DNA of 29,099 bases. Origin: a virus. Positions 1-29,099 of this stretch are shown in pieces. The translations under genes were made by a program, and so were the position numbers. The notes below the pieces were generated by a model. It was given only the letters and a program-made list of their open reading frames with translations. It was not told where the DNA came from and did not search any database. The stretch lies in the IMG/VR virus record IMGVR_UViG_3300017989_000347, positions 1 to 29,099 of that record. One strand, 5' to 3'. The first letter of the stretch is position 1. The number at the start of each line of letters is the position of its first letter.

Positions 1-14
1 GATCCGACTCCATT

Positions 15-404
15 CTAAAGAATGTGCGGATTGTAATACCATTCGAACAATTCGCGTCCCCGTGAAACAATCACGGGGTATTTTTTTGAATCGATGTTGT
101 TGCCTTGCCCGTCGACCCAATACGGGTGAATGTGCGGATTGTATCGCAATTGTTCACCGACAAATTCATCAATGGTTGACGGTTGAACGATTTCAAACTG
201 TTTGCACGCGACCCATGCGCAAACAGTTTTGTTCGTTTCGCCGGTGTAAATTCGATCGGCGGCGCGGCGGTGATTTTTCAATTCGCATTTGAACATGACG
301 ATTGACCATTCATCAGGGTCAATGAACGTCGCGACATCACCGGTTTGAATTCGCCATGTGCGGTAATGTTCACCGTGACCTAGATGAAATCGAATTTTTG
401 TCAT
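15..404 (-). CDS. Uncharacterised phage protein (129 aa)
   Basis: I do not recognise a named family with certainty. The protein is soluble, has no signal peptide or membrane segment, and is rich in Trp, Tyr and His. Its pattern (HLGHGEHYRTWRI near the start, a DPD segment, then NKTVCAWVACK at about residues 58-68) reminds me of uncharacterised proteins widespread in environmental phages. The start codon shares four bases with the stop of the upstream leftward gene (ATGA), so the two are probably translated together. Codon use matches the rest of the phage. A rightward terminator-like hairpin lies inside its 3' end (58-87). It could be a small early accessory protein, but nothing in the sequence gives a function. 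Confidence 0.7.
   Translation of the reverse strand: MTKIRFHLGHGEHYRTWRIQTGDVATFIDPDEWSIVMFKCELKNHRRAADRIYTGETNKTVCAWVACKQFEIVQPSTIDEFVGEQLRYNPHIHPYWVDGQGNNIDSKKYPVIVSRGRELFEWYYNPHIL
58..87 (+). terminator. Terminator-like hairpin inside a leftward gene
   Basis: CCCCGTGA at 58-65 pairs perfectly with TCACGGGG at 71-78 across a 5-nt loop and is followed by TA and seven T residues (81-87). This is a textbook intrinsic terminator on the plus strand. It lies within codons of the leftward gene 15-404, so it would stop rightward transcription converging from outside the window. Confidence 0.5.
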
Positions 405-592
405 CGGCGACGCCGTCTTATTTTGTTCGGTTTTTTGGTGCCTAGTTTTTTGCGAAACATCTCCACACGTCTTTTTCGGGCAATTGCAGAATTGATCGAA
501 ATTGGTTCCGGGTGTTTCAGTTCATCGTAGATGATTTCACCCGATCCAATCGCGTCAATCGATCCGTGTTGTGGTATGGGTTTCATTTCCAT
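401..592 (-). CDS. Small basic unknown protein (63 aa)
   Basis: I do not recognise this protein. From the chosen ATG at 592 it has 63 residues; the N-terminal half is mixed and the tail is strongly basic (KKPNKIRRRRR), suggesting nucleic-acid contact. Another ATG lies two codons downstream (586). The longer frame that starts at 628 is rejected because its first codons overlap a TATAAT-like hexamer (599-604, leftward) and a terminator tail, which fit untranslated DNA. Its stop overlaps the start of the 129-aa gene by four bases, so the two probably form a short leftward operon driven from about position 600. Function unknown. Confidence 0.5.
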   Translation of the reverse strand: MEMKPIPQHGSIDAIGSGEIIYDELKHPEPISINSAIARKRRVEMFRKKLGTKKPNKIRRRRR

Positions 593-598
593 GAAAAG

Positions 599-628
599 AT
601 TATACGACACCGAAAACCAAAAGCGCAA
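599..628 (-). promoter_or_regulatory. Predicted leftward promoter (TTGCGC-18-TATAAT)
   Basis: Read leftward, a perfect TATAAT (604-599) lies 18 bp downstream of TTGCGC (628-623), only a few bases before the ATG at 592. The -35 match is partial. If used, the transcript would be almost leaderless. The -35 overlaps the T-run of a leftward terminator, giving a compact terminator-then-promoter arrangement. Confidence 0.4.
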
Positions 629-656
629 AAAGAAACCCGGCGAGGGGATGCCGGGT
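624..656 (-). terminator. Leftward intrinsic terminator
   Basis: ACCCGGC at 635-641 pairs with GCCGGGT at 650-656. Read leftward, the hairpin is followed by TTTCTTTTT, as expected for an intrinsic terminator. It would insulate the leftward genes at 15-592 from transcription arising further right. Confidence 0.6.
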
Positions 657-697
657 ATTGATGCGGCTGGTTATGGGACCGCGAAAGCGTGATTGAA

Positions 698-733
698 AAA
701 TACCCGGTGAAGGGGGCACAACACCGGGTATTT
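698..733. repeat. Perfect 12-bp inverted repeat
   Basis: AAATACCCGGTG (698-709) and CACCGGGTATTT (722-733) are perfect reverse complements around a 12-nt loop. On the minus strand the second arm runs into TTTTTCAATC, so it may act as a second leftward terminator. The word CCGGGTATT also occurs at the adjacent hairpin near 652-659. Confidence 0.65.
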
Positions 734-776
734 CCGAACGGTGTGCAACGAGGCAACGAATGCACAACCGAATCAT

Positions 777-796
777 ACCTGACTCGCACGTCAGGT
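777..796. repeat. 7-bp inverted repeat beside an A-tract
   Basis: ACCTGAC (777-783) and GTCAGGT (790-796) flank a 6-nt spacer. Immediately to the right are CAATCA (797-802), a 10-A tract (809-818) and TGATTG (821-826), which form a second, looser dyad. This could be a protein-binding dyad or part of an origin-like element. Confidence 0.4.
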
Positions 797-1405
797 CAAT
801 CACATTTCAAAAAAAAAAGTTGATTGTGTTTCGCGAAAAATCAAATACGATCGATCATGGCGATTGTTGATCAGCATCATCTGCGGATCGGGCAACGGTC
901 ATCGATTGTCATTCCCATTATTTCACTCAAAACCCGGTTATGTTGTGTTGGCACTTTATCCAGTCGAATCGACGAAAATGAATCGACGAAAAAGAACCAA
1001 ATCGATTTTTCACCTAGAACGGTGTGCCGAATGGGCGGCATCGTGTATCAACGGACAGTCGACGTGTGGTCGACGAGGGGCGTTGATTTCAAAGAATGAA
1101 TGCGAAATTGCTGTTTCTGTTATCGACAGTTTTATCCGGGCAACGGGTGGATATTTGATTCCACATTTCCGACGGAACGTCCCGGTCATCCGTGATATTG
1201 ATCAAAAAACGGCGAGTATAAGCAGGATTTGCACGACAACGAACAAAATCGAAATTGAGTGATTGAACATTAGGGTGTTCATCGATTCGATTCATAAAAG
1301 AACCGACGACATCCCCGATACCCTACGACCTGCGATTGATCGACCATCGTTCCAGACCGTTGATCCGATCCAGTGTTATCCGGGGGGATGCCGTCGGTGT
1401 GTCTA

Positions 1406-1434
1406 TTGTACGGTGACACTGTAAAAAATAAAAT
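1406..1434 (+). promoter_or_regulatory. Predicted promoter of the small structured RNA
   Basis: TTGTAC (1406-1411) and TAAAAT (1429-1434) are separated by exactly 17 bp, near-consensus for a sigma70 promoter. The expected start, about seven bases downstream, coincides with the first base of the long RNA helix that begins at 1440. That coincidence is the main reason for the call. Confidence 0.4.
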
Positions 1435-1439
1435 GGTTC

Positions 1440-1510
1440 ATCGGGTTGCGGTTCAGGGGTTCCCGGCGTAGGGACAAAAATCCCTGACAAGCGTACCGCG
1501 ACCCGATTTC
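1440..1510 (+). ncRNA. Predicted small structured RNA (about 70 nt)
   Basis: A 13-bp arm at 1440-1452 pairs with 1495-1507, with a single T-G wobble on the RNA. A second helix, TCAGGG (1453-1458) with CCCTGA (1482-1487), stacks directly on it, leaving a 7-nt bulge on one side. An inner TCCC/GGGA pairing (about 1461-1474) caps the structure. The 3' arm is followed by TTTCT, a weak terminator-like tail. It fits no tRNA (no usable T-arm) and no riboswitch I recognise. It lies just upstream of the main rightward promoter, so it may be a regulatory RNA or the structured end of a transcript from the left. Confidence 0.4.
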
Positions 1511-1542
1511 TAAAAAACTTTTCGATTTTTGTCGAGTAGGGT

Positions 1543-1570
1543 TTGACACATGGTCGATTATAGGTATAAT
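1543..1570 (+). promoter_or_regulatory. Strong sigma70-type early promoter, copy 1
   Basis: TTGACA (1543-1548) and TATAAT (1565-1570) are perfect consensus hexamers with a 16-bp spacer. An A/T-rich stretch upstream (AAAAAACTTTTCGATTTTT, 1512-1530) resembles an UP element. The same UP-like block, TTGACACATGGTCGAT, and GGTATAATTGGGAC recur at 24357-24423. Transcription would start near 1577 and cover the leader ORF at 1612 and the genes beyond. Confidence 0.85.
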
Positions 1571-1611
1571 TGGGACATAACGAACAACACAACAACTAGA
1601 AAGGCGAAATC

Positions 1612-1680
1612 ATGTTTCAAACCAAAACTGTAAAATCTGTCACCGCGTTCATCGAATTTGATGGTGTACACACAATCTGA
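1612..1680 (+). CDS. 22-residue leader peptide ORF
   Basis: ATG at 1612 is preceded by GAAAGG (1599-1604) in the same GAAAGGCRAAA context used before several real starts in this window, and lies about 35 nt downstream of the probable transcription start. The frame runs 22 codons (MFQTKTVKS..., ending ...VHTI) to TGA at 1680. Codon use is phage-like. It is followed by a GC-rich hairpin (1697-1716) and then the ribosome binding site of the DUF2786 gene. The arrangement is that of a leader peptide that could control the downstream gene, although no codon run of the attenuator type (repeated single amino acid) is seen. It may instead be a functional micropeptide. Confidence 0.5.
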   Translation: MFQTKTVKSVTAFIEFDGVHTI

Positions 1681-1696
1681 TTTTTCAACCCAAACG

Positions 1697-1716
1697 CCGG
1701 GTCGACATCGACCCGG
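1697..1716 (+). promoter_or_regulatory. Leader hairpin before the DUF2786 gene
   Basis: CCGGGTCG (1697-1704) and CGACCCGG (1709-1716) form a perfect 8-bp GC-rich stem with a 4-nt loop. It is followed by TACAATCCAAATTTTTG and then the GAAAGG ribosome binding site. The T-run is about ten bases from the stem, so this is a poor terminator; a processing, stability or attenuation role is possible. Confidence 0.5.
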
Positions 1717-1748
1717 TACAATCCAAATTTTTGAAAGGCAAAACAACA

Positions 1749-2528
1749 ATGACTGACGATCGAAAAAACCGACTTGTTTCAAAAATCAAAGCGATGTTGA
1801 ACATCGCTGCAAATGATGCATCGACCGACAATGAAATTTTTGTCGCGATGGAACAGGCGCGAAAACTGATGGAACGTCATCAGTTGACTGAATCTGATTT
1901 GGAATCATCGACGATCGATGATGACAAACGAAAAATTGATGAGGCTGATTTCACCCGCGCAACATCAGAAACCGCTGGAAAGTTGTATTTTTGGGAAGCT
2001 GAATTGTGCGATTTTGTCGCACAATTCGTCGGTGCTGATTGGTACCGATCACGCGAGTACGTCAAAAACGTGTTCGGGCAGTACCAACAAACACCATCCG
2101 GTCGATACAAAAAAACATCGGTTGTTGTTTGGTTTGGTGTCGCCGAATCGGTGGTCATCGCGAAACAGGTGTTCGACGAATTGCGATCGATCATTTCGAC
2201 GATGGCGTTTGGCAAATACGGCAAGGTGTACGCCGGGGAAGGCGCAACGTATGGGATGGGGTTTGTTTCAGGTCTGAATGAAAAATATCAGACGATCGTG
2301 AAAATCGAGGAACAGGTACAATCAACCGCACTGACCGTTCGAAAACAAGAATTGTCAGAATACGTCGAGGAAAAGGCGAAACAGTGGTTGAACGATGAAC
2401 ACGGTGTGAAACTACGATCATGCCGTGCAACCAGTACAGTTAGTACCGACGGCGAAGCGTATTCCGACGGTCGCGCTGACGGATCGAATTGTGATGTTGA
2501 TGCGACTCGTCGTCGAAAATTGACATAG
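1749..2528 (+). CDS. DUF2786-domain protein
   Basis: The N-terminal 45 or so residues (VSKIKAMLNIAAN...ARKLMERHQLTESDLE) match the DUF2786 pattern: a helix with KI..ML..A, an acidic turn, then A..LM..H.L. The rest carries an aromatic-rich region with VVVWFG (about residue 120) and a SGLNEKY segment (about 175), as in the two-domain DUF2786 proteins common in phages and bacteria, whose biochemical role is unknown. The ATG at 1749 is chosen over 1731 because GAAAGG (1733-1738) lies at proper distance from it. The protein has 259 residues with no membrane segment. It is the first full-length gene after the strong promoter, so it is probably expressed early. Confidence 0.8.
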   Translation: MTDDRKNRLVSKIKAMLNIAANDASTDNEIFVAMEQARKLMERHQLTESDLESSTIDDDKRKIDEADFTRATSETAGKLYFWEAELCDFVAQFVGADWYRSREYVKNVFGQYQQTPSGRYKKTSVVVWFGVAESVVIAKQVFDELRSIISTMAFGKYGKVYAGEGATYGMGFVSGLNEKYQTIVKIEEQVQSTALTVRKQELSEYVEEKAKQWLNDEHGVKLRSCRATSTVSTDGEAYSDGRADGSNCDVDATRRRKLT

Positions 2529-2543
2529 GGTGTTTGCAACGTT

Positions 2544-2578
2544 GCGGGTTGATGGTTATCATCAACCCGCATATTTTG
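2544..2578 (+). terminator. Terminator-like hairpin before the sigma-factor gene
   Basis: GCGGGTTGATG (2544-2554) and CATCAACCCGC (2560-2570) form a perfect 11-bp stem with a 5-nt loop, followed by ATATTTTG. The palindrome GCAACGTTGC (2536-2545) overlaps its left arm and could compete with it. The next gene's GAAAGG ribosome binding site starts eight bases past the stem with no visible promoter between, so readthrough must occur; partial termination or mRNA processing is likely. Confidence 0.6.
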
Positions 2579-2590
2579 AAAGGCAAAATC

Positions 2591-3109
2591 ATGAACGTTG
2601 ATCAGATGTTTTACGATCATCATCGGTTGTTGTATCGAATTGCTGTTGCATATCACCATCACACCGGGATCGATGTCGAGGAATTGAAAAGCGAAACGCA
2701 TGTCGCTTTCATGAAGGCGGTCAAACAGTACGAAACACATCGTTCAAAATTTACGACGTATTTGACGCATGTGACAAAAAATCATTTGGCATCCCTTGCC
2801 AGAAAACATGCACGGCGATCGAATTGGGTAGAGTTCGTACCGCTGCCGACAACCGATTCAACTGAGATCAGCACACCCGTACCGCCGTCGTCGTTTGAAT
2901 ACATGGAACAGTTGCGGGCATGCCTGTCGCCGTTAGCTTGGCGAATCGCACAAATGGTGATGTGCGGTGATGCCGTTGTCGAATACGGCAAGCGATTGCA
3001 GTCTCGCGAAAAAATCGAAGATGTTTTAGAGGCAGACGGCGTCAAACAGTCTAAATGTGTTCAGGCATTTCATGAAATTCGTGATGCACTATCAGAGGTG
3101 GCAGCATGA
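2591..3109 (+). CDS. Sigma-70-like RNA polymerase factor
   Basis: This 172-aa protein starts at the ATG following AAAGGCAAAATC. Residues about 10-65 fit sigma70 region 2: YRIAVAYHHHTG-DVEELKSETHVAFMKAVKQYETHRSKFTTYL, with the acidic core-binding helix and the aromatic F.TYL stretch. The C-terminal part is helical (CGDAVVEYGK to HEIRDALSEV) and could be a divergent region 4, but I see no clear helix-turn-helix. In phages such factors redirect host polymerase to middle or late promoters; that role here is inferred. The stop overlaps the next start (ATGA at 3106-3109), coupling it to the helicase. It lies close to the early promoter, as expected for a regulator of later expression. Confidence 0.7.
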   Translation: MNVDQMFYDHHRLLYRIAVAYHHHTGIDVEELKSETHVAFMKAVKQYETHRSKFTTYLTHVTKNHLASLARKHARRSNWVEFVPLPTTDSTEISTPVPPSSFEYMEQLRACLSPLAWRIAQMVMCGDAVVEYGKRLQSREKIEDVLEADGVKQSKCVQAFHEIRDALSEVAA

Positions 3110-4536
3110 TTGAATTGTTGCCGCATCAAGTTGAAGGCGTCGAGTTCATCACCGAACGCGAATCTGTATTGTTAGCAGATTCGATGGGACTAGGAAAGAC
3201 GGCGCAGGCGATTCAGGCGATGTTGAGAAATCAACATTGGTTACCCGCTGTCGTCGTGTGTCCCGCGTCCCTGAAATACAATTGGCGTGATGAGTTTTGG
3301 AAAAACGGGTCACGTCTGCCGGTATCGGTTTGTGATGGCAGGGAACCACCAGCCAAAACAAGCGAATTCGATTTATCGGTTTCACCGGTGCATGTGATCA
3401 ATTATTCAATTTTGCCGTATTGGGTTGATTACTTCAAATCGATCGGTGTTCGTACGGTCGTGTTTGATGAAATTCAAGATTTGACAAACCCAAAAGCCAA
3501 AAAAACAAAGGCGGCACAAAAATTGTCGGCGTTTTGTGATCGGTCGATCGGGTTGTCAGGAACGCCGTTGTACAACCGTCCGATCGAACTTTGGCCGATC
3601 GCGAATATGCTTTGGCCCGGCAAATTAGGCGGGTTTCGTGATTACACGGAACGGTATTGTGATGCTCGATTGATGCCGTGGGGATGGGATTATTCAGGGG
3701 CGTCAAACCTCGACGAGTTACACCACCAGTTGTACGGATTGGGGATGTTGCGTCGAAAGAAATCGGCGCTGAATTTGCCACCAAAAACACGAAAGATCGA
3801 AACGGTTGCAGTCGATGATGATGATGAGTATAATTTGTGCCGTGATGATTACGAATCGTGGTTGATGCGTTTCGCGCCTGAACGCAGGGCGAAAGCATTG
3901 AAGGCGAAAAAGTTGACACAGATCGGCAATTTGATGCGACTCAGTTCCCGATTGAAAATGCGATCGGTAATTTCGTGGGTTAATTCATTTTTGCATCGAA
4001 CTGATGAAAAAATTGTGTTGTTCGCGTATCACAAAAAAGCGATCAATCTGTTGCAACGACATATCAACGCAAAGTGCGTGTCGTTGACAGGATCGACGAT
4101 GCAGCACAAACGACAGATGGTTGTTGATCAGTTTCAGAATGACCCTGAAACACGGGTGTTCATTGGGAATTTGATCGCGGCATCGACAGGGATCACATTG
4201 ACGGCGGCGCGAGTCGTGGCGATGTGTGAATTGTATTATCGTCCGATCGATTTGTTGCAGGCAGAGGATCGGGTTTGGCGAATTGGTCAAACCCGACCGT
4301 CGTGGATTTATTATCTCGTTGCCAACAATACACTAGAACCGGCGATGTGTCGGTTGTTGCAGCAAAAACAGGACATCATTTCGGCAATCCTCGACGGGGA
4401 TATGATCGGCGAAATTGATGATTTTAACATTCATGAAGAATTACAAGCTGAACTAAATAAGGACCGACAATGGTTGTTTCCACCAAACAAAAATCGAAAT
4501 CGAAAAAAACAGGGTCGGGTTCGTCTGAACGGGTAA
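3106..4536 (+). CDS. SNF2-family DNA helicase/translocase
   Basis: A 476-aa superfamily 2 ATPase of the Swi2/Snf2 type. Visible motifs in order: LLPHQVEGV (Q-like region, residues 5-13), Walker A DSMGLGKT (25-32), DEIQ Walker B (121-124), SGTP motif III (151-154), a second RecA lobe beginning KIVLFAYHK (302-310), AASTGITLTAA motif V (358-368) and QAEDRVWRIGQ motif VI (385-395). The RIGQ ending and compact size resemble SMARCAL1/HARP-like annealing translocases and the SNF2 proteins of many large phages. Likely role: dsDNA translocation in fork remodelling or protein clearance. The start overlaps the sigma-factor stop. The last 67 bases overlap the next gene in another frame, which is long for this genome. 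Confidence 0.92.
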   Translation: MIELLPHQVEGVEFITERESVLLADSMGLGKTAQAIQAMLRNQHWLPAVVVCPASLKYNWRDEFWKNGSRLPVSVCDGREPPAKTSEFDLSVSPVHVINYSILPYWVDYFKSIGVRTVVFDEIQDLTNPKAKKTKAAQKLSAFCDRSIGLSGTPLYNRPIELWPIANMLWPGKLGGFRDYTERYCDARLMPWGWDYSGASNLDELHHQLYGLGMLRRKKSALNLPPKTRKIETVAVDDDDEYNLCRDDYESWLMRFAPERRAKALKAKKLTQIGNLMRLSSRLKMRSVISWVNSFLHRTDEKIVLFAYHKKAINLLQRHINAKCVSLTGSTMQHKRQMVVDQFQNDPETRVFIGNLIAASTGITLTAARVVAMCELYYRPIDLLQAEDRVWRIGQTRPSWIYYLVANNTLEPAMCRLLQQKQDIISAILDGDMIGEIDDFNIHEELQAELNKDRQWLFPPNKNRNRKKQGRVRLNG

Positions 4537-4886
4537 AATACCTGATTCGCGGTCTGACGAAAGACGAACGTGCGTCGTTGAAACGCCGGGCGTTGGATTA
4601 CACCGACGACATCGACAGCATGTCGCGATTGGTTCGAACACTGGTCATTTTGTTCAATCGTGGACAGATTGAAATCGATGAGGTCGTGGACATGCCACCG
4701 ACATCGGATCGGTGTTTGTACATGCTTAACAATATCATCGAAAAAGAACGTGACCGATTCAGCAAAAAATCGGCGTCGGTGATCGACGATCGTGATGCGA
4801 TGAATCGCGTGATGCGTACATTGGTCGTCAATTTTCTCGACGGCAAAATCGAAATCGACGAATTGGTTCCATCGGCACCGCTGTGA
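4470..4886 (+). CDS. Tandem ribbon-helix-helix-like protein
   Basis: This 138-aa protein is an internal duplication with a 60-residue period: residues 21-80 align with 81-138 without gaps. Shared positions include ER (33/93), DxDxM (about 47-51/107-111), RTLV (56-59/116-119) and G-IEIDE-V (65-73/125-133). Each copy begins with a short beta-like stretch and has two predicted helices, the layout of a ribbon-helix-helix DNA-binding domain. Two fused copies would make a single-chain version of the usual dimer. The start follows AAGGA (4458-4462) and lies inside the end of the helicase gene; the stop overlaps the GTG of the primase. A transcriptional regulator is the likely role; the fold assignment is mine and unverified. 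Confidence 0.65.
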   Translation: MVVSTKQKSKSKKTGSGSSERVKYLIRGLTKDERASLKRRALDYTDDIDSMSRLVRTLVILFNRGQIEIDEVVDMPPTSDRCLYMLNNIIEKERDRFSKKSASVIDDRDAMNRVMRTLVVNFLDGKIEIDELVPSAPL

Positions 4887-5776
4887 ATATTGAACAGTGT
4901 TTGATCGATGGTGGTGTTCATTATGTCGATTCGTCGCATCACCATGTTCGCCGGGGTTGGGTCGGTGCAGATTGTCCCGACTGTTCACCCGGTCAACAAA
5001 AATTTCGATTGGGTTTTGAATTGGCAACCGGTCGATGTAATTGCTGGTTTTGCGGATTGAAATCCGGTTTTGACATGTTGGAACACCTGACAGGTTTTCC
5101 CCGTGGAAAAATTGCGTCGTATTGGTTTGATGATCATTATGAAAAGCCGACGTCGATCGAAATCGAATACAAGCCGAAACATGTCCCGCGTGTCATCAAA
5201 CCAAAAGGATTGGAAGAATTAGGACCGGCACACCGTCGGTATTTAGAGTCGCGGGGATTTGATCCCGATGAAATTGTCAGAATTTGGGGCGTCAAAGGAT
5301 TGGCGAATCGTTCTGAAATTGGTTGGCGGATTTGGATACCCATTCGGAACAAATCAGGTTTGGTCGTTTCGTGGACATCACGCGCGATCACAGATCGTGA
5401 AAAATTGCGGTACCTGTCGGCAAAGGAATCAGAGGAAGTTGAACCGCATAAAAAATTGTTGTACGGGGAACACCTCGTCATGGGATCATCGGTGATTGTG
5501 TTTGAAGGTCCGATCGATGCGTGGTCGGTTGGTCCGGGAAGTGTTGCAACATGTGGTACAGGATTTGAAGAATCACAGGTTGCGAGATTGGCACGGTATG
5601 CCCGGCGGGTGATTTGTTTCGATTCATCACCAGACGCACAGACACGGGCGGATGATTTGTGTCGGCGGTTGGAAATGTTTGACGGTGAAACGATCCGTGT
5701 GGAATTAGAAACCGGGGACGATGCAGCGGAATCAGATCAGGCTGAACGGGACGAATTGAGACGACTTTTTTTGTGA
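4883..5776 (+). CDS. DNA primase (zinc finger plus TOPRIM)
   Basis: This 297-aa protein starts at GTG, overlapping the previous stop (GTGA). The N-terminus has a four-cysteine zinc site, CPDC (31-34) and CNCWFC (52-57), as in CHC2-type primases. The C-terminal half carries TOPRIM motifs: FEGPIDAW (about 210-217, catalytic Glu) and CFDSSPDAQ (about 247-255, Asp-x-Asp equivalent). The middle (KLRYLSAKESEE) fits the RNA-polymerase-like region of DnaG-type primases. No helicase domain is attached, unlike T7 gp4; a separate DnaB-like helicase is encoded at 6565. It would make RNA primers for lagging-strand synthesis. It is the last gene before the strong terminator at 5855. Confidence 0.88.
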   Translation: MNIEQCLIDGGVHYVDSSHHHVRRGWVGADCPDCSPGQQKFRLGFELATGRCNCWFCGLKSGFDMLEHLTGFPRGKIASYWFDDHYEKPTSIEIEYKPKHVPRVIKPKGLEELGPAHRRYLESRGFDPDEIVRIWGVKGLANRSEIGWRIWIPIRNKSGLVVSWTSRAITDREKLRYLSAKESEEVEPHKKLLYGEHLVMGSSVIVFEGPIDAWSVGPGSVATCGTGFEESQVARLARYARRVICFDSSPDAQTRADDLCRRLEMFDGETIRVELETGDDAAESDQAERDELRRLFL

Positions 5777-5820
5777 AAAAGCGTTTCACAGTTGTTCGTC
5801 GTGACGTATGATCGATTGCA

Positions 5821-5850
5821 GTTGGTGCGTTATTTGCCTTTCACACCAAC
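5821..5850 (+). repeat. Inverted repeat in the gap after the primase gene
   Basis: GTTGGTG (5821-5827) and CACCAAC (5844-5850) form a 7-bp dyad with a 16-nt spacer, just before the strong terminator at 5855. The 128-bp gap 5777-5905 holds no gene and no clear promoter; this dyad and the terminator are all I see in it. Confidence 0.45.
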
Positions 5851-5854
5851 AACG

Positions 5855-5893
5855 TCACCCGGTGTTTCAAAATCCGCCGGGTGATTTTTTTTT
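5855..5893 (+). terminator. Strong intrinsic terminator before the replisome block
   Basis: TCACCCGG (5855-5862) and CCGGGTGA (5877-5884) form a perfect 8-bp stem followed by nine T residues (5885-5893). The last T is followed directly by GAAAG and the next ATG is at 5906, so no promoter fits between terminator and gene. Downstream genes therefore need readthrough or antitermination. Confidence 0.85.
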
Positions 5894-5905
5894 GAAAGTG
5901 AACGG

Positions 5906-6568
5906 ATGGAATTTTTCGAAAAGAGGCAATCGAAAAAATCTGATCAGGCGGAAGAATTATCGAAACGATTTCGCGCCGGATTGATTCGAAAACGAAAGAT
6001 CAAAAACCGAACACCGTATCGGTCGTGGTCACGTGAATTTCAAAAGGCGATCGACGACGGTGTTTTTTCTCCAGATGTCGCGTCACAAGTCGTCGATTGG
6101 TACATCGAAAATGTCGGCGGTGAATTCATCCCGGTCGCTTATTCAGCGAAACAGTTCGTCGAAAAGTTCTCTCGAATCGTGGCACAGATGGAACGTTATG
6201 GGGAATCCATCACGTCGACAAAAAAGGCGACAAAACCAAAAACGAAATTGTACATTTCCGGTTTTGTTTCGAAATCTGAATACGAAAAACGATGTCGTGA
6301 ATTGGATCAGATCGAGGCGGAAAAATTGAATCGACCTGATTTTGTGGCGGACCGTCCGTCGTGGGTAGATTTGTCCCCGCATGTTGTGGTTGCTTATGAA
6401 TTCCAGTACATCAAACGTGACGAATTGACCCGGTGGGCGGAATCGTGGTCGCGTGATCATGGTCGTGATTTTCCCTATGATCATTTTTTGGCGATCGGAG
6501 AAAAACGCGGGTTGTTCGGCGCTGCTGAAAACGAACAAACGCGTGAATTCCGTCAGGTGTTATCATGA
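5906..6568 (+). CDS. Unknown replication-operon protein (220 aa)
   Basis: I do not recognise a defined family. The protein is basic and helical at the N-terminus (SKRFRAGLIRKRKIKNRTPYRSW). A central stretch (WSREFQKAIDDG...VVDWYIENVGG.FIPVAYSAKQFVEKFSRI, about residues 42-92) reminds me of a motif in phage proteins encoded beside replicative helicases. The C-terminal third is charged and aromatic. It lies directly upstream of the DnaB-like helicase and overlaps its start (ATGA), which fits a helicase loader or replisome organiser, but no AAA+ motif or zinc site is present. The ATG at 5906 has GAAAG twelve bases upstream and ACGGA just before it. Confidence 0.75.
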   Translation: MEFFEKRQSKKSDQAEELSKRFRAGLIRKRKIKNRTPYRSWSREFQKAIDDGVFSPDVASQVVDWYIENVGGEFIPVAYSAKQFVEKFSRIVAQMERYGESITSTKKATKPKTKLYISGFVSKSEYEKRCRELDQIEAEKLNRPDFVADRPSWVDLSPHVVVAYEFQYIKRDELTRWAESWSRDHGRDFPYDHFLAIGEKRGLFGAAENEQTREFRQVLS

Positions 6569-7977
6569 AAGTTCATCGCGATTACGACGACGGGGTTGAT
6601 GTTCGTAAGTTATTGGCGGCGATGGTTTATAATCACGGATTCATCGCGCAGATTTCCGCCGAATGGACACGGTCAGGATTGTTTGCGTCGACATGGGCAA
6701 ACATGATCGCCGGTTGGTGTGTGGATCATTTCAATCGATATCACCTTCCTATCGGAAAAAACATTGAGGTCGTTTTTGATCGATGGGACGAAACCCGACC
6801 TGATGACGATCCCGTTGCAGAATCGATCGATGATTTTTTGTCAGGGTTGCCTGATGAGGGTGCGGGGGATGATTCCGTTGAATTTCTGGCAGATTTGGCA
6901 GGTCGTCATTTCGGCAAAGTTCGGATTGCCGCGACGATGGAATCAATCAATGATTTTTTGGATCGCGGCGACCCTGATCGGGCGTATGAGCTATTCGAGA
7001 ACACACACAGGATCAACATCGGGCACAACGCGTATAGCATGCCGCTGACCGATTTCGGGTTATGGGATGCGGGATTTCAGATGATCACAGATCGATCATT
7101 TGAATTGATCACGTATCCGGGGGTTGCCGGGGATTTTTTCGAAGGTGCGTTTCGGATCGGCGAACTATATGGATTCATGGCACCGGACAAAACCGGGAAA
7201 TCAACGTATTTGATCGACGCGACGTATCGGGCGTTGCGGCAGGGTTGGCGGGTCGCTTATTTCGACACAGGTGATTCGAATGAGGCGGAAGTGAATCTAA
7301 ATTTAGGGCTGCGGGCAACGAGGTCGGCACCACCGGGGGTCGATGTTTTCGAACCTGTTTTGTGGGAACAGGAAATCGAGGATGATCCGTCGTCCGATTG
7401 GGTATTGGAACGGTCAGACAATCCGCGACCTGTCGTTGAATCCGTGGTTGCGTACCGGCATTTGCGAAAATTGTCGTCGAATGGGCAACGATTTAGATTG
7501 TCGTGTCATGCGAATTCGACACTGTCTGCATCTGATTTGCAGGGGATTTTGTCAGATTGGGATCGTCAAGATGATTGGCGACCGCATGTCGTGATTGTTG
7601 ACTATGCTGACATTCTGAGTGACCCGCCGGGGTTTTCGAACAAACACGAAGCGATCGACCAGAATTGGAAAACGTTGCGTACGATATCCCAAAAAAATCA
7701 TTGCCTGTTGTTGACGGCGACCCAATCTAATGCGGCGGCATACGGCAACACGAAAGCGTTGTTGAGTCGATCCAATTTTTCAGGATCAAAGGGAAAGTTA
7801 GCGCACGTGAACGGTATGATCGGGATCAATGTTGCTGACGATGAACGCGAACAACAATGCGCGCGATTGAATTGGGTCGTTCGGCGAAAAGTCAGAGGAA
7901 AACAGCGGTCGCGAAAAGTCATCCACACCGCTGGTTGTTTCGATAGTGTCGAACCAATCATTTTGTCGAGGTGGTGA
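6565..7977 (+). CDS. DnaB-like replicative DNA helicase
   Basis: A 470-aa RecA-fold helicase. The N-terminal 150 residues are helical, fitting a DnaB-type N-domain and linker. The ATPase core has Walker A APDKTGKS (206-213), GWRVAYFDTGDSN (227-239), Walker B HVVIVDYADIL (341-351) and the glutamine sensor LLTATQSN (382-389). A basic C-terminal segment (RRKVRGKQRSRKV) probably contacts DNA or the neighbouring subunit. It would unwind the fork as a hexamer with the primase at 4883 and polymerase at 12665. It is about the normal DnaB length. The start overlaps the preceding stop by ATGA; the stop is one base before the next ATG. Confidence 0.9.
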   Translation: MKVHRDYDDGVDVRKLLAAMVYNHGFIAQISAEWTRSGLFASTWANMIAGWCVDHFNRYHLPIGKNIEVVFDRWDETRPDDDPVAESIDDFLSGLPDEGAGDDSVEFLADLAGRHFGKVRIAATMESINDFLDRGDPDRAYELFENTHRINIGHNAYSMPLTDFGLWDAGFQMITDRSFELITYPGVAGDFFEGAFRIGELYGFMAPDKTGKSTYLIDATYRALRQGWRVAYFDTGDSNEAEVNLNLGLRATRSAPPGVDVFEPVLWEQEIEDDPSSDWVLERSDNPRPVVESVVAYRHLRKLSSNGQRFRLSCHANSTLSASDLQGILSDWDRQDDWRPHVVIVDYADILSDPPGFSNKHEAIDQNWKTLRTISQKNHCLLLTATQSNAAAYGNTKALLSRSNFSGSKGKLAHVNGMIGINVADDEREQQCARLNWVVRRKVRGKQRSRKVIHTAGCFDSVEPIILSRW

Positions 7978-7978
7978 T

Positions 7979-8152
7979 ATGGTCAGACGAAAACTGGGAT
8001 TCGGACCGTTTCGGCACAAAAGAACAAAACGACAGGAAAAAATTCGGATGTGTTTGCGCAAGGTGGCGTATAGTCGATCGTCAGAAGTGCCATCGCATCT
8101 GAATTCATACAAATGCCCGCATTGTCGGAAGTGGCACACAACATCATCATGA
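7979..8152 (+). CDS. Small zinc-finger protein (57 aa)
   Basis: The N-terminus is strongly basic (MVRRKLGFGPFRHKRTKR). The second half has one upstream Cys (CLRKVAYSR) and ends in YKCPHCRKWHTTSS. The C-x2-C-x3-H pattern with the earlier Cys is typical of tiny phage and bacterial zinc-ribbon proteins ending in CPxCxxWH; their function is not established. The ATG follows GAGGTGG at good spacing and lies one base after the helicase stop. Its own stop overlaps the next start (ATGA at 8149-8152). Nucleic-acid binding is likely from charge and zinc motif. Confidence 0.8.
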   Translation: MVRRKLGFGPFRHKRTKRQEKIRMCLRKVAYSRSSEVPSHLNSYKCPHCRKWHTTSS

Positions 8153-8733
8153 TTATTCCAAAAAACATCGCGATCAAATTGTTCACTGAAACGGGTGTTT
8201 CGTCCCATGCGGAAAAGTGGGGTGATGATCGATTGTTGCACAAACTGAACAGTTTCAAAGGGACAGTTGATGAATACCTCGACCGACCTGAAAATGAGAT
8301 GATGTGCCGATGGTTTATCGCTGTTTTGGCGGCGAATGAATCCGGGGATGTTATCGAAATCGGTGATGATGTTGAATTGTCAGACGATGAAAAAGGCACG
8401 GCACCGGAAACGATCGACATTCCTGATGATTTGAATTTGGACACGAATCGAGGTCCGAAAAAAGGATTGCAACGAACCCGTATGTATTGGGCGGGCGTTG
8501 CGTTGGCGAATCTGGGAACGCATGAAATCACACAAAAACACATCGATTTCGTTGATGCGAATTATCGTCCGACTGGAAAACACAAACCGAATGCGATTGC
8601 ATCAAAGGAATGTTTGACGAAATCGCTGGCGGCGCTGTCCGGGTACAACAACAAAAACGATCGCGCGATATTCGACGACGATCAAGATGCCCGGACAGAG
8701 CAGGCGGAAAACGGATTGCGGGGGTTTTTCTGA
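8149..8733 (+). CDS. Unknown acidic replication-operon protein (194 aa)
   Basis: I do not recognise this protein. The N-terminal part (MIIPKNIAIKLFTETGVSSHAEKW) is followed by an acidic stretch (about residues 65-95). The C-terminal half has a helical pattern R..YWAGVALANLGTHEIT..HIDFVDANY...AIASKECLTKSLAALSGYN that also appears, as far as I recall, in uncharacterised phage proteins. The ATG at 8149 is chosen over 8113 because of the ATGA overlap with the zinc-finger gene. The stop shares a base with the next start (TGATG). Position between helicase and clamp suggests a replication accessory role. Confidence 0.75.
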   Translation: MIIPKNIAIKLFTETGVSSHAEKWGDDRLLHKLNSFKGTVDEYLDRPENEMMCRWFIAVLAANESGDVIEIGDDVELSDDEKGTAPETIDIPDDLNLDTNRGPKKGLQRTRMYWAGVALANLGTHEITQKHIDFVDANYRPTGKHKPNAIASKECLTKSLAALSGYNNKNDRAIFDDDQDARTEQAENGLRGFF

Positions 8734-9776
8734 TGGATTCGTTTATTCTCGATTCAGGGGCGTTCACAGCGTTTACGCGTGATGTAGAAATCGATTTGAC
8801 GGCATACATTGAATTTTGCCGTCAGCATATTGACGACGTTGATTATGTTGTTGCGTTGGATGTGATTCCGAAAGGAATCAGAACATCGCAAGTTTTCGAC
8901 GATGTGTGTCGTCAAAATTGGAATAACTGGAAACAAATGTGCAACAGATTGCCACGCGAAAAAATCATTCCGGTTTTTCATCGTGGGGAATCGTGGGAAT
9001 GGTTGCGACGATATATCGACGCCGGGTGTGAATACATCGGATTTGGTCAGATGCGTCAGAAACCGGGTAAAGCGATTCACGATCAAGATATGTTGATGTG
9101 GTTCGCCGACATGAAACGGCATTTGATCCCGGAAGGTACCGACACACCGATCGTAAAAACACATGGATTCGCGGCGACTGGATTGGATGTCATGCAGTTG
9201 TTTCCGTGGCATTCTGTTGATTCGTCGACATGGGTGAAATCCGCCGGATATGGTCGGGTGTGGATTCCAAAAGAACGCAGAGGTAAATGGGATTACCTTG
9301 ATCCATGTGTTGTAAATTTTTCGCCCAAATCGCCGACGAAATACAAAAAGGGGGATCACGTTTGTAATGTGACATTCACCCGACGCAATCAAATCGTTAG
9401 GTATCTGAATGAAATCGGTATGCGTGTCGGGGAATTTGAACGCGTCGAGGTGCCGGACGATTACGAAAAACCTGAAGTCGTCGAACAATGGGTCGACACG
9501 TCCAAGTCAGGCGCCGTGTATCGCGAAAAATCACCGGGATTGTCGACCCGATTATTGCATCGAAAGATTTCGAACGCGAAATTCATTCGTCGTTTTCAGG
9601 ACACACACCCATCGATACAGAAAATTTATTTTGCCGGTATCGAAGACGCTGAACCAGAAATTCTGGATTTAGTTGATCACGGGTTGATGTCGTTTTTTTA
9701 CATCCACAGTTCGCCGACCATACGAAAGATGTTCGACGGAATCATTGAGAGGTTGAAAGATGCGCGTAAATCGTGA
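8733..9776 (+). CDS. TGT/DpdA-like TIM-barrel transglycosylase
   Basis: A 347-aa protein starting at the ATG in TGATG. The N-terminus, FILDSGAFTAF (4-14), and later VALDVIPKGI, IIPVFHRGESWEWL and CEYIGFGQM, together with KTHGFAATG...FPWHSVDSSTWVKSAGYGRV, match phage proteins related to tRNA-guanine transglycosylase. DSGAF supplies the pocket Asp and SVDSTSW-like motifs follow in the barrel. Family members called DpdA exchange guanine for 7-deazaguanine in phage DNA. No preQ0 synthesis genes (queC, queD, queE, folE) lie in this window, so any base would come from elsewhere in the genome or from the host. The exact reaction is inferred; an RNA target is the alternative. Confidence 0.6.
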   Translation: MDSFILDSGAFTAFTRDVEIDLTAYIEFCRQHIDDVDYVVALDVIPKGIRTSQVFDDVCRQNWNNWKQMCNRLPREKIIPVFHRGESWEWLRRYIDAGCEYIGFGQMRQKPGKAIHDQDMLMWFADMKRHLIPEGTDTPIVKTHGFAATGLDVMQLFPWHSVDSSTWVKSAGYGRVWIPKERRGKWDYLDPCVVNFSPKSPTKYKKGDHVCNVTFTRRNQIVRYLNEIGMRVGEFERVEVPDDYEKPEVVEQWVDTSKSGAVYREKSPGLSTRLLHRKISNAKFIRRFQDTHPSIQKIYFAGIEDAEPEILDLVDHGLMSFFYIHSSPTIRKMFDGIIERLKDARKS

Positions 9777-10791
9777 GGAATTGTTGAAAGTTTTGGAATC
9801 GGTCGTTCCCGGACTATCAAACCGGGAAGTGTTGGAACAGTCAACGTGTTTCGCGTTTCGTGGTGGCAGGGTATTCACATTCAACGATGAGGTCGCGTGT
9901 ACGCGATCAACCGAACTCGACATTGAGGGCGCCGTGAAGGCGGAAAAATTGCGATCGGTGTTGTCACAATTGCCTGATGATGATGTCGACATTGTCGTTG
10001 AATCTGACGACAAGGGTACCCGATTGAAAATTAAATGTCAGGGAAAACGGTCGTGCGGCATGCCGATCGAAAAAACGGTTGCATTGCCGATCGATGAGGT
10101 TGAGACGCCGAACGATGCCGATTGGCGTGAACTGCCGGACGAATTCGGGGATGCTGTGCGCATCGTCCATTCGTGTGCGTCACGCGATCAGTCGCAATTT
10201 GATCTGACATGCGTCCACATGACGGGGTCATTCATGGAAGCGTGCGACCGGTTCCAAATGGCGCGGTATCAGATTGAATCGGGCATCGATGGTGATGTTT
10301 TGGTTCGTGCTGCATCGCTGAAATCAGTGGCGGATTTGGGGATGGTTGAGATTTGCGAATCAGATCACTGGTTGCATTTTCGAAATCGATCGGGGTTGAT
10401 CGTATCCTGTCGCCGATTCATCAACGATTCTTATCATGATCTGTCCCCGTATTTGCAAGGGTCGGGTGATAAGATCGTATTGCCCGGTGGATTAGAGGAA
10501 ATCATCAAACGGGCGGAAATCTTTTCAGTTGACAACGTCGACGGCAATACCGTTTTGGTCGATCTGAACAATGGTTGGATTTCGTTGAAGGGTGAAGGTC
10601 CGTTAGGTTGGTACATGGAACGAAAACAGGTCGAATACAACGGGGATCATTTGCGGTTTCGCGTTGGTCCGAAAATGCTGGTCGAGTTGTCGAAAAAATC
10701 GAACGATTGTTTGTTGGGCGAACGTCGTTTGATGGTCGATGGTGGTGTTTATCAATACGCGACCGTGACGGAAATCACCAACGGCGAATAA
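9760..10791 (+). CDS. Sliding-clamp-like protein (DnaN family)
   Basis: A 343-aa protein with the three-part build of a bacterial beta clamp: an N-terminal helix (REELLKVLESVVPGLS), strands with RGGRVFTFNDEVAC, a VKAEKLRSVLSQL helix, a middle domain (DRFQMARYQIESGIDGDVLV) and a last domain ending VYQYATVTEI. Length is a little below the 366-aa bacterial norm. It would tether the polymerase to DNA, loaded by the ATPase at 14089. Similarity to DnaN is structural in feel rather than close. GAGAGG precedes the ATG, which lies 17 bases inside the previous gene. Confidence 0.75.
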   Translation: MRVNREELLKVLESVVPGLSNREVLEQSTCFAFRGGRVFTFNDEVACTRSTELDIEGAVKAEKLRSVLSQLPDDDVDIVVESDDKGTRLKIKCQGKRSCGMPIEKTVALPIDEVETPNDADWRELPDEFGDAVRIVHSCASRDQSQFDLTCVHMTGSFMEACDRFQMARYQIESGIDGDVLVRAASLKSVADLGMVEICESDHWLHFRNRSGLIVSCRRFINDSYHDLSPYLQGSGDKIVLPGGLEEIIKRAEIFSVDNVDGNTVLVDLNNGWISLKGEGPLGWYMERKQVEYNGDHLRFRVGPKMLVELSKKSNDCLLGERRLMVDGGVYQYATVTEITNGE

Positions 10792-10794
10792 CCG

Positions 10795-12027
10795 ATGTCA
10801 CTTGGATTTTTCGAAAAAGAAAAAACGCACCGACCGATCACTGCCGCTGATTTGCCAAAATGCGGTGAATGTGGTTTGAAGTCGGGTTGCGTGAATCCCA
10901 TGATGCCCGTATCAGGCAGCGGGAAATCGCGTGTGTTGATCGTTTTGCCGCGACCGCATGGAATAGATGATCGTGCGAACAAGTGGATCACAGGCGGCAG
11001 GCGGTCGATTTTAGAGGGTGGTCTGAAGTCTGCCGGGTTGACGTGGGACGATGTTTGGTTGACAGGTGCGACGATTTGTGGATCAGACGAAAAAGCTGAT
11101 CCGAAACAGATCGATTTTTGTCGACCGAATATCATGAAAACAATGGCGGAACTCGATCCTGATGTCGTGGTGTTGGCGGGACAGGCACCTATTCGATCAG
11201 TGATACAACCGACATGGATCAAATCGATCAGTAATTACGATCCGTGGATTTATGGCGGGTGGAACATTCCATCGCATTTTTACAATCGATGGATTTGTCC
11301 GACATATGATCCGACGTATGTTCGGGATCAGGAAGCGAACGGAAAACCGTCGGCACCGGTTGCAGATTTGTGGTTTCGCGAACACCTGTTTCAGATCAAA
11401 AAATTGATTGGAACGCGACCATTCGATGTTGATCCGCCGGATTACACAAAACAGGTCGAAGTGATTCGGGATTCAGATGAGGCGGCGTACAGGATCAGGC
11501 GTTTTTTGTCATCGACAAAACCGGCGACGATAGACATCGAAACCAATCGATTGAAACCTGACCACAATGGATCGAAAATTCGATCATGCGCCGTACATTG
11601 TTCTGGTGAAGTCGTATCGTATTTGTGGGAAGGCGGCGCGATCGATGCGACATTAGAGTTGATGCGATCCGATGTGCCTAAAATTGGCGCGAACTCAAAA
11701 TTCGAAGATCGTTGGTTCGGTGTGCTGTACAATACGCATTACAACAATTTGATTTTCGATACGATGCTGGTCGCGCATTGCCTCGATAATCGAGGTACAA
11801 AATCTGACGACGAAAAGTCGCCGGGGTTGTCGTCTGTCAAATTTCAGGGATACGTGCGATTGGGCGTGACGTGGTCCGGTAAAATGGACGCGTATTTCGA
11901 AAGTGGTGACGATGGGTGGAATCGTGTTTTCGATGCACCGGTTGAGGATTTGTTGATTTACAACGGCATGGATGTTTTGATCGAACACAAAATCGCAGTT
12001 TTACAGCGCAAGGAATCAGGAATATGA
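10795..12027 (+). CDS. UDG-like domain fused to a DEDD 3'-5' exonuclease
   Basis: Two domains. Residues about 20-200 resemble family 4 uracil-DNA glycosylase: Cys23, Cys26, Cys95 and Cys109 fit an Fe-S cluster, with ITGGRRSILEGGLKSAGL (65-82) and DPDVVVLAGQAP. The usual GExPG loop is not evident, and the HPS-like loop reads TYDPTYV (170-176), with Asp for the catalytic His, so glycosylase activity is doubtful. Residues about 235-410 are a proofreading exonuclease: DIET (247-250), NSKFED (300-305) and YNGMD (389-393). In SPO1-like phages such domains are joined to a PolA polymerase; here the polymerase is the separate gene at 12665. The stop overlaps the MazG-like start (ATGA). Confidence 0.82.
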   Translation: MSLGFFEKEKTHRPITAADLPKCGECGLKSGCVNPMMPVSGSGKSRVLIVLPRPHGIDDRANKWITGGRRSILEGGLKSAGLTWDDVWLTGATICGSDEKADPKQIDFCRPNIMKTMAELDPDVVVLAGQAPIRSVIQPTWIKSISNYDPWIYGGWNIPSHFYNRWICPTYDPTYVRDQEANGKPSAPVADLWFREHLFQIKKLIGTRPFDVDPPDYTKQVEVIRDSDEAAYRIRRFLSSTKPATIDIETNRLKPDHNGSKIRSCAVHCSGEVVSYLWEGGAIDATLELMRSDVPKIGANSKFEDRWFGVLYNTHYNNLIFDTMLVAHCLDNRGTKSDDEKSPGLSSVKFQGYVRLGVTWSGKMDAYFESGDDGWNRVFDAPVEDLLIYNGMDVLIEHKIAVLQRKESGI

Positions 12028-12665
12028 CCGAACATGAAAAACGATGTCGACGATGGGGAATTGAGCGCAATTTGTTGAATGCATCGACGCCGGGCATCCA
12101 AATGGTTTTGGTGATTGAGGAAACATCAGAATTTTTGGAATACCATGTCAGTCGGACAGACAACGGCGGCGGTGTGCCAGATGAACAACGCCGCAATCGG
12201 CGAATCAAGGGCATGAAAGATTCGATCGGGGATGCCCGCGTTTTTATGATCCAGTGTTGTTCGTTTTACTCGTTTGATTTTCATGATTGTGACAACGAGG
12301 CGACCAAAACTGTCGATGATTTCATTCCCGGTGATGATGATGTTTACGACAAATTGACTGCGATCATCGCCAAGATCAACACAGAAGTTACACGGGCGAT
12401 GATGGCGATCGAATCTGGTGATTCCGTCGATTTGAAACAGCGAATCGGCAATATCAATCGCGGGTTTTTGGCGTTGATCCCTGACCCATCAATGATTGAC
12501 GAGTGTGATCAAATCGCATGGGATTCAATCAAGGATCGGCAAGGGATGTTCATCAACAAAAAGTTCGTCAAGGAACAGGATTTCACGCCGGAACAACGTC
12601 AACAGTTCCATCAGATGCAACGCAACAACAAAATGTACGCCGATAAAATGTTGGGTGATGCCTGA
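12024..12665 (+). CDS. MazG-like NTP pyrophosphohydrolase
   Basis: A 213-aa helical protein. The segment QMVLVIEETSEFLEYHV (26-42) carries the E-x2-E metal site of MazG-type all-alpha nucleotide pyrophosphatases, and MKDSIGDARVFMIQCC (64-79) carries the second acidic pair (D66, D70). MazG enzymes hydrolyse NTPs or dNTPs to monophosphates and, in phages, have been linked to nucleotide-pool or ppGpp control. The C-terminal 90 residues are unmatched. It sits between the exonuclease and polymerase halves of the replicase with ATGA and TGATG overlaps on both sides, an odd place for a housekeeping enzyme and possibly linked to nucleotide supply at the fork. Confidence 0.65.
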   Translation: MTEHEKRCRRWGIERNLLNASTPGIQMVLVIEETSEFLEYHVSRTDNGGGVPDEQRRNRRIKGMKDSIGDARVFMIQCCSFYSFDFHDCDNEATKTVDDFIPGDDDVYDKLTAIIAKINTEVTRAMMAIESGDSVDLKQRIGNINRGFLALIPDPSMIDECDQIAWDSIKDRQGMFINKKFVKEQDFTPEQRQQFHQMQRNNKMYADKMLGDA

Positions 12666-14077
12666 TGTCGGTAATCCCCGCTGTACCACATGAACGACGT
12701 GCATTTGATCTGTTGTTGCAGGGATCACAGGCGTTATCACAGGTCGAAACGAACGGTTTCCGCATCGATACCGCATATCTGGAACGGGCAATCGCGTGGT
12801 CAGAGGAAACGTTGAAGGGACTATACGACGATTTGCGAAAGGATGAATTTTGGAGTGATTGGAAAAAGTCGTATGGTACCGGGGCAAACATGCAATCACG
12901 AAAACAATTCGGTGAAATGCTGTTTGATGTCCGTGGGTACGAATGCCGAAATTATACCGGCGACGATACGAGCGAAAACCGTCGCGCGAAAACCGACCCT
13001 GAATCATTGAGTCACATCGATTTGCCGTTTATCAAAAAATGGGAATCGTGGCAGCAATTGACGAAATGCAACAGTACATTTTTGAAGGGTATTTTGGCGG
13101 AAGTTGACGACCGTGGGTATTTGCATCCGGTGTTCAATCTGCATTGTGTTTCGACGTACCGTTCATCATCAGATTCGCCGAATTTCCAAAACTTCCCGGC
13201 ACGCAACAAACGTCTGTCGCGATTGGTACGCCGGGCATTCATTCCCCGCGACAGTCATGTGTTGTGTGAAGTCGATTTTGGTGCGTTGGAATTTCGCGGC
13301 GCGGCGTGTTTTTGGCGCGATCCTGCAATGTTGGAATACGCCGCTGACATGTCTTTGGATATCCACCGCGATATGGCGGCGGAAGTGTTCGGTGTATCCC
13401 GCGATCAGGTATCAAGCATGGCGCGCACGATGACGAAAAACGGTTTCGTTTTTCCAATTTTGTACGGGTCGTGGTACAAATCATGTGCGGTTGCGTTGTG
13501 GGAAGCGATCGCAAAAATGGGTATCAAAACGGTCGATGGTGTTTGTCTGTATGATCATTTGTTGACCGATCACGGTATTCGGAATTTGGACGATTACACG
13601 GAACACGTTCGTAAAGTCGAGGAACGTTTCAACAATAAATTTTCACATTGGTCATCGGAAAAAGAAAAATGGTGGAACCTGTACCTGAAACGCGGGTGGT
13701 TCCCATTGATGACAGGATTTGTTTGCAAGGGTGAATATTCTCGAAACAATTTGATGAATACGCCGATTCAGGGTCCGTCATTCCATTTGTTGTTGTGGTC
13801 GTTGGCGCAATTGCAAAATTGGTTGGTTTCGAAAAACATGCGATCGAAAATTGTGGGTCAGATTCACGATTCGATCGTTTTGGATATCCATGAAAGCGAA
13901 CTCGATGATGTGCTGAATATGGCACATCAAATCATGACTGTTTCGGTTCGTGAGCATTGGGATTGGGTACAGGTGCCGTTGATCGTCGAGGCAGAAGTTG
14001 CCACCGGTACATGGTTTGACAAACGCGAATATATCGATGATGGGTCAGGTCATTGGATCGCAAAACAAGTTGCATGA
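12665..14077 (+). CDS. polA: Family A DNA polymerase, polymerase domain
   Basis: A 470-aa protein with thumb-to-fingers architecture but no exonuclease domain of its own. Motif A is VDFGALEFRG (203-212, catalytic Asp), with DFGALE replacing the common DYSQIE. Motif B is RTMTKNGFVFPILYG (254-268), a variant with KNGFVFP seen in phage PolA enzymes. Motif C is GQIHDSIVLD (398-407), with HDS in place of HDE. STYRSSSDSPNFQNFP (163-178) is the conserved template/primer segment. It would be the main replicase, relying on the UDG-exonuclease protein (10795) for proofreading and the flap nuclease (17974) for primer removal. The start shares a base with the MazG-like stop. Confidence 0.93.
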   Translation: MSVIPAVPHERRAFDLLLQGSQALSQVETNGFRIDTAYLERAIAWSEETLKGLYDDLRKDEFWSDWKKSYGTGANMQSRKQFGEMLFDVRGYECRNYTGDDTSENRRAKTDPESLSHIDLPFIKKWESWQQLTKCNSTFLKGILAEVDDRGYLHPVFNLHCVSTYRSSSDSPNFQNFPARNKRLSRLVRRAFIPRDSHVLCEVDFGALEFRGAACFWRDPAMLEYAADMSLDIHRDMAAEVFGVSRDQVSSMARTMTKNGFVFPILYGSWYKSCAVALWEAIAKMGIKTVDGVCLYDHLLTDHGIRNLDDYTEHVRKVEERFNNKFSHWSSEKEKWWNLYLKRGWFPLMTGFVCKGEYSRNNLMNTPIQGPSFHLLLWSLAQLQNWLVSKNMRSKIVGQIHDSIVLDIHESELDDVLNMAHQIMTVSVREHWDWVQVPLIVEAEVATGTWFDKREYIDDGSGHWIAKQVA

Positions 14078-14088
14078 AAGGCATAAAA

Positions 14089-15033
14089 ATGTCGTCACTT
14101 TACAATGAAGTCCGTCCAAAAAAATTTAGCGATGTTGTCGGGCAGGATGCTGTAATCGCAAAATTGAAATCACAGGGGAAGGCGGGAAAAATTCCTCATG
14201 CGATGCTGTTTCATGGTCCGTCGGGTACAGGCAAAACAACGTTGGCAATGATCGTTGCAAGTGCGTTGGGTTGTCGTGGTTTAGATTTGCAGGTGATCAA
14301 CGCAGCGGCGACCCGTGGGATTGACACGGTACGGTCGTTGTTGGCTGGCGCGAATGCGGCGCCGTTGTACGGCAAATGCCGTGTGATCATTTTCGACGAG
14401 GCGCATCGATTGACACCAGAAGCGTTGGATGCGTTATTGCTCGCAACTGAGAATCCACCACCGTTGATGTATTTCGTGATGTGTACGACAGATTTCAACA
14501 AGCTGTCGAAAACCATCAAAACGCGATTCAGTCCGTATAAATTGAATCCAATCCGTGATCGGGATTTGGTTCAGATCATGCAACAGGCGTGTGAAAAAAA
14601 GAAATGGAAGTTGTCGAAAAAAGTTCTGACGCAGATCGCGTTATCGTCTGATCAGTCGGCGCGATTGGCGTTGGTTGTTTTGGAACAAGTAGCAGAACTT
14701 GAAACTGAATCCGAAATACTGGATGCGATCGAACCCGCAATCAAAGACACGCCGGGGTACCAGATTTTTCGAACGATGATGGACGGTCGGGCGTCGTGGG
14801 ATCAGGCACGAAAAGTGTTGACGGCAATCAAGGAAACAGAGGAACCGGAATCATTGCGATATATGGTTTTGGCGTGTGCCGATAAGGCGTTACTTGATCC
14901 CAAATCGAGCGAAGAAAAACAGGATCGAGCGGCAGACATTATCGAAGAATTCAGATTTTCAATCGTCGAATCGAAATGGGCGGGGTTCGATTTGGCGGTG
15001 TTCAATGTGTTCAATCCAAAATCTCATGACTGA
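14089..15033 (+). CDS. Clamp-loader ATPase (DnaX/RFC-like)
   Basis: A 314-aa AAA+ ATPase. MSSLYNEVRPKKFSDVVGQD is the classic clamp-loader N-terminus. Walker A is GPSGTGKT (43-50), Walker B IIFDEAH (100-106), sensor 1 CTTD, and the arginine-finger region TIKTRFSPYKL, where bacterial loaders have SRCQ. The helical C-terminal collar follows. The zinc module of bacterial DnaX is missing, as in T4 gp44-like loaders. It would load the clamp encoded at 9760. The ATG at 14089 is preferred for its AAAGG (14077-14081) spacing; an ATG at 14074 overlapping the polymerase stop is possible. No separate small subunit is recognisable nearby. Confidence 0.9.
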   Translation: MSSLYNEVRPKKFSDVVGQDAVIAKLKSQGKAGKIPHAMLFHGPSGTGKTTLAMIVASALGCRGLDLQVINAAATRGIDTVRSLLAGANAAPLYGKCRVIIFDEAHRLTPEALDALLLATENPPPLMYFVMCTTDFNKLSKTIKTRFSPYKLNPIRDRDLVQIMQQACEKKKWKLSKKVLTQIALSSDQSARLALVVLEQVAELETESEILDAIEPAIKDTPGYQIFRTMMDGRASWDQARKVLTAIKETEEPESLRYMVLACADKALLDPKSSEEKQDRAADIIEEFRFSIVESKWAGFDLAVFNVFNPKSHD

Positions 15034-15517
15034 TAAAATTTCATTGAGTGTTGACCCGGACGATTTAGAACGGGAATGGGAACGTCAGGCGGATTTGTCG
15101 ACTGAATGGGCGGTCCGCGCTGCTGATTCTCATCGCAAATTTCAACATCTTGAAGCACGTTACAAATTGTTGATTGCGCAAAAGTCAAAAGAAATTCGGG
15201 CACAGTACGCCGACAAAAAAACGACGGAAAAGTTGATAGAAAATGAAGTCGTTTGTTGTCCTGACGTCGTACAATTAAGACAGGAAATGATCGAAGCGGA
15301 ATACCTTGCCGATTTGTCAAAACAGATGGTCTTTTCAGTAGCGAATCGAAAATCTGTTTTGATCAATTTGACAGAATTCAACATGCGTCGATATTACGCT
15401 GACCCAAAAAACCAACAACAGTTGGAACCACCAGAAGCGGACACCGACGAAGGACACATCGATCGATCGTCAATTGTCAGTCGAAACCGAAACCGAACCC
15501 GGAAACGTAGGAGATAA
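15026..15517 (+). CDS. Coiled-coil protein, possible UvsY-like recombination mediator
   Basis: A 163-aa, highly charged, helical protein. The pattern (DLEREWERQADLSTEWAVRAADSHRKFQHLEARYKLLIAQKSKEIR, then TEKLIENEV, then a second long helix ending NRKSVLINLTEFNMRRYY) matches small coiled-coil proteins that many phages encode just before their ssDNA-binding protein; some are annotated as UvsY-like mediators, which help the recombinase displace SSB. That assignment is by context and pattern only. It overlaps the clamp-loader end by eight bases, and a good AGGAG site for the SSB gene lies in its last codons. Confidence 0.65.
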   Translation: MTDKISLSVDPDDLEREWERQADLSTEWAVRAADSHRKFQHLEARYKLLIAQKSKEIRAQYADKKTTEKLIENEVVCCPDVVQLRQEMIEAEYLADLSKQMVFSVANRKSVLINLTEFNMRRYYADPKNQQQLEPPEADTDEGHIDRSSIVSRNRNRTRKRRR

Positions 15518-15519
15518 AA

Positions 15520-16761
15520 ATGGGAATGTCCCGCGAAGAACGCGCAAAACGACGACGTCAACGGGGATCAACTGCGCGTGAACGCGCTGAAACATTTAAT
15601 GACGGTATGACGTCATCGTGTTTGATCGTCCCACCGGGGTTGAAGTTGTGGAAACCTGACGAGGGTTTGCACGAAGTTTCAATCGTGCCGTATTTTGCCG
15701 GGGAAGGTAATCCACAGGTTGAACCGGGTGTCGAGCACTACGAACGGACGTTTTACGTTTACAAGGAAATCGGACCTGAAAAAAAGTGGTTCGTGGCTCG
15801 CACAAAATTGAATTTGCCGGATTTCATGCAACGCATGAAAGCGCAATGTGCCGATGACCCGTCGTACGACAAAGACGCGATGAAAATTTTCATCCCGGCG
15901 ATTCGTCAATTGTATTTGATTTACGATCACAACGACCCTGACACCGGTTTGCAGTTGTGGGACGTATCTTGGCACAATTTCGGCAAGTTACTGGAACGAC
16001 GAATCCGAACGGCGCCAGAATCGAGGGGATGGGATTTTTTCTATTCACCCGAAACCGACGGAAAAATTCTTGCCATTGACATCGGTACTGATTCCGGCGG
16101 CAGTTTCACGTTCAAAAAAGCGATTGCGATTGATTTTGTCGATCGTGATGAACCACTACCCGATGAAATCATCGATCATTCGTACGTGTTGGATGACATG
16201 TTGCGAATCCCTGAAGATTCAGAGGTCGAAGCGGCATGGTATGGTGTTGCGGCAGGGGATGATCACGATGACGATGACGGTGACAAGTCACCGGCGTCGA
16301 CACAACGTACAACGCGGCGACCACCGAAACCGGAACCGGAACCGGAAAAAACGGAACCGCGCACACGTCGTCGTCGCGACGATAAGGGTGACCCGGTTGA
16401 CACCAAAACGGAAACCAAACGGGAAACGAAAACCAAACAGGAAACCAAACGGGATTCCATCAAGGAAGATTTGAAGGCATCCGACGCCGGGATTGAAATC
16501 GGTACGCGTGTTCGATGGAAGGGCGGCGAATGGGAAGTGATGAAAATTTCCCGCGATCAAACATCGTTGGTTTTGTCTAATGATGATGACGATGTCGAAA
16601 AGGCGATCGGTTGTGCAGAGGTCGAGGTTTTGGGATCAGTTGAACCTGAACCTGAACCTGAACCTGAACCGAATGACGAGGAACCGCCATTCGAGGCAAC
16701 CGACGAGGAAAAGGCACCGGCAGAAACGGTCGCTGATTCTGAATTTGGTGAATGGGATTGA
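15520..16761 (+). CDS. Single-stranded DNA-binding protein (gp32-like)
   Basis: A 413-aa protein. A basic N-terminus (REERAKRRRQRGSTARERAE) leads into a beta-rich OB-like core (FNDGMTSSCLIVPPG...HEVSIVPYFAG...ERTFYVYKEIGPEKKWFVART, about 26-110). The length and layout recall T4 gp32-type SSBs, but the zinc finger is missing. The C-terminal 170 residues are low-complexity: Pro-Glu and Thr-Lys-Glu repeats, a small beta segment (GTRVRWKGGEWEVMKIS) and an acidic tail ending SEFGEWD, the usual partner-docking tail of SSBs. Placement next to the UvsY-like and RecA-like genes supports the role. AGGAGA precedes the ATG, and a terminator follows. Confidence 0.78.
   Translation: MGMSREERAKRRRQRGSTARERAETFNDGMTSSCLIVPPGLKLWKPDEGLHEVSIVPYFAGEGNPQVEPGVEHYERTFYVYKEIGPEKKWFVARTKLNLPDFMQRMKAQCADDPSYDKDAMKIFIPAIRQLYLIYDHNDPDTGLQLWDVSWHNFGKLLERRIRTAPESRGWDFFYSPETDGKILAIDIGTDSGGSFTFKKAIAIDFVDRDEPLPDEIIDHSYVLDDMLRIPEDSEVEAAWYGVAAGDDHDDDDGDKSPASTQRTTRRPPKPEPEPEKTEPRTRRRRDDKGDPVDTKTETKRETKTKQETKRDSIKEDLKASDAGIEIGTRVRWKGGEWEVMKISRDQTSLVLSNDDDDVEKAIGCAEVEVLGSVEPEPEPEPEPNDEEPPFEATDEEKAPAETVADSEFGEWD
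16324..16671 (+). repeat. Short tandem repeats in the SSB tail region
   Basis: Three simple repeats encode the linker: ACCGGA-like hexamers near 16328-16350 (Pro-Glu), AAACGGGA/AAACCAAA-type units near 16401-16455 (Glu-Thr-Lys), and CCTGAA repeated about five times near 16643-16671 (Pro-Glu). Units are multiples of three, so copy-number change keeps the frame and varies tail length. Confidence 0.7.
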
Positions 16762-16776
16762 TTCTGTGATCCGATC

Positions 16777-16816
16777 GGCGACCTGTTTTACGCATGGCAG
16801 GTCGCCGTTTGTTTTG
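16777..16816 (+). terminator. Intrinsic terminator after the SSB gene
   Basis: GGCGACCTG (16777-16785) and CAGGTCGCC (16798-16806) form a perfect 9-bp stem with a 12-nt loop, followed by GTTTGTTTTG. The T-run is interrupted by G, so it may be leaky. It separates the SSB gene from the recombinase gene, where I see no strong promoter. Confidence 0.75.
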
Positions 16817-16838
16817 TGTGCTGTTTGTGGAATGAAAA

Positions 16839-17969
16839 ATGGGACGACCAAAAAAGAAACCTGATGAACCCATCGATGTCGACGCGACAGAAATTGAAAA
16901 CGCAATGTCGTCGATCGGTGTGACAAAATACGACCGATCTAAAATGTGCGGTTGGGGGATCACGACCCTGAATATCGGGTGTTCCGGTTATCCTGACGTC
17001 GCGATCAAAAAAGGCGGGTATTATTTGATCATCGGTGGGAGTGAAACAGGTAAGTCGTGGTTATGTCGTCAGGCGCAAGCGGAAGCGTGTTACAACCCGG
17101 CATTCGATGACTATCAAATCGTATGGGATGACATCGAACACGGTGTTCACATGGACGATGAAAAGTATTTTGGCAAGGGTTTCGCCGATCGAGTTGAATC
17201 ACCGATGTATCAGGGTGATGATCCAGTATATTCCGAAACTGTCGAAGAATTGTATTTTCATCTGATGGAACGGATGAAAAATGGTCCGGTGTTTTACGTT
17301 GTCGATTCAATGGATGCGTTGTCGGATCGTGCAACCCGAAAACAACAGGAAAAGATTTTCACGGAAGTTCGCGGCGGTGCCGATGCCGGTGGGGATTATG
17401 GCGGGGCGGCAAAAGCAAAAGTTAATTCGCAGATGATGCCGGACGTCGAAAAACGAATGCGCGAAACCGGGTCGATCGTTTTGATCATATGTCAGGAAAA
17501 AGACAATTTGAACGCGCAGATGTTTGGAAAACAGACGCGTTTTTCGGGTGGTCGCACCTTGAAATATCTCGCGCAATATCAATTGTGGTTGTACAATTTC
17601 GGCAAGATTGAAAAGACGGTCAAAGGATCGAAATACACGATCGGTCACGATGTGCGATTCAAGATCGAAAAAAATCGCATGTCAGGATTGCATCGTCATT
17701 CTGATGCACCGTTTTACCCGTCATACGGATTCCATGACATCGAATCGATGGTCGTCTATCTCAATAAAACGGCAAAGCATTGGTCGGGTGACGGCACGGC
17801 GACCAAACCGATTGTCGCGACTGAATTTGATGTCAGTTTGTCGAAATCGGAATTGATAGAATTCATCGAAAACAACAACTACGAATCGCGTTTGCAGGAA
17901 GTCACCGACACCGTTTGGAAAACGATCGAGGAAAAATGTCAGGTGACAGGGAAACGGAAGTACGGGTGA
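16839..17969 (+). CDS. RecA/UvsX-like recombinase
   Basis: A 376-aa RecA-fold ATPase. Walker A is GGSETGKS (66-73), the stretch IVWDDIEHGV is at about 94-103, Walker B is FYVVDSMDAL (152-161), and KVNSQMMPDVEKRMRETGSIVLIICQ (about 194-219) holds the glutamine switch typical of UvsX/RecA. An N-terminal helix and C-terminal SKSELIEFIENNNYESRL flank the core. It would pair homologous strands in recombination-dependent replication with the SSB, the UvsY-like protein and the SbcCD-like set. The ribosome binding site (GTGGAATG) is weak. It is about the length of T4 UvsX. Confidence 0.88.
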   Translation: MGRPKKKPDEPIDVDATEIENAMSSIGVTKYDRSKMCGWGITTLNIGCSGYPDVAIKKGGYYLIIGGSETGKSWLCRQAQAEACYNPAFDDYQIVWDDIEHGVHMDDEKYFGKGFADRVESPMYQGDDPVYSETVEELYFHLMERMKNGPVFYVVDSMDALSDRATRKQQEKIFTEVRGGADAGGDYGGAAKAKVNSQMMPDVEKRMRETGSIVLIICQEKDNLNAQMFGKQTRFSGGRTLKYLAQYQLWLYNFGKIEKTVKGSKYTIGHDVRFKIEKNRMSGLHRHSDAPFYPSYGFHDIESMVVYLNKTAKHWSGDGTATKPIVATEFDVSLSKSELIEFIENNNYESRLQEVTDTVWKTIEEKCQVTGKRKYG

Positions 17970-17973
17970 TCTG

Positions 17974-18843
17974 ATGGCGTACACGTACGCACTGATTGAC
18001 GCAACATACCTTTGCAACCGGGCATGGAAATCGACCGGTCATTTGCAATATGAGGGTGAATCAACAGGTGTTGCGTTTGGGGTGTTTAATACTATTCAAC
18101 AGGTACGCAATTTGTACGATCCGTTGGTGTTTGTGTTTGCATTTGATGCGCATGGCATACCAACAAAACGACATGAGGTGTACCCAAATTACAAATCATC
18201 CCGGCGTGAACGGTACGAAAACGAAACCGACGAGGAAAAAGAAAACCGCCGGTTGTTTTATGAACAGGTCGATAAGATTCGACGAGAATTGTTGCCAGAA
18301 ATGGGATACCGCAACATTTTTCGAATTCCGGGATATGAGGCGGACGACGTGATCGCGTGGTTCGCTGAAAAAATCCATTCGTCAGAAAACGCGTTGATCG
18401 TGTCCCGTGATGGGGATTTGTTTCAATGTTTGTCGTCGAATGTCAGGTATTACAATCCCGTCAAGGGCGCCATTGTGACGGCGGATTCATTCCGCGCCGA
18501 ATGGGGAATCCAACCATATCAATGGGCAGACGTGAAGGCGTTCGCCGGGTGTGGGACAGATGACATTGAAGGGATCAGGGGCATCGGAGAAAAAACAGCG
18601 GCGAAGTATATCCGGGGAGAACTCAAAAAAGGCAAAAAATACGATGCGATTGTTGAAGGCATCGACATTTATAATCGCAATCGTCCGCTGGTGTCGTTGC
18701 CGTGGGAAGGGTTGGACGATTATTTGCCACACCCTGAACAGTTACCGGATGACGTTGTGACGGTTCAACGAATCAACGACGTTTATGATTCGTTAGGTAT
18801 CCAGAGAAATGAACCTGTTCATGCGCGTGAAGGGTTTTTTTGA
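17974..18843 (+). CDS. 5'-3' exonuclease / flap endonuclease
   Basis: A 289-aa FEN/PIN-family nuclease. Metal-binding acidic residues are visible: LIDATYLCNRA (7-17), FAFDAHGIPTKRHEVYPNYKSSR (about 50-72, including the conserved Asp and basic helical arch), GYEADDVIAWFA (about 118-129) and SRDGDLFQ (about 142-149). The helix-hairpin-helix segment is TDDIEGIRGIGEKTAAKYI (about 191-209). It matches the 5' nuclease domain of Pol I and T4 RNase H/T5 exonuclease and would remove RNA primers and flaps behind the polymerase. It begins four bases after the recombinase gene; its stop overlaps the HNH start (TGATG). Confidence 0.93.
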   Translation: MAYTYALIDATYLCNRAWKSTGHLQYEGESTGVAFGVFNTIQQVRNLYDPLVFVFAFDAHGIPTKRHEVYPNYKSSRRERYENETDEEKENRRLFYEQVDKIRRELLPEMGYRNIFRIPGYEADDVIAWFAEKIHSSENALIVSRDGDLFQCLSSNVRYYNPVKGAIVTADSFRAEWGIQPYQWADVKAFAGCGTDDIEGIRGIGEKTAAKYIRGELKKGKKYDAIVEGIDIYNRNRPLVSLPWEGLDDYLPHPEQLPDDVVTVQRINDVYDSLGIQRNEPVHAREGFF

Positions 18844-19241
18844 TGGGCACACATTCGTACTACAGAGACACGGCAAGAGTCGCCGATGTGTTGCAGTGGA
18901 TGAATACGGGCATCATCGAAGTTGTCGGGGATGTCATTTACAAGAATCATAAAAACGGTGATCGATGTGAATTGTCTCGACGGCGAACAAAACGCAAAGG
19001 GATGTCGGACGGGGATTGGCGCGTCGATTTGGCGGTCGGCAAGGTGCGTCGATCGATGATGGTTTCGCAGGTCGTGTGGATGTGGAATACACGTTGCGAA
19101 ATCCCAAAAGATTTTGAAATCCATCACATTGATGAGAATTTCGACAACAACGCATTTTCAAATCTGATTTGCGTCCACATGATTGATCACCAAAAATTTC
19201 ATCAAATGGATGGGGTTGGTGACGAGGAAACACCGTTTTGA
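18843..19241 (+). CDS. HNH endonuclease
   Basis: A 132-aa protein ending in an HNH motif: VWMWNTRCEIPKDFEIHHIDENFDNNAFSNLICVHMIDHQKFHQ, with the HH pair, central Asn, and terminal His. A small beta-rich N-terminal part and a basic stretch (SRRRTKRKG) precede it. Free-standing HNH genes in phages are usually homing endonucleases, but this one sits with ATG/stop overlaps on both sides and no disrupted neighbour, so a nicking role in recombination is equally possible. The ATG at 18843 is chosen over the in-frame TTG one codon earlier. Confidence 0.85.
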   Translation: MGTHSYYRDTARVADVLQWMNTGIIEVVGDVIYKNHKNGDRCELSRRRTKRKGMSDGDWRVDLAVGKVRRSMMVSQVVWMWNTRCEIPKDFEIHHIDENFDNNAFSNLICVHMIDHQKFHQMDGVGDEETPF

Positions 19242-19657
19242 AAAAACAATCGAAGCGTCGACGTCGGCCCGGAAATGCACGAATCAAGGTGTCACCAAAA
19301 ATTGATCGAACCACAGACGGCATTGTGTTCGATTCAAAAATGGAAATGCATAGGTATTTACTACTGAAACGTTTGCAGAATTTAGGGCGCATTTTGCATT
19401 TGGAATTGCAACCAGAATTTCCGATTGCAGTTGAAACAGAAACAAAGGAATGTTTGCCGCGACGACCTGAATCGAAATCAGAAAAACTGATGTTTGTCTA
19501 CCGTGGGGATTTTCGATATTTGCGAGTCGATACGCAACAGGTTGTCGTCGAAGATGTCAAAGGTCATCGCACTGAAATTTATCGCATGAAAAAGAAATTC
19601 GTTGAGGCTGTTCATGGCATTGAAATCGAGGAAATCACAAAACCAAAACAATGGTAA
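19238..19657 (+). CDS. DUF1064 family putative nuclease
   Basis: A 139-aa protein. TTG start at 19238 is inferred: GAGGAAA lies ten bases upstream, the TTG overlaps the previous stop (TTGA), and the conserved core begins before the next ATG. The core (FDSKMEMHRYLLLKRLQNLGRILHLELQPEFPI, then YRGDFRYL, then VVEDVKG, then YRMKKKFVE) matches DUF1064, with the E...D...E-x-K layout of PD-(D/E)XK nucleases. These phage proteins are candidates for junction or recombination nucleases. The N-terminus is very basic (KKQSKRRRRPG). Confidence 0.8.
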   Translation: MKKQSKRRRRPGNARIKVSPKIDRTTDGIVFDSKMEMHRYLLLKRLQNLGRILHLELQPEFPIAVETETKECLPRRPESKSEKLMFVYRGDFRYLRVDTQQVVVEDVKGHRTEIYRMKKKFVEAVHGIEIEEITKPKQW

Positions 19658-19988
19658 TTTTCAGCCTGCGAATAAATGTTGCGGCGCGAATCCGTTGGGT
19701 TTGGATTTAGGCGAATCTATTCGTGTGAAGGCGGTATCGTACGTCGATTACACGGAACAGGGGAAAAAAGAACATTTTCGCCATCCCATTGATGCTGTTG
19801 TTGTTGTGTGCGGTACCTGTCAGAAATGCACGGGACAGTATGAACCGGAATTTCGGGGATACCCGCCGTATTACGAGGATGCGACATCATCGCGTTTGAA
19901 AGTCGAAAATCGCATCCGTTTTTACATCTGCCGACGTACAATTGATGGACCAGAATTGTTGATTCATCCTGATGATGTGGTGGTGTGA
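19614..19988 (+). CDS. Unknown Cys-containing protein (124 aa)
   Basis: I do not recognise this protein. Its ATG lies inside the end of the nuclease gene, with GAGG about six bases upstream. Visible features are an Asn/Gln-rich N-terminus, a CC pair (NKCCGANP), then VVVCGTCQKCTGQYEP, which could make a Cys4 zinc site, and FRGYPPYYEDATSSR. No membrane segment. The stop shares a base with the next start (GTGATG). Confidence 0.7.
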   Translation: MALKSRKSQNQNNGNFQPANKCCGANPLGLDLGESIRVKAVSYVDYTEQGKKEHFRHPIDAVVVVCGTCQKCTGQYEPEFRGYPPYYEDATSSRLKVENRIRFYICRRTIDGPELLIHPDDVVV

Positions 19989-20158
19989 TGATGCGTGTTT
20001 TTTTCGGTATGTTGTGTTCGATGGCGTGTACGTGGCACATGCACCGATTATGTGATGCACTGGAATTACAACAAGATGTACGGGCACCGGCAGCCAGTTT
20101 GATCGGTGCGTTGTGTATGACGTATTTATTCCCGTGGATGATGAGTGATGATCGTTGA
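19988..20158 (+). CDS. Small membrane-associated protein (56 aa)
   Basis: An unlisted short gene in the gap between two coding blocks. From ATG at 19988 (overlapping the previous stop) the frame runs 56 codons to TGA at 20158. Two hydrophobic, Met- and Cys-rich stretches (VFFGMLCSMACTW, and ASLIGALCMTYLFPWMM) flank a short polar segment, suggesting two weak membrane helices or a hairpin. Function unknown; the stop-start overlap and placement support translation. Confidence 0.5.
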   Translation: MMRVFFGMLCSMACTWHMHRLCDALELQQDVRAPAASLIGALCMTYLFPWMMSDDR

Positions 20159-20198
20159 TTTTACATCTGAATTGCCCGGAATGTTCAAAGAACCATGA
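20148..20198 (+). CDS. Possible 16-residue coupling ORF
   Basis: A 16-codon frame from ATG at 20148, inside the end of the 56-aa gene, to TGA at 20198, which overlaps the start of the Rad50-like gene (ATGA). It fills the only break in an otherwise continuous chain of overlapping genes, so it may exist to keep ribosomes moving into the ATPase gene. No strong ribosome binding site. Confidence 0.25.
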   Translation: MIVDFTSELPGMFKEP

Positions 20199-21310
20199 TT
20201 GAAAAAATCACGATCGAGAATTTCCAAAAACACCGCAAATCGGTGTTCGAATTCGATCCTGTCACAACGTTTGTCGGACCATCTGACACCGGCAAATCGG
20301 CGATCATGCGGGCGTTGCGTTGGGTGATGTTGAATGAACCCGATGGTGATTCGTTTGTGTCGTACGGCGCGAAAGGCTGCACGGTTCGTCTGTACGTCGA
20401 CGGACATGTGATTGTTCGGCGTCGAGGTGGATCGAAGAACGAATACGAACTTGACGGGGAAGTTTACAAGGCATTCGGGCGGGGCGGTGTCCCTGAACAG
20501 ATCGCCGAAATTTTGCGGGTCACACCGATCAATTTTCAATCACAACATGATTTGTTGTACTGGTTGCAGTTGAACGGGGCAGATTTGGCAAAGGCATTGA
20601 ACCGGGTCGTCGATTTGGAAATCATCGATGCATCGCTGGTCGAGGTCAACAAACGTTTGCGTCGGTCAAAATCTGAATTGGAAATTCGCGATCGTGATCT
20701 GATCGAAGTCGATCAACAAATTGATGCGTTAGATTGGTTTGAAATCGCCGATGTTGAATTCCGAAAATGTGTCCGAATCGCTGAAAAATGGCAGGATGTG
20801 CAAAAACAACAAAATGCGTTGTCGGTGTCACACCAGTCAGTGATCGATCTGAAGTCGCGTGAAAAGGTCATTTCTGATGCCGTGTCTGACGCGACGTTCG
20901 TTGAAATCGGTGACAGGATTGAAATCACGTCAAAACAGGCGAACGTACTACAGGCGATTTTGCGGGGTGTCAGGGCATCTGATCGAATCGTCGATCGATC
21001 GGCAGTCGGTCCCCTCGATTTGGACGTATTGTTAGGGGATTGGAAACAGGCGGCAGAACAACGACGTTTGTTGAAATCGGCAATTGATTTCGTCCATCAA
21101 CAACAGTCATCCGTGACTGTTGTTGATCCCCTCGATTTTGATGAGGAAATCGCAGGAATGGAAAGCATCGCACAGGATGCTGCCGATTTGCATGAAATTA
21201 TTCAGGCAGTCGAAATGTTGAGAAATAAAATCAGCCACATCGACGAGGAATTGAAACGATGGTCGGTGTACCTTGATCAGTTCGACGTGTGTCCGTTGTG
21301 CGGGAAATAA
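20195..21310 (+). CDS. Rad50/SbcC-like ATPase, N-terminal half ending at the zinc hook
   Basis: A 371-aa protein. It opens like Rad50/SbcC/SMC proteins (MIEKITIENFQKHRKSVFEF), with Walker A GPSDTGKS (28-35) and Q-loop FQSQHD (114-119). Residues about 125-360 are mainly helical and charged, as in a coiled-coil arm. The final residues are CPLCGK (366-371), the CxxC zinc hook that normally lies in the middle of Rad50, and translation stops right there. No Walker B or signature motif is present. Those are in the separate gene at 25641, so the two proteins probably form one ATPase. The SbcD/Mre11-like gene follows at 21314. Confidence 0.85.
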   Translation: MIEKITIENFQKHRKSVFEFDPVTTFVGPSDTGKSAIMRALRWVMLNEPDGDSFVSYGAKGCTVRLYVDGHVIVRRRGGSKNEYELDGEVYKAFGRGGVPEQIAEILRVTPINFQSQHDLLYWLQLNGADLAKALNRVVDLEIIDASLVEVNKRLRRSKSELEIRDRDLIEVDQQIDALDWFEIADVEFRKCVRIAEKWQDVQKQQNALSVSHQSVIDLKSREKVISDAVSDATFVEIGDRIEITSKQANVLQAILRGVRASDRIVDRSAVGPLDLDVLLGDWKQAAEQRRLLKSAIDFVHQQQSSVTVVDPLDFDEEIAGMESIAQDAADLHEIIQAVEMLRNKISHIDEELKRWSVYLDQFDVCPLCGK

Positions 21311-21313
21311 TCG

Positions 21314-22249
21314 ATGAAAGATTTGCAACCAGTTGCGATAACAATCGGCGATGTGCATTTGACGGTTCAACCGCCGGTTTCGCGTTCGCCGCATGCTGAC
21401 ATGTGGATCGATTATCAATGGCAACGGATGGACGAAGTTCGCCGGTTGTGTGATGAGTTTATGTGTCCATTGTTGATCGCTGGTGATGTGTTCGATGTGT
21501 GGTATCCACCGGCGAAATTGATCAACGCTGCAATCAGGATGTTTCGGCAATTTCCGTACAAAGTCTATGCCGTGCCGGGTCAGCATGATTTGCAAAACCA
21601 CCGAATCGAAGCGATTGAAAACACGGGGTACCATACGCTGGAACTGGCAGGGGTGATTGAGACAATTCCGAACGACGGCAAACCGATGCGGGAATTGGGT
21701 TGCAATCTGTACGGTTTGCCGTGGATGGGTGAAATTCCGAAAGTATCAGAACAGGAACATGATCGATTGAATGTCCTCGTCGCACATGCATTCATTTGGA
21801 CATCGGGCGAAAACGGATACGTTGGGGCAGATGATGAGGACAAATTGCCCGGTTGGCTGAAAAAGTTACAAGATTTCAACGTTGCGATTTTTGGCGATAA
21901 TCACAAAGGGTTTTGGGTCAGCCCCAAAACTGGACCGACAACAATTTGGAACGGTGGTGCGTTTGTCTGTCGTACGAAAGCCGAAATCGATTATCGATGT
22001 CGCGCGGGAATCGTGTACAGTGACGGCACAATCGAACCGTATTATTTTTCAACAGATGCGGATTTGTGGTCGATTGAGGCACAACAGGAAACGGTCGATC
22101 GTGAATTTGATTTGTCAGGGTTGATCGATGAATTGAAAAACCTCGATCCTGATTCGATTGATTTTCAAGAAATCATCGACGCGCTATGCCGTGAACTCGA
22201 TATCGATTCACGGGAAGTTGTTTCGTCAGTATTGGACACGGTCAGATGA
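21314..22249 (+). CDS. SbcD/Mre11-like metallophosphoesterase
   Basis: A 311-aa protein with metallophosphoesterase motifs in order: IGDVHL (11-16, Asp-x-His), AGDVFD (56-61), PGQHD (88-92, a GNHD variant with Gln for Asn), LVAHAF (about 155) and FGDNHKG (about 194-200, where a GHxH motif is usual, His to Asp). The altered motifs suggest weakened or altered metal binding. A C-terminal segment (FDLSGLIDEL...DPDSIDFQEIIDALCRELDIDSREVV) is helical and acidic, possibly for partner docking. It would be the nuclease partner of the Rad50-like halves (20195 and 25641) in DNA-end processing. Only three bases separate it from the ATPase gene. Confidence 0.85.
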   Translation: MKDLQPVAITIGDVHLTVQPPVSRSPHADMWIDYQWQRMDEVRRLCDEFMCPLLIAGDVFDVWYPPAKLINAAIRMFRQFPYKVYAVPGQHDLQNHRIEAIENTGYHTLELAGVIETIPNDGKPMRELGCNLYGLPWMGEIPKVSEQEHDRLNVLVAHAFIWTSGENGYVGADDEDKLPGWLKKLQDFNVAIFGDNHKGFWVSPKTGPTTIWNGGAFVCRTKAEIDYRCRAGIVYSDGTIEPYYFSTDADLWSIEAQQETVDREFDLSGLIDELKNLDPDSIDFQEIIDALCRELDIDSREVVSSVLDTVR

Positions 22250-22968
22250 ACAAAAAACGCATTTCGAACCAATCATCGATCGAGGGTTCCGAATTGGAAT
22301 ACCGCACAAACATTATGCGGGTCATGGTTCGATCAAACTGGGATGAAAAAATCGTCGATCAGATTTTCAATCACGATACACCAGAAATTGAATTTGCTGA
22401 AAAATTGATTCAACAGCACGGCAACACAAAAGCGATGGAAATTTGCCGACGTTTTCAGTGTGACGATCCTGAAAAAGACATTCGACAGCTTGATTGGATT
22501 ATCGTCGATGGTACCGTGATGCGGTGTTTGATGATTTTTGAAGGCGGTCACGAATTGTGGGGATTGCGACGGGATGGGCATTGGTCGCATCATTACATGT
22601 GCGACGTTCAACGACATGAACAATCGGCGTCACAATTGTCACAATTGAAAAACCCGATGCCGATCGAAACAACTTGCAAATCTGTAGCGGATGTTTTGCG
22701 TACTTTCGGATTTCGCGGATTGCGGTTCGAATCTGTCGAAAACACGACGCACCGAAAAGATGATTTCGGATCAGTTGAGCATTACCGGCGGGCAGTGTTG
22801 TGTTCGTCTGAATTGATCATCGTGCCGATTATTGATCATCATTCAGGGTTTGATGAGGATCGATACGAACGCGATTTGCGTGAATGGTTCACCGATATTT
22901 TTCCCGATGACGTTGTGATTGAGTATCACGAACAATGGGAATGGACATTTCATCGAAAGGCAAAATGA
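22246..22968 (+). CDS. Unknown protein (240 aa)
   Basis: I do not recognise this protein. It is soluble, mixed in secondary structure and rich in His, Trp and acidic residues; examples are GHELWGLRRDGHWSHHYMC in the middle and YHEQWEWTFHRK at the end. Cysteines are scattered without a clear zinc pattern. It is joined to the SbcD-like gene upstream and to the coiled-coil gene downstream by ATGA overlaps, so it may belong to the end-processing module. Confidence 0.7.
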   Translation: MNKKRISNQSSIEGSELEYRTNIMRVMVRSNWDEKIVDQIFNHDTPEIEFAEKLIQQHGNTKAMEICRRFQCDDPEKDIRQLDWIIVDGTVMRCLMIFEGGHELWGLRRDGHWSHHYMCDVQRHEQSASQLSQLKNPMPIETTCKSVADVLRTFGFRGLRFESVENTTHRKDDFGSVEHYRRAVLCSSELIIVPIIDHHSGFDEDRYERDLREWFTDIFPDDVVIEYHEQWEWTFHRKAK

Positions 22969-23213
22969 TGACGGATGTTGTTGAAGAATACCGCAACGCG
23001 AAAAAACGCGTTCAGGAATTGAACGCCGAACGGGATCGGGCACAGGGCGCCATCGATCAGCAGATGAAAACATTGCAAGCTGATTTTGGTGTATCGTCGA
23101 TCGAGGATGCCGAAAAGTTGCTGAAAGATTTGGAACGGCAGGAATCCGAATTGAAAGAGGAATTCGAAACGTCGTTCGATTCGTGGAAAGATAAGTACGG
23201 CGACAAACTTTGA
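22965..23213 (+). CDS. Small coiled-coil protein (82 aa)
   Basis: Nearly all helix-forming: VVEEYRNAKKRVQELNAERDRAQGAIDQQMKTLQ, a short break (FGVSSIEDAEK), then LLKDLERQESELKEEFETSFDSWKDKYG. Heptad spacing of hydrophobic residues gives a two-helix coiled coil. GAAAGG precedes the ATG at 22965, which overlaps the previous stop. It is the last gene of the SbcCD-like block and is followed by a terminator. It may contribute coiled-coil to the split ATPase or act as a chaperone or anti-restriction factor; the first is only my inference. Confidence 0.75.
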   Translation: MMTDVVEEYRNAKKRVQELNAERDRAQGAIDQQMKTLQADFGVSSIEDAEKLLKDLERQESELKEEFETSFDSWKDKYGDKL

Positions 23214-23219
23214 AAAAAT

Positions 23220-23244
23220 CCCCGATTTTTGTCGGGGTTTTGTT
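23220..23244 (+). terminator. Intrinsic terminator after the coiled-coil gene
   Basis: CCCCGA (23220-23225) and TCGGGG (23232-23237) form a perfect 6-bp stem with a 6-nt loop, followed by TTTTGTT. The last T of this run is the first T of a TTGACA hexamer, so terminator and the promoter-derived repeat are fused here. Confidence 0.75.
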
Positions 23245-23274
23245 GACACATGGTAGATGCAACAAAATCAACTG
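23243..23274 (+). repeat. Left-hand direct repeats at the foreign cassette
   Basis: TTGACACATGGTAGATG (23243-23259) differs at one base from the promoter core at 24390-24406. CAACAAAATCAACTG (23260-23274) follows at once and matches CAACAACGTCAACTG (24297-24311) at 13 of 15 positions. The -35 hexamer is present but no TATAAT follows, so this looks like a truncated promoter copy at the cassette junction. Confidence 0.6.
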
Positions 23275-23289
23275 GAGCTTGTGAACACT

Positions 23290-23466
23290 ATGAAGACTCA
23301 ACAAGAATGCTGGGAAGCTGTGATCGATGGCGAAACACTGGAAAACATCAGTGACCCGAACGACTGCTGGTGCATGTCGTCAGATGGGCATCTTGTTCAT
23401 GCAATCACAGGCAGGCATCAACCGCCTTTTGGACTGCGCGAGGAATCGCCAAGAACTATCCACTAA
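23290..23466 (+). CDS. Unknown cassette protein 1 (58 aa)
   Basis: I do not recognise it. GGAG (23274-23277) lies 12 bases before the ATG. The sequence has an amphipathic start (MKTQQECWEAVIDGETLENIS), a Cys-rich middle (DCWCMSSDGHLVH) and a Pro/Arg-rich end. DGHLVH resembles a small recurring motif in HNH/NUMOD-type modules, but this is too short to assign. Codon use (CTG, AAG, ATC) differs from native genes. It is the first gene inside the foreign cassette. Confidence 0.5.
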   Translation: MKTQQECWEAVIDGETLENISDPNDCWCMSSDGHLVHAITGRHQPPFGLREESPRTIH

Positions 23467-23515
23467 GGGGAAGCGTGAGTGAACCGACTAGACCAGCGTT
23501 TAAGGAGGAATCCCA

Positions 23516-23908
23516 TTGAACGTCAATTTTGAACTGACTCTGACTCGCGACGCACGTCACTGGGTGCGTGGTTACTGCTCCGGATGCGGAGTCCAGATTG
23601 ATCATGTGCGCGGGCATGGGGATTCCCCCAAGCTTAACGCAGTGCGGATCTCGCTCGCCAAGCAGTTGGCAAAGCGTCACTTTTCCGTGGTCGAGATCAG
23701 CGAGGCGATCAATCACAGTGAGGAGTGGGTTACTCAGGCTATCAACCGCACACTGCCCAAGGAGACACGTAAGATCGCTGGCGAGACCTACGAGGTGGTT
23801 GCCGAGTGCCACGCCAAGCCGGGCAATATTATCCGTGAGGAACCTAAGCGGAACGGGACCACGCGGGTGTTGATTTTGCGCAAGGATACGAGTCCCCAAA
23901 ATCTATGA
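23516..23908 (+). CDS. Putative helix-turn-helix/zinc regulator of the cassette (130 aa)
   Basis: Start codon TTG at 23516, preceded by a perfect AAGGAGG (23502-23508). The N-terminus has CSGCGVQIDHVRGHG, a possible zinc knuckle; residues about 40-65 (RISLAKQLAKRHFSVVEISEAINHSEEWVTQAI) fit a helix-turn-helix, and the remainder is beta-like with a basic end. Codon use is GC-rich (GAG, AAG, GCC, CGC) and unlike the surrounding phage genes. It is probably a DNA-binding regulator acquired with the cassette. The strong ribosome binding site suggests high expression. Confidence 0.6.
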   Translation: MNVNFELTLTRDARHWVRGYCSGCGVQIDHVRGHGDSPKLNAVRISLAKQLAKRHFSVVEISEAINHSEEWVTQAINRTLPKETRKIAGETYEVVAECHAKPGNIIREEPKRNGTTRVLILRKDTSPQNL

Positions 23909-23969
23909 CCGGGCTAGACAGCAGCGGAATAAGGGCACATAATCAAATCAAATCCAACCGACTTATCCA

Positions 23970-24007
23970 AGGCGGTCTCACTCTTCGGAGCGGGACCGCC
24001 TTTTTTT
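23970..24007 (+). terminator. Strong UUCG-loop terminator in the foreign cassette
   Basis: AGGCGGTC (23970-23977) pairs with GACCGCCT (23994-24001). The inner stem CTC/GAG encloses a TTCG tetraloop (UUCG in RNA), giving a helix of about 13 pairs with one mismatch, followed by seven T residues (24001-24007). UUCG-capped stems are unusually stable. No other terminator in this window uses this loop. Confidence 0.88.
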
Positions 24008-24030
24008 GTGCGCGACGAAGGAGCGATACA

Positions 24031-24295
24031 GTGACTGATGCGGAGTTTGCCAAGAAAGCCGCTGCTGGGTTCAACAAAGAACTCGATGTGCCGTTCATCC
24101 CGGAAGGCCAGGAGGGCGCGTGGATTGAGTGGGCGATTCTCAAGATTGCTCCCGTTCACGGAGGCGTTGCGGGCTCTTGTGGGTGGTCAATGTACAGCGA
24201 TCGCCAAAGACAATGGATCGGTAATCTATAGCCATGACTGCTTTGACGAATTGCTGCTCCGCGACCTTGACGCCGAGTGGGAGTTGGTGAAATGA
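24031..24295 (+). pseudogene. Small cassette gene, possibly frameshifted
   Basis: GTG at 24031 follows GAAGGAG (24017-24023) and opens a frame reading VTDAEFAKKAAAGFNKELDVPFIPEGQEGAWIEWAILKIAP that ends at TAG 24231. A second frame (24038-24295) ends in a more protein-like stretch, RALVGGQCTAIAKDNG...HDCFDELLLRDLDAEWELVK. Joining the two near 24148-24155 (around CCCG) gives one plausible protein of about 88 residues. This suggests a single-base frameshift, or programmed +1 slippage at CCC-G. Read literally, the intact product is 66 aa. I do not recognise the family. Confidence 0.45.
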
Positions 24296-24321
24296 ACAAC
24301 AACGTCAACTGCGTTGTTGTT
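24295..24321. repeat. Perfect 10-bp inverted repeat at the cassette right end
   Basis: AACAACAACG (24295-24304) and CGTTGTTGTT (24312-24321) are perfect reverse complements with a 7-nt loop. A second dyad, GATCGC/GCGATC, follows at about 24322-24344. The first overlaps the right-hand copy (24297-24311) of the direct repeat at the cassette left end. Confidence 0.65.
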
Positions 24322-24389
24322 GATCGCGAAAACGAATTGCGATCGCTGTGAAATTTTAAAAACTTTTCGATTTTTACCTATATCATCGA

Positions 24390-24417
24390 TTGACACATGG
24401 TCGATGATAGGTATAAT
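24390..24417 (+). promoter_or_regulatory. Strong sigma70-type early promoter, copy 2
   Basis: TTGACA (24390-24395) and TATAAT (24412-24417) with a 16-bp spacer, in the block TTGACACATGGTCGATGATAGGTATAATTGGGAC. It is nearly identical to the promoter at 1543-1570, with the same upstream AAAAACTTTTCGATTTTT tract. It drives the 383-aa gene at 24452 and probably the genes beyond. Confidence 0.85.
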
Positions 24418-24451
24418 TGGGACGAGTCAAACACAACCTGAAAGGCAAACG

Positions 24452-25603
24452 ATGTCAACCCGAACTGATATTCACTGCCCATCAAAACTGAATCCGTCCC
24501 AATATGAATACGTCGGGGCGTTCTATCATCCCGGAAAAAAGACCGTCCCGGATTACCTCGATTCGATCGTTGCCGGTTGGCTGGAATCGATTGATCAACA
24601 CATGAGGGACACTGGCGGTAAATGGGCGAACCATAAACACGGCGGAACGTGCATGTCGTGCGGGGCACATGCGAAATATCTTGCTGTTTTCTATCATCAA
24701 CCATCGAACGAATACATCGCGACAGGTTTCGATTGTGCCGTCAAAATCCAGTTGCAGCACGATCAGACTCAATTGAAGCGGATGAAAAAATCGTTCCAGA
24801 ACGCGACCCGTATGGCGTTGAATTCAGAATTGGCAATTCAGGTCATGGAAAACAATGGTACATCGTTTGTTCTCGATTGGATCAATGACGACGAGATTGA
24901 AAAACGATTTCCCTGGTTCTGTTCGAATTCCACTAATTTCAAATCGTATTCGAATACATACTGGACCGTTATGGACATTGCATACAAGGTGCAACAGTAC
25001 GGACAATTTTCCAGTGATCGACAACAAGATTTGTTTAATCGTAAAGTCGAATCAACATTGGCGTTGACGTTGAAAAACATCCTCGTCGATATGGACGAAA
25101 ACGATGATACGCGTCCGTTTGTCGATGAAATCGTTGAATCGGGTGAATTCGTCGCATTGTTCCCATTCGCCGATTGGCTTGAAGAAAATATCGATTCACC
25201 GGTTTGTGAACTGATTCGATGTCAGTCACAGGAAACATTCGATAAGGGTGTGCAATGGTTTGTCGAACATCGCAGCAAAAAACCCATCGACACAACGACG
25301 CGCGAAATCACAGGGGAAGTGATTTCGGTAAAACACGTTGATTCAATGTACGGCGGCACATTGAAGGTGACGGTTCAGGATGATCGCGGGTTTCGCGTTT
25401 ATGGGACATTGGCGGCAGCAATCGACGATGCCGTGAAGGGGGACCGAATTACTTTTCGTGTCGCAAACGTGAAGGCATCAAATGATGATGCGGCGTTTGG
25501 ATTTTTCCAACGTCCGACGCGCGCTGCATTTCTTCACCGGGTCGAACGTGAAATTGATAATGTGCCTGTTGAATTTGACCCATTATCACATCACGCTTTT
25601 TGA
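24452..25603 (+). CDS. Unknown Zn/OB-domain protein under the early promoter (383 aa)
   Basis: The first gene after promoter copy 2; GAAAGG lies ten bases before the ATG. Residues about 65-97 (HGGTCMSCGAHAKYLAVFYHQPSNEYIATGFDCAVKI) form a probable zinc site, C-x2-C with downstream His and Cys. The middle is helical. The C-terminal about 100 residues (GEVISVKHVDSMYGGTLKVTVQDDRGFRVYGTLAAAIDDAVKGDRITFRVANVK...FGFFQRPTRA) have the beta-barrel look of an OB fold, and RPT(R/K)A endings recur in phage proteins of unknown function. Nucleic-acid binding is a reasonable guess. Strong promoter plus leader suggests abundant early expression. Confidence 0.75.
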   Translation: MSTRTDIHCPSKLNPSQYEYVGAFYHPGKKTVPDYLDSIVAGWLESIDQHMRDTGGKWANHKHGGTCMSCGAHAKYLAVFYHQPSNEYIATGFDCAVKIQLQHDQTQLKRMKKSFQNATRMALNSELAIQVMENNGTSFVLDWINDDEIEKRFPWFCSNSTNFKSYSNTYWTVMDIAYKVQQYGQFSSDRQQDLFNRKVESTLALTLKNILVDMDENDDTRPFVDEIVESGEFVALFPFADWLEENIDSPVCELIRCQSQETFDKGVQWFVEHRSKKPIDTTTREITGEVISVKHVDSMYGGTLKVTVQDDRGFRVYGTLAAAIDDAVKGDRITFRVANVKASNDDAAFGFFQRPTRAAFLHRVEREIDNVPVEFDPLSHHAF

Positions 25604-25607
25604 TGTC

Positions 25608-25623
25608 GTGGCGTACAATCAAA
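25608..25623 (+). promoter_or_regulatory. Conserved element before the Rad50 C-half gene
   Basis: GTGGCGTACAATCAAA contains a TACAAT -10-like hexamer (25614-25619) and matches a second element at 27917-27932 at 15 of 16 positions. No clear -35 is visible, so an activator- or phage-sigma-dependent promoter is possible. Confidence 0.4.
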
Positions 25624-25640
25624 CAAAGGGAATGTGACCA

Positions 25641-26219
25641 ATGATTGATTTTGACGAAATTGATGACATTTCGGATCGCCTCGATGAAATCGAGGAAAAT
25701 CGAAATCGTTTGTTGTCGAGGCGATCCGAATTGAAAAATCAGATTCAGAACCTCGACGACATCGTCAGGTCGATTGAAACGGCGCAGGGCGTGTTTCAAT
25801 CAGCCAGTGAAACAATACAGTCGCGTGTACATGATCGATTGTCTGCGATCGTTTCACGGGCATTGTCGGACATTTTTGATGATCCGTACGAATTCAACAT
25901 CTTGTTCGAACGGAAACGCGGCAAAACGGAAGCAAAAATCGTATTAGAACGTGATGGGATGCAAATTGATCCTGTTGAGGCGGCAGGCGGTGGTGTTGCC
26001 GATGTGATTGCGTTTGCGTTGCGCGTGGCATCGATGTTGATGCATCAACCACCATTGCGGCGGTTGATTTGTGCCGACGAGGCGTTGAAGTTTGTATCGA
26101 AAGAATATCGACAGGGTTGCCGGTCGTTGATTGATGTGTTGTCGGATGAATTCAACGTTCAGTTCATTACGGTCACACACGATCCCGTATTGACCACAGG
26201 AAAAGTGATTTCAACATGA
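25641..26219 (+). CDS. Rad50/SbcC-like ATPase, C-terminal half
   Basis: A 192-aa protein. The first 60 or so residues (DEIDDISDRLDEIEENRNRLLSRRSELKNQIQNLDDIVRSI) are a short coiled coil, followed by the C-terminal ATPase lobe: ABC-type signature EAAGGGVADV (113-122), Walker B RLICADEALK (141-150) and H-loop THD (179-181). There is no Walker A; that motif is in the protein encoded at 20195. Together they make one complete Rad50/SbcC head, so the proteins should associate. The foreign cassette and the 383-aa gene lie between the halves. The stop overlaps the next start (ATGA). Confidence 0.85.
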   Translation: MIDFDEIDDISDRLDEIEENRNRLLSRRSELKNQIQNLDDIVRSIETAQGVFQSASETIQSRVHDRLSAIVSRALSDIFDDPYEFNILFERKRGKTEAKIVLERDGMQIDPVEAAGGGVADVIAFALRVASMLMHQPPLRRLICADEALKFVSKEYRQGCRSLIDVLSDEFNVQFITVTHDPVLTTGKVIST

Positions 26220-26620
26220 TGTCGTTCAATTTGAAATGTCCAGAATGCGGAAACGTGTTTGTTGATGACGGTACAGATGCCGAAATCGATTGCGATTGTG
26301 GATTCCCTGTATCAGACATGCCTGCCGACATGCAGGATTTGCCACAATGGGCGCCGGATGTTTCATCGTCATCGGTGTTCATGCACACCGATGACGACGA
26401 GGCAACCCGACAATCAGAGATCATAGAATCACGGGGAAAAATCTATTTACCGGATGGTGATGAAATCGAGGGTTTGGCGATGCGGTTCAGGCTGGATAGT
26501 GTTCGCCGAAAAGAAAACGAGGGTGAAAATTCCAGTCGAACGCGACATGCGCGCGTCAACGACGGTCATTTTAGAACGTGTAAATCAACAGTGGAATTTA
26601 ACGATGTCGATGAGTTATGA
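26216..26620 (+). CDS. Zinc-ribbon protein (134 aa)
   Basis: The N-terminus FNLKCPECGNVFVDDGTDAEIDCDCGFPV holds a four-Cys zinc ribbon (CPEC and CDCG). The rest is acidic with a DDDE segment (about 59-62), then a basic, low-complexity C-terminus. ATGA overlaps join it to the ATPase half upstream and to the epimerase downstream. The function is unknown; a role in protein or nucleic-acid contact in the end-processing set is possible. Confidence 0.65.
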   Translation: MMSFNLKCPECGNVFVDDGTDAEIDCDCGFPVSDMPADMQDLPQWAPDVSSSSVFMHTDDDEATRQSEIIESRGKIYLPDGDEIEGLAMRFRLDSVRRKENEGENSSRTRHARVNDGHFRTCKSTVEFNDVDEL

Positions 26621-27603
26621 AAAATGTGATGGTGACAGGTGGCGGCGGATTCATTGGTTCACATCTGGTCGATGTGTTGTTGTCCCGTTGTGAGACGATT
26701 TTGATCATCGAAAAATTCGACGAAAATTCATCGGTGAAGCCGATGACTGAATCGATGCAACATATCATGAAATACGTCGATGGCGGTCCTGAGACCCATC
26801 GCGCCGTGACGTTGTCATATAATCCTTACGGATTATGTTCGTCGGCAATCAGTGAAATGCTAGATCATTGTAACATCGACACCGTGTTTCATTTGGCGGC
26901 AAATCCATCCGTCGCAAAATGCGAATCCAGTCACACCGCGATTCAGGATAATTTCGAAACGACGGTTCGGATGATTAACGAGGTCAACGCGTCGTCGACG
27001 GTGAAACGGTTTGTGTATGCGGCATCGGGTGGCACCGTTTACGGTGAAGGTTGCCAGATTCCATCATCAGAATACTCGACGCCTCGACCATCATCTGAAT
27101 ACGGTTTGACAAAACATTTCGGTGAATTATGGATGAGACAATTGCGACCTGACATTGCTGGTGTTTCATTGCGATTGGCGAATGTGTACGGACAGCGTCA
27201 AAATCCGCATGGCGAATCTGGCGTGATCGCTGCATGGTTGAACAAAGTCGCGAATGACGAACCGTTGATCATTTACGGCGACGGAAATCAGACACGGGAC
27301 TACATTCACGTTGATGATGTGGTGACGGCGTTCATCGATGCGGTGTCGTGGACGATGCGAAATGACTACGAACCCGGATTTGACGTGTTCAACATCGGCA
27401 CCGAAAAAGAAACAACGATCAACGAACTGTATGATCATTTTTGTGCGGTGTTCAATCGTAAATTACCAGTTGACCGAAAACCCGAACGTGAATTCGAAAT
27501 CAAATGTAATCACCTGAAAAACGCAAAAGCTAGTCGCGTTTTGGGATGGTGTCCTCGCGTTGAATTGCCGATCGGATTGGCGGAAACGGTAGGTGCGTTT
27601 TGA
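26617..27603 (+). CDS. NAD-dependent sugar epimerase/dehydratase (extended SDR)
   Basis: A 328-aa Rossmann-fold enzyme. The dinucleotide site is VTGGGGFIGSH (6-16), and the catalytic YxxxK is YGLTK (162-166). Also visible are FHLAANPSVAKCE, the LRLANVYG segment (about 186-193) and GNQTRDYIHVDDV (about 223-235), typical of UDP-glucose 4-epimerase/GDP-mannose dehydratase relatives. It would convert a nucleotide sugar in the host cytoplasm, for lipopolysaccharide, capsule or glycosylation. It is an auxiliary metabolic gene set among DNA-processing genes. The exact substrate cannot be told. Confidence 0.9.
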   Translation: MKNVMVTGGGGFIGSHLVDVLLSRCETILIIEKFDENSSVKPMTESMQHIMKYVDGGPETHRAVTLSYNPYGLCSSAISEMLDHCNIDTVFHLAANPSVAKCESSHTAIQDNFETTVRMINEVNASSTVKRFVYAASGGTVYGEGCQIPSSEYSTPRPSSEYGLTKHFGELWMRQLRPDIAGVSLRLANVYGQRQNPHGESGVIAAWLNKVANDEPLIIYGDGNQTRDYIHVDDVVTAFIDAVSWTMRNDYEPGFDVFNIGTEKETTINELYDHFCAVFNRKLPVDRKPEREFEIKCNHLKNAKASRVLGWCPRVELPIGLAETVGAF

Positions 27604-28046
27604 TCAATCATGGGTCACCGTTGCCGCATCAGATCGCCATTGCGATGTCATCGATGGATTTTTCGGAACTCGAAAAACGAATCAAATCGGCGTACCCGAA
27701 TGCCACATTCATCAGAGTACAGGACACGATCACAGTCGATTTAGGATTGGTTCATTTATCTGCCGCACGATTAGAAGAAATTCAAATCCAGTTGCAACAG
27801 GTCGCGAAACAGGTTGCCGAAATTGGATCGGCGATGAATCAGATCATCAAAAATCTGTTTCTGGATGAAAACGTTTTACTGAAACCGACGGATTGTTTCG
27901 GTCCGATGTTGCTGATGTGGCGTATAATCAAAGTGATCCAAGTGATCAGGAACAAGGGACCGCCTGATTCAATCGAGCTATTTCCGAGATTTGAGAGACG
28001 ATGCCCGGCGATCTTGCCGGGTCGCATAACGGGCATCGTCATTTGA
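27600..28046 (+). CDS. Unknown protein with odd 3' end (148 aa)
   Basis: I do not recognise it. TTG start at 27600 overlaps the epimerase stop; AGGTG lies just upstream. The first 100 or so residues (MSSMDFSELEKRIKSAYPNATFIRV..., a helix IQLQQVAKQVAEIGSAMNQIIKNLF) have phage-like codons. From about 27945 codon use changes (AGG, GGA, CTA, GAG, AGA), and the frame passes through a TATAAT-like hexamer and a large hairpin, so the last 30 residues may be regulatory DNA that is simply read through. A start at the ATG 27645 is possible. Confidence 0.5.
   Translation: MINHGSPLPHQIAIAMSSMDFSELEKRIKSAYPNATFIRVQDTITVDLGLVHLSAARLEEIQIQLQQVAKQVAEIGSAMNQIIKNLFLDENVLLKPTDCFGPMLLMWRIIKVIQVIRNKGPPDSIELFPRFERRCPAILPGRITGIVI
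27917..27932 (+). promoter_or_regulatory. Conserved -10-like element upstream of the 174-aa gene
   Basis: GTGGCGTATAATCAAA contains a consensus TATAAT (27923-27928) and is 15/16 identical to 25608-25623. It lies inside the 3' end of the preceding gene. A good -35 is missing. It would drive the genes starting at 28058, including csrA. Confidence 0.4.
27997..28040 (+). promoter_or_regulatory. Leader hairpin with alternative pairings
   Basis: GACGATGCCC (27997-28006) pairs perfectly with GGGCATCGTC (28031-28040). An inner CCCGGC (28004-28009) with GCCGGG (28016-28021) uses three of the same bases, so the two stems compete. ATTTGAAAGGCAAAACG and the ATG at 28058 follow at once. This resembles an attenuator or protein-responsive leader, but no T-run follows the long stem. 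Confidence 0.5.
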
Positions 28047-28057
28047 AAGGCAAAACG

Positions 28058-28582
28058 ATGTCACAGGCAAAATATTTTTTGCTGATCGATGATGAAAAAA
28101 TCGATCAAATTTGTGATGAACTGAAACAGTGGACAGAAAAACGACACGCCGCGTGTCGTATGTCTCGTCGGGTCGGCGGTAATCGAAACACGGTGTACAC
28201 ATCATCGAATATTCAGGACGAATTCGTTTCCGGTTTCAAATTTGCAAACGAATCGAAAGTCGACAAAAAACAGTTCAAACGGTTGAAGGGTGCGCCAGAT
28301 GGGTGGTGTCCTCGCGCGGATTCGAAATACAAAGATGAATTCAGATCGTTTCGTTCATCATTCCCGATGATGTTGCGCAGAATCGCAGATGTCGATATTT
28401 GGCGAGGAATCGGACATTACATCGATCGTGAAAATCAGATCATCGTCATCGCGGTCGGTGACAGTATGCAAAGCGGGACGTACAAACCGCCTGCACATCT
28501 TAAACGGATTTCGGACATCACCGCCGAAAAAATCAAAAATGGAGAAATCACCGATGTTGGTTCTATCGAGATACAAGGATGA
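28058..28582 (+). CDS. Unknown protein (174 aa)
   Basis: I do not recognise it. The ATG at 28058 follows GAAAGGCAAAACG. The protein is basic in the middle ([23 protein letters not shown]), with an N-terminal [17 protein letters not shown] and a beta-like C-terminal half ([22 protein letters not shown]). The end overlaps the csrA start by 29 bases. No membrane segment or catalytic motif is visible. Confidence 0.7.
28539..28545 (+). promoter_or_regulatory. ANGGA-type CsrA site in the csrA ribosome binding site
   Basis: AUGGA (28539-28543) overlaps the GGAG ribosome binding site (28541-28544) nine bases before the csrA ATG. CsrA proteins bind ANGGA/GGA in mRNA leaders and block ribosomes, so this fits autoregulation; a second GGA (28515-28517, in TTCGGAC) lies about 25 bases upstream. 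Confidence 0.45.
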
Positions 28583-28733
28583 GGTTGTTGTGATTGGGGA
28601 TGATATCCAAATCATGATCATCGATATTCGCGGTGACAAAGTTCGATTAGGGATTCAGGCACCGACGTCGGTGCCGATCCATCGAAAAGAAGTATACGAC
28701 GCGATTCAAAAAGAACGTCAAAAGGACGATTGA
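28554..28733 (+). CDS. csrA: CsrA/RsmA translational regulator
   Basis: A 59-aa protein matching CsrA from end to end: [27 protein letters not shown], then [12 protein letters not shown]. The RNA-contact residues of the family are present: Leu4 and Arg6 near the start and the Arg of the VPIHRKEV segment. CsrA dimers bind GGA motifs in mRNA leaders and change translation or stability. The ATG lies inside the end of the 174-aa gene and has its own GGAG. A phage copy could rewire host carbon metabolism, biofilm or motility genes, or control phage mRNAs; GGA occurs in several phage ribosome binding sites here. Confidence 0.93.
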
Positions 28734-28737
28734 TAAC

Positions 28738-28974
28738 ATGCCTCATCCTGACGAGAAAATCCAAAATAACGCAATCGATTGTGTGGTATCGATGGAAAAT
28801 GCCATATTTCGTTGCGGGGGTAGTATTGAATTGTCACGATTGCTCAACATGACGATACAACAATTCATCACAAGTGTTGCGGCGCCGAATGGTGTTCGAT
28901 TCTGCACAACGGACGATTTGGAAATTGCGGGTATGTCAAAACAGAAACCCGAAATTGATCCCGATGAGGTGTGA
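28738..28974 (+). CDS. Unknown small protein (78 aa)
   Basis: I do not recognise it. AAAGGA lies about 13 bases before the ATG. The protein is mixed, with a Cys in NAIDCVVSME and FRCGG, and ends with a polar tail (KQKPEIDPDEV). RLLNMTIQQFITSVAAPNG may be an amphipathic helix. It stands between csrA and the membrane protein at 28977. Codon use is native. Confidence 0.6.
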   Translation: MPHPDEKIQNNAIDCVVSMENAIFRCGGSIELSRLLNMTIQQFITSVAAPNGVRFCTTDDLEIAGMSKQKPEIDPDEV

Positions 28975-28976
28975 AA

Positions 28977-29099
28977 ATGTCGCAGGAAGAATATGCATTT
29001 TTGTTCGCGTTCGGCGTGATCGTCGTTTTTGGATTTTTGCACATGATTCGTCATTTTTTTGAATCGCGAAAAACGTGGACGATCGAAAAGATGTCGAAA
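28977..29099 (+). CDS. Membrane protein, partial (start only)
   Basis: ATG at 28977 follows GAGGTG at good spacing. Forty-one codons are present, with no stop before the window ends. The N-terminus MSQEEYAFLFAFGVIVVFGFLHMIRHFFESRK has a single strong hydrophobic helix (residues 6-22) followed by positive charges, typical of a small inner-membrane protein with a cytoplasmic basic tail. The full length and function are unknown. Confidence 0.65.
   Translation, partial: MSQEEYAFLFAFGVIVVFGFLHMIRHFFESRKTWTIEKMSK

Follow-up and report, generated by a model that had tools for sequence, protein, structure and literature searches.

A compositionally foreign DNA block between native modules of a phage genome

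Does a short run of genes lying between the two Rad50 halves of a phage genome belong to that genome, or was it taken in from elsewhere and, if so, by which route? The question arose from a sequence-only reading of IMG/VR virus record IMGVR_UViG_3300017989_000347, in which a foreign cassette inserted between native modules had been proposed. The stretch of this record that was analyzed, 29,099 bp long, is referred to here as the window. Family matches identified its + strand as a phage replication/recombination region encoding a helicase, a primase, a DnaB-like helicase, a queuine tRNA-ribosyltransferase-like protein, a sliding clamp, a DNA polymerase in two ORFs, a clamp loader, a UvsX-like recombinase, an exonuclease, a Rad50 N-half, an Mre11-like protein, a Rad50 C-half and a nucleotide-sugar epimerase. 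The block and its neighbors are arranged as follows.

20195-21310, + strand: Rad50/SbcC-like N-terminal half, 371 aa (phrog_16465, 4.8e-31; phrog_77, 8.4e-10)
21314-22249, + strand: Mre11/SbcD-like metallophosphoesterase (PF00149, 2e-6)
22965-23213, + strand: small coiled-coil gene (cc), left of the break, with a homologue in loci G005/L014
23260-24296 (approximate; minimum core 23274-24284), + strand: foreign block, delimited by composition, change points and word counts
24452-25603, + strand: gene 24452, 383 aa, of native composition, with a C-terminal part like phage ssDNA-binding proteins
25641-26219, + strand: Rad50/SbcC C-terminal half ATPase, right of the break (phrog_15167, 1.3e-25)

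The block is indeed placed between the Rad50 halves, with the N-half and Mre11 (20195-22249) on one side and the C-half (25641-26219) on the other. The N-half is 30% identical to Bacillus phage gp32 and carries a zinc-hook-like motif, CPLCGK, at its end. Rad50/SbcC is thus present in the window (20195-26219) as separate N- and C-halves, and in many phages a small coiled-coil gene forms part of this set. A 240-aa ORF of native composition (22246-22968), flanked by Mre11 on one side and by the coiled-coil gene on the other, had no family match and is missing from that position in a relative, G002. The DNA polymerase (10795-14077) likewise consists of two ORFs, one on the exonuclease side (10795-12027) and one on the polymerase side (12665-14077). 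Between them lies an ORF of 213 aa (12024-12665) that matched no family; in G002 it is missing there and the halves overlap directly. The queuine tRNA-ribosyltransferase-like gene (8610-9776; phrog_887, 2e-42) may possibly serve 7-deazaguanine DNA modification.

The composition of the block was compared with that of the remaining window. In a leave-one-out scan of tetranucleotide distance, the segment 23301-24300 lay 6.3 SD above the mean, and none of the segments that did not overlap the block exceeded about 1.6 SD, so that the block, about 1.04-1.05 kb long, is the strongest compositional outlier in these 29 kb. Its GC content also differed (0.54 vs. 0.47). Change points were located at 23268-23272 and 24283-24284 by a maximal-scoring segment analysis with Markov models of order 1-3, whose score is not a significance test, because the block itself served to train the alternative model, and whose edges are still informative. 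Codon scores trained on all other genes of the window were -0.06, -0.18 and -0.14 for the three genes of the block (g1, g2 and g3, respectively), and ranged from +0.08 to +0.24 in all the other ORFs scored.

Word counts were in line with these results. On both strands of the 28-kb flank, GGAG/CTCC was observed 10 times vs. 193 expected from base composition, while the 1-kb block held 14 copies vs. 0.37 expected at the flank rate. On the + strand, GGAG first appears at 23274, followed by ten more copies with the last at 24280, and the nearest others lie at 18616 and 28541. Further, GGAGG, AAGGAG and CTTCGG were absent from either strand of the window outside the block; 10% of the block's 6-mers were found nowhere else in the window (vs. 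0.75% on average, and 1.7% at most, for 40 native control segments), and in its trinucleotides the block was nearer to several phages of 50-52% GC than to its own flanks.

Since the tetranucleotide, change-point, codon and GGAG-word results agree, the reported difference in composition from the flanks is real: it reaches about 6 SD in tetranucleotide distance, far beyond chance, and codon usage, too, revealed a strong difference rather than equality. A preference for GAG, AAG, GCC and CTG in all three genes, as had been claimed, was found in g2 (GAG 9:GAA 2; AAG 8:AAA 0), partly in g3, and not in g1 (GAA 5, GAG 1). Native genes with unusual codon usage, e.g., highly expressed or regulatory ones, would match the strand of phage early genes and be comparable to them in size; nevertheless, such an origin is scarcely credible, as the deviation extends to the non-coding DNA of the block, GGAG/CTCC is frequent in the block and nearly absent from both strands of the flanks, and the genes are absent in relatives.

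The native part of the window (1-23259 and 24351-29099) shows other avoided words as well, with GGCC, CTAG, TTAA, AGCT and GCTA at 4-9% of expectation on both strands and CCCGGG, GCCGGC and GGATCC absent. The GGAG deficit is also found in contig L002 and not in the relatives G002 and G005. Restriction avoidance or a host-driven bias is a possible cause of this word avoidance.

To learn how the junction is organized in other phages, we used an alignment of the Rad50 C-half protein, which led to 28 IMG/VR loci, many of them near-identical to each other and not counted as independent. In most of the 28, a coiled-coil ORF of 77-94 aa directly precedes the C-half, with gaps of -23 to +13 bases. The informative relatives were G002 (53 kb) and G005 (40 kb), whose DNA polymerases are 37% and 35% identical to that of the window and which share, in the parts read, homologues of 15 and 10 window genes, respectively. 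In G002, Rad50N, Mre11, a coiled-coil ORF of 77 aa and Rad50C follow one another with head-to-tail overlaps; in G005, Mre11, cc and Rad50C are contiguous, with cc overlapping Rad50C, and the G005/L014 coiled-coil protein is 41% identical to the product of 22965-23213 (E 6e-13). In the window, by contrast, cc and Rad50C are separated by 2,427 bp that hold the foreign block and gene 24452. Because the two genes are directly adjacent in both relatives, which lack g1-g3 at this site, their separation here is most likely a derived state.

Gene 24452 had no match in G002 or G005 either, and is absent from the cc/Rad50C junction there. As it is native in composition yet absent from the junction in relatives, the simplest history of the gap would involve at least two steps, in an order that the relatives do not give. 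Being distant and also devoid of gene 24452, neither G002 nor G005 reveals the immediate predecessor; our searches returned no near-identical phage without the block, and the single near-identical contig, L002 (5.5 kb), covers the polymerase region only. One extra small ORF was found at the same junction in L010 and in L018/L022, so this junction seems to tolerate insertions.

An assembly chimera, in which a piece from another organism was joined into the phage contig, has to be weighed here, since this is a metagenome contig, a second contig over the junction was not found and g3 carries a frameshift (see below). It is nonetheless very improbable: it would take two independent misjoins, the edges share only 17 bp with a mismatch, which is below the usual assembly word length, the genes of the block are co-oriented with the flanks, and gene 24452, of native composition, likewise parts cc from Rad50C. 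Taken together, its distinct composition and its absence at the site in relatives make a foreign cassette inserted between native modules a well-supported description, as far as composition and distant relatives can show.

The edges of the block, and a distant repeat copy related to them, comprise the following features.

1543-1570, + strand: third promoter copy, complete, upstream of the replication genes
23206-23259, + strand: left copy of a terminator/promoter repeat, with the -35 box TTGACACATGGTAGATG present and the -10 box missing
23220-23237, + strand: terminator-like hairpin CCCCGATTTTTGTCGGGG followed by TTTT, ahead of TTGACACATGGTAGATG
23260-23274, + strand: left copy of an imperfect 15-bp direct repeat, CAACAAAATCAACTG, matching 24297-24311 at 13/15 positions
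24292-24346, + strand: pair of adjacent hairpins at the right edge that takes in the right copy of the 15-bp repeat
24351-24417, + strand: right, complete repeat copy, with the promoter TTGACA-16-TATAAT at 24390-24417 (12/12 consensus)

The repeated promoter said to lie beside the block was thus recovered at 1543, 23243 (partial) and 24390. A scan of the window gave four matches with up to three mismatches, a result that none of 100 shuffles reached, and as an exact pattern the promoter matched no other IMG/VR contig. The left and right repeat copies match over about 55 bp. The left one tracks the complete promoters at 1543 and 24390 to 23259 and departs from them at 23260, and hence is left without a -10 box; it is also the only one of the three copies with a strong terminator hairpin (23220). 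At the right edge, the coding signal stops at the stop codon at 24293-24295, followed by the hairpins and then by the complete repeat from 24351. Inverted repeats surround a ACACATGG core at 23236-23269 and 24380-24409, where the arms differ and each is self-complementary; the promoter copy at 1543 has no inverted repeat around this core.

A 15-bp target-site duplication, or a site-specific or mobile element, could be marked by the repeat CAACAAAATCAACTG / CAACAACGTCAACTG at both compositional edges (P about 0.002-0.004, for positions noticed after the fact) and by the right-end hairpins (RNA fold of 24270-24400, z -3.8; 0 of 200 shuffles). We regard such an element as quite unlikely, given that the repeat is imperfect, that repeats of similar quality occur by chance elsewhere in the region, and that g1-g3 matched no transposase, integrase or homing nuclease family. 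Integron-type cassette ends, sought by eye, were not recognized.

Within the block, three genes and a terminator were delineated.

23290-23466, + strand: g1, orphan ORF of 58 aa with an ATG start and no family or homologue
23516-23908, + strand: g2, orphan ORF of 130 aa with a TTG start and AAGGAGG, a CxxC near the N-terminus and a helical middle
23969-24009, + strand: UUCG-loop intrinsic terminator after g2, with a long GC-rich stem containing a mismatch, then T7
24031-24295, + strand: g3, GTG start; frame 0 ends at 24231 and the +1 frame at 24295

The UUCG terminator of the sequence-only reading was located, and CTTCGG is confined to the block. The AAGGAGG ribosome binding sites proposed for the cassette were found before g2 only, g3 having AAGGAG and g1 only GGAG. 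As for TTG/GTG starts peculiar to it, g2 does start with TTG and g3 with GTG, while g1 starts with ATG and several native ORFs apparently begin with TTG or GTG likewise. Near 24150, the coding signal of g3 moves from frame 0 to frame +1, from which we infer that the gene is very probably frameshifted; it probably represents a broken gene or a sequencing error.

No homologue of g1, g2 or g3 and no donor sequence were found in phages, plasmids, IMG/VR or GTDB contigs; the pattern-based scans among these searches reach close relatives only. In addition, g2 was absent from 22 related or compared records, and neither Rfam nor PADLOC gave a match. In the PDB, g2 matched designed helical repeat proteins (E 4e-11); these matches were discarded, their score being summed over artificial repeats, each single stretch of which is weak. 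The single-sequence AlphaFold model of g2 was unusable (pLDDT 37). Perhaps g2 is a small DNA-binding protein, a weak assignment, and g1-g2 are probably dispensable accessory genes; because the genes of the block are orphans, no functional claim follows.

With regard to transcription, no complete sigma-70-like promoter was found before g1, and the only strong promoter-like site inside the block (23915, 10/12) points into the terminator, so read-through would be the one source identified for g1-g2. These observations bear on whether the block is a true moron, i.e., a unit transcribed autonomously, from a promoter of its own to a terminator of its own, and retained for host or phage benefit. Its differing composition, its position between genes adjacent in relatives and its strong terminator would all suit a true moron. 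Such a unit is unlikely, however, with a left repeat that offers a -35 box without a -10 box, no promoter found before g1, an internal site that faces the terminator and a frameshifted g3.

The explanation that we favor, at a probability of roughly 0.75, is that a ~1.04-kb block from another genome, most likely that of a tailed phage, was inserted at the cc/Rad50C junction, likely via the terminator-promoter repeat. Foreign, probably phage-derived DNA would have been captured at this repeat in the manner of the promoter/stem-loop (PeSL) shuffling of T4, with a cargo of two intact short orphan genes (g1 and g2), a strong terminator and an apparently frameshifted third gene. Recombination at or near the repeat would account for both the left promoter copy that lacks a -10 box and the complete right one. 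From the latter, at 24390, transcription would then start anew into gene 24452 and Rad50C; without it, the terminator at 23220 would uncouple both genes from the operon upstream. This route is deduced from the repeat anatomy, and the imperfect 15-bp edge repeat allows a different breakpoint.

Understood in this manner, the block is a fresh case of well-known phage mosaicism, a clear and fairly ordinary instance of gene shuffling between viruses. It offers a cleanly bounded example of foreign DNA uptake by phages, with a donor signature that has stayed sharp, an ancestral gene junction that relatives allow one to deduce, and one edge marked by a truncated promoter repeat. That a phage lineage unrelated to T4 employs dispersed terminator-promoter repeats as sites of recombination for taking in foreign blocks, at once restoring transcription of the interrupted operon, is a doubtful, tentative generalization. 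If close relatives carry different inserts between the same repeats, promoter-repeat-mediated shuffling would extend beyond T4-like phages and the haloarchaeal virus HGTV-1.

Morons are usually single coding regions flanked by a promoter and a terminator, of differing composition, inserted where relatives have two genes side by side (PMC4378225). Like phage morons (PMC4378225, PMC2147016), the block is extra DNA of differing composition, lies between genes adjacent in (distant) relatives and has its own terminator, placed before g3, between g2 and g3. It differs from them in having more than one gene, this terminator being internal, in its frameshifted last gene and in that sigma-70-like promoters, sought before g1, gave no complete one for g1-g2. 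The proposed moron-type transfer consequently holds for composition and position, and not for the promoter, the gene number and the apparently broken g3; it is further limited by gene 24452, native and missing from the junction in G002/G005, which shares the cc/Rad50C gap. In its workings the block resembles moron-like accessory DNA that has been acquired, but since the search for a promoter of its own found none, we did not file it as a moron.

PeSL shuffling in T4-like phages was reportedly treated by Arbiol in 2010 and by Comeau in 2014. Two papers citing that work, PMC4503421 and PMC3950731, describe PeSLs for T4-like phages and for HGTV-1, and one of the two considers the mechanism improbable where these elements are few. 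The locus resembles the arrangement in T4-like phages in its anatomy, a foreign module with a repeat of stem-loop/terminator and early-type promoter on either side. Unlike that arrangement, it has only three copies in the window, one of them truncated and only the left with a strong terminator hairpin, in a phage that may not be T4-like, and the likeness is one of repeat anatomy. Since the mechanism was considered improbable with few elements in that paper and three copies are present here, a PeSL-like route is one that we infer. Finally, the split Rad50/SbcC operons of Bacillus phage vB_BboS-125, Microcystis phage Mvi-JY20 and prophage-like IMG/VR contigs have the same N-half, small coiled-coil gene and C-half ATPase as the window; there, the coiled-coil gene abuts the C-half, in contrast with the 2.4 kb that lie between them here.
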